A stretch of DNA of 41,582 nt from a virus, in the IMG/VR virus record IMGVR_UViG_3300037315_000124, positions 1 through 41,582 of that record. One strand, 5' to 3'. This document shows, in pieces, positions 1 through 41,582 of this stretch. Made by a program: the position numbers and the translations under genes. Below the pieces are notes generated by a model that ran no database searches, was not told the origin of the DNA, and worked only from the letters and a program-made list of their open reading frames with translations. Position 1 is the first letter of the stretch, and each line of letters opens with the position of its first letter.

Positions 1-18
1 CACAGATCCTGCATACTT
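1..18. repeat. Left copy of 18-bp terminal direct repeat (contig junction)
   Basis: Positions 1-18 are identical to 41564-41581. The copies diverge immediately after: base 19 is G, and the last base of the window is T. The reading frame crosses the joint without a stop. This is the overlap left when a circular or circularly permuted genome is assembled as a linear contig, and position 1 is not a biological end. The final T is probably a read or assembly error. Confidence 0.85.
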
Positions 19-3000
19 GGCGCGTGGCATCGGACGAAACATACCCAGCTTGGCGTTCAGTGTCGGCGTCGGTGCACCAGTCGCAGCTGTTGGCGGCGGC
101 GCATTGGCTGTTGGTGGCGCAGCATTCGCATCCACAGCACTGCTTGAAGGTGGTGCCGCGTACCGAGAAGCGCGACGCCACGGCGCTTCAGACGAGGAAG
201 CAGAGCGCGCCCTGTTCATTACCGGACTAGCAAACGGGGTGCTCGATGCAACACCGATTGGTCGTTTTCTTAGCAGGACACCGCTCGGTCGTCAGTCACT
301 GAGTCGAATCCGAAACCGAATAGCGAGGCAGACGGTGGAGATAGGCAAGCGAGGTGGTGAGCAAGCTGGGTTCGAAGCTGGCACTGAGTCAGTACAAACG
401 GTGGTGTCGAACGCAGTGCAGATGGAGTTTGATGAGAATCGCGCACTGTTGGATGATACAGCGGAAGCAGCGTTCTTTGGCGGCGTGCTCGGTGGTGGCA
501 TGAGTTTTGCTGGAGATGTTGTGAGCAGCGGAGCACGCGGAGTATTCCCTTCGGCGCCGCGCGGCGGTCTTAATGAAGGCATCAACTTTGAGCTCAATGA
601 AACGTTGGAGGACACGCGTGAGGGTGCGACGGCTCGTGTGCCACGCGGTACTGACCTGTTCGGTCTCTACAACGATGAAGCTGCGACGCATAACGCACTC
701 GGGCGTGGCTTCGTATTTTCTGACCACTCTGATGACACAGACACTGACGGCGTGCGGACGCAGACCAGCCGAGACATAACAGTCTACAAACCGAGCAATG
801 ACGAACGAGTGAAAGTACTGAACGGGGCAACGCCGGATGTGCGCACAGAGAACGCACGAGCGCTACTGCGAGAGACCGGGGCAGACGCGCTCGCGTTTCC
901 GGACTTTGGCGGGCAAAACAAGCTCGTATTTCAAAACAGTGACGCGCTCGATAGTTTGCCGCGCAAGCGTATCAATACACGAGCGATTCGTGACGATGTG
1001 ACCAATCAGATACAGCGCGACATTGACCAGTCGCAAACACAAGACGAGTTTGTGCGCACACGTGAAATAGAGGAGACGTTTACCGCCGAAGGGAACCGTA
1101 CAGCATTTACTGAAGAGAATACGGTGCCGGTCGAGCCGGTAAGTCCTGAGCTGCAGCCACTCGTCAACAATGTTGATGTTCTGAAAGTTGGTGTTGTCCG
1201 TGATAATCAAAACGGTCTGCTTGTCGGACGCGTTTCACCAAACGTGTCAAAGGCAGCGGCACGCATTCGAGACTTGGACATTGTTCTCAATCGTGACAAT
1301 GTGCAAAACATCAACCAAAAGCACGGAGCTGTGCCATCTGAGAACCTCGTGCTCACTATCAATAAGCCCGATCATGTTGTGTTCTTCCCAAATGCCGGGA
1401 AGGGCAACAGGGATATGATCAATTTCGTACGTGAACTTCCCGGCGGAGAAAACATCATCGTTGGCGCCATTCGGGTGAACGGCTTTGCGATTGTCACTGC
1501 GTACGAAACGAGTCGACAAAACCTGAGCTCGTTGGTCAATAAAGAAGGCGCTCAGTTGGTGTATACAGATATGCAAAATCCCGACCAACTCAACGTCGGT
1601 CGGGATAAAATTGCAACTGAGCCCTCTGGAGGGACGGCAGCCCCCTCATTGATCACCCCAAGTGAGGTGTCCGAGCAGCGAGCCGTGGTAGCACTTTCTG
1701 CTGTCAGAGAGCTCGATGATTCGAGTATAACAGACGTCAAAGAACTGTCAAGAGAAGCGCTTCGCAACGTCTATCGAAGGGGGGCGCCGCAGGACGTTAC
1801 AAGTGCCACGCAGCGCCGGGTTGAGCAAATTGCGGAGTATGAGCGCTCGACAATTGAAGAACGGTATCAGCGAATACCGGCAGATCTTGCGGTCAATTTC
1901 GATGACAGCACGCCCTTCATCAGTAATCAGGAGGCGGAGCGGGTAGTACGACAATTCTTTGACCCGGACGAAGTTGGTGTTGCGTTCGTCAGCAACATAC
2001 GGACGCCGGAAGGTGCAGAAGCGTTCGGTCGGTACAGCAACAAGATGATTGAGTTTGTGAATAATCCGCACCAAACCACACCGTTCCATGAAAGTGTCCA
2101 CGCCTACCTCAATCTGTTTGTTGATGTGCAGCGCAAGCGAAAGATACTGGACGAGGTGCGGCGCAAAAAGCGAAAACCAAACTGGACTGACGAACAAGCC
2201 GAGGAGCAGCTTGCAGACGACTTTATTCGCTACATACGACGCGAGCGTAAGCCACAGAACTTGATTGGTGAGCTGTTTCGGCGCGTAAAGCGTTTCTTGC
2301 AGCGGTTGCATCCTGCAAGTGCAGAGCGGCTCTTTCAGGACATCATTAGCAGGCGGCGCCCCATGGGCGTACAGGTGCGGACGTTTACTGAAGACATTCA
2401 GCAGGTGCGTCGAGATTTTTATCAGCAACCGGGGCAATTCACGACAAAGCTCTTTCAGCTGCCAGACATGCAGGATAGAGAGACTGTGTCACAGGAGTTT
2501 CTGCGCAACACGCTGCGGTCTAAGAAGAGCAACCTAAAGGGGCGCGAGCAAAGCTTTGTTGAATACGTGCTCGATACGCACTTTCAGAATACGAACAAAA
2601 TAAACACACAAGAGCTGCAAGAGCGTATTTCTGAAGAACTGCTGCCGGTCTCCCTTCAGGAAACTGACAATTTTGCAAAATACGGCATAACAAACCCCGC
2701 GTTTTTGGGTGAAGACTACGCTGAAACGTTCACAATCGATGAACGTGCGGAAGCAAAGACGTTTTTGATCGATACTGGGTATCGCTACATCGACCTACCG
2801 TGGCATAAAGCAACCGGCGTCGGTCATTTTCGCGCCGCTGAGGTGCCGGGGCTGCTCGGTCACTTCCGGATGGCTGTGATGAATGTGCAAGGTAAACGAA
2901 TCGCCAAAGTGCTTGAGATACAGAGTGATCCCATTCAGGACGAAAAGATGGAGCGCATGACAGCGGACGACATGATGAACTATCTACGCACGAAGCGCGA

Positions 3001-6000
3001 TGAGCAAAGCGAGGCCATTGACACTCATCTGCGTAAAATTAATTCGCTGAGAGAAATTGAGAGCACGTACGGCAGGATCGTAGAAAAAGTACGAACCCGT
3101 TACCAAGAAGACCAAGATGCCGACAAGAGACTTGATACCGATTTGGTGAATGAAATCCTAGCGGAGGTGGCGTACTTAGAAACGATACAGCTGACAACTG
3201 ACGATGTGCCTTTGCCAGCAGCCGATGCAGTTAATAGGCCGCTCGTCGAGGCAATCGAGGACATTCTTGATCTGCTACAACTGCACCATCCACAACTACG
3301 TGAATATCGTGCGAACGGTCGTGTCACGTTGTCCGATACTTTGCAAAACCAAATCGGTGACGTACGAATATCGTGGCTGGAAGAGAGAATGACCTCGTTT
3401 GGTGCTCGCGCTGCTGAAAAAGCAAGCACGATAGATAATGGCATAGTCGACCAAAAAAACAGATTGCAGGAATGGGAAGACCTCGTTTCGTATTACGAGA
3501 ATAACCCAGATGAGCTGGCAAAGTGGGATTCGCTCAACCAGCAGTGGATGAAGCTCTCAGGACGGTGGCACGAATTGGCTATCAAGTTTGCCATTCAGCA
3601 AGCAGCAATGAAAGGCGCTGAAGAGGTGCACTTTCCGACTGCATTTACAGTGAGCCGCGCAGAAAATTGGGATGGACAAGGCGACCCGGAAGAAGGGTTC
3701 GGCGGGGAGTATGATGACGCAGATGTACAGTTTGGAAACACAATCGACGCGGACGGTCGTGAATGGACAATTATTGAAGTGAATGATGATAACTCATTCA
3801 GGGCGGTGGCCGCTTTGGATGTAGAAGAGATTTACACGCTCTCAGAGGTGCGCAATGGTCTGTTTATTGATGCAGTAACTGAGTTTGATTCATCTATAGA
3901 TGCCGTTAATGAGTTTTATGACAACATCATGCAGGGTTTTGAAAATGACCCTGATGGTTCTGTGAATGAGGTCAAGGATATTCTGCGTTCTCAGTATCAA
4001 AAACTGGTACAAGACGAACGGAACGAAATTGGAAAATTAGAGGAAGCAATAGAGCGGTCGAAAAGGCAAATCTCCGGTATACGGAATGGAGATGTGACAT
4101 TTATACCCGAGGTCATTTCTAGAAAATACGGCGCTGCGTACGACTCATTCATGGATTTAAAGCGCAATGCTTCATTTTTGGATCCGCTTCCTGAAACCGA
4201 AGGTCGCCCGAGCGAACGAGTGACGCAACGTATGCGTGATTTGAAGTTCGATATCGCGCAGCGTATAGACCAGCAAGTGCAGGTACCGGATTCTATTGCG
4301 CGAGAGGCGCAGAGTGATGAGAGACGGGATCTTGCAGTACGGAGACACCTCAATGCTGATGTTGCAGTCTTTACAAATAAAGAAGAAGCAGACAGGTTCT
4401 ATAACGGGCTCCGTGAGAGCTTTGAGCGACGTCGACAACAAGTAGAAAAACGAAAGCAGTACGTCGATGAAACCGGAACAGAGCTGACGGAAGAAGAACG
4501 CAATGAACAAAAACAGGAGATAGATTTCGAGGCGGCGCTGTTCAATGTCATCGAGCCGGAACAGCATGATTGGTATAAGGGAGCAACCTTTCAGCAGAAC
4601 GCTGAAGAAGGCGGTGCCTACTACGTCTTTTATACAGTGCCAGACACAGCGGGAACAGGAAGGAATCGTGAAAGTGCTGAAGTGCCAGCGCCGGAAGAGC
4701 TTGTACCAACATTTGTTTCTGCAGAAGAAACAGACATCCAAAAGCGGCAAGATGCAATTCAACGCGCACAAAACAAAATAGAGATTCATCAGTCAAACAA
4801 GGAAGCGATAAACTCCATGGAGTATGACAGTGATACAGGTCTGCTCAGACTGCATCCACCCTCAGAAGATGGAATGCAGAAAGACCGAACGGTGGATATT
4901 GACATGACTGATGAAAATGAAATTGCTGAGTCGCAGTACCTCCGTGAATACATTTGGGAAAAAGCCCAAGAAGCTGCCGAGGAGATCGACAGTAATACAG
5001 CCGAATGGTTAGTCGAACAGAGGCACGCCGCGATTGTATATCAAGGGGAAAATGGACTTGGTGAAACGAACCTTGTCGCTGTGAGTAGCAGCGAAGCTGA
5101 TTTCAATGATTTTCCGCCACCTGCCGAAGCGGGTGCACGCAGCGATATCAATGAGCAGCGGCAAGAGTTTGAGCGAACTACAAACCTGAAAGACCCAGAG
5201 CTTCCGTTCCCGGCACTGCGAACAAGAGGTGACTTTAACCCCCAAAAAGCAGCGCTCTTTTACGAAGTGGCTCACCGCAAGTTTTTGCAGAAGCTACGGA
5301 AAGGAAACTATGAAGAAATTGTTGATCACACCGGATACAGCTGGCGTAAAACAGAGATAACGCCTGAAGACAAAGGCGCTATCGAATACTTCCAGTCTCA
5401 CGTCCCTGACGACATCGACCCACGCAACCGTGCGGAGCGTGTAGAACAGGCATACCGTGATGCTGAGCGCTCAGTTATCAGCGAGCTGTCGCAGACGACC
5501 TTTACGCAGGAGACTGCCGAGGTGCAGGAGCAGCTTGGCGTTGACCGAGAGGCATCAGCACTATACCCGGAATGGCTGCCGTCGGCACTTCGCAACCGCG
5601 GTCTCATCGACCGCGTGCTGCAGAAAATTGACAACGGTGAGCAGATGAGTGGCGACCGTCAGCAGCGCCTCTATGACCTCATACAGAACAAGGTCATTGA
5701 GCGAATGAACACGCAACAGGTGAACGAGCAGGTTATTAGTGAGCTTCAGAAGCGCTCACAGCTACGCGAGGAAGTGCAGCGCATCATGCTGCGCGAGGAT
5801 ACGCTGGAGCGCTACAAGCAAATGATTCCGCAAGGACGCACGCGCGGTGCCGAAACCAAGAAAGTCGTGCGTCAAGTAACCGGACAGGTGCGCAATTTAC
5901 GAGACTTCAACGAGCGCATGCGTGCACTCGCTCGTGGATACCGTGAAGGTACACGGTACGGTCGAAATGTGGTCAAACAAGTGCAACGTGAAGCGCTGTC

Positions 6001-9000
6001 GGTCATCGAGGAGCTACCTGCAGAGGAGCAAGGCAAGTTTCGGCGCACAATCGTCAACATACAAACACCTGAGCACCTCGAGAAGAAGCTGCCACAGATA
6101 CAGGAGCGCATTGAGCGAATCGTCGACCAACGTCGAAAGCGTGGGCTCAAAAAGCAAATCCGGAAAGAGCTGAAAAACATCAAGCCCAAGCGAGACCGCA
6201 CCGGGCTCGTGCGGGGCAGGTTTACTGCTGATACACAGAACAAATTGCAACTTATCAAAGACGCGCTCGAGGGTGACCGGCAAGAGGCACTGCAGCAACT
6301 CGAACAAAAGGTAGAGCAAGAGGCACAGAAAGACTCCAAGATTTTCACACAATCTGACATAGAGCAAATGGAAATGCTGCAAATGACAGGAATGAAAGAC
6401 ATGACGGCAGAGCAGCTTGAGTTCACGCTGAAAAATATCCGAAACCTGAAAGAGACCGGTCGTACGCTGCGAGAGCTGCAAGATTTCAACAAGCAGGAAG
6501 AGCTCGACCGACTGCGACAAACGTTTATTGATCGCGTTACCGGCGGCAAAGGTGTGGCGAAAGACATGCAGGGATTGCCACGTCGCGAAAAGGGTGCAGC
6601 AACACTGTTGGAGAACTATGCACCGGGCTTCAAGACGTGGGTTGATGCACACCGCGGTATCGAATTCGTATTTGAGTACATTTCTCGATTCGACAGCGCT
6701 TCCGAGCCGCTGCAGACGCCGTTCCATACGACCCTCATGCGACGTATCCGGGACGCCCGAGATGACCAAAATTCGACCCTCACTGAGTGGGAAAAGACGT
6801 GGCACAGCGCGTTTGCGAACTTCTATGACCTTGAACTGTATGGGCGCGACTACCGCAAGGCAATCAAGCAGCAAGCGCAAGAGGTAGACCTCGGCATCAC
6901 ACCGAAGGGAGCCGACCGAACGCTCAAAATGAACCGCTTTGAGCTTCGTAAGAAGTGGATGGAGATGCAGGATGAGTCGCTGATACCCACCTTTGAAAAC
7001 ATGGGGTGGGATGAGAGCGTGCGGCAAGCGGTCGACGCGGCGATGACTGATGCCGACAAGCGGTTTGCTGAGTGGCAGTTGAAAGAGTTCTACCCACGCT
7101 ACCGCGCACACATCAATCCGACATACCGATACTTTTACGGTGTTGATATGGGCAATATTGAAAACTACTCGCCCATTAAGCGCAGCGGAGGCGGCGAAGA
7201 CGTGCCGCAGCACGTACAGCTTGCACAAGACATTCTACGGAAATCGTCGACGAAAGCTGGCTCGCTCGTCTCACGTGTCAGCAACGTGAAGCCGCTCGAG
7301 TTCGTTGGCGACATGCAGATGATGACGCAACACCTGACTGAAATGGAGCACTTTCGTGCCTACTCAGAGGTTGTGTCAGACATGCGCCGCATTTTCGACG
7401 GTGACCTCATGGAAGCAATCAAGCAAAACCACGGCAATGCAACGGCGAAACAGATCAATAAACTGATTGACGACTTGGCGAGGGATGGCATTGATGCGTC
7501 ACACCGCTACGAGTTTCTTGACAAGGCGCGCAGCTGGTTCGCTGTTGGCGTACTCGGAGCAGATCCGGTCGCTACATTGAAGCAGCTGACGTCGTTCCCG
7601 GTGTACCTCACGGAGATGGATACGTCGACGTTCTTCGGCGGCATCCGTGACTTTTGGATGAACGACATGCGCGAAAAGGCACGTATACTGCTGGACACTG
7701 AATTCATGCGTTCCCGCTACTCAATGGGAGAGTTCGACCGCGACATAAAGATTGCATTCGATCAGGGCTCATCGAATAAGCGCATGGCTGGATTGGAAGG
7801 GTTCCGGCAAATGGTCATGGGTAACATTCGGCTTGGCGACACCGGAGCAATTCTACCCGGCGGATGGGCGAAGTATAAGCAAGAGTTTGAGCGACAGCTC
7901 GGACAAAGTCTGCCGTCAGATGCCGCAAGCATTCGGCAGTTGATAGAAGACAACCCACAGGCGCACAGGGAAGCGGTTAACGCATTTCGGAACACAACAC
8001 TCCGGACGCAGCAGGCGGGCAACGTGGAAGACCTCGGAGACATTCAGCGCGCCGGTTCATTCGGCAACCTGTTCACGTTATTCATGACGACGCCATTGCA
8101 GTATTGGCGCATTGAAGAGAACGCGTTCCGGAACTTAGGTGCGCTCGAAAAAATGGGCGGCAGCGTGCAACGCGGCAAGGTGAGTGACAACCTCAAAGTT
8201 ATTGCCATTATGCACGTCATCATTCCATCGCTGTTCCAGCTCGTTGCAGACGGCTTCGAGTGGCAAGAAGACAGACAGCTGCGCGCGGCGTTGCTCGGTA
8301 GCTTTGGCTACCCACTCATATTCGGCAACATGCTCGACACGATGGCGCGTGTGGCAACTGGCGACGACGTCTTTTCAGACAACCTCATGCCGTCCGGCAT
8401 TTCGCAGTGGGCAGATTTCATGGACGTCGGAAAGAATGTCTACAGCACGCTAGATGACTTCTTTAACGCAACTGTTGATGTCGAGCCCGAGCGACTGTGG
8501 GACACCATCACCGAGGCGGTATCGGTTGGCGGACAAGTAACCGGGCTACCCACCGAGCAGATCGTGACGACCACGAAAGGTGCGTATGAGCTGGCACAGG
8601 GACGCACACAAGATCCACGCGTGCTCTTTTGGAGTGACTATGGGCTCGACCGTGGCGGTGAGTTTGAAATGGCAAATGCGGAACGAGTGCTCACAGAGCA
8701 AGAGCGTCGCCAGTTCGACGCGCAGGTGGCTGATGCACTCGAGGATGGGCGCATCGATGTGGAGAAAGCCAAGCGATTACGTAACAAGATACAGCGTAAT
8801 CAAGCAGACATTAAGGCGCGGCAATACTGGGAGCAAACTCGTGGCTTGCCGCGCACGGAACGACTCCGGCGGTATAACCAGCTTTCAAACGATGTGAAGG
8901 ATGCTGTACGCGATATAGCTGACGAGGAAGCAATAAAGGATGCGCGTGAGTGGTGGCAGCAAACACGCGAATTGCCGAAACAAGAGCGCGTTGCGTCGTT

Positions 9001-9541
9001 CAAAAATCAGAACCCTGCTGTTCGTGAGAAGATTCGAGCGATTGCTGAACGTGAGCGCGAAGAAGAGCGTTTGCTCGAAAAGCTCGGTGCTCGCCCGCAC
9101 GATGAAGAGACATTCCTGCAGAATGTATCCGACCATTTGAAGGCAGTGCAAACAGACCCGATTCAAGCAGCACGGCTGCTGTTCAACGGGGAGCGCATAC
9201 GCCGGGTCGACTCAGGCGCCATCATTGTTGAGCGAATGCCGTTTGCAGCAAGCCAACGTATCCGGCGCGAACGTAACGCTTCTGATGAAGTCGAGCTTGA
9301 CCACATCATCCCGTTGCAGTTGGGTGGCACAAATGATGTAGACAACCTGCGACTCGTCGACAAAGAGCAGCACGAGGAATACACTCAAATCGGCAATATG
9401 CTCGGTGAGATGCTCCGGGATGGGCAGATTGAAGCTGACCGAGCACAAGAGCTCATTCGTGACTACAAAATGGGTGATATGTCTCGAGAGCAGATCATGA
9501 ATGAAATTGCGGAAGTCAGCGCGCAAGTCGAGCAAGACTAG
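2..9541 (+). CDS. Giant polyvalent virion protein, C-terminal 3,174+ residues (gene continues from the right end of the window)
   Basis: The frame is open from base 2 and continues the gene starting at 40863. The joined product is about 3,413 residues. Residue numbers here count from the TTG at 17. Residues 12-44 and about 150-170 are Gly/Ala-rich and hydrophobic. Residues 430-500 (H436, then IVTAYETS) resemble the barnase/EndoU/colicin/RelE-type RNase domains of polyvalent proteins. HESVH at 691-695 is a zinc-metallopeptidase HExxH motif. EIQSD at 967-971 with WHELAIK from 1184 marks the large polyvalent domain common in phage and plasmid giants. Residues 1800-2200 are charged and coiled-coil-like. 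Residues 2300-2390 and the hydrophobic stretches at 2728-2780 resemble late polyvalent domains. A 42-residue tandem repeat starts at 2934. An HNH motif (DHIIPL, then NLRL) starts at 3095. By family analogy it is packaged and enters the cell with the DNA to act against host defences; that role is inferred. It is followed by the lysis genes. Confidence 0.85.
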   Translation, partial: TDPAYLARGIGRNIPSLAFSVGVGAPVAAVGGGALAVGGAAFASTALLEGGAAYREARRHGASDEEAERALFITGLANGVLDATPIGRFLSRTPLGRQSLSRIRNRIARQTVEIGKRGGEQAGFEAGTESVQTVVSNAVQMEFDENRALLDDTAEAAFFGGVLGGGMSFAGDVVSSGARGVFPSAPRGGLNEGINFELNETLEDTREGATARVPRGTDLFGLYNDEAATHNALGRGFVFSDHSDDTDTDGVRTQTSRDITVYKPSNDERVKVLNGATPDVRTENARALLRETGADALAFPDFGGQNKLVFQNSDALDSLPRKRINTRAIRDDVTNQIQRDIDQSQTQDEFVRTREIEETFTAEGNRTAFTEENTVPVEPVSPELQPLVNNVDVLKVGVVRDNQNGLLVGRVSPNVSKAAARIRDLDIVLNRDNVQNINQKHGAVPSENLVLTINKPDHVVFFPNAGKGNRDMINFVRELPGGENIIVGAIRVNGFAIVTAYETSRQNLSSLVNKEGAQLVYTDMQNPDQLNVGRDKIATEPSGGTAAPSLITPSEVSEQRAVVALSAVRELDDSSITDVKELSREALRNVYRRGAPQDVTSATQRRVEQIAEYERSTIEERYQRIPADLAVNFDDSTPFISNQEAERVVRQFFDPDEVGVAFVSNIRTPEGAEAFGRYSNKMIEFVNNPHQTTPFHESVHAYLNLFVDVQRKRKILDEVRRKKRKPNWTDEQAEEQLADDFIRYIRRERKPQNLIGELFRRVKRFLQRLHPASAERLFQDIISRRRPMGVQVRTFTEDIQQVRRDFYQQPGQFTTKLFQLPDMQDRETVSQEFLRNTLRSKKSNLKGREQSFVEYVLDTHFQNTNKINTQELQERISEELLPVSLQETDNFAKYGITNPAFLGEDYAETFTIDERAEAKTFLIDTGYRYIDLPWHKATGVGHFRAAEVPGLLGHFRMAVMNVQGKRIAKVLEIQSDPIQDEKMERMTADDMMNYLRTKRDEQSEAIDTHLRKINSLREIESTYGRIVEKVRTRYQEDQDADKRLDTDLVNEILAEVAYLETIQLTTDDVPLPAADAVNRPLVEAIEDILDLLQLHHPQLREYRANGRVTLSDTLQNQIGDVRISWLEERMTSFGARAAEKASTIDNGIVDQKNRLQEWEDLVSYYENNPDELAKWDSLNQQWMKLSGRWHELAIKFAIQQAAMKGAEEVHFPTAFTVSRAENWDGQGDPEEGFGGEYDDADVQFGNTIDADGREWTIIEVNDDNSFRAVAALDVEEIYTLSEVRNGLFIDAVTEFDSSIDAVNEFYDNIMQGFENDPDGSVNEVKDILRSQYQKLVQDERNEIGKLEEAIERSKRQISGIRNGDVTFIPEVISRKYGAAYDSFMDLKRNASFLDPLPETEGRPSERVTQRMRDLKFDIAQRIDQQVQVPDSIAREAQSDERRDLAVRRHLNADVAVFTNKEEADRFYNGLRESFERRRQQVEKRKQYVDETGTELTEEERNEQKQEIDFEAALFNVIEPEQHDWYKGATFQQNAEEGGAYYVFYTVPDTAGTGRNRESAEVPAPEELVPTFVSAEETDIQKRQDAIQRAQNKIEIHQSNKEAINSMEYDSDTGLLRLHPPSEDGMQKDRTVDIDMTDENEIAESQYLREYIWEKAQEAAEEIDSNTAEWLVEQRHAAIVYQGENGLGETNLVAVSSSEADFNDFPPPAEAGARSDINEQRQEFERTTNLKDPELPFPALRTRGDFNPQKAALFYEVAHRKFLQKLRKGNYEEIVDHTGYSWRKTEITPEDKGAIEYFQSHVPDDIDPRNRAERVEQAYRDAERSVISELSQTTFTQETAEVQEQLGVDREASALYPEWLPSALRNRGLIDRVLQKIDNGEQMSGDRQQRLYDLIQNKVIERMNTQQVNEQVISELQKRSQLREEVQRIMLREDTLERYKQMIPQGRTRGAETKKVVRQVTGQVRNLRDFNERMRALARGYREGTRYGRNVVKQVQREALSVIEELPAEEQGKFRRTIVNIQTPEHLEKKLPQIQERIERIVDQRRKRGLKKQIRKELKNIKPKRDRTGLVRGRFTADTQNKLQLIKDALEGDRQEALQQLEQKVEQEAQKDSKIFTQSDIEQMEMLQMTGMKDMTAEQLEFTLKNIRNLKETGRTLRELQDFNKQEELDRLRQTFIDRVTGGKGVAKDMQGLPRREKGAATLLENYAPGFKTWVDAHRGIEFVFEYISRFDSASEPLQTPFHTTLMRRIRDARDDQNSTLTEWEKTWHSAFANFYDLELYGRDYRKAIKQQAQEVDLGITPKGADRTLKMNRFELRKKWMEMQDESLIPTFENMGWDESVRQAVDAAMTDADKRFAEWQLKEFYPRYRAHINPTYRYFYGVDMGNIENYSPIKRSGGGEDVPQHVQLAQDILRKSSTKAGSLVSRVSNVKPLEFVGDMQMMTQHLTEMEHFRAYSEVVSDMRRIFDGDLMEAIKQNHGNATAKQINKLIDDLARDGIDASHRYEFLDKARSWFAVGVLGADPVATLKQLTSFPVYLTEMDTSTFFGGIRDFWMNDMREKARILLDTEFMRSRYSMGEFDRDIKIAFDQGSSNKRMAGLEGFRQMVMGNIRLGDTGAILPGGWAKYKQEFERQLGQSLPSDAASIRQLIEDNPQAHREAVNAFRNTTLRTQQAGNVEDLGDIQRAGSFGNLFTLFMTTPLQYWRIEENAFRNLGALEKMGGSVQRGKVSDNLKVIAIMHVIIPSLFQLVADGFEWQEDRQLRAALLGSFGYPLIFGNMLDTMARVATGDDVFSDNLMPSGISQWADFMDVGKNVYSTLDDFFNATVDVEPERLWDTITEAVSVGGQVTGLPTEQIVTTTKGAYELAQGRTQDPRVLFWSDYGLDRGGEFEMANAERVLTEQERRQFDAQVADALEDGRIDVEKAKRLRNKIQRNQADIKARQYWEQTRGLPRTERLRRYNQLSNDVKDAVRDIADEEAIKDAREWWQQTRELPKQERVASFKNQNPAVREKIRAIAEREREEERLLEKLGARPHDEETFLQNVSDHLKAVQTDPIQAARLLFNGERIRRVDSGAIIVERMPFAASQRIRRERNASDEVELDHIIPLQLGGTNDVDNLRLVDKEQHEEYTQIGNMLGEMLRDGQIEADRAQELIRDYKMGDMSREQIMNEIAEVSAQVEQD

Positions 9542-9594
9542 TGTGGACAAAAACTGCGCGTTTGCGGATTAATACTTGGTAAGGTGAAAGTACA

Positions 9595-9843
9595 ATGAAA
9601 CTACAAGCAAAAGCAGTGCCCATTCAAAAGCTGAGCAAACGTGTGTTGTTTCGATTCTTACGCGGCTTCGTAGCCGGTGCCGTTTCCACTGCTGCGACAA
9701 TTTCTGTGACAAACGCGAGCTCATGGGGCGAGCTCGCCAGTGTTCTCAACAACCTGACAATCTCTCTGATTGCAGGAGGCGTTGGCGGTGGGCTTATGGC
9801 ACTGGACAAGTTTTTCAGGGATAAGCGAGCAGGTCGCACATAA
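9595..9843 (+). CDS. Putative holin
   Basis: 82 residues. The basic N-terminus (KLSKRVLFRFLRG) is followed by two hydrophobic segments, about 28-45 and 53-72, separated by a short polar turn. The Gly-rich second segment runs into a charged tail (LDKFFRDKRAGRT). Small two-helix membrane proteins immediately before an endolysin are typical holins, which collect in the inner membrane and open it to release the lysin. The stop overlaps the amidase start by one base (TAATG), so the two are translationally coupled. The start is supported by AAGGTG about 10 bases upstream, one of the few Shine-Dalgarno-like sites in this genome. The assignment rests on topology and neighbourhood, not on a recognised holin family. 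Confidence 0.7.
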   Translation: MKLQAKAVPIQKLSKRVLFRFLRGFVAGAVSTAATISVTNASSWGELASVLNNLTISLIAGGVGGGLMALDKFFRDKRAGRT

Positions 9844-10433
9844 TGGGGTACAAAATCCGACAGCGACATACCGACAAACACTTTGCAGAAGGCAATCCCG
9901 CCTCGGTCATTACGCACGTCGACCTTGGCACATTTGAACGTACAAAATCGGTCATTGATGGAGACAAAAATCGTTCGTACAACTACTACATTCGTCGAGA
10001 GAAGCCAGAAGTGATCGAGTTCGTACCGAAATCATACGGTGCGTGGCACGCCGGGCGCGTCAATAAACCAACAGACCGCGCCCGGCGCTTTTTTGGTGAC
10101 GTGAATCCCAACAAGCAATCAGTCGGCATTTGCTACGAAGGCAAGCCGGTAGACAGCAACGGAAAAGTTACGTGGCAGTGGGACAATGTTGTCGATGGTG
10201 AGCCGCCGACCGACGAGCAGGTGCAGATTGCTACATGGCTCATCGGGCACCTCAAACTAGCGGATGTGCCACTGTTTTCACACAAAGAAATCGCACGGGA
10301 TAAACCGCCGATAGTCAAGCAATTCAATAAAGATATCAAAAAAGAGTTGAAGCGCGCTCGCTCGCGCGGTGACTGCTCATTATCGCAGTTCACCTTCGGT
10401 GAGCTGATTCGTGAGCTAGTGTCGCGCGTGTAG
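9843..10433 (+). CDS. Endolysin: N-acetylmuramoyl-L-alanine amidase (Amidase_2/PGRP type)
   Basis: 196 residues, the usual size for a single-domain phage amidase. The fold shows as a first zinc-ligand strand (ITHVDLGT, H25), YNYYI at 47-50, the AWHAG motif at 67-71, SVGICYEG at 93-100, and FSHKEIARDKPP at 146-156, giving H147 and D153 as the other likely zinc ligands. These enzymes cut the amide bond between N-acetylmuramic acid and L-alanine in peptidoglycan. There is no signal peptide, so release through the holin encoded just upstream is expected. The C-terminal 40 residues are basic and may help wall binding. A separate lytic transglycosylase lies 9 kb away at 18997. Confidence 0.88.
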   Translation: MGYKIRQRHTDKHFAEGNPASVITHVDLGTFERTKSVIDGDKNRSYNYYIRREKPEVIEFVPKSYGAWHAGRVNKPTDRARRFFGDVNPNKQSVGICYEGKPVDSNGKVTWQWDNVVDGEPPTDEQVQIATWLIGHLKLADVPLFSHKEIARDKPPIVKQFNKDIKKELKRARSRGDCSLSQFTFGELIRELVSRV

Positions 10434-10453
10434 TTCTTTACAAGGAGGAGACC

Positions 10454-10738
10454 ATGGCACTCTGCAAAGAGTGTGAGCGTATCTACGGTCAGTGTAAACC
10501 TACTACGCATCACCGTAGACCGCGCTCGCGAGGTGGCACCAATCACCCCAGCAACCTCGTGAGCGTCAGGCAGAAGCAGCACCACGCATATCACATGTTG
10601 TTCGGCAACATGCAGCCCCGAGAAATCGCAGAGGAGCTAAACAGATGGTGGATCGACCCTTCGTACAAACTCGTCGCAATCCGAGTGAAGCGGAGCGAAC
10701 CCAGCAAGAGTTGCTCATCCGCGCAGCGGATAAGCTGA
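10454..10738 (+). CDS. Small HNH endonuclease-like protein
   Basis: 94 residues. The core THHRRPRSRGG, then NLVSV and QKQHHAYHMLFGNM has the H...N...H spacing of HNH nucleases, with HH replacing the usual DH pair. The N-terminal CKEC and following Cys may bind structural zinc. A strong Shine-Dalgarno site (AAGGAGG) sits 7 bases before the ATG. Small HNH proteins in phages can be free-standing homing nucleases or packaging accessories. This one sits after the lysis genes, not next to the terminase. The last 30 codons overlap the next gene in another frame and look less protein-like after KLVAIRVKR, so the conserved part is probably residues 1-75. Confidence 0.72.
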   Translation: MALCKECERIYGQCKPTTHHRRPRSRGGTNHPSNLVSVRQKQHHAYHMLFGNMQPREIAEELNRWWIDPSYKLVAIRVKRSEPSKSCSSAQRIS

Positions 10739-10893
10739 GGCAACCTGAGCAGTTTGTGTTTCGCGAAGCTCACGTGTCGGCGCACCCTAACATGGAACCT
10801 GAGAACTTCAAGTTCCACTGGGACAGGTATCTCAGAGACGGAACTATCCCCCAGTGGGTCACCGACTTTTGCGTCACCATTCTGGAGGAATGA
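10645..10893 (+). CDS. Hypothetical protein, 82 aa
   Basis: I do not recognise a family. The protein is soluble and mixed-charge, with Trp and Phe in its C-terminal third (FKFHWDRYLRDG, IPQWVTDF), and reads like a genuine folded domain. GAGGAG about 9 bases before the ATG supports the start. It overlaps the end of the HNH gene by 94 bases in a different frame, which is long even for a phage. Either a later start is used or the HNH gene's true C-terminus is under relaxed constraint. It ends 2 bases before the next gene's ATG, so it lies inside the lysis operon. Confidence 0.5.
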   Translation: MVDRPFVQTRRNPSEAERTQQELLIRAADKLRQPEQFVFREAHVSAHPNMEPENFKFHWDRYLRDGTIPQWVTDFCVTILEE

Positions 10894-10895
10894 CT

Positions 10896-11222
10896 ATGGC
10901 TCAGTGCGACAGCTGCGGTGAACACCGTTTTTTCGGCGACCTCGATAGCAACATGGTGTGTCGCGGTTGCCGTGCAGCAAACGTCACCTGCACCGTGTGC
11001 GGTAAGCATTTCGACCCGAAGGTGAGCGGCCATGAGTACAACTGCCACCGCATGTGCTCAGAGCGTTGCCTCTCGTACTTTCGTGTCACCATCGGTGAAC
11101 CGGACAAGCAGATGGACATGTTTCCCGTCGAGAAGAAGCACGCCAACCAGCAGCTCAAACTGGGCATTGCGCTACTTGGCGTACTGGCGCTACTGCTCAC
11201 TGCCGCGAGCTTGCTTGGGTAG
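10896..11222 (+). CDS. Zinc-ribbon membrane protein, 108 aa
   Basis: The ATG at 10896, after GGAGG 7 bases upstream, was chosen over an upstream in-frame ATG. The first 70 residues hold two Cys clusters: CDSCG with CRGC, then CTVCG with a C/H/C set around CHRMCSERC. These suggest two zinc-binding ribbons. The C-terminal 25 residues (LGIALLGVLALLLTAASLLG) form one membrane helix ending the protein, so the zinc module should face the cytoplasm as a tail-anchored protein. Function is unknown. It is the last gene of the late operon, directly before the terminators, so a role in lysis timing or membrane association of DNA is possible but unsupported. Confidence 0.65.
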   Translation: MAQCDSCGEHRFFGDLDSNMVCRGCRAANVTCTVCGKHFDPKVSGHEYNCHRMCSERCLSYFRVTIGEPDKQMDMFPVEKKHANQQLKLGIALLGVLALLLTAASLLG

Positions 11223-11226
11223 CTTA

Positions 11227-11258
11227 CGTGGGATACACTGTCGGTAGACCTCCCCACG
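11227..11258 (+). other. Stem-loop before the main terminator
   Basis: CGTGGG at 11227-11232 pairs with CCCACG at 11253-11258 around a 20-base loop, starting five bases after the last late stop codon. There is no T-tract, so it is probably an accessory or 3'-end-protecting hairpin. Confidence 0.35.
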
Positions 11259-11274
11259 CTTGTCCCCTTCAACT

Positions 11275-11303
11275 AGCCCGCTCTTTCGAGCGGGCTTTCT
11301 TTT
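11275..11303 (+). terminator. Rho-independent terminator of the late operon
   Basis: A perfect 9-bp GC-rich stem (11275-11283 with 11288-11296) has a TTTC loop and is followed by a T-rich tract to 11303. It lies 53 bases after the last late gene and is the clearest terminator in the window. It should end rightward late transcription before the divergent control region. Confidence 0.88.
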
Positions 11304-11312
11304 CCGCACGAA

Positions 11313-11348
11313 AAATCACACCCCCGTCGGTAGACGGGGGTGTGATTT
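11313..11348. terminator. Long perfect hairpin, probable terminator for leftward transcription
   Basis: A 16-bp perfect stem (11313-11328 with 11333-11348) has a GGTA loop. Read on the minus strand it is followed by five T residues, which fits termination of the leftward gene at 11475-11837. On the plus strand the following bases are a weak T-tract, so it may back up the terminator just upstream. Confidence 0.7.
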
Positions 11349-11414
11349 ATGGAGTACAGTCGAGGGCAATAGAGGTGTCCATTGACCGTAACCGGTAAAT
11401 AGCACTATGTCACC

Positions 11415-11438
11415 GTGGGGGAGTCATAACTCCCCCAC
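11415..11438. other. 10-bp perfect hairpin downstream of the leftward gene
   Basis: The left arm at 11415-11424 pairs perfectly with 11429-11438 (GTGGGGGAGT and its complement) around a CATA loop. It lies 36 bases beyond the stop of the minus-strand gene. No T-tract follows in either direction, so termination is uncertain. RNA stabilisation or a protein site is equally possible. Confidence 0.45.
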
Positions 11439-11474
11439 AACTATATTATATTTGCCGCAATAGCGCCTGTATAC

Positions 11475-11837
11475 CTATCTCTCCACAATATCCACATCAA
11501 ACAGTGCTTTGACCAGCTTCTTTCGTATCACATAGTCTTTTTGCTTCCGGGTCACCGCACTTTTCACATCGATATACTCTTCGACTCCGTTCGCATATTG
11601 CACCCAAAAATCAGCGGTGTATCTGCATACCTTATGCCCGTTCACGTAGCAATCAAATGATGGCTGCCTTTGCACGTCTACGACGCGGTTCTCAGGACTT
11701 CGTGCATTGCCTAGCACTTTCAGCTGTTGATAATATTCGGCTTCTTTTTTGCTATCAAACGTGATCCCGTCAACGACGGTCTTTTGTGCTCCGTATTTAT
11801 TCCCGCCCCGGGACTCTTTTGCGAACGGCTTTGGCAT
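11475..11837 (-). CDS. DUF1064-family protein (putative PD-(D/E)XK-type nuclease)
   Basis: 120 residues and the only gene on the minus strand. The N-terminal KYGAQKTVVDGITFDSKKEAEYY is the hallmark of the DUF1064 phage family. It is followed by the core YTADFWVQYANGVEEYIDVKSAVT, in which D and the D-x-K pair are where a PD-(D/E)XK nuclease has catalytic acids and lysine. Members are small phage proteins of unproved function, often compared with Holliday-junction or VRR-type nucleases. Transcription comes from the shared divergent control region at 11838-11958 and probably ends at the hairpins at 11313-11438. No Shine-Dalgarno site is seen, and T precedes the ATG. Separate leftward transcription suggests early or constitutive expression. 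Confidence 0.8.
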   Translation of the reverse strand: MPKPFAKESRGGNKYGAQKTVVDGITFDSKKEAEYYQQLKVLGNARSPENRVVDVQRQPSFDCYVNGHKVCRYTADFWVQYANGVEEYIDVKSAVTRKQKDYVIRKKLVKALFDVDIVER

Positions 11838-11858
11838 ACGAAAACAGTATCACATGAA

Positions 11859-11867
11859 TTATCCACA
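11859..11867. other. Consensus DnaA-box-like site
   Basis: TTATCCACA at 11859-11867 is a perfect match to the bacterial DnaA box, in the only divergent intergenic region. I found no second box beside it, and one copy in 41 kb is not far from chance, so an origin role is weak. DnaA-linked control of the divergent promoters is an alternative. Confidence 0.3.
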
Positions 11868-11895
11868 GATATAGTGGTCAAAAAACATTTGACAA
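11868..11895 (-). promoter_or_regulatory. Possible leftward promoter for the DUF1064 gene
   Basis: On the minus strand TTGTCA (11895-11890), a 16-base spacer and TATATC (11873-11868) would start transcription about 24 bases before the ATG at 11837. Its -35 overlaps the -35 of the rightward promoter, so the two may compete. Confidence 0.4.
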
Positions 11896-11917
11896 CATGC
11901 AAGCGGTTGCATACAGT
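11889..11917 (+). promoter_or_regulatory. Rightward sigma70-type promoter of the early region
   Basis: There is a perfect TTGACA at 11889-11894, a 17-base spacer and TACAGT at 11912-11917 (4 of 6). It lies 41 bases before the first gene of the long rightward early operon and after the terminator cluster. The spacer contains GCAAGCGGTT at 11899-11908, which recurs at the same distance from a TTGAC at 26107. It may be an operator or a phage-specific promoter element. Confidence 0.7.
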
Positions 11918-11958
11918 GGGGATGGTCGTCATTACAAGCGGAAATCGCCAACACGATC

Positions 11959-12168
11959 ATGAATACACTGAAAGATATCGGTATTTTTGTTGTCGGTGCC
12001 GTTGCCGTATACGCATTTGTATTTATGGCATGGGCACTGATGACAGCAGCATGCGTGCAGAACGCGAATATCAGTGGTCACTCAGTCGCACAGTGCGGCA
12101 ACAACTCCTTTACCCAGTTTGTTCGCGTTGCGTACGCACCATTCATCAACTATGACAACAAAGAGTAA
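11959..12168 (+). CDS. Small membrane protein, 69 aa
   Basis: One clear membrane helix lies at about residues 7-30 (IGIFVVGAVAVYAFVFMAWALM). A polar tail with two Cys (AACVQN, QCGNN) follows and could form a disulphide outside the cytoplasm. There is no recognised family. It is the first gene after the early promoter. First-expressed small membrane proteins in phages are often superinfection-exclusion or host-takeover factors, but nothing in the sequence proves that. Its end overlaps the next gene's start by 17 bases. Confidence 0.6.
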   Translation: MNTLKDIGIFVVGAVAVYAFVFMAWALMTAACVQNANISGHSVAQCGNNSFTQFVRVAYAPFINYDNKE

Positions 12169-12355
12169 GCAGCAGAAGAATCGCGACGTTCGTGACATGG
12201 GACGTCGCGGCGGTCGAAAGACATTAGAAAAATATGGGCGCGAGCACTTTCGCAAAGCAGCCCGTAGTCGTTGGAAGCGAAGCGCCACAGTGTTTGTCTG
12301 CAACAACTACTACGGCACCTGTGATGATGATCAGTGCAAGTGCCCTAAAGACTAA
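12152..12355 (+). CDS. Small basic protein with KGG-like motif, 67 aa
   Basis: The ATG at 12152 was chosen over an upstream start at 12074 because the upstream part is low-complexity and lies inside the previous gene. The core MGRRGGRKTLEKYGREHFRKAARSRW is a basic Gly-Gly motif like the KGG-type stress-protein and plasmid motifs (GG..TLEKYG.EHF). The tail holds four Cys in CNNYYGTCDDDQCKC, a possible metal site. Nucleic-acid binding is plausible from charge alone. This motif class is common in several bacterial groups including Patescibacteria, so it is only a weak host clue. Confidence 0.6.
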   Translation: MTTKSKQQKNRDVRDMGRRGGRKTLEKYGREHFRKAARSRWKRSATVFVCNNYYGTCDDDQCKCPKD

Positions 12356-12363
12356 AACAAATT

Positions 12364-12597
12364 ATGAACGCAGCTAGTTTCATCATTCTCGCAGCAGTAT
12401 TCGCGCTCTTGAGCGGTCTGCGATTAGACCTGCCACGCAATGAAATGGAGGCAGACCGGTACATTGAGCGGCTACGCGTAAAGAACAACGGTGTCTCAGT
12501 GATATCCAGTAGCGCCTTCAAACGTATCGTTGTCGTACTCGAGGTGCTGTGGATAGTCGCACTGTTCGCGCTTCTCGTGTTCTTCTACTTCGATTAA
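12364..12597 (+). CDS. Two-helix membrane protein, 77 aa
   Basis: Hydrophobic segments at about residues 4-20 and 51-75 flank a charged loop (EMEADRYIERLRVKNNG). This topology places both ends on the same side of the membrane. I recognise no family. It is translated without a Shine-Dalgarno site (ATT before ATG) and lies between the KGG-motif gene and the recombination block in the early operon. Possible roles are exclusion of other phages or anchoring of the replication complex; neither is shown. Confidence 0.6.
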   Translation: MNAASFIILAAVFALLSGLRLDLPRNEMEADRYIERLRVKNNGVSVISSSAFKRIVVVLEVLWIVALFALLVFFYFD

Positions 12598-12623
12598 CCA
12601 CCATTACCATCTAACCAACAATT

Positions 12624-13589
12624 ATGAGCAGCGAGCAATCACTCCAAATCCAAAACACAGCCAGCATGGACTTCACACCAACCACCGTCATGTTGCTCTA
12701 CGGCGAGGGTGGCGTTGGTAAAACGACCTACGCCACGACTGCCCCCACACCTATTATTGCCGACTGTGAAGGAGGTACGAAGTACCTCGGCTTACAGGGC
12801 ATTTCAGTAGATGTGGCGCCGATCCAGTATTGGCGGCAGATGCGTGACTTTCTCGAGATTGCACAGAGCGGCAAGTACGAGACAGTTGTCATTGACCCGA
12901 TCGACGAGCTGATGCTGAAGCTGAAGCAGCACATGCGTGGCATGCGTGACGCAAAGCTCGTACAGAAAGACGGTTCCCCCACGATGGCTGGCTGGGGCTG
13001 GCTCAAAAAGACGCTCCGGGACTACATCAAGGTGCTCCGCGATACTGGGTTGCATGTCATTATTGTTGCCCACATCGAGGAGGGGCACGACGAAGACCGG
13101 ATGATAAAGCGCCCCAAGGTGGAAACAAAGCTGTCCGATGAATTGGTGAACATCGTCGACATCGTCGGGTACATGACGGTTATCGAGGAAGACGAAGGAC
13201 AGCGCCGGGCGATCATGGTCGACCCCAGCTCAGACAAGTACACAGCAAAAGACCGTACCGGGCAGCTGCCTGCAGTGCTGGAACCTGACTTCCAGTTCAT
13301 CCTGAATACGACCGGTGAGCGTATCGCTGAAGTGATGCAGCAGCGTGAACAAGAGGAGAAAAAAGCAGCGAAAAAGCAGAAAAAGACTGAAGAGAAGAGC
13401 GGTGTCGCGATAGAGGGCGACGTTGCAACGCCGGAAGAAACAGACGAACCGGCAGACGACGAAACGGAGGGACAGCAGACAATCGAAGATGCAGTTGAGG
13501 AGCAGCCCGGTGCGGCAAAGAAGTCAGCATCAAAGCAGCGCTCAAAGGCGACAGCATCACTGAGCAAAGCGCAAACTAAAAGCAAGTAA
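12624..13589 (+). CDS. Sak4-like single-strand annealing ATPase (RecA/RadA-type P-loop)
   Basis: 321 residues. The Walker A motif GEGGVGKTT lies at 27-35, and VVIDPIDEL at 88-96 is the Walker B strand with D91. The core matches phage AAA_24/Sak4 proteins: small RecA-like ATPases that help anneal or exchange single strands together with an SSB. Residues 1-235 carry the ATPase. The tail from 236 is Lys/Glu/Ala-rich, low in complexity and probably disordered. Neighbours support the role: a RecB/Cas4-like nuclease follows after 5 bases and an SSB-like gene comes soon after, together forming a recombination module. No Shine-Dalgarno site precedes the ATG. Confidence 0.85.
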   Translation: MSSEQSLQIQNTASMDFTPTTVMLLYGEGGVGKTTYATTAPTPIIADCEGGTKYLGLQGISVDVAPIQYWRQMRDFLEIAQSGKYETVVIDPIDELMLKLKQHMRGMRDAKLVQKDGSPTMAGWGWLKKTLRDYIKVLRDTGLHVIIVAHIEEGHDEDRMIKRPKVETKLSDELVNIVDIVGYMTVIEEDEGQRRAIMVDPSSDKYTAKDRTGQLPAVLEPDFQFILNTTGERIAEVMQQREQEEKKAAKKQKKTEEKSGVAIEGDVATPEETDEPADDETEGQQTIEDAVEEQPGAAKKSASKQRSKATASLSKAQTKSK

Positions 13590-13594
13590 TAACT

Positions 13595-14455
13595 ATGTCA
13601 CTCTACAAAGAACAGCAATCATTCACACTCTACGGCGGCGATGTGGTTATTGATTTCACACCGCCACACGTATTCAAAAAAGATGGCGTTCGGCTCAAGT
13701 CGCCATCGACATTCACGGGGATGATAGACAAGAGCCCGTTCCTGATTCCGTGGGCGGTTGGTCTCACCTACGACCACCTCTACCAGTACTTGCTCGAGCA
13801 TGAGAACGAACAGCTCAGTACCGAGCAGCTGTTCGAGGTAGTAGACGAAGCGGCTCGCAAGTACAAAGAAAAGCAAGAGCAGGCGAAGGATGTCGGTGAT
13901 ATCGTTCATGAGTACGCAATGCGGTTCGCAATCGCGAGCATCAACGGCGAGGAACTGCCCAAGATACCGAGCAACGGAGATCTGAGCGATTATGAGCTCG
14001 ATGAAGACCAAGAGTACGAAGCGGTATCCGGCATCTACGCGTTCATCGAGTGGTACAACGAGCACGACGTCACATTCCACGACGTTGAGCGTGTGGTGTA
14101 CTCAGCGAAACACGACTACGTCGGCACAGTAGACGTTGCCGCAACCGTTGATGGTGAAGAGCTCATCATCGACTACAAGACCTCGAAACGCATCTATACA
14201 GACCACCTTATACAAGCAGCGCTGTACGCGTACGCGTACGCTGAAGAACGAGAGGTACTGATGCAGAAGGGGTATGAAGTGCAGCCATTCTACGCGCACC
14301 AGTTTGCGCTGCTGCACTTCTCAAAATCTGATGGTGACTTCGAGTTCGTGCGGCCGAGCGAAGAGGTAAAAGAGCGTGCAACAGACGCCGCACTCTCGCT
14401 CGTACCGTTCACGAAGAATTACAAAGAGCTAGATAAAAAATGGAGTAATCAGTAA
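13595..14455 (+). CDS. PD-(D/E)XK exonuclease, Cas4/RecB-like
   Basis: 286 residues. The catalytic set is visible: GDIVHEYA with H105, E165 before VVYS, GTVD with D180, IIDYKTSK with D193 and K195, and the downstream QAALYAYAY with Q207, matching the RecB-type motif order. The family resects DNA ends, usually 5'-3', giving single strands for an annealing protein. It sits directly between Sak4 and the SSB-like gene, so it should process phage replication intermediates. No Cys cluster for an iron-sulphur centre is visible, which argues for a RecB-like rather than a true Cas4 enzyme. Confidence 0.85.
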   Translation: MSLYKEQQSFTLYGGDVVIDFTPPHVFKKDGVRLKSPSTFTGMIDKSPFLIPWAVGLTYDHLYQYLLEHENEQLSTEQLFEVVDEAARKYKEKQEQAKDVGDIVHEYAMRFAIASINGEELPKIPSNGDLSDYELDEDQEYEAVSGIYAFIEWYNEHDVTFHDVERVVYSAKHDYVGTVDVAATVDGEELIIDYKTSKRIYTDHLIQAALYAYAYAEEREVLMQKGYEVQPFYAHQFALLHFSKSDGDFEFVRPSEEVKERATDAALSLVPFTKNYKELDKKWSNQ

Positions 14456-14461
14456 ATACCT

Positions 14462-14695
14462 ATGTCACAACACGAATCATTCAAACCACGGCGTGAACTC
14501 ATGTACGTCAACATTGAAATTAAGCCAGCGTCCAACCAGACGCATCAGCGTGGCTTCTACAGAGACCAGCGGAGCTTTTCGTTCCCGATGTCTCGAAGCG
14601 AAGCCGCTGGCGTGATGGATCAGGTTGAAGGCATTGTTGGGCAAATGGAGACGGACATGAAAAAGCGCCTCGGAACCAATTACCAGAGTAATTAA
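14462..14695 (+). CDS. Hypothetical protein in the recombination block, 77 aa
   Basis: I recognise no family. It begins with a short basic part, followed by strand-like sequence (ELMYVNIEIKP), an aromatic stretch (RGFYRDQRSFSFPM) and a C-terminal helix (EAAGVMDQVEGIVGQMETDMKKRL). It is a soluble, helix-ending small protein. It lies 6 bases after the nuclease and 9 before the SSB-like gene, so an accessory role in strand handling is likely from position only. Confidence 0.55.
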   Translation: MSQHESFKPRRELMYVNIEIKPASNQTHQRGFYRDQRSFSFPMSRSEAAGVMDQVEGIVGQMETDMKKRLGTNYQSN

Positions 14696-14704
14696 CAGTC
14701 AATT

Positions 14705-15034
14705 ATGCTGCATAAGGTTGCAACGCTGTGGAGGCGCACCTCGAAAAATGACAAACAGTACTTTACGGGCGTTCTCCACGACATCACTGGTGATATTCAG
14801 GTCGTCGGGTTCTACAACAACAAGCAAAACGACAAGCAGCCGGACATTCAGCTGTTCCGGGACGACGGGCGCGATGACAACCGAAACAAGTCGCAGCAGG
14901 GCGACACGAGAGAGCAAGACTGGGGCGGATTCAATGGAAGCGCGCCCGATGCGGACGCTGATGTGTCAGAACCACGGGACGACAAGATCGAGTACCCGCA
15001 GGAGGACATCAACCCTGAAGATATTCCGTTCTAA
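14705..15034 (+). CDS. SSB-like single-stranded DNA-binding protein with DIPF tail
   Basis: 109 residues. The first 50 form a compact strand-rich domain with basic and aromatic residues (LWRRTSKNDKQYFTG, IQVVGFYNNKQ, DIQLF), as in small phage SSB-type proteins and DUF736-like folds. A long acidic, Gly/Asp-rich tail follows and ends NPEDIPF. That tip closely resembles the DDDIPF tip of bacterial SSB, which docks host repair and replication proteins. Together with the adjacent Sak4 and exonuclease, an SSB role is the best reading. The fold itself is not certain from sequence alone. Confidence 0.6.
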   Translation: MLHKVATLWRRTSKNDKQYFTGVLHDITGDIQVVGFYNNKQNDKQPDIQLFRDDGRDDNRNKSQQGDTREQDWGGFNGSAPDADADVSEPRDDKIEYPQEDINPEDIPF

Positions 15035-15048
15035 CTTAGCACCTCATC

Positions 15049-15849
15049 ATGCGGCACAAACGAATGGTCTCACTGGACATCATGGATTCTGACGCATTTC
15101 TCGACCTCCCGCTCTCTGCACAAATGCTGTACATCCATCTGCTGATGCGGGCTGATGACGACGGGGTGGTGTCGAATCCTCGGACAATCAGACGCATGGT
15201 GGGTGCCAGTGACGACGACGTCCGTGAGCTGACACACAAGAAGTTCGTACTGTTCTTTGATTCGTACGGCGTCTGCGTCATCAAACATTGGTGGATGCAC
15301 CAGACGATACGTTCCGAGCGATACAGCCCGAGCCCCTACCAAGATGTAGTCGCGCAGTTGAGCCGTAAAGAGAACAGGGCGTACACTTGTCACCCAGATG
15401 TCACCCAGACGGGTGACACTGTCACCCACCATGACTCCCAATATAAGAGAAGAGAAGAGAAAGAGAACACTTGCAGTGGGCGTCGTTCGCAGGAACGAAC
15501 GACACAGGCAAAGAAACAGTCATCAAGTAAGAAGTCCGGCGGTCGTATGCAGAAAAAGAAATATGATGACGCACGCAAGGAAGACCTCGGTGACTTCTGC
15601 GAACGGATGCGGCAGAGCGAAACGCGACGGCTGCACATTCTTGCCGACTACGCGGAAGAGCGCGGCACGAACTTCACAACGGTTGGCCAGTGGGAAGCGT
15701 TCATCGATCGCAACATACGAGCCGCCCGGACGCTGGAGCCCTACGACGATGAGCAGATATCGCGTGCGATGAAGCGAGTGAAGAAAGCGATAGAGCAGGG
15801 TTACCTCACCAAATGGACATTAGAAACAGTCACAAAATACCTCGACTAA
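15049..15849 (+). CDS. Replisome organizer / replication initiator
   Basis: 266 residues. The N-terminal 105 residues (RMVSLDIMDSDAFLDLP, RADDDGVVSNPRTIRRM, GASDDDVREL, VIKHWWMHQTIR) are the winged-helix domain of phage replisome organizers, best known in Firmicutes phages. There it binds origin repeats and, with a DnaD/DnaC-like partner, loads the host helicase. Residues 110-165 form a Lys/Ser/Gln-rich linker, and 180-266 a helical C-terminal domain. The linker DNA carries ordered GTCACCC repeats (15388-15427), as expected if the protein binds inside its own gene. It is the last gene of the recombination/replication block. Confidence 0.85.
   Translation: MRHKRMVSLDIMDSDAFLDLPLSAQMLYIHLLMRADDDGVVSNPRTIRRMVGASDDDVRELTHKKFVLFFDSYGVCVIKHWWMHQTIRSERYSPSPYQDVVAQLSRKENRAYTCHPDVTQTGDTVTHHDSQYKRREEKENTCSGRRSQERTTQAKKQSSSKKSGGRMQKKKYDDARKEDLGDFCERMRQSETRRLHILADYAEERGTNFTTVGQWEAFIDRNIRAARTLEPYDDEQISRAMKRVKKAIEQGYLTKWTLETVTKYLD
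15388..15503. other. Putative replication origin: iteron array, purine tract and inverted repeat
   Basis: GTCACCC occurs at 15389, 15400 and 15421, with its complement GGGTGAC at 15411, so starts are spaced 11, 11 and 10 bp, about one helical turn. The first two copies form a perfect 11-bp tandem repeat, and the last two form a 17-bp odd-centred palindrome at 15411-15427. An A/G-only run lies at about 15444-15467, and a perfect 8-bp inverted repeat at 15482-15489 and 15496-15503 follows. This order of iterons, easily melted tract and inverted repeat inside the initiator gene is like lambda-type origins. Confidence 0.6.
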
Positions 15850-15850
15850 T

Positions 15851-16159
15851 ATGGTTCACGTGAAACAACGGCTGGCACAGATAAGAAAGACGCTGCAGCA
15901 GGGGTATTCACTCCGCGACACAGCGAAGCGCTTCAACGTCAAGCGGACGAGCATGATTTACCACCTGCAGCGGCGCCGCGAACTCGTTGCGCTCGTGATG
16001 TACCTGATCGATAGCACCGGGGCGACCGTTGACCACAAACACGCACGCGACATGCTGTGGATCGAGTTGGACAACTTGGAGACGTATGAAGACCAAAAGG
16101 TACAGCGAGAGATAAGCAAATTGGAGCGTCAGAGCAAAAAACTCATCAGAGATGAATAA
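15851..16159 (+). CDS. Small helix-turn-helix protein, 102 aa
   Basis: Residues 8-40 (IRKTLQQGYSLRDTAKRFNVKRTSMIYHLQRR) read as a helix-turn-helix of the resolvase/transposase or sigma-region-4 type, followed by a helical, charged C-terminal half. It starts 2 bases after the initiator gene. A DNA-binding partner of the initiator or a middle-gene regulator both fit. I cannot choose. No Shine-Dalgarno site is seen, and T lies at -1. Confidence 0.6.
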   Translation: MVHVKQRLAQIRKTLQQGYSLRDTAKRFNVKRTSMIYHLQRRRELVALVMYLIDSTGATVDHKHARDMLWIELDNLETYEDQKVQREISKLERQSKKLIRDE

Positions 16160-16181
16160 CAAAACATATCAATTACTAAAT

Positions 16182-16200
16182 AAGCGCACAGAAGCGCACA
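16182..16200. repeat. Short tandem repeat upstream of 16210
   Basis: AAGCGCACA occurs at 16182-16190 and 16192-16200, a 10-bp period ending 9 bases before the next ATG. It lies in a 50-base AT-rich gap. It could be an operator or a chance duplication. Confidence 0.35.
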
Positions 16201-16209
16201 CGAGCTCAT

Positions 16210-16623
16210 ATGGCACTCGACAAATCAAATGAGAACTCGGCAAACGCAGTACGTACGTCGAATGTCGTTGCACGACTGACAGAGCAGGAAGCATACGAGT
16301 TCGACCGAACCCTCGACGCGTACCGGACGTGGGATGACCAGCAACAGACGTACGTCCTCCGGCACCACGACTACATTCGCTTTCTGCGTGACAGTGGCGC
16401 CGTCCGGGTGCTCTGCTGGCACCCCCTGCAGTGGCGCGTCATCGAAGAGGTCGAGTTCACCGACGACAAGGGTAACGCGCAGTTCGTGAAGCCGGCGCTG
16501 TACTATCGGCTCGAGCGACACGTTGAGCAGATCAATCAGTGGCGTACGAAGCAGCGGTTTGGGCACCGGCGGCGAGATGAACAGCTTGATGCAGTTGCCC
16601 AACAGATGAACGTTAACCAGTAG
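16210..16623 (+). CDS. Hypothetical protein, 137 aa
   Basis: I recognise no family. It is a soluble, charged alpha/beta protein. It has a central aromatic segment (VLCWHPLQWRVIEEVEF), then a strand-loop part and a basic helical end with Arg/His-rich RFGHRRRDEQ. The sequence is complex and well behaved, so it is clearly coding. It lies in a tight rightward run with the next gene 6 bases away. Confidence 0.6.
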   Translation: MALDKSNENSANAVRTSNVVARLTEQEAYEFDRTLDAYRTWDDQQQTYVLRHHDYIRFLRDSGAVRVLCWHPLQWRVIEEVEFTDDKGNAQFVKPALYYRLERHVEQINQWRTKQRFGHRRRDEQLDAVAQQMNVNQ

Positions 16624-16629
16624 CAACGT

Positions 16630-16842
16630 ATGTATCGGATCCTGAACCTAGCACCATACGACAACCCCGGCGCACCGTTCTATGCGGTCGTCGGGAATGG
16701 ACACACGCACTACTTTATCACCCGTCAGTACGCGGAGACCGCGCGCGACATTGCAGAAGGTCTTGCTTCACAGCCGGACGTTGATGACCGCGTGATACCG
16801 CAGCTGATTGAACAGTATGAAAAGGCATATGGACGACAGTAG
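16630..16842 (+). CDS. Hypothetical protein, 70 aa
   Basis: Small soluble protein beginning MYRILNLAPYDNPGAPFYAVV, then GHTHYFITRQYAETARDIAEGL and an acidic helix. The strand-strand-helix pattern suggests one compact domain. There is no family I can name. The gene overlaps the following membrane-protein gene by 14 bases, implying coupled translation. Confidence 0.55.
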   Translation: MYRILNLAPYDNPGAPFYAVVGNGHTHYFITRQYAETARDIAEGLASQPDVDDRVIPQLIEQYEKAYGRQ

Positions 16843-17191
16843 CGAGATCAACGTCTCACTTATAGACGACGACGAGTTCAAGGAGCGATTGCTCGAGCTT
16901 CGTAACGAGCACAAGCAGCGGTCGTCGTTCTACCAAACCGGTATAGCTGTCACGCTGCCGTTGCTGTTTGTGGCGACCGGATTCGCGCTCGCCGGTGCAG
17001 TGATCGGCAGTGCTGCGATACATGCCAGTGGCATCGTGCTGTTCTTCATTGATTACGCACTGTTGGCATACGCCGAACACGAGTATCTGCAGAACAAGCA
17101 CGAAAAAGACGGCGGCGTGGAGGTGCTCCTTGCGCTGCAAGCGTCACAGATCTGTACTGGCAGCTGCGAGGACGGTTACGACGAGAGCTGA
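16829..17191 (+). CDS. Two-helix membrane protein, 120 aa
   Basis: The ATG at 16829 was chosen because T precedes it, as at most starts here; in-frame alternatives are ATG 16817 and TTG 16808. An acidic N-terminal region (about 40 residues) is followed by two membrane segments, GIAVTLPLLFVATGFALAGA and AIHASGIVLFFIDYALLAY, and a charged tail with a CTGSC pair. Both ends probably face the cytoplasm. Function is unknown. It is one of four small membrane proteins in the early and middle region. Confidence 0.58.
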   Translation: MDDSSEINVSLIDDDEFKERLLELRNEHKQRSSFYQTGIAVTLPLLFVATGFALAGAVIGSAAIHASGIVLFFIDYALLAYAEHEYLQNKHEKDGGVEVLLALQASQICTGSCEDGYDES

Positions 17192-17196
17192 TGCGT

Positions 17197-17241
17197 TGTG
17201 CGACGCGCCTGCCGGGCGCGTCACACAGGGCGACAGCCCTG
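17197..17241 (+). ncRNA. Two-hairpin structured leader before 17271
   Basis: The first stem is 12 bp with one mismatch: 17197-17200 plus 17202-17209 pair with 17215-17222 plus 17224-17227. The second stem, CAGGGC (17226-17231) with GCCCTG (17236-17241), has a GACA loop. No T-tract follows, so these are not standard terminators. They occupy most of the 79-base gap and probably form in the mRNA leader of the small membrane protein at 17271. Confidence 0.45.
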
Positions 17242-17242
17242 T

Positions 17243-17266
17243 ATTGCAGGTAACATTGCAGGTAAC
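17243..17266. repeat. Perfect 12-bp tandem duplication at a start site
   Basis: ATTGCAGGTAAC occurs at 17243-17254 and again at 17255-17266, ending 4 bases before the ATG at 17271. Each unit carries GCAGG, a weak ribosome-binding-like core, so the duplication may alter translation of the next gene. A recent slippage event is the simple alternative. Confidence 0.5.
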
Positions 17267-17270
17267 CACT

Positions 17271-17456
17271 ATGTCTATGGACGAGCGAAACGACACATTC
17301 AGCTACAAAGGGTGGCTGATATCCGATAACTTCCTGAAACGTGCGATGGCAGTCGTGGGCTACCAGTTCATCGGTACTATTGTACTCTACCTACTGCTGG
17401 TGGCCGCGGTGTTCATCATCGCATTTATCGTTGGGTTTGTAGGATCCTTGATGTAG
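17271..17456 (+). CDS. Small membrane protein, 61 aa
   Basis: A short polar start (MSMDERNDTFSYKGWLI) is followed by a long hydrophobic stretch, residues 25-60 (AVVGYQFIGTIVLYLLLVAAVFIIAF then IVGFVGSLM). It is long enough for one extended or two short membrane helices ending the protein. The ATG at 17271 follows the tandem repeat at 17243-17266. A longer upstream frame would run through hairpins and is unlikely. Size and topology would also fit a second holin or antiholin, but there is no lysin next to it. Confidence 0.55.
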   Translation: MSMDERNDTFSYKGWLISDNFLKRAMAVVGYQFIGTIVLYLLLVAAVFIIAFIVGFVGSLM

Positions 17457-17459
17457 GTG

Positions 17460-17487
17460 TTGACAGGTGTTTGGCACTTGTTACTAT
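17460..17487 (+). promoter_or_regulatory. Promoter upstream of structured non-coding region
   Basis: There is a perfect TTGACA at 17460-17465, a 16-base spacer and TACTAT at 17482-17487 (4 of 6). It starts 3 bases after a stop codon. Initiation near 17494 would make a transcript that begins just before the first helix of the adjacent RNA, which supports it being a real promoter. Confidence 0.55.
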
Positions 17488-17493
17488 CGAAGC

Positions 17494-17709
17494 AGTAGCG
17501 GTGACGAGCCCCGCTGTATCCCACACAACGCAGCTCGTCACGTGGCTTCAGCTGCCGTGTCCGGTATCGTGTCGTCCCGCACACGATCCGGCACGCGCTA
17601 CATCCGCAGTCAGTTTCCCTCTTTTGAGGAACTGCAGGGGTCGCAGAGAACGCACTGTCGTTCTCTGCCTACTGCCACACCGGACGTCAGCCCGCTTGTG
17701 GTGGTAGGC
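17494..17709 (+). ncRNA. Candidate structured RNA, five consecutive helices
   Basis: A 265-base gap without a convincing gene holds these helices: 17501-17509 with 17533-17541 (9 bp); 17556-17572 with 17581-17595 (15 bp, two single-base bulges); 17611-17615 plus 17618-17621 with 17626-17634 (9 bp, TTTT loop); 17643-17652 with 17659-17668 (perfect 10 bp); and 17669-17672 plus 17675-17679 with 17697-17707 (internal loop of TG against TG). A promoter lies directly upstream. The frames through it give Ser/Arg-rich, unfold-like peptides. I know no RNA family that matches. It could be a free small RNA or a long leader of the gene at 17723. Confidence 0.6.
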
Positions 17710-17722
17710 AGAGCAGGACAGT

Positions 17723-17899
17723 ATGGGTACAGCAGCACGAGACAACTACAATTGTGAATACGTTGAGCTGAGTGCGCAGAGCGAGCAGCAGCTACAGGAA
17801 GAAGCACAGTATTACCTTGACCGTGACTTCAGTATTCGCGAGCGGGGCAACCACAACCCCAAGTTCTATACAGTTGTTCTCTACAGAGAACGAGCATAA
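17723..17899 (+). CDS. Hypothetical protein, 58 aa
   Basis: A short gene starting at the ATG with T at -1. It encodes MGTAARDNYNCEYVELS, a Gln/Glu-rich helix (SEQQLQEEAQYYLDRDF) and a C-terminal strand (KFYTVVLYRER). The residue pattern is typical of real small soluble proteins. It ends 5 bases before the next gene and follows the structured RNA directly, so it may be regulated by it. No family is recognised. Confidence 0.5.
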   Translation: MGTAARDNYNCEYVELSAQSEQQLQEEAQYYLDRDFSIRERGNHNPKFYTVVLYRERA

Positions 17900-17904
17900 C
17901 CCGT

Positions 17905-18786
17905 ATGTTCCAACTCATCGTCGACGAAAACGACAAGCCCGTAGCGCTTCTCACCGACCTGAAACATCGCATCCACAACGAGAACATCTATTTGATGTCT
18001 CGTTACGAGGACGGCACGCGCACGTACGAGCCGATACAGCTCGGCGAGAAAAAAAGCGCAGAAGACACCACCGACGACACGAGTGAGGAGTGGCCGCCAG
18101 AAATTGATATATACCTGCGATGCCTAATAAACGACACGAGCGAGCAGTGGGTGCCGGAAAATGAAGAAACGTATTTCTTCGTAGAAACCGATGGTGAAGT
18201 TGCAGAAACATACTTTCTGAATAACCATCCGCAAGACACAGCAAGATGGAAAATTGGCAACTGCTTCAAAACCTACGAAGAAGCAAAAGCTGCAGCAGAG
18301 CGCGTGCGGCGGGCGTTAAAAGGTAACCAGTACAACACTATGGCACTACAAAAAGGACAACGTGTACGAATTGATACAGGTAATGAAGCACATATCACGC
18401 AAAAATGGTTCAACGGTCGAATCGGAATTCTTCTCAAAGAAGGCAGCGTGTCTTTCGTCGCTATCGATGGTGGTGACCAGATAGCAACAATTGACGATTA
18501 CGAACACCTCACCCCCGTCTCCCCCTCCATCGACACGTTGGTGAAGGGGGATGTGGTGGTAGATAAAGATGGTGACACACGTAAAGTGTTCGCAGTGATG
18601 GACGAGGTGTTTTTGCCATCTATTGGACACGTAAAAGCATCAGGATGGTTCCACAAAGAAAAAGCGAAGGAAGAATGCTGGCGCGTCGTCACTGAAGACG
18701 ACGAGCACACAGAACTCACCCTCCAGCAGGTAGCAGACAAGTTCGGCGTGCCGGTAGAGCAGTTGCGCATTAAAGATGACGAGTAA
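17905..18786 (+). CDS. Multidomain hypothetical protein, 293 aa
   Basis: Three parts are visible. Residues 1-75 are acidic and carry a 10-residue repeat, DTSEEWPPE and DTSEQWVPE (DNA at 18073-18102 and 18130-18159). Residues about 85-140 (YFFVETDGEVAETYF, WKIGNCFKTYEEAKAAAERVRRAL) match a small domain widespread in phage accessory proteins. From the internal ATG near 18340 (MALQKGQRVRIDTG) come two SH3-like beta segments and a helical end (LTLQQVADKFGVPVEQLRIK). The internal ATG has the same AACACT-ATG context as real starts here, so this may be two genes fused or a gene with an internal start. Function is unknown. Confidence 0.65.
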   Translation: MFQLIVDENDKPVALLTDLKHRIHNENIYLMSRYEDGTRTYEPIQLGEKKSAEDTTDDTSEEWPPEIDIYLRCLINDTSEQWVPENEETYFFVETDGEVAETYFLNNHPQDTARWKIGNCFKTYEEAKAAAERVRRALKGNQYNTMALQKGQRVRIDTGNEAHITQKWFNGRIGILLKEGSVSFVAIDGGDQIATIDDYEHLTPVSPSIDTLVKGDVVVDKDGDTRKVFAVMDEVFLPSIGHVKASGWFHKEKAKEECWRVVTEDDEHTELTLQQVADKFGVPVEQLRIKDDE

Positions 18787-18795
18787 AAAAACGTT

Positions 18796-18993
18796 ATGTT
18801 TGAGCGAGGACAGAAAGTTGAAAAAGTTGACGGCTATGCGTGGGTCGGCATCGTGTTGGGCAGCTTCGAGACGTTCGAAGGCAAGCTCCGCGTGGTCGTG
18901 CAGCAGTGCGATCTTTACGACGGTTCAGGTAAAAAAATTGCGGGCGGCGCGATTCACATTTTCTCGCCGCAGCAGTTGGCAGTAGTTGCGTGA
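18796..18993 (+). CDS. Small SH3-like hypothetical protein, 65 aa
   Basis: MFERGQKVEKVDGYAWVGIVLGSFETFEGKLRVVVQQ has the alternating strand pattern of a small beta-barrel. It resembles the beta segments of the preceding protein, which suggests they are paralogous domains. The ATG at 18796 was chosen over an overlapping frame at 18776 because of its sequence quality and the GTT-ATG context. It ends 3 bases before the lytic transglycosylase start. Function is unknown. Confidence 0.55.
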   Translation: MFERGQKVEKVDGYAWVGIVLGSFETFEGKLRVVVQQCDLYDGSGKKIAGGAIHIFSPQQLAVVA

Positions 18994-18996
18994 CAT

Positions 18997-19443
18997 ATGC
19001 ACTTTCTCACCAAGCTCCACTGCTACACGTTTCTCGCCGCTCTTGCGGGCATCCTCGGCTTTCTCGGATTAGGCACGGGCACCATCGTCTACGACCCGCA
19101 AGAGCCAGTGAACCTTGTCGAAATCAAAAAAACGGACGCACTGCCGAAATACGTCCACTACGCCCGCATACAGGCGGACAAGCACAAGGTGGACTGGCGG
19201 CTGATGATGCAGGTGATGGCGTGCGAGAGCGACTTTGACGCGGACGTGCAGAGCCGACACCGCATGCCGGACGGAACACGTGAGGTAAGCTATGGGCTCG
19301 CGCAGATATTCTTACCAGCCCACCCGCACGTGTCGAAAGATGAGGCGACGCGGTGGCGCTACGCCATCCGCTTCATGGCTGAGCACTTTGCAGCTAACAA
19401 TCACAGCTACTGGACGTGCTACCGGCAATTAGCAGCGAAGTAA
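18997..19443 (+). CDS. Membrane-anchored lytic transglycosylase (SLT family)
   Basis: 148 residues. The N-terminal hydrophobic segment (residues 10-31, FLAALAGILGFLGLGTGTIV) is a signal anchor or signal peptide. The catalytic domain shows the SLT signature: MACESDFD with the catalytic glutamate E77, then the SYGLAQIFLP motif at 98-107 and the helix ending HSYWTCYRQL. These enzymes cleave the glycan strand of peptidoglycan without water. It lies in the accessory region 9 kb from the amidase, so it may loosen the wall during DNA entry or serve as a second, exported lysin. There is no Shine-Dalgarno site. Confidence 0.82.
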   Translation: MHFLTKLHCYTFLAALAGILGFLGLGTGTIVYDPQEPVNLVEIKKTDALPKYVHYARIQADKHKVDWRLMMQVMACESDFDADVQSRHRMPDGTREVSYGLAQIFLPAHPHVSKDEATRWRYAIRFMAEHFAANNHSYWTCYRQLAAK

Positions 19444-19453
19444 TACACACATT

Positions 19454-19720
19454 ATGGAAAACAAAGAAACACACATTGAGGAGATACTCACCCAATTTCG
19501 CGGCACAACATTCAGCAGCCCACAAGACGTAGAAGACTTTCTCCGCGAAAAATTAGAGGAATACGCCACCGCACAGGTGGAGGAGGCAGAGCAAAGAGTG
19601 AAAGAAAATATGGCAAAGTATCTTGCAGACAATGCTCACTCGGATTGGAGATTTGCGGATGCAAGAATGCAAGATTTAATAAGCAGTGCTCTAGCCCCTA
19701 ACACTCAAACAGATGTATGA
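19454..19720 (+). CDS. Hypothetical helical protein, 88 aa
   Basis: Largely alpha-helical and acidic. FRGTTFSSPQDVEDFLREKLEEYATAQVEEAEQRVKENM suggests a helix followed by a short coiled coil. No motif or family is recognised. Its base composition is more AT-rich than its upstream neighbours, marking the start of an AT-richer stretch that runs to about 20.75 kb. It overlaps the next gene's start by 4 bases (ATGA). Confidence 0.55.
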   Translation: MENKETHIEEILTQFRGTTFSSPQDVEDFLREKLEEYATAQVEEAEQRVKENMAKYLADNAHSDWRFADARMQDLISSALAPNTQTDV

Positions 19721-19980
19721 GTCAATACCCGAAAGAAGCAAAAATTGAGTGCCCACGTTGCGAAGGCAAAGGATATTTGCACGTTGACGCCACAAATATT
19801 GTGCGGACGAATGAACGAGGTATTGGTATGCGCAATAAGATTCGCGAACTGGGAGAGGAAAAAGCGAAATCGATGTCGCTTCGTTCGCTGGCAAAAGCGA
19901 TTGGCTCTGAAATGAAAGCGCAGAGCATGAAGTATCAAATTCGCAAGATTGATGATATTGGCTGGGATATGTATGAGTAA
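19717..19980 (+). CDS. Small zinc-finger protein, 87 aa
   Basis: Residues 11-19 (CPRCEGKGYL) are one half of a DnaJ-type zinc-binding CxxCxGxG motif. There is no second half, so the site is either incomplete or made by dimerisation. The rest is helical and basic (NKIRELGEEKAKSMSLRSLAKAIGSEMKAQSMK). RNA or DNA binding is plausible. It overlaps the preceding gene by 4 bases. It belongs to the AT-richer accessory group with other small Cys-rich proteins. Confidence 0.55.
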   Translation: MSQYPKEAKIECPRCEGKGYLHVDATNIVRTNERGIGMRNKIRELGEEKAKSMSLRSLAKAIGSEMKAQSMKYQIRKIDDIGWDMYE

Positions 19981-19994
19981 AATCCTAAGTTGCC

Positions 19995-20150
19995 GCGGGC
20001 TGGTGGAATGGGTGGCACAACTGCGAAGCGGGGGTGTCGCAACCACCAGCTCACGCCAGCTTGGAATTGTAGGTAGCTATGGGCTTCGTGTGGAGCTATT
20101 AGCATAAATTGGTTGCTAGGCAAGGAAGCACGAAGTCTTTACCTGCCCGC
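19995..20150 (+). ncRNA. Structured intergenic region before the HTH gene
   Basis: The 198-base gap at 19981-20178 holds a 10-bp helix (19997-20006 with 20043-20052, one G-T pair) enclosing TGCGA/TCGCA (20022-20026 with 20037-20041). It also holds a 7-bp helix (20084-20090 with 20129-20135) and a GCGGGC/GCCCGC long-range pair (19995-20000 with 20145-20150). The long-range pair competes with the first helix. No protein-like frame spans it. It may be a leader RNA or two alternative folds. It does not look like a tRNA to me. Confidence 0.4.
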
Positions 20151-20156
20151 AATAGC

Positions 20157-20174
20157 ATTATCAAGTAATAGAGA
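20157..20174 (+). repeat. 18-bp duplicated leader, copy 1
   Basis: ATTATCAAGTAATAGAGA at 20157-20174 is repeated exactly at 20427-20444. Both copies end 4 bases before an ATG (20179 and 20449). This suggests a shared translation or operator element for the two genes, with AGAGA as a possible weak ribosome site. Confidence 0.6.
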
Positions 20175-20178
20175 CACA

Positions 20179-20418
20179 ATGGCGTGCATTAAACGAATTA
20201 GTAAAGAGTATATTGACTTGCGCGGCGCAAGAAAGCGAGCAGGTATAAGTTTGCAAGCGATGGCGAAAAAGCTAGATCGCTCCCCCTCATATCTTTCAGA
20301 CATAGAAAGTGAAAGACGCAATTGTTCTGAGCAAATTGTAATAAAATATAAGCAAAATGGGGCAATCTTTTGCGAGTGCAATCATAATGAGAATGAGCAA
20401 TGCTCGTTGTGTGCTTAA
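20179..20418 (+). CDS. XRE-type helix-turn-helix protein with Cys-rich tail, 79 aa
   Basis: The ATG at 20179 was chosen because it follows the duplicated leader; the longer frame from 20113 would run through the structured RNA. Residues 13-45 (LRGARKRAGISLQAMAKKLDRSPSYLSDIESERR) are a Cro/CI-like helix-turn-helix. The tail has CECNHNENEQCSLC, a likely zinc site. It is the only repressor-like gene in the window. With no integrase or second repressor nearby, it is more likely a regulator of the accessory genes than a lysogeny switch. Confidence 0.65.
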   Translation: MACIKRISKEYIDLRGARKRAGISLQAMAKKLDRSPSYLSDIESERRNCSEQIVIKYKQNGAIFCECNHNENEQCSLCA

Positions 20419-20426
20419 ATGATTGG

Positions 20427-20444
20427 ATTATCAAGTAATAGAGA
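20427..20444 (+). repeat. 18-bp duplicated leader, copy 2
   Basis: Identical to 20157-20174 and also ending 4 bases before an ATG (20449). It may be a binding site for the HTH protein encoded between the copies, or a duplicated translation signal. Confidence 0.6.
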
Positions 20445-20448
20445 TAGT

Positions 20449-20745
20449 ATGTTTGAGGAACCAAATAAGAATACATTAAATCATCTTTTCTGGGCGACGG
20501 GGGATTACGAGTATGACTCGCGTCCTGCAACAGAGAAAGAGATTGCTGATGCACGAGAGGATGCAAAAAAAGGCGATTGGATGGGCTTAGGACGGAGTTG
20601 TTGGGAGTGCAACAAAGCGCACGTTCGCTTGATAGATATGGAGAATATGAATTGCTTTTCTTGTGGGCGTATGTACCACAAGGGAATAGACATTACCGAC
20701 TACATCGGATCAGAACTAGAAGAGTACACGCACATTGGGCTGTAG
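20449..20745 (+). CDS. Zinc-ribbon protein, 98 aa
   Basis: Starts at the ATG after the second copy of the duplicated leader. The acidic N-terminal half (YDSRPATEKEIADAREDAKKGDW) is followed by CWECNKAH and CFSCGRMYH, a four-Cys zinc ribbon with CxxC pairs 22 residues apart, and an acidic tail. Such ribbons bind nucleic acid or host RNA polymerase, but no specific target can be read here. It is the last gene before the terminator at 20746-20777. Confidence 0.6.
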   Translation: MFEEPNKNTLNHLFWATGDYEYDSRPATEKEIADAREDAKKGDWMGLGRSCWECNKAHVRLIDMENMNCFSCGRMYHKGIDITDYIGSELEEYTHIGL

Positions 20746-20777
20746 GCGTAACAATAAGCGTGTTGTTGCGCTTTTTT
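20746..20777 (+). terminator. Rho-independent terminator closing the early/middle region
   Basis: GCGTAACAA (20746-20754) pairs with TTGTTGCGC (20763-20771), 9 bp including one G-T wobble, with an 8-base loop and then six T residues (20772-20777). It starts immediately after the stop at 20745. The T-tract overlaps the -35 element of the next promoter, giving a compact boundary between modules. Confidence 0.75.
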
Positions 20778-20804
20778 GATAGTGAACGTGTTACATTATA
20801 AGAT
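20776..20804 (+). promoter_or_regulatory. Promoter of the packaging module, giving a near-leaderless transcript
   Basis: TTGATA at 20776-20781, a 17-base spacer and TAAGAT at 20799-20804 (TATAAG two bases upstream is an alternative -10). Transcription would start about 20809-20811, at or beside the ATG of the small terminase gene at 20811. The mRNA would then be essentially leaderless. Confidence 0.6.
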
Positions 20805-20810
20805 AGAATC

Positions 20811-21359
20811 ATGAGCAATAGTCGGAACGAGGGGAACCAGCGAACTTCATATTCGGTGCAGGTGAAGCAGCACAAAGCCGTCAAAATCGCGGCGCACAAC
20901 AATCACTTGATACCGACCAAGCAGGACATGGAAGAAGCGGGCATGTATTCGCGCAACAGAGCGCGTACGATTCACCGATCACGTACATTTCAAGAGATTA
21001 TTGCACACTATCTTGACGACGAGCGCGTTGTGAAAGAACACAGCAATCTGCTGATGGCGAACAAGATCGAGTCCATGCCGTTCCCGGCGACCGTCGAAGA
21101 TCAGGAAGTCCAAGAGCTGCTAGAAGAGGTTGGATGTGTGATGCGCAAAGTGGTGCAGGTCGGACAAACGAAGTACGTATATTACTGGACACCCGACTTC
21201 AAAGCGCGGAAAGATGCACTCGAGCTCGCGTATCGCATCAAAGGGCACCTCGACGGCTCACACGCCGGAGGTGAGCTCAATCGGTATCGTGAACTGACCG
21301 ACGAAGACCTGAACCGGCGCCGCCGGGAGCTATTACAACAGCTTAAAAAAAAGAACTAA
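20811..21359 (+). CDS. terS: Putative terminase small subunit
   Basis: 182 residues. The basic N-terminal region (TSYSVQVKQHKAVKIAAHNN) is followed by a helical body. The C-terminal segment DFKARKDALELAYRIKGHLD, then LTDEDLNRRRRELLQQL, is characteristic of phage small terminases, which recognise the packaging start on concatemeric DNA and recruit the large subunit. It is the first gene of the packaging module and is read from its own promoter with almost no leader. The large subunit is 3 kb away, with five unrelated genes between them, which is unusual. Identification rests on the C-terminal pattern and position. Confidence 0.65.
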   Translation: MSNSRNEGNQRTSYSVQVKQHKAVKIAAHNNHLIPTKQDMEEAGMYSRNRARTIHRSRTFQEIIAHYLDDERVVKEHSNLLMANKIESMPFPATVEDQEVQELLEEVGCVMRKVVQVGQTKYVYYWTPDFKARKDALELAYRIKGHLDGSHAGGELNRYRELTDEDLNRRRRELLQQLKKKN

Positions 21360-21360
21360 C

Positions 21361-21648
21361 ATGGACAGTGGTTTTGAGACATTGCAGGCGTTCGAGAATC
21401 AAGAGGTGTGTGTCGTTGTGATACATAAACCGACGAATCAGTTCACGGCGAAAGCGCGTATTCCAATGGAGCGCGTTTCTGATTATGTACAGCAGTCAGT
21501 CGAGGTGTACTCGCAAGAGGCAACAGTGCCGTACGACGAATTCGTCGTGACGATCGTGAACCAATTTCAAGAGTACGCATGCGTACATTCACTCACTAAC
21601 TTTTTCGACCAGTATGGAGACAGCCACAACGCAGACAATCGCGAATAG
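21361..21648 (+). CDS. Hypothetical protein, 95 aa
   Basis: I recognise no family. The sequence alternates strands and helices (EVCVVVIHKPTNQFTAKARIP, VSDYVQQSVEVYSQEA, EFVVTIVNQFQEYACVHSLTNFF), so it is a compact soluble domain. It begins 1 base after the small terminase and overlaps the following fusion gene by 35 bases, suggesting coupled translation. Confidence 0.55.
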   Translation: MDSGFETLQAFENQEVCVVVIHKPTNQFTAKARIPMERVSDYVQQSVEVYSQEATVPYDEFVVTIVNQFQEYACVHSLTNFFDQYGDSHNADNRE

Positions 21649-22969
21649 CAACGACCCCATCATTTTCGTGGGCACCGGGCGTTCCGGCACATCGGTGACC
21701 GCCGGGATGCTCTACTACATGGGCGTGCATATGGGCAACGATTTTGTCCCTGCCGACAGGAACAACCCGACCGGACACTTTGAAGACCGTGCATTTACTG
21801 ACCTGATTCGGCAGTTCGCAAAGGGTGAGCTCGCCGTTTCCGAATTCAAAGAGCAAATGAAAATCCTGATCGCTGAGCGGCAAGACGAGGCATACGAGCA
21901 CAACTGTCGCTGGGGATGGAAGATACCGGTGACGACGAACGTGCTGCCGTACATCGATGAGATATGCAATGAGTTGCGTCTCGACCCGGACTACGTCCTG
22001 TGTTGGCGCTCACCGGATGCAGTTGTTGACAGTATCAAGCGCGCGTACGGATACGCTGACGGCGAAGCGGGTACATTCGTATACACGCGTGTGAAGCAGC
22101 TAGAGGATAGTGGCTTCATTACACTCGAACGAACGAAGCATGATGACGGTTCGGTCGACATCATCGGCGCGCACGTTGCTTCAGATGACGTGACGCTCGT
22201 AGACTTCGACATGCTCATTAGCCAGCCGCAGGTAGTTGCCGAGCAACTCAACAATGAGCTCGAACTTGGCGCAAGCAATGATACGGTCGAGTACGCGCAC
22301 AAGACACTCGTCAACGACGGTGACAAAAACAAAGGCGTGCTGTTCGCCATCCCAAACGACGGCTGGCTGCACTCGCTGCTTGTGCCGAAGCTGTACTACT
22401 TTTTTGATGATGTACGAGAGCGGCACCTCATGCTGCCGACGAACTTGTCCCCGGTCGACAATGCGCGCAACACGATTGTCGCAGAGTTTCTGAAGCCCGA
22501 GAACAGCCATCTCACACACCTATGGTTCATCGACAACGACACGATCCCCCCGGCACACGCACTGCAAGCGCTGCTGAAGGCAGACGCGCCGGTCGTCGTT
22601 GGGGTGACGCCGACGCAGAAGTATGACCATTTGGGTCGTGTGCGCAAAGTGCCGATGGTGTTCGTGGAGGATGTGCCGAACCGTGAGGACGCGACGGAAG
22701 CCGACTACGGCATCGTGCCGACGTACAACAACCACGGTGTCCACCAAATCGACTTGTCCGGTGCCAGCTGCATGCTCATACGCCGCGACGTGCTCGAGCA
22801 GATGGAGCCACCGTGGTTCAAGAATGAGTTCGACGAGCAGGGATTTCGGACGCGCGGAGAAGATTTGTACTTCTGCAAAAAGCTGCAGAACATGGGCATA
22901 CCGCTGTATGCGAACTTTGACGTGCAGTGCACGCATGTGAAAGAGGTAATGCTCACAGGCAGTGACTAA
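21614..22969 (+). CDS. Sulfotransferase-like / glycosyltransferase-like fusion protein
   Basis: 451 residues with two enzyme-like halves. Residues 15-230 look like a sulfotransferase: FVGTGRSGTSVTAGML at 18-33 is the 5'-phosphosulfate-binding loop for PAPS, with WGWKIPVT and VLCWRSPDAVVDSIKRAY as the 3'-phosphate region. Residues 235-451 look like a GT-A-fold glycosyltransferase: FIDNDTIPP at 305-313 carries the DxD-type metal and sugar-nucleotide motif, SGASCMLIRRDVLE follows, and GEDLYFCKK near 415 supplies the catalytic-acid region. Together they could add a sugar and a sulfate to a surface or virion glycan; the acceptor is unknown. Both halves look intact. It lies between the terminase subunits. 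Confidence 0.7.
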   Translation: METATTQTIANSNDPIIFVGTGRSGTSVTAGMLYYMGVHMGNDFVPADRNNPTGHFEDRAFTDLIRQFAKGELAVSEFKEQMKILIAERQDEAYEHNCRWGWKIPVTTNVLPYIDEICNELRLDPDYVLCWRSPDAVVDSIKRAYGYADGEAGTFVYTRVKQLEDSGFITLERTKHDDGSVDIIGAHVASDDVTLVDFDMLISQPQVVAEQLNNELELGASNDTVEYAHKTLVNDGDKNKGVLFAIPNDGWLHSLLVPKLYYFFDDVRERHLMLPTNLSPVDNARNTIVAEFLKPENSHLTHLWFIDNDTIPPAHALQALLKADAPVVVGVTPTQKYDHLGRVRKVPMVFVEDVPNREDATEADYGIVPTYNNHGVHQIDLSGASCMLIRRDVLEQMEPPWFKNEFDEQGFRTRGEDLYFCKKLQNMGIPLYANFDVQCTHVKEVMLTGSD

Positions 22970-22979
22970 CACGAACTGT

Positions 22980-23729
22980 ATGGATTTCACACTCAAGACC
23001 GGCAAACATCTTGGACACGTGCCCGCTCGCGACATTGCAACGGATGAGTTCGATCGTGCGTACCACATCGCGCAGGAGCTGGTACGCTGGTTCGATGCGT
23101 ACAATGGCTCGTTCAGCGGAGAACACAGCACAGCGTTCGCACTGCACCACGTGCAGGTTGATACAGAGCAACCGCTGAACATGTTCGTGGTACGGGACGA
23201 CCTCTACACACGAGTGCCGCGCGTTGCAGGAGACTTTGACCTTGAGAAGGACGGCGAACACAACATGTTCTTTCCGGCGCGCGCCATCTTTAACCCGGTA
23301 CTCTACACAGCGCTGCCAACACGCATTGAGTACCACGCAGTAGAATCGCCGGACGGTGAGCAGAAGACGTCACGCGCCATGTCGAACTTCTGGGAGCCAA
23401 CAGAGGGGTGCATGAGCTTTCCGCACCGGAAGCCGGTGACGGTAGACCGGTTCATGAAAATAACCGTCGAATACTGGTACGTGGATGAGACGCACGAGTG
23501 GCAGCACACGCGCGAAGTCATCGAGGCACTGAAGTCGCAGATATTCCAGCACGAGCTCGACCACGCGAACGGCATCAACGTGTATCACGGTGACGGTGAG
23601 CGCAAGTTCAACGATATACCGCTTGAGGAGCGTGTCGTTGAGCACGGGAAGCATTACGATGAACTCGTGCATGACGATGACGAGCAAGAAAACCATGAGC
23701 AACCCACAGACGATCAACATACAAATTGA
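22980..23729 (+). CDS. def: Peptide deformylase
   Basis: 249 residues. Three deformylase motifs occur in order: a degenerate motif 1 (GEHSTAFALHHVQ at 47-59, where GxGLAAxQ is usual), motif 2 EGCMS at 142-146 with the metal-binding C144, and motif 3 HELDH at 191-195 with two His ligands and the catalytic Glu. The enzyme removes formyl groups from new N-termini. The C-terminal 45 residues are acidic, His/Asp-rich and beyond the usual length. The motif 1 change may affect activity or substrate choice. The ATG at 22980 (TGT before it) was chosen over a GTG at 22962. Phage deformylases are known, mainly in marine phages. Confidence 0.82.
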   Translation: MDFTLKTGKHLGHVPARDIATDEFDRAYHIAQELVRWFDAYNGSFSGEHSTAFALHHVQVDTEQPLNMFVVRDDLYTRVPRVAGDFDLEKDGEHNMFFPARAIFNPVLYTALPTRIEYHAVESPDGEQKTSRAMSNFWEPTEGCMSFPHRKPVTVDRFMKITVEYWYVDETHEWQHTREVIEALKSQIFQHELDHANGINVYHGDGERKFNDIPLEERVVEHGKHYDELVHDDDEQENHEQPTDDQHTN

Positions 23730-24129
23730 GACACGTGACCGGCTGTTCCGGGCGTTCCACGTTCGTGAAGCACGGTTCCTGCAACCGGAGGAACTGCCAC
23801 AGATACCACTGCAGCTTGCGTCGTCCGGTCGACTGATGACGTCCGGTGACATTATCCTGATGGAGTACACGCAGAAGGATGATGCGGACGGCACCCACAT
23901 TTTCGAGGGCGACATTTGTCAGGTCGATCTGCAGTACGACTTCGGTAACCTGAAAGCAGTGGGCGTCATGCAGTGGTTCCCCAACTATGGCGTCCACTCG
24001 CTGAACATCTACCAGCCGAAGGTACAGTTTCAGGAAGAGATGAAAATGGTTGCGAACCCGCGCGTGCTCGGCGACGTGTATACGACCCCGAACCTATTAG
24101 CGAACGATCCGTATGAGCAGACGACGTAA
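23695..24129 (+). CDS. YopX-family protein
   Basis: 144 residues. The YopX pattern is clear: RDRLFRAFHV near the start, LMEYTQKDDADGTHIFEGDICQVD in the middle (usual form TGLKD..G..IYEGDI), a strand with VGVMQWF, and RVLGDVYTTPNLL near the end. YopX proteins are small phage and prophage proteins of unknown function, probably of beta-barrel type. The ATG at 23695 was chosen because upstream sequence in this frame lies in the deformylase gene. The overlap with that gene is 35 bases, and with the next gene 17 bases. Confidence 0.8.
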   Translation: MSNPQTINIQIETRDRLFRAFHVREARFLQPEELPQIPLQLASSGRLMTSGDIILMEYTQKDDADGTHIFEGDICQVDLQYDFGNLKAVGVMQWFPNYGVHSLNIYQPKVQFQEEMKMVANPRVLGDVYTTPNLLANDPYEQTT

Positions 24130-24475
24130 AACATGTGAAGCGTGCGACCGTGTGCTGCAGTCACAGCATCCGCGTATTCGATTCTGTAGTGCGCGCTGCA
24201 AAATGCGGTTTCGGCGCGGCGTACACAAGCGACCGAAACGCTACTGCCGAAAGTGCGGCACTGAGCTCAACAGCAACCAACGCACATACTGCAGCCACGA
24301 CTGTGAGCTGCGGCACAAGCAATTCCGCCGGAAGCATGGCGCAAAGCTCGTGTCACACTGCTGTGAGGTGCCTATGGCACCGAGTGGGCGCATCGATGGA
24401 AAAGACACATGCCCGAAATGCGGTCGTGATTGCTACATCGCCACGCTCTACCGCAACAAGAAGCCAAACAGCTAA
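24113..24475 (+). CDS. Multi-zinc-ribbon protein, 120 aa
   Basis: Three Cys clusters follow each other: CEACDRVL with FCSARC, YCRKCGTEL with YCSHDC, and HCCE with CPKCGRDC. Between them are many Arg/Lys residues (MRFRRGVHKRPKRY, RHKQFRRKHG). The first two are treble-clef or HNH-like zinc ribbons of the kind found in small phage DNA-binding proteins. Nucleic-acid binding is a safe inference; catalytic residues are not evident. It overlaps YopX and ends 2 bases before the large terminase, so it may help packaging or regulate it. Confidence 0.65.
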   Translation: MSRRRKTCEACDRVLQSQHPRIRFCSARCKMRFRRGVHKRPKRYCRKCGTELNSNQRTYCSHDCELRHKQFRRKHGAKLVSHCCEVPMAPSGRIDGKDTCPKCGRDCYIATLYRNKKPNS

Positions 24476-24477
24476 CT

Positions 24478-26004
24478 ATGGATGAGAACCACGACATTCA
24501 CGAGCAGCTTCGTGAGGTAGACGAGGAAATCACCCGTCGGCTCGAGCAAGAGAAGTACAAGTACTACGAGCCGACCGGGAAGGGCTACGAGTTTATTCAA
24601 AAGGTGGGTAACAATGAGAACTTCATTGTGCTGTACTCAGCTGCGAACGGTGTCGGCAAGACAGCGACCGGTGCGAACATTCTCGCGCACATGTTTTGGG
24701 ACTCACCCAATCCATTCTTCGACCTACCGCTCTTCAACGAGTTTCCCTATCGTCGGCGCGGGCGCATTGTGTCTGATCCCACGAACATCGACAAGAACAT
24801 CATCCCGGAACTCAAAGCGTGGTTTCCGCACGGTCGGTACAACGCATACAAAGCAGGGAAGCTCTACGAATCAGTGTGGGAGACCGACACCGGCTTTCAT
24901 TTCGACATCATGTCGTATGAGCAAGACCCGCGTGAGTTCGAGGGCGCGACGCTCGGCTGGGCATGGTTTGACGAGCCGCCGCCGGAGTCAATTTTCAAAG
25001 CAACTGTGGCACGTATGCGCCGGGGCGGCATCATTTTCATAACAGCAACGCCGCTTGCCGGTTCTGCATACCTGTACGACGCGTTCGTCTCCGGGCGATA
25101 CAACGAAGTGCAAGTTGGCAACGAAGGCGCACAGCAAGTCGTACAGCGCCGCGTCGGCTACGTAGAGGCAGACATCGAGTCAGCGTGCAAAGAGCACGGT
25201 GTGCGCGGCCACCTCAACCACGGAGACATTGAGAACATCATCGCTGAGTATACGGAAGAAGAGAAGCAAGCGCGTATATACGGCAAGTTCCAGCACTTGA
25301 TAGGGCTTGTCTTCAAGCAGTGGCGTCGGGATGTGCACATAGTTGAGCCATTCGACGTGACCTATCGCGACTATGCCGTGTACACCATGCTTGACCCACA
25401 CCCGCGCAATCCTGATGCGGTGACGTTCTGTGCCGTCGACCGCAACAACATGTGGTGGATCGTTGATGAACTCTACATCAACGTGCACTCAGACTCTGAG
25501 CTTGCGCACGAGATCAAGCAGAAAGAGCAGCAGTATCGCATTGTGCGCCGCATCTGTGACCCCTCAGCGTTCATTACGAACCAACACGACCGTGAAGGGC
25601 GCTCACTCGGGCAACGCCTCAGTGATGCCGGACTGCACTTTCATGAGGGCACGAAGCAAAGGCAGATGTCAGACCGGCGCATCGGTGAAGCACTGAAGTA
25701 CCGGGAGCAGAACGGATTTCTCGCACTGCCGCCGCAACTGTTTGTGTTTCAAAACTGTACGCGCACGATTTATGAGTTTGAACACTACCGATGGGACGAG
25801 TGGACTGGCAAGACGGCAGAGACACGTGAGCCGAAAGAGAAGCCGATGGACAAGGATGACCACATGATCGAAAACATTGGTCGCTTTGTGATTCTCGAGC
25901 CCCGGTTTGAAGAGTACCAGCAGCCATACATGCCGCGACCGGAGCCAAGCTATGACCCCTACGATACCGGCAGTGGTGATGGGTCGTATGACCCGTACAT
26001 GTAA
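24478..26004 (+). CDS. terL: Terminase large subunit
   Basis: 508 residues from the ATG at 24478, chosen over an in-frame upstream start inside the zinc-ribbon gene. ATPase motifs: Walker A SAANGVGKT (54-62), Walker B WAWFDE with D165 and E166, and the coupling motif ITATP (188-192). Nuclease half: LDPHPRN with D306, ICDPS with D361, and DKDDHM with D460/D461, giving the acidic triad of the RNase H-like nuclease. It pumps DNA into the procapsid and cuts it. The C-terminus is Pro/Tyr-rich. Circular permutation of the contig would fit headful packaging, but the sequence alone does not prove it. Confidence 0.93.
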   Translation: MDENHDIHEQLREVDEEITRRLEQEKYKYYEPTGKGYEFIQKVGNNENFIVLYSAANGVGKTATGANILAHMFWDSPNPFFDLPLFNEFPYRRRGRIVSDPTNIDKNIIPELKAWFPHGRYNAYKAGKLYESVWETDTGFHFDIMSYEQDPREFEGATLGWAWFDEPPPESIFKATVARMRRGGIIFITATPLAGSAYLYDAFVSGRYNEVQVGNEGAQQVVQRRVGYVEADIESACKEHGVRGHLNHGDIENIIAEYTEEEKQARIYGKFQHLIGLVFKQWRRDVHIVEPFDVTYRDYAVYTMLDPHPRNPDAVTFCAVDRNNMWWIVDELYINVHSDSELAHEIKQKEQQYRIVRRICDPSAFITNQHDREGRSLGQRLSDAGLHFHEGTKQRQMSDRRIGEALKYREQNGFLALPPQLFVFQNCTRTIYEFEHYRWDEWTGKTAETREPKEKPMDKDDHMIENIGRFVILEPRFEEYQQPYMPRPEPSYDPYDTGSGDGSYDPYM

Positions 26005-26080
26005 CTGTCCACAGCGGCTGAACAGCACGGCGTGGTGTGTGCTACCATGAGAGTACAACCACACAGGAGAGCGGAATCGC

Positions 26081-26096
26081 CATACGTGCACGTATG
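26081..26096. promoter_or_regulatory. Perfect 16-bp palindrome, candidate operator
   Basis: CATACGTGCACGTATG at 26081-26096 is an uninterrupted perfect palindrome in the 175-base gap after the large terminase. It lies 10 bases before a TTGACG element. A dimeric regulator site controlling structural-gene expression is the natural reading. Confidence 0.5.
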
Positions 26097-26106
26097 CAGC
26101 GAGTAT

Positions 26107-26135
26107 TTGACGTACAGCAAGCGGTTCCGTTCAGA
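26107..26135 (+). promoter_or_regulatory. Promoter-like element sharing a box with the early promoter
   Basis: TTGACG at 26107-26112 is followed by GCAAGCGGTT at 26117-26126, at exactly the same offset as in the early promoter at 11889. The -10 position (TTCAGA, 26130-26135) is poor for sigma70, so an activator or phage factor would be needed if it is a promoter. Confidence 0.4.
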
Positions 26136-26141
26136 GCGCAT

Positions 26142-26173
26142 CCGACGGCTGCGGCTGCAGGTCGGTGATTTTT
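26142..26173 (+). terminator. Terminator or attenuator before the structural genes
   Basis: CCGAC (26142-26146) and CTGC (26149-26152) pair with GCAG-GTCGG (26157-26165), a 9-bp stem with a 2-base bulge, followed by TGATTTTT. It lies downstream of the promoter-like element and 7 bases before the ATG at 26180. It would therefore terminate terminase transcription or attenuate expression of the structural genes. Confidence 0.45.
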
Positions 26174-26179
26174 ATTACT

Positions 26180-26473
26180 ATGGCACGCAAGAAACTGCTG
26201 AAACGGCGCACAGATGCAGAGAAACGGTGGTACAACCGTGATACGCGGGATGTTACACCAAAGAGAAAGTTACGTAGCAACATATACGAGCGAACAGGCG
26301 TACTGATGATGAGCAACCAGCCGCGTTCAGATACAGAGAGCCGGGCGCGTGAGATACGCGCGCAAACGAAGGCATCAAACACGACGTTCAAGCAGCGGGA
26401 GCGAATGCGAACGAAACAACGCTTGCTGAAACGACGTGGCAAGTTTCCACCGCCTCGTACAAAAGTCGGATAA
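26180..26473 (+). CDS. Small, very basic protein, 97 aa
   Basis: Rich in Arg/Lys throughout (ARKKLLKRRTDAEKRWYNRD, MRTKQRLLKRRGKFPPPRTK) with few hydrophobic residues, so it is probably disordered or helical on nucleic acid. There is no family match. The ATG at 26180 has ACT before it; an upstream in-frame ATG would lie inside the hairpin. As the first gene of the head module it could be a DNA-condensing or packaging-associated virion protein. It ends 3 bases before the next gene. Confidence 0.55.
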   Translation: MARKKLLKRRTDAEKRWYNRDTRDVTPKRKLRSNIYERTGVLMMSNQPRSDTESRAREIRAQTKASNTTFKQRERMRTKQRLLKRRGKFPPPRTKVG

Positions 26474-26476
26474 CGT

Positions 26477-26698
26477 ATGGCACAAGGCAGCAACAAAATG
26501 GAAGAGGCACTCATTCAGCGTGTTATGCGCTCCAGTGACGTATCGAAGTCACAGGCAATTGCAATACTGAAAGACCGAGGCATGCTCACGCAGAAGGGCG
26601 AGCGGCTGCAACTAACAGAGAAGGGACGTTCTGCAGCGGAGAAGGCGCATAGCTCGTCAGGAAGCAGTAAAAAGAAGCTCATGCGCAAACGATCATAA
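26477..26698 (+). CDS. Small winged-helix-like protein, 73 aa
   Basis: The segment KMEEALIQRVMRSSDVSKSQAIAILKDRGMLTQKGERLQLTEKGRSAAEKA has a helix-helix-helix-hairpin pattern like a winged helix. It ends in a Ser/Lys-rich tail. In podovirus genomes a small gene of this kind often lies just before the portal. Its role there is not established. It is separated from the portal by 2 bases. Confidence 0.55.
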   Translation: MAQGSNKMEEALIQRVMRSSDVSKSQAIAILKDRGMLTQKGERLQLTEKGRSAAEKAHSSSGSSKKKLMRKRS

Positions 26699-26700
26699 CT

Positions 26701-28803
26701 ATGGCAGACACGAAGCGTCGAAAGCGAACCGGCACACCAGAACAAGCAGCAGAGGCAGCGCTGCCAGAAGCTGCGCAGCCGATTTCTGCTATTGAAATGG
26801 TGCGCGCCGATGCGGAGAACAAGGAGCGGATGGACTTCAAGGAGCTCATTCAGCAGGTGCAGTCAGAGTACAAAGTCGCATGGCACCACATGTACCCGAA
26901 GTGGGAGACGTGGCGAACGCGCCTCAAGCTATACAACAACCAAAAGCGTGACCCGGAAGCGGTCGGTGACCCGCTGTTGTTCACTGTGCATCAAACGGTC
27001 ATGGCGTCACTGTATGATGACCAGCTGACCGCCACGTTCAAAGAGCGAACGCAATCTGATTCGTACCGAGCCGAACATTTGAACAAACTTCAGCAGTTCG
27101 ATTTCGATGAGATGGGCAAGGAAGAGGTCGACTACTCGTGGATGTGGGACGCACTGTTCTTCGGGCGCGGACTCGTCCTACTCCGTGAGTTTGACCCAAC
27201 ACTGAACGTCCCGGTGCCGGAGAACATTGACCCGATGACATTTCTTCGCGACCCAACTGCACACTCAGCGCAAGGTGACCGGTTTGGGCGCGGCAAACTC
27301 AATTTCTGCGGCTGGGAGTTTCGCATGAGCAAGCGAGAGATTGAGGCACACCCGGCATTCTTTAATACGAAAAACCTCAAACCGACCGCACACGATGACC
27401 ATCGGAGTCCACTCGAAGAGGGTGAGCGAGCTCGCAACGACGCACAGGGGCTTGGCAACGTACGCAACAAGCTGGAAGACCTCAGTGGCGATAACAAGCA
27501 GTTCAAGATGCTGAACTGGATGACGTACTACGATGGCGACCTCGTGTTCGTCACGCTGGCGGAAGACCAGACAAAGGTTGTGCGCTTCGAGCGGTTGAAG
27601 CCACGCGAAGGTGAGACCGTGAGACCGATGCCCATCATCGACCGCCCGCTCTTCCCGATTTCACACGACTGGGACGGTGTCTCAATTCCCGACCTCGTTG
27701 AAGACAAGCAACGTGCCCGCGCCGTACTACAGAACCTGTCGCTCGAAACGGCGCGAAGCAACCTCCATCCCCGATTTGTCTTCGATACCACGCGCATCAA
27801 GAACCGTGACCACCTCAACGTGCGGCACAACAAGCACATTCCGGTCGACGGCGACCCAACGGGCGCGGTGCAGCCGGTGCAGGGAAGTGGCGTACGCTCA
27901 GAGACGCAGTGGATCATGGACTTGCTCGACCAAGCGGCACAGCGAGCGACGGCAACACCGGAGATGCAGCAGGGCATGGTGCAGGATGAGCAGCGCACAG
28001 CAACCGAGCTATCGCTCGTTGCCAACCGTGTCGACACACGCTTTTCACTGGCACAAAAGATATTTGGCTGGAGCGAACGCCGCTTTTGGCGCGAGTGGTA
28101 CAAGCTCTACAAAGAGCACTTCGACAGCAAGGTGGACAGAAAGATCATCCGTGTGAACGGGCACATGGGCAATAAGTGGCTGCCCATTGTCCGTGACAGC
28201 ATCATCATGCACATCGACCCGGACGTTGAGGTGAAATCGAAAGCGGTTGCTGAAGCTGAGCGCACGAATGAACTCCAGTTCTTCCGTGCGTACCTGCAAA
28301 CGATTTCACAAGACCCCAACGCTGACATGCGGTACGCACAGCGTCACCTCGGGCGCCTCTACGGGCTATCGTCCGAACAGGTCAATTACCTGCTGCCGCG
28401 TACATTCGATGAGCTGAAGGCGGAGGCAGAGAACGAGGTGCTGGCAGAGGACGAGCAGGCACTGGTGGCCGCGCGTGACGACGATTACGTGCACATGCGG
28501 ATTCACGCGCAGGCGCCTGAGACGAAGGCAAAGCGTGCGCACATCAACGCGCACAAGCGTGCACTGATGCTGAAAAAGCAGCGTCCGGAGCTGTTCGAGG
28601 GACTCTCGCAGCCGGGACAGCTGAACCCAGCTGCCGAACAGGGTGGGCTGCAAGAGTCATCGAACACCATCAGTGCCACAGATGAACGACAGGGGCGGTC
28701 GCAGGGACAACAGTCGCAGTCCCAGTCACAGGCAACGCAGGAAACGCGCCGGAGCGCACAGCAAGCGCAGTCCGGCGCACAGTCTATGAGCCGGCAACAG
28801 TAA
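26701..28803 (+). CDS. Portal protein
   Basis: 700 residues, the length of podovirus (P22/N4-like) portals. The N-terminal portal core shows PLLFTVHQTVMASLYDDQL, WMWDALFFGRGLVLL, the wing around PLFPISHDWDGVSIPDLVEDKQRARAVLQN, and the helical stem with TPEMQQGMVQDEQRTATELSLVANRVDTRF. Residues 620-700 are Gln/Ser-rich (SQGQQSQSQSQ) and probably form a disordered or barrel extension inside the head. The portal ring is the head vertex through which the terminase pumps DNA and to which the adaptor binds. It lies in the standard order, before scaffold and capsid. Confidence 0.88.
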   Translation: MADTKRRKRTGTPEQAAEAALPEAAQPISAIEMVRADAENKERMDFKELIQQVQSEYKVAWHHMYPKWETWRTRLKLYNNQKRDPEAVGDPLLFTVHQTVMASLYDDQLTATFKERTQSDSYRAEHLNKLQQFDFDEMGKEEVDYSWMWDALFFGRGLVLLREFDPTLNVPVPENIDPMTFLRDPTAHSAQGDRFGRGKLNFCGWEFRMSKREIEAHPAFFNTKNLKPTAHDDHRSPLEEGERARNDAQGLGNVRNKLEDLSGDNKQFKMLNWMTYYDGDLVFVTLAEDQTKVVRFERLKPREGETVRPMPIIDRPLFPISHDWDGVSIPDLVEDKQRARAVLQNLSLETARSNLHPRFVFDTTRIKNRDHLNVRHNKHIPVDGDPTGAVQPVQGSGVRSETQWIMDLLDQAAQRATATPEMQQGMVQDEQRTATELSLVANRVDTRFSLAQKIFGWSERRFWREWYKLYKEHFDSKVDRKIIRVNGHMGNKWLPIVRDSIIMHIDPDVEVKSKAVAEAERTNELQFFRAYLQTISQDPNADMRYAQRHLGRLYGLSSEQVNYLLPRTFDELKAEAENEVLAEDEQALVAARDDDYVHMRIHAQAPETKAKRAHINAHKRALMLKKQRPELFEGLSQPGQLNPAAEQGGLQESSNTISATDERQGRSQGQQSQSQSQATQETRRSAQQAQSGAQSMSRQQ

Positions 28804-28804
28804 T

Positions 28805-29131
28805 ATGTACGAGAACCTAGACATACAGACACCCGAGCAACGCGCGGACTTGATGCAGCGCATGCAGCAGTTTCAAGAACACCCTGATTGGAAGTTCATT
28901 TGCAGCGTCTTGCAGGTCAACATCGACCTGCTTGACCGGCAGATCATTGAAAAGGTCGATGAGAACCGGGACGAGCTGAGCGACGAAGACGTCGACCAGC
29001 TCCGTGACAAACGCATGCGGTTGAAAGAGCTGAAGCAATTACCGCAGAGCATTGTTGAGCAGATGCGCGACCCGGAGACTGAAGCGAACAGTCTCGACCC
29101 GTACTATCAAGTTGGCGAAGATAGTTCGTAG
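28805..29131 (+). CDS. Hypothetical head-module protein, 108 aa
   Basis: Acidic and helical: EQRADLMQRMQQFQEHPDWKFICSVLQ, DRQIIEKVDENRDELSDEDVDQLRDKRMRLKELKQLP. It starts 1 base after the portal stop. A small helical protein in this position is common between portal and scaffold in this type of phage, but I know no proven function. The structured RNA region begins right after its stop. Confidence 0.6.
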   Translation: MYENLDIQTPEQRADLMQRMQQFQEHPDWKFICSVLQVNIDLLDRQIIEKVDENRDELSDEDVDQLRDKRMRLKELKQLPQSIVEQMRDPETEANSLDPYYQVGEDSS

Positions 29132-29132
29132 T

Positions 29133-29276
29133 GGTGCGTTCGCGCACCCGACGAATAAGTGGTGTTCGGCGATTTCCGCTCTCCCTACACACATTCGTCG
29201 GGTACGCGAGCGTGACACACGCTCGGCTTCCCTCGGGAAGTACCGTGCACTGCGTTTTCAACCGTTTTCCGCAGTG
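29133..29276 (+). ncRNA. Candidate structured RNA upstream of the scaffold gene
   Basis: The 171-base gap is packed with helices: GGTGCG-TTCG-CGCACC (29133-29148); a perfect 11-bp pair 29146-29156 with 29193-29203; CGAGCGTG-ACA-CACGCTCG (29207-29225); 29226-29231 with 29236-29241 around CTCG; and CACTGCG (29248-29254) with CGCAGTG (29270-29276). No T-tract follows, so it is not a terminator. It could be an RNA-processing or mRNA-stabilising element raising scaffold and capsid output, a packaging RNA or a separate small RNA. No known family is recognised. Confidence 0.55.
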
Positions 29277-29302
29277 TGGACGTGTAATAAAAAACAAACC
29301 CT

Positions 29303-30025
29303 ATGCCAGAACCAGATCAAACACAGAACACCGGGAGTGCACCTGCTGATGGGTCGCAGGTGGACTCGACCGAGGGCGCAGCCGACGCAGGCGCTATAGA
29401 AGAACCGTCGGGCACTGGCGGTGATGCTGCCGCCGCCGGTGCAGCAGGTGAAGGCGATCAGGGCACTGACCAGCAGGGTGATGCTGCCGAAGGGCAGCAG
29501 CCCAAGCAGAACATCCCTGAAGAGCCACCCGAGCGCAAAGCATTCTTCATTGGCATGCGCAAGGGCAAGCAGCAAGCGCGCCAACAGCAAGGCGATGCAC
29601 AGCAGGGCGGCAACGACCCATATGCTGAGTACGACCCCAACGACCTTGAAGTCGTTGACCAGCGCGTACAAGAGCACATCCAGCCCTACGCTGAGCAGCT
29701 TCAGCAACAGCAAGTGGAGCGGGACGTGGAGGATTTCGTGCAGCAGAACCCAGAGTTTCAGCCCTACAAGGACACTGTTCGGAACTGGGCAATGCACGAG
29801 TCACGAAAGAACCTCCCCGTTTCGTCCATCTTCTACGAAGTTGCTGGGCAAGACTTGCTGAACATCGGCGCGCAACGCGCCCGAAGCAGCGACGCACAGA
29901 AAATGGAGACTGGCGGCAGCAGCGGTCACTCGACACGCAACGAACCTGCCGCGAAGAATCCCAGTGAGATGACTTCTGCAGAGTTCGAGCAATACAAGGA
30001 AGACGTGCGTCGCGGACGGGTGTAG
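29303..30025 (+). CDS. Putative scaffolding protein
   Basis: 240 residues, directly before the major capsid gene. The N-terminal 90 residues are acidic and rich in Gly, Asp, Gln and Ala, probably disordered. The middle (RQQQGDAQQGG, EQLQQQQVERDVEDFVQQ) is Gln-rich and helical. The C-terminal end is charged (MTSAEFEQYKEDVRRGRV), which fits the capsid-binding helix of scaffolds. Scaffolds direct procapsid assembly and then leave. Identification is from composition, size and position, as scaffold sequences are poorly conserved. Confidence 0.68.
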   Translation: MPEPDQTQNTGSAPADGSQVDSTEGAADAGAIEEPSGTGGDAAAAGAAGEGDQGTDQQGDAAEGQQPKQNIPEEPPERKAFFIGMRKGKQQARQQQGDAQQGGNDPYAEYDPNDLEVVDQRVQEHIQPYAEQLQQQQVERDVEDFVQQNPEFQPYKDTVRNWAMHESRKNLPVSSIFYEVAGQDLLNIGAQRARSSDAQKMETGGSSGHSTRNEPAAKNPSEMTSAEFEQYKEDVRRGRV

Positions 30026-30054
30026 TCAGTATTACAAGTAACGTTAAAACGGTT

Positions 30055-31047
30055 ATGGCTGACAACACTACCCGCAACGAGATTTCGCGAGAGGTGAGTG
30101 AGTTTTACGATCGCACCTTGCTTGAGCGCGCAGTGCCGCTCTTCATCCACCAAAAGTGGGCGCAGGTGCGAGACATCCCGCAGCAGAGCGGAACGAACAC
30201 CATCAAGTTCCGGCGGTATGGCTCACTCGCAGCAGCGACAACTGCACTGCAGGAAGGTGTCACACCACAAGGGAAGCAGATGAGTGTCACCGACATTACG
30301 GCAACAGTGAAGCAGTACGGTGACTACGTCACCCTCACTGACGTTGTCCAGTACGAATCACCCGACGCAAACCTCATGGAGACCGCTGAGGTACTCGGTG
30401 AGCAAGCGGGTGAGACGCTGGACATCCTCACCCGTGATGTCCTTACTGCTGGTACTAATGTCGTCTACGTGAATCAGACGCAGCGAAGCGACATTACAAC
30501 GAGCGACACGATTGACAACAACAACGGCAACGACATTCACGCAGCAGTGCGAATCCTTAAAAACAATAACGCGCGCCGCGTTACGCGAATGGTTGAGCCG
30601 AGCACTGGCTACAACACCACGCCGATCAATGCTGCGTACATTGGCATCGTGCACCCGGATACGACCTACGACATGATGAAGGAAGGCAGCGGCATGACTG
30701 GCTTTACGCCCGTCGAGAAGTACGCATCGCAGATGACGACCATGGAAGGCGAGGTTGGCAAGTTCGGTGATGTGCGCTTCGTTGAGTCCACGCAAGCGAA
30801 AGTCTTTGAGAACGCCGGCAACAGCAACACGAACGTGTACGCAACCGTCATCATGGGTCGCGACGCATACGGCGTTACTAGGATTTCCGGACAAGCGATG
30901 CAGAACATCGTGAAGCCGCTTGGTTCCGGTGGTTCGAGCGACCCGCTGAACCAGCGCATGACGTCCGGATGGAAGGCGACCTTCACGTGCAAGATTCTCA
31001 ACAACGACTTCGTCGTTCGCGTTGAGCACGCAAGTTCCACATCCTAA
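30055..31047 (+). CDS. Major capsid protein, N4-gp56 family
   Basis: 330 residues. The N-terminal FYDRTLLERAVPLFIHQKWAQVRDIP, then NTIKFRRYGSLAAATTALQEGVTPQGKQMSVTDITATVKQYGDYVTLTD, is the signature of the N4-gp56 capsid family. The HK97-type fold is expected. AYIGIVHPDTTYDMM and FGDVRFVESTQAKVF in the second half are also characteristic. It forms the head shell. It follows the scaffold by 29 bases, and T precedes the ATG without a Shine-Dalgarno site, although it should be the most abundant phage protein. Confidence 0.93.
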   Translation: MADNTTRNEISREVSEFYDRTLLERAVPLFIHQKWAQVRDIPQQSGTNTIKFRRYGSLAAATTALQEGVTPQGKQMSVTDITATVKQYGDYVTLTDVVQYESPDANLMETAEVLGEQAGETLDILTRDVLTAGTNVVYVNQTQRSDITTSDTIDNNNGNDIHAAVRILKNNNARRVTRMVEPSTGYNTTPINAAYIGIVHPDTTYDMMKEGSGMTGFTPVEKYASQMTTMEGEVGKFGDVRFVESTQAKVFENAGNSNTNVYATVIMGRDAYGVTRISGQAMQNIVKPLGSGGSSDPLNQRMTSGWKATFTCKILNNDFVVRVEHASSTS

Positions 31048-31077
31048 CCCATCGCGTTAGCGGCGCAGTAGATGCCT

Positions 31078-31761
31078 ATGACGAATGAACACAATGAGCA
31101 ACTCAACAACACAGTACCGTTCGACGATGAAGCACCAGCGCAAGAACAAGAAGCTGGCGGAGAGTCTGGCGATGACGAAACCAATCAGGAAGCAGCTACT
31201 TCGGATGAAGGCGGAGCAAGCGCTTCACCTCAGCCAGATGACGGCAATGAGACGGAAGAAGAATTAGGGGAAGACCCGGCACAGTACGCAGAAACCACTT
31301 CTGTGCAGTATCAAGCTGAGCCCGACCCTGAACCGGCACAGGAACGCAACGAAGAGCAGCCGCAAAATACATCGCAGCGCGTTGTGCAAGACCAGCAGCA
31401 GGCGATGCAACAGCGGCAAGGCAATGTTGATCCGTACCGCAAGCCGGAGAACGTTCGGTTTGAGCTGGAATACAGCGGCGATCCGGGCGTATTCTTTGAA
31501 CGCCGGTTCAACAAGATGAAGGAACACCTGCAGCAGCAGCCACGAGTGCACTTCATGATTCCGCTGAGTTCAGGAGAGCAGCAAGGTGCGTATGAAACGG
31601 TAACGATTAACGGCTACAGAGTCGTCATTAAGAAGGGTGTCATGGTGCAGATTCCGCAGCAGGTCGCTCAGATCTTGGGCGAGCACTACGAAATCACACA
31701 GAACGTTGGTCGTGAGTACGAGATTGACCGGCGCGAAGACACCTTCAGTGCGCTCAGCTAA
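31078..31761 (+). CDS. Capsid-associated protein with acidic N-terminus
   Basis: About 227 residues; an ATG two codons upstream (31072) is also possible. Residues 1-120 are Glu/Gln/Asp-rich and low in complexity. The C-terminal 100 residues form a conserved-looking domain: RVHFMIPLSSGEQQGAYETVTINGYRVVIKKGVMVQIPQQVAQIL, a beta-rich pattern found after the capsid gene in N4-like heads. A role in head assembly or decoration is inferred from position. The acidic arm could interact with the basic inner surface or with another head protein. Confidence 0.6.
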   Translation: MTNEHNEQLNNTVPFDDEAPAQEQEAGGESGDDETNQEAATSDEGGASASPQPDDGNETEEELGEDPAQYAETTSVQYQAEPDPEPAQERNEEQPQNTSQRVVQDQQQAMQQRQGNVDPYRKPENVRFELEYSGDPGVFFERRFNKMKEHLQQQPRVHFMIPLSSGEQQGAYETVTINGYRVVIKKGVMVQIPQQVAQILGEHYEITQNVGREYEIDRREDTFSALS

Positions 31762-31794
31762 CGCTCATTACAAGCACTAACTGTGTAACCACGT

Positions 31795-32106
31795 ATGGCT
31801 ACAGTTCACGCATCCCTCTACGACGGACTGCGTGGTGGCAAGCTCCAGATTGGTGAGTTCACCATCAATCCGGATACCATCAACTCAGATTCACAGGTAG
31901 AGACGACCATCGCACTCGACGGTGCAGCGCCCGGTGACGTCTTTGTCGTATCACCGCGGCAAATGGACGCGGGGCTCGTTGTCACATCTGCTCGCATCAC
32001 CGCGACTGATGAGGCGGGCGTCGCGCTCTACAACGCCAGTGGTGGCGCTGTAGACGGCGCAGAGCAGACGTACGACTACTACATCCTCAAGCGCAACGAA
32101 TCATAA
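31795..32106 (+). CDS. Putative head decoration or minor virion protein, 103 aa
   Basis: Beta-rich throughout (TVHASLYDGLRGGKLQIGEFTINP, ETTIALDGAAPGDVFVVSPR, LVVTSARITATDEAGVALYNASGG), with no charged helices. A small all-beta protein after the capsid genes is most likely a decoration or stabilising protein. It has no family I can name. T lies at -1 and there is no Shine-Dalgarno site. Confidence 0.55.
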   Translation: MATVHASLYDGLRGGKLQIGEFTINPDTINSDSQVETTIALDGAAPGDVFVVSPRQMDAGLVVTSARITATDEAGVALYNASGGAVDGAEQTYDYYILKRNES

Positions 32107-32115
32107 ACGACCATC

Positions 32116-32871
32116 ATGACCGGAGCTCAATTCGCACAGGAAGTGAGACGCAAGACGAGCACTGACAGCACGACGCTGCCGGATGCTGAGATTGCGAGTA
32201 TCGCGAATGTTCAGAAGGACAAAATCGCGAACCTGATTGTCGATGTTGTCGACGAAGACTACTTTCAGTTCTCGTTTGTACGGCACTTGAAAGATTCAAC
32301 GGGGGACGTCGGAGAACGTCAGTTCGCGCTACCTGCGAACATGATCCAGCAGCTCAAAGCTGTGTATGCGAAGTTGGGTGAGCCCGGTGATGAGTCGTGG
32401 CTGAAACTGGATGAAATTGACACGCGCACAATGGATGACCCGCTCGTTACTGAGGAGCACGTCATTAGCGCAATGAATGACCGCGGTCGCAATGGGTTCG
32501 CATTGATCGGTGACTCACTGTGGGTGCTCTCGCAACACCACCTGACTGATGTAACAGATGGATTGCAGATTGAGGCGATGCAGTTTCCCATGGACATTGG
32601 CACAGAAGAGCTTTCAGGGGCTCGCAGCGGTGTTGACCTCTCAGTGCCCCCTGACAAGTACAACGTGGCACTGCCCCGGGAAACACACGGTGTGTGGGCA
32701 CTGCGCGTCTCAATTGAGTTCAAAGAAAGCCGCGAGAAACCCATACCGCTTACAGCGTCAGAGCAGAACGTAGCTGTTGAAGAGCGGCAGATGTTGGCGA
32801 ACCTGTCTGGCCGCAACTTAAACCGCGACATTGTCGCCAACGTGCCGTATAACGACGGCTCCCAGTATTAG
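32116..32871 (+). CDS. Putative head-tail adaptor protein
   Basis: 251 residues. The N-terminal helical part (FAQEVRRKTSTDSTTLPDAEIASIANVQKDKIANLIVDVVDEDYF) resembles podovirus adaptor proteins that dock below the portal. A beta-rich body follows, with a C-terminal helix. In T7- and N4-like phages the adaptor ring links the portal to the nozzle, and a nozzle-like protein is encoded at 36656. The assignment depends on the N-terminal pattern and gene order. Confidence 0.6.
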   Translation: MTGAQFAQEVRRKTSTDSTTLPDAEIASIANVQKDKIANLIVDVVDEDYFQFSFVRHLKDSTGDVGERQFALPANMIQQLKAVYAKLGEPGDESWLKLDEIDTRTMDDPLVTEEHVISAMNDRGRNGFALIGDSLWVLSQHHLTDVTDGLQIEAMQFPMDIGTEELSGARSGVDLSVPPDKYNVALPRETHGVWALRVSIEFKESREKPIPLTASEQNVAVEERQMLANLSGRNLNRDIVANVPYNDGSQY

Positions 32872-32888
32872 CAGTAACTGCGAACCTT

Positions 32889-33311
32889 ATGGCCGACGTA
32901 GTCTACAATTCCTTCAAAGAGAAGGTGATGAAAGGGCAAATCGACCTTGTCGACGACACAATTCGTGTCGCGCTGGTTGATTCGTCCTATACGCCGGACA
33001 AAGACGCGCATGAAGACTACGCCGATCTGAGTGGTGAAGTGTCGGGCACCGGCTATTCTGCCGGTGGCAAGTCACTTGCCAACAAAACGGTGACCAAAGA
33101 CGTCACTGATAACGAGGGCGTCTTCGACGCAGATGATATTACGTGGAGCTCATCCACCATCACTGCCCGGGGCGCCGTCGTGTATAAGGACTCAGGCACC
33201 GATACATCGTCGTGGCTCATTGCGTACTTTGACTTCGGCAGCAGCAAATCCTCGAGCTCCGGTGACTTCACTGTTCAGTGGGGCTCAGAGGGCATTGTAA
33301 ACATCAGTTAG
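32889..33311 (+). CDS. Beta-rich phage structural protein, 140 aa
   Basis: VYNSFKEKVMKGQIDLVDDTIRVALVDSSYTPDKDAHE, GEVSGTGYSAGGKSLANKTV and the end SSSGDFTVQWGSEGIVNI belong to a common phage virion protein type, a beta-sandwich often seen near tail-fibre genes in many phages and prophages. Its exact place in the virion is not known to me. A small hairpin lies just after its stop, before the long fibre gene. Confidence 0.65.
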   Translation: MADVVYNSFKEKVMKGQIDLVDDTIRVALVDSSYTPDKDAHEDYADLSGEVSGTGYSAGGKSLANKTVTKDVTDNEGVFDADDITWSSSTITARGAVVYKDSGTDTSSWLIAYFDFGSSKSSSSGDFTVQWGSEGIVNIS

Positions 33312-33324
33312 TTGTGCCCTCACT

Positions 33325-33343
33325 CTGCCCCTTCCGGGGGCAG
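33325..33343 (+). other. Hairpin in the fibre-gene leader
   Basis: CTGCCCC (33325-33331) pairs with GGGGCAG (33337-33343) around TTCCG. No T-tract follows. It lies 19 bases before the ATG at 33362 and could modulate translation or stop RNA decay. Confidence 0.4.
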
Positions 33344-33361
33344 GGATGAGAGCAGGACACC

Positions 33362-36265
33362 ATGGCATATACACCCTCCCAAAAAGTCACAGTTCTCATA
33401 GTAGGCGGCGGCGGCGGTGCATATTCATCAGGTAGCGGATTTGACGGTTCAGGTGGCGGCGGTGCTGGTGGTTTTCAAGAGATTGAACTAGACCTCGATT
33501 CGCTTTCAGGCGACTATACTGTAGAAGTTGGTGCCAAAGGTTCAAAAGGTTCACCGGGTAGTGACGGCAGCCAGTCAAGTGCGTTTGGATATACATCTGC
33601 TGGTGGCAATCATGGCAAGCAACCAAATGGAGGTGACTCAGGAAGCCCCACCATACATGCGGGCGGCGGTACTTCTGACAGTGCGGCAGGAGGTGGCGGC
33701 GGTGGCTCCGGCGGTGATGGACAAGATGGATATACTCAGGGTGGCGACATCATAGGAGGTGATGGTGGTGCCGGTACAGCGAGCGGTATTACCGGTTCTA
33801 ACATTGAATACGCCGGTGGCGGTGGTGGCGGTGGTTTGAACTCTAATGGGAGTGAACTTTCTACACCGGGCAGTGGTGGCAGCGCAGCCAACTACAACAA
33901 TGCAGGCCAAGCATTCGATGGGATTGTCGTCATTCGGTACAACAAAAACGATGTTATATCAGCTTCGGGTGGTGATGCAGTGTACGATGACGGTGAAGAG
34001 CGAGTACATGAGTTCACAACAACCGGTACTGCTACATTTTCTATATCAGGTTCAGTGTCATCAACGACCTCGGTGAGCACACAGGAGCTTACTTCGAGCT
34101 CATTCGGAGTCCAAGTCACCGCTACCGCTTTCGTTGATCTTTTGTTAGCAGCTCAACAGCTGGCTGTTCAAGCGCCGCTATCGTCAGTAGATGACATAAC
34201 TATTGGCGTAGCAACGTATAACCTCACTGCATCAACAATTCTTGAACAGTTTGATGCGACGGTATTGCTCAACGACTCTGGGATAACGATAGACGCGGAT
34301 GCAGTCAGAGAAAAGAAAGCAAATACGGGTATAGCGACGACACAATCCGCAACTCAGCTGCGTGCTCAACAAATCGGTGCGAACGCAAAGCACGACCGGG
34401 TGTACGCAGTGTCGACGGTGTCAGTTCATGTCAACGCAGTTGCACTCGGCGGCTTGCCACACAAGAACACGGCTCAGAAGTTGCAAGTGACCGCTGTTCC
34501 TATCAACGGCGTGACGTTTTGGTACAACTCTCTTAAGGTTAAAGAAGTAGTGACAGGTGGAAACAACGACCAGATTACATACTTTTTCAACAACTCGTTC
34601 AATGATGGCGACCTTGCGCTGCACATTCAATTCAATGGTAACTCGACGGAGTTTGGTAGCTTGGAAATTCCCGGGTATGATCAAATTTTTTACGGAGCTC
34701 AGAATGACACAGTGATATATGCAGAAGAAGATACGCGGGAAGACCAATCAACTATCAATACAGAAGACGCAGACCCCAATAGTGGAGATGTAGCGGGTAT
34801 TATGTATCGAATCACTGGTCACGCTGGCGTCAGTGATAGTAGAGCGCAATACAGTAGTTCCATGGCAGACATTGCGCCATCTAACCCGCATTCGCTCATC
34901 GTGCACTTTGCCGGTGCAGAAAACAGCAGTCCTTCGCTCGGTGATAGCAACATAGACTATGGAAGCGCTACAACGAACGTTTCATACTCTAGTAATGCCT
35001 ACCTTACAGCACAGCACGGCTTTCGGGTTGCACCGAGTTCAAAAGATGATTTGACCGCAAACGGTAGCGGCACGTCGGCGCAAGCTGTGATAGCGGTTGC
35101 GCCACAAACCGCGAACACGCATATCAACGTGTTCGCACAAAAACTGCGCACTAATTCGAATGTCACGTATTCTTCAGCAACTCTTGAAGATTTTGAAGAT
35201 GGCTTCAGCAATCAGTGGGTACAGACGACAAACTTCGAGCTATTCAATTCTCCAGCCCGCGGTACGCAGTCCGCTGGGCACGATACTGGTGGGCAACCCA
35301 TTGATGCGATCTACCGACCGTTCGATGGGTTTGAAAGACAACCCGACAAATGCTCGTTTTACTGGCAGGAAACGTCAAATCAGAGCGGATTTACAGTGCA
35401 GTTCAAAGATGGCAACGGCGACAGTGTTTTGGAGGTGGGCGGCAACAACCCCGAGTGGGAGCTGGATGACGGCGATGGACGTAAAACGCCGTACAACGAA
35501 AGCAATAATTACGGTGACTGGATATACTACGAGTTCACGTTCGATTGGCAGAACGGCACCTACGATTACTACATGGAAAATGCGACCGACAACATAACGC
35601 GCAGCGGCACTCGGGCGCTGATAAAGAGCACAGGCATCGAAGAAATGCGCATCAACGACTCGAATTCTGATTTTGGTAGCGCTGACCACATGTGGTTTGA
35701 TGACATTTCCTTTAGTGGCGTGAATGTGCCGCAAAATCAGGAATACTTTGGGGTAACCTTTCGAGAGGATTACAAGGTTGAGATTCGCAACGCGCTCAGT
35801 ACACACGTCAATCGCCCACACAATCCACATGCTCGCGTCATTTTGAATCCAACTGCAGCTCAAAGCTCACAAACAGTGAGTGCGGAAGCCGTGGGGGTTG
35901 CAGGTGCCGGTGCATTTACATTGAGCCAAGTCGCTGCACAGCAAATGACCGTCGTGCAAAACGCGTTTGCCGTTGATGCGAGCAATATTTACAGCGTCAC
36001 GGTGACGACTGCTGCATCAGAGCCGGTACAGTTGAACGCAGTACTTGTCTCGAACGACCAAGACCGGATACAGAGTGTGCAATCGCTGCAACTGCAGACA
36101 GGGCAATCTGCCGTGCAAGACAGTGGTGGTGTGTGGGACACGGTGCCGTCGGCGCACAATGCGAATGATTGGAGCGTGAAAACACGTGATGATGGCTCAT
36201 GGAGCACGCGTGCGCGCGATGGAGGTCACGGCGCGTGGACTACTGTGCCGCGAGACACTTCATGA
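33362..36265 (+). CDS. Tail fibre / receptor-binding protein with Gly-rich and jelly-roll domains
   Basis: 967 residues. Residues 8-195 are a Gly-rich domain (VLIVGGGGGAYSSGSG, SAAGGGGGGSGGDG, AGQAFDGIVVIRY), the adhesin-like module seen in phage tail tips. Residues about 220-600 are repeated Ala/Val/Gln-rich strands. Residues about 605-810 look like a LamG/concanavalin-type carbohydrate-binding jelly roll (FEDGFSNQWVQT, then WIYYEFTFDWQNGTYDYY and DHMWFDDISFSG). The end (WDTVPSAHNANDWSVKTRDDGSW) carries short Trp repeats. The composition and nucleotide bias differ slightly from neighbours, consistent with faster evolution of a host-recognition protein. It probably binds surface glycans. Confidence 0.72.
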   Translation: MAYTPSQKVTVLIVGGGGGAYSSGSGFDGSGGGGAGGFQEIELDLDSLSGDYTVEVGAKGSKGSPGSDGSQSSAFGYTSAGGNHGKQPNGGDSGSPTIHAGGGTSDSAAGGGGGGSGGDGQDGYTQGGDIIGGDGGAGTASGITGSNIEYAGGGGGGGLNSNGSELSTPGSGGSAANYNNAGQAFDGIVVIRYNKNDVISASGGDAVYDDGEERVHEFTTTGTATFSISGSVSSTTSVSTQELTSSSFGVQVTATAFVDLLLAAQQLAVQAPLSSVDDITIGVATYNLTASTILEQFDATVLLNDSGITIDADAVREKKANTGIATTQSATQLRAQQIGANAKHDRVYAVSTVSVHVNAVALGGLPHKNTAQKLQVTAVPINGVTFWYNSLKVKEVVTGGNNDQITYFFNNSFNDGDLALHIQFNGNSTEFGSLEIPGYDQIFYGAQNDTVIYAEEDTREDQSTINTEDADPNSGDVAGIMYRITGHAGVSDSRAQYSSSMADIAPSNPHSLIVHFAGAENSSPSLGDSNIDYGSATTNVSYSSNAYLTAQHGFRVAPSSKDDLTANGSGTSAQAVIAVAPQTANTHINVFAQKLRTNSNVTYSSATLEDFEDGFSNQWVQTTNFELFNSPARGTQSAGHDTGGQPIDAIYRPFDGFERQPDKCSFYWQETSNQSGFTVQFKDGNGDSVLEVGGNNPEWELDDGDGRKTPYNESNNYGDWIYYEFTFDWQNGTYDYYMENATDNITRSGTRALIKSTGIEEMRINDSNSDFGSADHMWFDDISFSGVNVPQNQEYFGVTFREDYKVEIRNALSTHVNRPHNPHARVILNPTAAQSSQTVSAEAVGVAGAGAFTLSQVAAQQMTVVQNAFAVDASNIYSVTVTTAASEPVQLNAVLVSNDQDRIQSVQSLQLQTGQSAVQDSGGVWDTVPSAHNANDWSVKTRDDGSWSTRARDGGHGAWTTVPRDTS

Positions 36266-36288
36266 TTACGTTACAATGCACTTACGGT

Positions 36289-36669
36289 ATGGCTGAACGA
36301 CGTGGTCAAGACAAAAACGGTGCAAATCAGGAGGTCACGATGGCGGTGCTGCAGAACGAACTGAAGCATATATCAGATACGGTTGATGAAATATACCAAA
36401 ATCAAAGTAATATTTACCGTGAACAGCAAGAAATGTACAAAAAGTTTGTTCAGCAGGAGGATCTGAGTCAATATTCTGCCAAGGTGAATGAAATGCTTGC
36501 AAAAAAAGCACCGAACGATGATTTTCAGATAGTGAAGCGCGTCGTATTCTCTGCTATTGGTATTATCTTGACGCTATTTCTCGTAGCAATCTCCTCGTTC
36601 GTCTTTGTGCAGTTCACGGAGGAGAACAACGGCAGTCCGATACAACCTACCCAATATGGCAGCAATTGA
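36289..36669 (+). CDS. Coiled-coil membrane protein, 126 aa
   Basis: The ATG at 36289 was chosen; an upstream in-frame start lies in the fibre gene. Residues 15-75 (LQNELKHISDTVDEIYQNQSNIYREQQEMYKKFVQQ) are a coiled coil, followed by a membrane segment at about 85-108 (VFSAIGIILTLFLVAISSFVFV) and a short polar tail. It resembles XhlA-type haemolysin/holin helpers in layout. It could also be a virion membrane-penetration protein, given its place between fibre and nozzle genes. It overlaps the next gene by 14 bases. Confidence 0.6.
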   Translation: MAERRGQDKNGANQEVTMAVLQNELKHISDTVDEIYQNQSNIYREQQEMYKKFVQQEDLSQYSAKVNEMLAKKAPNDDFQIVKRVVFSAIGIILTLFLVAISSFVFVQFTEENNGSPIQPTQYGSN

Positions 36670-38101
36670 AGTCAGGAACATAAATCAGGGCGGCATTGCC
36701 ATCAGCCCCTACCAAGGCGCTGAGAACAGCGTTGCCAAAATGGTCGGTCTCGACATCCACTCTGAGCCCGGTGCGGTTCATATCAACCAGCAGCTGACCA
36801 AGGAGTCAGGTGACACTGTGGACGACTTTGTGAAGGCGATTGTGGTATGCAGTGACGGTCACGAGTACTGCTTTGGCTCAACCAGCGGGAAGATATGGCG
36901 CCGGGATGACGACGGCAGCTACCACCTCGTCGCAACGGCAAGCCCCGACTCTGGCAACGCAGGCATACTTGATGCTGCTGAGTACGGCGACCACATTTAC
37001 TATGCAATGGAGGACAAGCTCGGCCGCGTTGCTGTGGGCGACCCGACTGATTGGAACGGTCGCGACGACAACTGGAAGACCTTTGATGTTGGTGATGCTG
37101 ATTTTCACCCCATGCACCAAGTGAACCTTGTGCTCTTTATCGGTGATGGGCATCAAGTCGCACAGGTGGACGACGGTACATTTTCATCCAACGCACTCGA
37201 CGTACAGAAACCGCTGCGTGTCTCAGCGCTCGGCAACATCGACACAGACCTCGTGATCGGCACGTACGTGAATGAGAACGTGATGCGCACGCAGATCGTT
37301 CGGTGGGATACATGGAGCATTTCATTCAGCGTGCTGGACACTATCCCGGAGGTGGGCGTGAATGCATTCCTCGAGGTCGACAATGACGTCATCGTCTCCG
37401 CTGGCACCAAAGGGAGACTGTACTTTTACAACGGAAAAGACCTCGAGCCGTACACGCGTGTACCCGGTATCTTCAGAAAGGGAACTGACGACAAAGCGAT
37501 CGTGTATCCCAACGCAGCATTTAACTTTAACGGGATACCGCTATTCGCTATGTCACAGGGGAAGGGAAACGCCATGACGTACGGAGTGTACTCACTCGGG
37601 CGTCACTCAACCTCGTTCGACTCTGTGCTCAACATTGAATACCTTGCGTCGACGCTGAAAGAGAAAAACATGGAGTATGGCGCCATTGTCGGTGTCGGCG
37701 ACCGCATTCTCGTTTCGTGGCGTGATACGACGAACGGCGACACTGGAATTGATGTGCTCGACAAAGACAACAAGTTCCCGGCGGCGTACCTTGAGATGCG
37801 CGTCATTCAGGGATCAAGCGAAGAACGTCTCGGCGGGTTATCCTATGCGTTCGCGACTGCTGCCTACCGGGAACTGCCGAATGGTACAGATATTCGTATT
37901 TCGCGGAGCGTGAATCACACCGCGTACGAAGAAATGACGAGTGTCGACGATGCGAGCTCACTGCAGAAATATACCCGTGCCAAGATCGGAGAGGCGAACA
38001 CACTGCAAGTGCGCTACGACTTTGACGTGAAGAACAATGCTGCGCCGGTACTCGAAGGGTTCTTTGTCGACATTGACGAATCTTCAGCAGCGCGGACGTA
38101 A
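36656..38101 (+). CDS. Putative tail nozzle / tail hub protein (beta-propeller-like)
   Basis: 481 residues from the ATG at 36656. Repeating strands with aromatic turns (AIVVCSDGHEYCFGSTSGKIWRR, AAEYGDHIYYAMEDKLGRVAV, VNLVLFIGDGHQVAQVDDG, AGTKGRLYFYNGKDLEPY, VGDRILVSWRDTTNGDTG) suggest a beta-propeller like that of podovirus nozzle proteins (T7 gp12, P22 gp10 type). These extend the adaptor to form the tail channel. The start is MAAIEVRNINQGGIAISPYQGA. Identification is from fold-like pattern and gene order. Confidence 0.62.
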   Translation: MAAIEVRNINQGGIAISPYQGAENSVAKMVGLDIHSEPGAVHINQQLTKESGDTVDDFVKAIVVCSDGHEYCFGSTSGKIWRRDDDGSYHLVATASPDSGNAGILDAAEYGDHIYYAMEDKLGRVAVGDPTDWNGRDDNWKTFDVGDADFHPMHQVNLVLFIGDGHQVAQVDDGTFSSNALDVQKPLRVSALGNIDTDLVIGTYVNENVMRTQIVRWDTWSISFSVLDTIPEVGVNAFLEVDNDVIVSAGTKGRLYFYNGKDLEPYTRVPGIFRKGTDDKAIVYPNAAFNFNGIPLFAMSQGKGNAMTYGVYSLGRHSTSFDSVLNIEYLASTLKEKNMEYGAIVGVGDRILVSWRDTTNGDTGIDVLDKDNKFPAAYLEMRVIQGSSEERLGGLSYAFATAAYRELPNGTDIRISRSVNHTAYEEMTSVDDASSLQKYTRAKIGEANTLQVRYDFDVKNNAAPVLEGFFVDIDESSAART

Positions 38102-38103
38102 TT

Positions 38104-38985
38104 ATGGCTAAAAAATATTGGACAGACATTCCGCTACGTAGCAACACCGGTGGGCGCTATAACGAAGAGCTCAAGAGCGTGCGTCAGCTGGCGGTTGGCT
38201 CTGCCGGGCGTCGTGGCTTCTTTGTTGACCGGCAAGGTATTTGGCTCGGTGCTCAAAAGTTTGGAGAGGCACCGTTTAGTGTCGACGTGGACGGTAACTT
38301 GTACGCAACGAGTGCGACGGTGCAAGGAACCATTCAAAGCTCGACGATTCAAAGCTCATCAATCGTGTCTGCAACAATTGAGAGCGCGACGATTACGGGT
38401 TCAACACTGCAGACATCAAGTTCGGGGCAGCGAATCGTCATAGAGAATGACATCCTCGAGCAGTTCGATAGCAGCGGTGTGCGTCGCGTGGCACTTGCCG
38501 ACGATCGCATCAAGTTTTACGACCAAAATGGCAACGCATACGGGCAGCTATATGCTGACGATATTCTTGGCATACTCCGACTGGACGGTGAAAACCAAAA
38601 TGTAGGTATCAATGCAGGCGGCGGCAGCATTGTCTCACTGCTTGTTGATGGAAACGCATTTTTCCAAGCAAATGATTCGGGCAGTGACGGGGTAAACGAA
38701 ACAATCAAAGACCTCGTACCATACTTTGACAATCAGGTTACGTTGGGAGACATCGACAGGCGCTACGACCGGCTGTTTGTGTACGACATCAATTTCGGCG
38801 ATGGTAGCCCATCAGGCATTTACTTTCAGAGTGACGGCATTATTTCTAATGTGAAAGAATTAACATTCAATCCGCAATCGTCGGCTCCGAGCAGCCCGGC
38901 TGAGGGCGCCGTGTACTTTGATTCGGGTGCCGGTAAGTTATACGTCTACAACGGCAGTTCGTGGGAGCAAATATCGAGCTCATGA
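38104..38985 (+). CDS. Tail fibre-like protein, 293 aa
   Basis: The N-terminal FSVDVDGNLYATSATVQG is followed by a short-period repeat, residues 75-100 (TIQSSTIQSSSI, then ATIESATITGSTL), which should form a triple beta-helix or pentapeptide-like stalk. The C-terminal part is a knob with the common fibre ending PAEGAVYFDSGAGKLYVYNGSSWEQI. The repeat is visible in DNA as ATTCAAAGCTC twice, 15 bases apart. It is probably a trimeric side fibre, attached near the nozzle encoded 2 bases upstream. Confidence 0.7.
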   Translation: MAKKYWTDIPLRSNTGGRYNEELKSVRQLAVGSAGRRGFFVDRQGIWLGAQKFGEAPFSVDVDGNLYATSATVQGTIQSSTIQSSSIVSATIESATITGSTLQTSSSGQRIVIENDILEQFDSSGVRRVALADDRIKFYDQNGNAYGQLYADDILGILRLDGENQNVGINAGGGSIVSLLVDGNAFFQANDSGSDGVNETIKDLVPYFDNQVTLGDIDRRYDRLFVYDINFGDGSPSGIYFQSDGIISNVKELTFNPQSSAPSSPAEGAVYFDSGAGKLYVYNGSSWEQISSS

Positions 38986-39042
38986 GGTGGACAGTGTGCC
39001 GTGTATGCAATGTGTGCATGATACGATGTCAGTATAGGGCAT

Positions 39043-39282
39043 ATGGCTACACAGAAGAGAAACCGCCGACTATCTGCCGAAGAGCGGCTGAACAGGGCGC
39101 TCGCACAAGATGACTTGATTTGGAACAAGCGTTACAGAATTGGGAGGCACATGACGATATCATTTCCGAACCAGAAAACGGTGCCTCTGCTGGGGCGGTT
39201 TGCAATTTGGATACTGAACAAGCTAGGTGCAGAGACAGTGATCAATTATTACGATCAAGACGCATATGGCGAAAAACAATAA
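39043..39282 (+). CDS. Hypothetical protein, 79 aa
   Basis: The basic N-terminal helix (QKRNRRLSAEERLNRALAQDD) is followed by a moderately hydrophobic segment (VPLLGRFAIWILNKLGAETVI) that could be amphipathic or a short membrane contact. There is no family match. Position before the internal virion proteins suggests a small ejected or internal protein. It overlaps the next gene by 17 bases. The preceding 57-base gap has a small ATGCA/TGCAT hairpin and no clear promoter. Confidence 0.5.
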   Translation: MATQKRNRRLSAEERLNRALAQDDLIWNKRYRIGRHMTISFPNQKTVPLLGRFAIWILNKLGAETVINYYDQDAYGEKQ

Positions 39283-40861
39283 GCAGCGACAAAAAGATTT
39301 GAATGTGAACGATGAGACCCTGCAGGCGGTCATGCAGACCAACAATCTGAGTCGCACTAAGGCGCTTGATGCATTTCAAACAGCACAGAAGAAAAAGAAA
39401 AACCTCGCTGACGCAATTCAGGAAGTGAAGGGCGGCGGCACACGCCAGCAAGGAAGCGGCACACAGACAACAGACACACCGAGTGCGGGCAATGCGAACG
39501 CCCCGGACGACCCCAACCGGGTCACGGACGAGGCATCAGCAGAGGGCTTCATCAATCGTGAGCAGAGCGAAGAAATTGCACGAGACCAAACGCCACCGAC
39601 GCGTGACGGTGAGCAGGCGCAGACACAGAGCGCGGTGAGTTCATTGGTAAATACGACGCAAGATGCGCCCGAGCAACCAGACCTAACTGAGCGCTTCAAG
39701 GAACTACGCGAAGATGCCGGTCTCGAAAACTTAGAGACACGATTGTCGACGCTGCGCTCTGAAAAGCAGGAAATGCAGGCGCAGCTTCGTGAGCGTGCAC
39801 GTGATGCGCGGGGAGAAGCGGTGCCGACGAACGTCATCGAGGGGCGCATTTCGCAGATGGAGTTTCAGAATCAGCAGCGAATCAACCAAATTAACCGCGA
39901 GATAAATCATGTAGCAACGCAAATCGAGCAAAAAACACAGACGGTCGAGCGCCTCATGCAGTACGAGCAAACTGAATATGAGAACGCGGTTGACCGATTT
40001 GATGCCAATTTCAACCGGGCGATGAACATCGTGCAGGTGATGCAAGACCAGCGCCGTCTCGAAATGGCGAAAGATCAAGAAGAGCGACAGCGGCTGCAGG
40101 AAGTGAAAGCGGTTTATCAAGCAACGCAGAACTCGTTGGCACAGGCGGGTGTTACGTATGGCGACCTTTCGCAATCGCAGCAATCAATGATTGAACAGCA
40201 AGAACTGCAGCTTGGTATTCCTCGTGGAACAATGGCAGCTGTGCTTAACAATAAGACCGGCGGTGAGGTCACACGATTTCGTACTAGTTTTGATGACCAA
40301 GGACGTGAGTTTGCGTGGGGTCTTGTGGAGCAACCGGACGGCACTGCAGAAATCGTTAATTTTGGGTACACAGGAGCACGTGATGCAGACGCAGAGGAAG
40401 CAGCCCGGCAAGAGCAAATGATTGATGTACCGGAGTTTGAAGACTTTGTGCAGCAAACAAAGGGCAGCGAACAAGCAGAGCAAATCATTCAGCGTGCTGT
40501 GGAGGACGAAAGCATCACAAACCCACTTGCACAGTTTTCACCCGATCGCCGCGGAGCCGCGACAAAGTCAACCGACCCCGCACAGCTGACTGAAGAGCAG
40601 CGAGACAATATTCTTCGTACGTACCTGCGACCGGTATACGAAACTGCGAAGCGGCAGGCACAGGAGATTAACAAGCAACTGCAGCCAAATGCCGGTGAGT
40701 GGTTCGACCGAAACGAGTTGAATGAGATCCAGCAGAAGAGCGGCAAACCAATGTCAGAAATCCGCTCAATGAGTATTGATGAGGCAAACAAGATCCTCTC
40801 TGAAGAGGAAGACTCGACTTCAGGTGGCGGTAATACAATAGAAGCACCGGAAAACATCTAG
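39266..40861 (+). CDS. Internal virion / ejection protein, coiled coil, 531 aa
   Basis: Residues 1-60 are basic; 60-145 are low-complexity Gln/Thr/Asp-rich; 145-300 are long coiled coil (LETRLSTLRSEKQEMQAQLR, QINREINHVATQIEQKTQTVE); 310-380 are beta-rich (VTRFRTSFDDQGREFAWGL). Residues 416-434 (SITNPLAQFSPDRRGAATK) recur almost exactly in the N-terminus of the giant protein encoded next. A long coiled-coil protein before a giant protein at the end of the virion genes is typical of the ejectosome proteins of short-tailed phages. The shared motif could be a docking or processing site. It ends 1 base before the giant gene. Confidence 0.65.
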   Translation: MAKNNKQRQKDLNVNDETLQAVMQTNNLSRTKALDAFQTAQKKKKNLADAIQEVKGGGTRQQGSGTQTTDTPSAGNANAPDDPNRVTDEASAEGFINREQSEEIARDQTPPTRDGEQAQTQSAVSSLVNTTQDAPEQPDLTERFKELREDAGLENLETRLSTLRSEKQEMQAQLRERARDARGEAVPTNVIEGRISQMEFQNQQRINQINREINHVATQIEQKTQTVERLMQYEQTEYENAVDRFDANFNRAMNIVQVMQDQRRLEMAKDQEERQRLQEVKAVYQATQNSLAQAGVTYGDLSQSQQSMIEQQELQLGIPRGTMAAVLNNKTGGEVTRFRTSFDDQGREFAWGLVEQPDGTAEIVNFGYTGARDADAEEAARQEQMIDVPEFEDFVQQTKGSEQAEQIIQRAVEDESITNPLAQFSPDRRGAATKSTDPAQLTEEQRDNILRTYLRPVYETAKRQAQEINKQLQPNAGEWFDRNELNEIQQKSGKPMSEIRSMSIDEANKILSEEEDSTSGGGNTIEAPENI

Positions 40862-40862
40862 T

Positions 40863-41582
40863 ATGGCGTTCGAGCAGTTTCAAGACATTGCATTCGGAGA
40901 CCGTGGCGCCGGCAGTGGTGGCAGTACGTCACAGCTTCAGCAGCGTGATGCGCCCGCACAGACAGGGGGCGTTGATGGACGCACTGAGCCAAACGACTTC
41001 ACCACCACAGTGCTCGACAACCTTGAGATTGCTGATGACTTCAGCTCAGGTGAGTCCGCTGATGCGGAGCCGCAATCAGCTCAAGTAACGGGCGGCACAG
41101 AAACTGAGGCAATCACCAATCCACTTGCACAGTTCTCGCCGGAGCGGCGCGGCGCTGCAACAAAGGTGCGCCTCAACAGCTTTACTCCCAAACGTGGGTT
41201 GCAAATTGACTCAACCTCAGAAGCGCTCACGGCGACACAAGCGGGTTCCACGCTGCCCGGAACTGAGACTGACGTGAAAGGCACCGTCGAAATGTCTCGT
41301 GATGTGGCAAAGGTAGGTGTGGCGCTCGGGAAGGTTCCGTTTACAGAAGAAGGCAGAACCGAACTCTCGCGTGGTGTCACTGAGGACATACTCGGCACGT
41401 CCTCATACATTCACAGCGCGCTCTCTGAGGGTGCTGAACAGATTGGCTTTGAAGAAATCAGCCGTTCACTTGAAAACACAGCAGACCGCGATGCGGATTT
41501 GCGGCGCACCTTCTCTCGTGTGAACGCGCCAGTCAGTGATGCAGAGTCGCTGCAGGAAGGAATCACAGATCCTGCATACTTT
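40863..41582 (+). CDS. Giant polyvalent virion protein, N-terminal 239 residues (continues at position 2)
   Basis: The ATG at 40863 has AGT before it. The frame is open to the end of the window and continues in frame at the left end after the 18-bp overlap. The merged protein is about 3,413 residues. This part is soluble and low in complexity: a Gly/Ser/Gln-rich start, then AITNPLAQFSPERRGAATK at residues 83-101, nearly identical to residues 416-434 of the preceding protein, then a Thr/Ser-rich stretch and helical sequence (VAKVGVALGKVPF, SEGAEQIGFEEISRSLE). The final codon reads TTT here but TTG at the left end, presumably a contig-end error. Confidence 0.82.
   Translation, partial: MAFEQFQDIAFGDRGAGSGGSTSQLQQRDAPAQTGGVDGRTEPNDFTTTVLDNLEIADDFSSGESADAEPQSAQVTGGTETEAITNPLAQFSPERRGAATKVRLNSFTPKRGLQIDSTSEALTATQAGSTLPGTETDVKGTVEMSRDVAKVGVALGKVPFTEEGRTELSRGVTEDILGTSSYIHSALSEGAEQIGFEEISRSLENTADRDADLRRTFSRVNAPVSDAESLQEGITDPAYF
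41564..41581. repeat. Right copy of 18-bp terminal direct repeat
   Basis: Identical to positions 1-18. Joining the two copies gives a circle of about 41,563 bp with the giant gene intact across the joint. The repeat is most simply an assembler overlap; a true short terminal redundancy is less likely because it lies inside a coding region. Confidence 0.85.

Follow-up and report, generated by a model that had tools for sequence, protein, structure and literature searches.

A probable polyvalent ejection protein on the plan of the N4 virion RNA polymerase in a small podovirus

Experiments have identified the virion RNA polymerases (vRNAPs) of N4-like phages as ejection proteins (PMC12633501, PMC10925440). 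The isolated N-terminal domain of the N4 polymerase, gp50, enters nanodiscs, and a membrane-spanning region is predicted at about residues 224-278 (PMC12633501). In N4, the genes that correspond to those discussed here are ordered portal, capsid, gp53, gp52, gp51 and the vRNAP gene gp50. The polyvalent proteins of phages occur with late virion genes, and one reading of the zincin domains found in them is that such a domain might process its own protein (PMC5512222). Two ideas that are usually kept apart meet in the giant protein described here: the injected N4 polymerase seen as one component of the machinery of DNA ejection, and polyvalent proteins seen as bundles of effectors for early infection.

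The giant gene and its neighbourhood

We analysed a single virus record of 41,582 bases (IMG/VR IMGVR_UViG_3300037315_000124), referred to below as the window. Its ends overlap by 18 nucleotides, bases 1-18 being the same as 41564-41581, and the best reading of the sequence is a closed genome some 41,563 bases long. One frame without a stop, open at its 5' end and 3,179 amino acids long, covers positions 2-9541, and an ORF that begins with the ATG at 40863 and is open at the end of the record joins it in frame through the 18-nucleotide overlap. The joined gene (40863-41563 plus 1-9541) encodes 3,413 amino acids and occupies 10,242 of 41,563 bases (24.6%), which bears out the statement in a preliminary description of this DNA that one gene fills about a quarter of the genome. 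Residues are numbered by the window frame (window-ORF) unless stated otherwise. The preliminary description counted from a TTG at position 17, which makes its numbers 5 lower than those of the window-ORF and 239 lower than those of the full protein; in that numbering, the HESVH, EIQSD and HNH motifs lie where it placed them. The coordinates of all features are collected in Table 1.

Counted from the terminase, the gene order is large terminase (24430), SU10-type portal (26701), N4-type major capsid protein (30055), tail and fibre genes, a gene for a 531-aa protein, the giant gene and a gene for an Amidase_2 protein (9843-10433). Terminase, portal, capsid and tail are all encoded upstream of the giant, on its own strand. 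The capsid protein matches N4 gp56 (9e-6), so the N4 capsid named in the preliminary description is right. The giant takes the place that gp50 has in N4, as the last gene of the virion block. Bbp10 of phage BPP-1 and most of the other giants that share its C-terminal module (see below) are encoded directly behind a gene for 290-720 amino acids.

The ATG of the giant lies two bases past the stop of the gene for the 531-aa protein, which had no match in Pfam or PHROG. The two proteins have an 18-residue peptide in common (consensus ITNPLAQFSP(D/E)RRGAATK). Its two copies differ in ten codons, of which nine are synonymous and one is conservative, which indicates that selection has preserved the peptide as the DNA diverged. 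No such peptide pair was present in the other giants examined, no further copy was present in the compared loci and a degenerate DNA pattern for the peptide retrieved none from viral contigs. The simplest reading is that the peptide would serve as a docking, packaging or cleavage signal common to two co-ejected proteins.

As scans of the main window proteins turned up no RNA polymerase, early transcription would use the host polymerase or another factor. A DNA polymerase was not found among the window proteins scanned either, and the phage may therefore replicate with host enzymes. Positions 12624-15849 encode a Sak4-like annealing protein, an exonuclease and a DnaD-like helicase loader, and a 451-aa protein with a weak C-terminal match to glycosyltransferase-2 (6.8e-5) is encoded just upstream of the terminase region (21614-22969).

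Table 1. Features of the giant gene and of the gene upstream of it (positions in the window)
Feature	Position	Strand	Residues	Landmarks	Basis
Upstream 531-aa protein, candidate second ejection protein (gp51/gp15-like position)	39266..40861	+			position and shared peptide only
18-aa peptide, copy in the 531-aa protein, ITNPLAQFSPDRRGAATK	40514..40567	+	417-434 of the 531-aa protein		copy of the giant's peptide
Giant gene, 5' part	40863..41582	+	full-protein 1-234 (up to 41563)	then 18-nt overlap and one base	ATG ORF, in-frame junction
18-aa peptide, copy in the giant, ITNPLAQFSPERRGAATK	41112..41165	+	full-protein 84-101		17/18 residues identical to the copy at 40514
Giant gene, main part	1..9541	+	full-protein 235-3413; window-ORF 1-3179		stop-free frame
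N-terminal domain, homologous by sequence to the N4 vRNAP N-terminus (N4 gp50 about 276-434)	2..544	+	window-ORF 1-181		PHROG 2206, blastp, hhalign
RNase-like stretch of the preliminary description (unproven)	1154..1591	+	window-ORF 385-530	H441 (1322-1324), IVTAYETS (1490-1513)	by eye
Zincin metallopeptidase-like domain	2012..2290	+	window-ORF 671-763	HESVH (2087-2101), third ligand Glu735 (2204-2206)	profile
EIQSD domain, divergent	2825..4036	+	window-ORF 942-1345	EIQSD (2915-2929), SGRWHELAIK block (about 3560-3600), third-block Y-D and K (about 3917-4036)	profile
Charged, presumably helical stretch, common to L001, L018, L019 and partly L020	5873..6709	+			sequence comparison
Conserved all-helical C-terminal module	6710..8671	+	window-ORF 2237-2890		relatives, PHROG 9880, model, BFVD
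Hydrophobic segment inside the C-terminal module, LKVIAIMHVIIPSLFQLVADGF	8192..8257	+			hydropathy 1.96 over 19 residues
C-terminal HNH tail	8942..9514	+	window-ORF 2981-3171	core (9281-9358), H3101 (9302-9304), N3115 (9344-9346), H3124 (9371-9373)	Pfam, relatives

Domains of the giant protein

Judged by sequence comparison, the N-terminal domain of the giant is homologous to the N-terminus of the N4 vRNAP. It matched PHROG 2206, 'virion RNA polymerase', through the N-terminus only (1.6e-7, profile positions 220-422 of 3406), and blastp aligned it with N4 gp50 at 30% over 171 columns (5e-6). In hhalign comparisons with nine N4-like vRNAP N-termini, the window alone reached a score of 48.2 (91.3%) and the window together with the giant of Ruegeria phage 45A6 a score of 61.6 (95.7%); 200 shuffled sequences gave scores of at most 23.0 (at most 3.6%) and the reversed sequence 16.3. 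When the nine N-termini were made into a simple HMMER profile, the window was not significant after bias correction (1.3 bits). Composition thus matters, and it is the profile-profile and PHROG comparisons that carry the link to N4. No polymerase domain is present: the best blastp match to residues 998-2103 of N4 gp50 has an E value of only 0.16. Most other giants with the C-terminal module have no detectable N4-type N-terminus. The giant of the cultured phage 45A6 (L034:2147-13885; 3,912 amino acids) has the same N-terminal domain, with one region that matches DNA methyltransferase PHROGs and another that matches a portal-labelled PHROG, and is a second case of cargo exchange on this N-terminus.

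The preliminary description saw an RNase-like fold in H436 (window-ORF H441) and the motif IVTAYETS. The sequence of this stretch is compatible with the PBECR signature, a His in the first helix and a Ser/Thr in strand 4 (PMC5512222), and in a structural model of low confidence (pLDDT about 30-50) H441 lies at the end of a helix and TAYE in a strand. Segment scans against Pfam, which covered all PBECR models, and against PHROG gave no match, a search of the phage's own genome for PBECR2, PBECR3 and PBECR4 was negative and no homologue was found among 3,535 ORFs of the compared loci. The PBECR reading was set aside as unproven on these grounds. We also rejected an ART-like resemblance seen by eye at about residues 230-330, for which there was no ART-PolyVal match in the phage's own genome and no homologue. 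A search for LPD38 gave no match, and its positive control likewise gave no signal. Single-sequence scans of viral contigs with the PBECR-like, zincin and EIQSD parts found no relatives; the PBECR-like and zincin stretch had one weak match in 398 genomes, and it fell in the zincin part.

The HESVH motif, proposed earlier as a metallopeptidase, belongs to what is by sequence a real domain. A profile built from eight other proteins (giants including N4 gp50, with the window left out) scored the window at 37.8 bits, compared with at most 11.5 bits for 200 sequences in which HESVH was kept and the flanks were shuffled. The His, Glu and His of HExxH and the downstream Glu735 are invariant. Both HExxH and Glu735 fall within predicted helices (pLDDT about 56-80). 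This agrees with how Iyer et al. define the metallopeptidase of polyvalent proteins, in which one helix bears HExxH and a later one a conserved Glu (PMC5512222). HExxH is present in most of the giants, usually right behind a Ser/Thr pair.

The EIQSD element of the giant is a divergent member of a widespread domain family. A profile of the family scored the window at 20.3 bits, and 300 shuffles that preserved the motif but not its flanks reached at most 9.0 bits, so the element noted in the preliminary description stands. The window keeps 21 of 42 conserved columns and is also found directly by phmmer (1e-5); it lacks the W-H that follows EIQSD and the TTG..QA.RY block. A DNA pattern for EIQSDWHQ was found in at least 120 viral contigs (IMG/VR, L035-L154) and lay inside an ORF in 120 of 120, with ORF lengths of 345-3429 amino acids among the 80 matches listed. 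The domain spans roughly 300 residues and is organised in the blocks H..N..AHxR..EIQSDWHQ, APFK.sWHELA.KR, TTG..QA.RY and FYDKILP. About a dozen polar residues are near-invariant; the columns that barely vary are H, R, E, Q, S, D, Q, W, Y and K.

Six members of the EIQSD family scanned against Pfam gave no match, a sequence search of the PDB found no relative and the text of Iyer et al. 2017 (PMC5512222) does not mention the domain. PHROG 7348, labelled 'endolysin', is a giant that contains it. In two of the contigs (L035 and L101), EIQSD, zincin and the C-terminal module occur in one chain with the order of zincin and EIQSD reversed relative to the window; the modules have been reshuffled. 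Because the EIQSD domain is common in viral metagenomes and has no Pfam model, it is a specific place to look for a new early-infection enzyme.

The HNH element claimed earlier is likewise a real domain by sequence. Pfam HNH scored 23.0 bits in a segment scan (9e-5), above the cut-off of 21.4, and 18.7 bits, below this cut-off, in a scan of the whole protein. The tail is 38-42% identical to the C-termini of two otherwise unrelated giants (L010 and L011) and has a remoter likeness to stand-alone HNH proteins of 118-125 amino acids, with H-N-H in register. The window keeps H-N-H. The last His is replaced by Trp in L010 and L011, which suggests that the block in these two giants binds instead of cutting.

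The C-terminal module was found in Bbp10, vir555 and loci L001-L004, L006, L007, L018-L021, L035 and L101, and it matches PHROG 9880 (2e-14). Its AlphaFold model is nearly all helical, with a mean pLDDT of 57.7. Structure matches in BFVD reached 3.5e-16 and carried labels such as crystallin-motif protein (the RefSeq label of Bbp10), ART-PolyVal and large polyvalent protein. A Foldseek search of the PDB returned nothing at E < 1. In VIA-align, a chain of the phiM1 ejectosome (8vb2_A) ranked second, with a Z of 5.4 and an rmsd of 7.0 Å, values that are within noise for a helical model. Comparison by hhalign with T7 gp16 and N4 C2 gave no signal, equal to the shuffled control. Sequence searches of the PDB with the module, the N-terminus and EIQSD returned one weak match, to a designed helical repeat (0.0039), and otherwise nothing usable.

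Membrane segments had been proposed in this part of the protein. One hydrophobic helix is indeed present, with a P and an FQ conserved in relatives; its Kyte-Doolittle value of 1.96 makes it only a borderline candidate. A second, weaker hydrophobic stretch lies at full-protein residues 251-271 (Kyte-Doolittle 1.69).

Two giants with the C-terminal module contain other domains. A 3,185-aa giant (L020:2414-11971), whose contig was binned as a Bacteroidales genome, has an inorganic pyrophosphatase domain (InPase, 1e-56) and LPD23. A 1,495-aa giant (L018:8138-12625) has a DnaJ domain (1.7e-9), which as cargo might target chaperones.

Likely role of the giant and alternative readings

Taken together, these data suggest that the giant is probably a polyvalent ejection protein on the N4-vRNAP plan in which the polymerase has been replaced by other cargo. 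The domain homologies, the gene slot, the absence of the polymerase and the reshuffling of modules among giants were observed directly; from them we infer packaging, ejection, membrane insertion, all catalytic activities and any anti-defence role. The giant has at least two domains of unlike predicted activity (zincin, HNH and EIQSD) and lies beside late virion genes, as a polyvalent protein would. Its combination of domains is surprising and is a variant of the described polyvalent theme, not a one-off. The earlier proposal of an injected polyvalent protein therefore holds for a polyvalent-type giant in the virion block, in the slot of the N4 vRNAP and Bbp10, and is not supported for the RNase element.

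Because the giant resembles N4's injected polymerase with its cargo swapped, it is probably carried in the particle and sent into the bacterium ahead of the DNA. We propose that it would be made late, at the same time as the remaining virion proteins, and then enclosed in the head. When the tail opens, it would leave through the narrow channel as a string of loosely linked domains. The N-terminal domain may then engage the inner membrane, and the helical C-terminal module may help to bring DNA into the cytoplasm. There, the zincin, EIQSD and HNH domains would act during the first minutes of infection. The zincin might cleave either the chain of the giant, freeing these domains, or host proteins, and the HNH domain may cut DNA.

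The strongest rival, which we nevertheless consider unlikely, is that the giant is a dedicated anti-defence polyvalent protein directed against restriction, CRISPR or toxin systems, with ejection a by-product of its packaging. Several unlike enzyme-type domains in one chain are in the polyvalent style (PMC5512222), and the exchange of modules among relatives and the presence of HNH and zincin domains would suit such a protein. However, none of the modules detected is a known anti-restriction domain, nothing points directly to a target, the RNase element is unsupported and the zincin could as well process the giant itself. An anti-defence role is possible; the claim that this protein is the main anti-defence system of the phage goes beyond these results.

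Database labels of some relatives suggest instead an external structural giant of the tail or a lysin ('endolysin' for PHROG 7348 and 'lysin' for the Bbp10-like OANV1 gp16), and genes for tail-fibre-like proteins and an amidase are nearby. We regard this as improbable, because lysozyme, transglycosylase and other cell-wall enzyme domains were not found in the giant, which has an N4-type N-terminal domain, and the phage encodes its Amidase_2 protein separately. Least probable is a degraded relic of an N4-type vRNAP that lost its catalytic domain and gained insertions of no current use, which would explain an N4-type N-terminus and an HExxH domain without a polymerase but not a stop-free run of 3,413 codons, related giants that are likewise long and open, the retention of the zinc ligands, H-N-H and many EIQSD columns, or a shared 18-aa peptide under purifying selection.

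A broader hypothesis can be put forward, to which we give somewhat less than even chances. The N4-vRNAP ejection scaffold may be an interchangeable carrier in small podoviruses, keeping an N-terminus that engages the membrane and a helical C-terminus for translocation and exchanging the polymerase for other enzymes, EIQSD with its enzyme-like invariant residues among them, that are delivered at the start of infection, with the 18-residue peptide as a docking or packaging signal. Were the N4-type N-terminus and the helical C-terminal module such a carrier, position could serve to predict the effector cargo of many uncultured phages.

Comparison with known systems

The giant resembles internal virion proteins of the T7 gp16 type in occupying the slot of the largest ejection protein and in having a C-terminal part that is helical and contains a hydrophobic segment close to the end (PMC8954989). 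In contrast to T7 gp16, it has no transglycosylase domain, and no sequence link was found between the two. With the phage polyvalent proteins (Iyer et al. 2017, PMC5512222) it shares large size, unlike enzyme-type domains, a position near virion genes and a zincin, although it matches no Pfam polyvalent-domain model. The phage proteins that bear EIQSDWHQ (the PHROG 7348 giant and many smaller ORFs) have in common with it the EIQSD, W-H-E-L-A-x-K and Y-D blocks.

Bbp10 of BPP-1 and the other giants of PHROG 9880 share the helical C-terminal module, the zincin and the gene slot; Bbp10 has LPD22 and PBECR1, whereas EIQSD and HNH were not found in it. Compared with the N4-like vRNAPs (Schitoviridae gp50; PMC12633501), the giant lacks the polymerase domain, has EIQSD and HNH in addition, carries its zincin before rather than after the place of the missing polymerase domain and ends in a C-terminal module that is not detectably related to theirs. 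What it has in common with these polymerases is a length of about 3,500 residues, a position as the last gene of the virion block, a homologous N-terminal domain, an HExxH zincin (C1) that falls within one profile and a helical C-terminal part.

Follow-up and report, generated by a model that had tools for sequence, protein, structure and literature searches.

We analysed a 41,582-base phage contig from IMG/VR (IMGVR_UViG_3300037315_000124; "the window" in what follows) and find that its positions 17494–17722 fold, by computation, into a strong RNA structure whose final hairpin closes over the start of the next gene and cannot coexist with a perfect 10-bp hairpin that uses the same strand. Our preferred reading, to which we assign a probability of slightly under one half (about 0.48), is that these 229 nt form a structured leader at the 5′ end of a phage mRNA, transcribed from a promoter at 17460–17487 into the open reading frame (ORF) that begins at 17723, and that the 3′ half of this leader acts as a translational switch.

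Computed folds and the occluded start

The 229-nt region has a folding energy of −113.5 kcal/mol (z −6.19), and none of 200 shuffled sequences folds as well. The value for the complete 266-nt interval is practically the same (z −6.18), and the two halves of the structured region, scored separately, reach −5.5 and −5.3. When segments of equal length were scanned along the genome, only 5 of 1426 were as extreme, four of which cover the double terminator region at 11.2–11.5 kb and one of which lies mostly in the portal gene. The initial annotation had described a density of perfect inverted repeats far above chance, and the folding z-scores are likewise far beyond chance. Structure in this genome is strongest at 11265–11460 of the window, where terminator-like hairpins (GCCCGCTCTTTCGAGCGGGC-TTTCTTTT and a 16-bp CACACCCCCGTC hairpin) are situated between converging genes.

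In the computed fold, the 5′ part of the region (17495–17601, plus strand) is a four-way junction without any unpaired base at its centre. It is closed by a 6-bp helix (GUAGCG/CGCUAC; 17495–17500/17596–17601), which encloses three hairpins: 17501–17541 with a 9-bp helix (17501–17509/17533–17541), 17542–17555, which depends on two G-U pairs, and 17556–17595, whose 15 bp are arranged as 7+4+4 with two bulged U residues. This module has an energy of −55 kcal/mol (z −5.5), and a single structure makes up 33% of its ensemble. It is followed on the same strand by a small linker hairpin (17604–17640; 5+4 bp with a bulge) that is not above chance on its own (z −1.3).

The 3′ part contains two hairpins on the plus strand. 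The first, H5 (17643–17668), is a perfect 10-bp helix (17643–17652/17659–17668) with the loop CACUGU. The second (17654–17722) ends at the base preceding the ATG and consists of a lower stem (17654–17668/17708–17722), in which 13 of 15 positions are paired, and an apical stem (17669–17707) with an 11-bp helix, which is present in both states. Since strand 17659–17668 is common to H5 and the lower stem, the two helices are mutually exclusive. All five helices listed in the initial annotation are present (9, 15, 5+4, 10 and 11 bp in the computed fold), but they are not arranged back to back: a sixth helix encloses the first ones, and the base of the last cannot form together with the 10-bp hairpin.

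We followed the exchange between the two helices by folding the growing transcript, an approach that gives the equilibrium at each length rather than true kinetics and includes neither ribosomes nor proteins. The probability of H5 is near 1 up to base 17710, falls to 0.4–0.5 at 17713–17716 and is near 0 from 17719–17722, by which point the lower stem has replaced it; the closed form is better by 8–9 kcal/mol. A competing helix of at least 10 bp with the 5′ arm arises in 0.16% of shuffles of the 50 upstream bases.

Opening the start at 17723 costs 18.2 kcal/mol, the highest value of 36 starts in the genome (mean 7.1, sd 3.8). The lower stem also contains a Shine-Dalgarno-like stretch, GAGCAGGACA (17711–17720, plus strand), with a duplex energy of −7.8 kcal/mol against an anti-Shine-Dalgarno sequence of the E. 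coli type. The starts of this phage are A-rich and mostly without Shine-Dalgarno sites (mean duplex energy −2.8 kcal/mol, compared with −3.2 kcal/mol in shuffles). Because of this, the Shine-Dalgarno reading of the stretch is uncertain; an unstructured start should, on the other hand, matter more than usual in such a phage. The sequence GAGCAGGACANNATGG is found at the start of two genes (17711–17726 and 33350–33365 of the window), whose starts rank first and second in occlusion among the 36. We do not interpret this as homology, since the two starts (17723 and 33362) form the best-scoring pair but score barely above the next pairs, which is not significant among all pairs.

Genomic setting, promoter and downstream genes

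Judged by codon usage, the stretch between a small ORF that ends at 17456 and the ATG at 17723 is non-coding. The codon scores of all ORFs inside it lie between −0.21 and −0.47 bits per codon, whereas most neighbouring genes have values of +0.07 to +0.32, in agreement with the initial statement that the interval encodes no credible protein. The same annotation had placed the region among genes of host-takeover type. This description is not upheld, as PHROG and Pfam give no match for the neighbours apart from replication/recombination genes upstream, including a gene for a DnaD-like helicase loader approximately 1.6 kb from the structured region, and a weak transglycosylase match downstream. 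The flanking genes are orphans according to tblastn of the neighbours against 75 relative loci, and the protein encoded at 17905 and the DnaD protein found no relatives in IMG/VR.

INPHARED holds no close DNA relative of the contig. Its ends carry identical 18 bases (CACAGATCCTGCATACTT; 1–18 and 41564–41581 of the window), the record describes it as linear, and it is probably a complete genome from a circular assembly. The only relative of its terminase among genome contigs is in a Bacteroidia MAG, which does not establish the host.

The putative promoter (plus strand) is of the sigma-70 type and consists of TTGACA (17460), a 16-nt spacer and TACTAT (ending at 17487), preceded by the TGn of an extended −10 element; the predicted transcription start is at about 17494. 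With 10 of 12 consensus positions, it ranks best among five sites within 14–21 kb, and the plus strand of the whole window has two sites with at least 10/12, each in intergenic DNA. The promoter of the initial annotation is thus recovered. Nevertheless, the match alone is weak evidence, because shuffled sequence yields 1.7 such sites per strand (0.17 with TGn), and the promoter type is uncertain. No full match to promoters of the Bacteroidota type (TTG...TAnnTTTG) was found anywhere in the window. A dyad in the promoter spacer was discarded as a special feature, since 17% of random 30-mers are equally good. A second TTGACA promoter-like site (11889–11917) is situated upstream of recombination genes, and its spacer holds the perfect dyad ATGCAA-GCGG-TTGCAT, a possible repressor operator.

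The first gene after the region is a 58-aa ORF (17723–17899, plus strand) without a family match, whose codon usage is phage-like: its codon score of +0.215 exceeds the 99th percentile of wrong-frame ORFs (0.12). A 293-aa ORF without assigned function (17905–18786, plus strand) would be the second gene of the proposed operon, which may end at the next strong terminator-like site (20744–20783, plus strand), where 13 pairs are followed by TTTTGATAGT. Between 17494 and 17722 we found no terminator hairpin with a U run, so that the region does not have the make-up of a transcription attenuator. The initial annotation had proposed an RNA of approximately 215 nt ending near 17709. There is no terminator at this position, the last helix extends to 17722, and 17723 begins the ATG of a probable gene; these three observations favour a leader over a free RNA, and 17494–17722 appears to be the leader at the 5′ end of an operon of approximately 3.3 kb.

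Further downstream, at 19981–20750 of the window, we observe a second strong non-coding fold (19985–20150, z about −4.6). It precedes two low-GC ORFs of atypical codon usage, the starts of which share a 30-nt repeat (20152–20181 and 20422–20451), and the segment looks like a recently acquired piece.

Relatives and other structured RNAs of the phage group

Rfam 15 assigns no family to the window at gathering score, and permissive thresholds bring up nothing but eukaryotic miRNA/lncRNA models with scores far short of gathering, consistent with the initial annotation, which had recognised no known family. ARAGORN detects no tRNA or tmRNA. Homologues of 17494–17722 were absent from viral contigs, INPHARED and PLSDB, collections that may omit near relatives: neither blastn in phages and plasmids nor an exact 22-mer search in IMG/VR found any, and blastn of the region in 75 relative loci gave no credible match. 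A search with a covariance model of the 5′ module (17494–17603) recovered the module itself and its own reverse complement and nothing else in 76 sources, which leaves no set of relatives in which the conserved ligand-binding domain of a riboswitch could show.

Structured RNAs of a different kind do occur in this phage group. One lies in the intergenic region directly upstream of the scaffold/capsid genes (29132–29303 of the window), which is structured in many related contigs. A covariance model, R2, built from 13 relatives with the window left out, finds the copy of the window at 29158–29287 (E 0.005, search of the window alone) and gives 27 more matches, spread over 26 relative contigs. The relatives in which we noted this RNA are L006, L007, L009–L011, L020, L021, L023, L029, L035, L036, L038, L042, L043, L047, L048, L053, L090–L094, L097–L100 and L102. 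In the three modelled helices, 12 of 17 pairs are changed on both sides and 93% of cells are paired, counts that are flattered by an alignment fitted to the structure; most of the signal comes from the third helix. The covariation score exceeds those of all 500 shuffles and all slid controls. The motifs of this RNA are UUGGCGA and GUUUU-ACCCC-AUUUU, and several members have one strand that serves both as the 3′ base of the first hairpin and as the 5′ strand of the second, so that the base of the former competes with the latter. It is absent from Rfam in the loci tested. This scaffold-leader RNA is a structured RNA family supported by covariation and separate from 17494–17722, and it is probably the more valuable of the two findings. 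The idea that our element is a second copy of it was rejected, since R2 has no match to 17494–17722.

A family of long-hairpin RNAs is found in the recombination/early region of relatives, directly upstream of genes (L057:3299–3445 and 8873–9016, L060:5543–5690 and L075:12486–12624), with two copies in one phage (L057) and the sequence CTGTCCGTCGTCTCCCATT ... GGCGAGACGGACAGTAAGGC. It is found neither in Rfam nor in the window. Pattern matches in IMG/VR outside these three phages lack the 3′ motif and look like chance. Another relative, which is AT-rich (L062), has several very strong hairpin elements (4051–5720 and 8626–8775), two of them Y-shaped with similar ends of the AATTA(A)AAAGCC type.

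Alternative readings, proposed mechanism and comparison with known leaders

Four other explanations were weighed. The region could be a processing and stability leader without switching, in which the long hairpin shapes the mRNA by serving as a 5′ barrier or as a site for RNase III, like those of T7 early RNAs, and H5 and start occlusion are by-products. The last hairpin, with 13 of 15 positions paired and the 11-bp apical helix, is long enough for RNase III, other intergenic regions of the phage and its relatives are likewise hairpin-rich, and T7 and T3 have RNase III sites (PMC5371410). Such a leader would, however, explain neither the perfect 10-bp helix that competes for the same strand, given its frequency in shuffles, nor the exact end of the hairpin at the ATG, and we consider it fairly unlikely. 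The free-standing regulatory or anti-defence RNA of the initial annotation (about 215–230 nt) is unlikely: the region has its own putative promoter, is highly structured and is non-coding, yet it has no 3′ terminator, adjoins a coding ORF and has no relative in Rfam. The wider description, a structured RNA with its own promoter that belongs to no described family, agrees with the data, whereas this free-standing form is less likely than a leader.

That the inverted repeats work at the DNA level, as a replication origin, packaging site or recombination site, would suit the DnaD-like helicase loader gene upstream. We nevertheless judge it very improbable, as the region is GC-rich without an AT-rich stretch or iterons, the GC skew does not change there, the terminase genes are far away, and hairpin 17542–17555 needs its two G-U pairs, which are supported in RNA only. 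An equally poor prospect is that the repeats are young or decaying and without a selected role. The lack of homologues and the orphan flanking genes would agree with this, but 266 idle bases are rarely kept in a compact phage genome, both halves of the region independently have z below −5, and perfect helices would erode.

According to our preferred reading, a 5′ leader with a switch in its 3′ half, H5 would form during transcription and leave the bases preceding the start codon unpaired. The last 15 bases, once made, could then invade H5, since they are similar to its 5′ strand and can make initial contact with its loop (CACUGU versus ACAGU), and the start site would thereby be covered by the long hairpin. 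Accordingly, the gene at 17723 would be open briefly after synthesis and closed thereafter. Because the closed form is energetically better, the equilibrium without a trigger should be the off or repressed state, possibly after a short open period during synthesis; this speaks against the reading, as does the lack of homologues and, with them, of covariation. RNase III cutting (a guess), the binding of a protein or ligand, or ribosomes that load early might keep the start open or re-open it; RNase III opens an occluded start in lambda cIII and adhE (PMC5371410). The four-way junction may provide stability or a binding platform, which is likewise a guess. It is quite unlikely that the region represents a new class of leader RNA in which the junction responds to a factor of the host or the phage and thereby sets the strand exchange at the start codon during transcription, so that the first gene is translated in a timed pulse.

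If the preferred reading is true, the region would be a compact case of a leader in a phage mRNA whose strand exchange during synthesis times translation, and such a switch would occur in a phage mostly without Shine-Dalgarno sites. Together with the scaffold-leader family, it suggests that structured leaders not covered by Rfam control expression in this phage group.

The region resembles the long-hairpin RNA of L057, L060 and L075 in having a long hairpin directly before a gene and GGACAGUA near the 3′ end, but membership in that family was rejected, as a search of the window with the covariance model of the family, R3, gave no match up to E 10. With the scaffold-leader RNA it shares a hairpin array before a gene start and, in several members of that family, the use of one strand by two alternative helices; unlike that RNA, it contains neither of the two scaffold-leader motifs. 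In the lambda N leader and at the RNase III sites of T7 early mRNA, too, stable hairpins precede a gene start and follow a promoter or another gene. The strand-exchange arrangement is additional here. The leader of lambda cIII adopts two alternative mRNA structures. Our region differs from it in its length of 229 nt, its four-way junction and the conjectural role of RNase III, and a sequence relation is not expected. As in cIII, however, two mutually exclusive structures, here computed folds only, are found at the ribosome entry site of a phage gene, and one of them occludes the start. Translational control in cis by strand exchange, with a logic like that of lambda cIII, is most likely the function that such an arrangement would serve.
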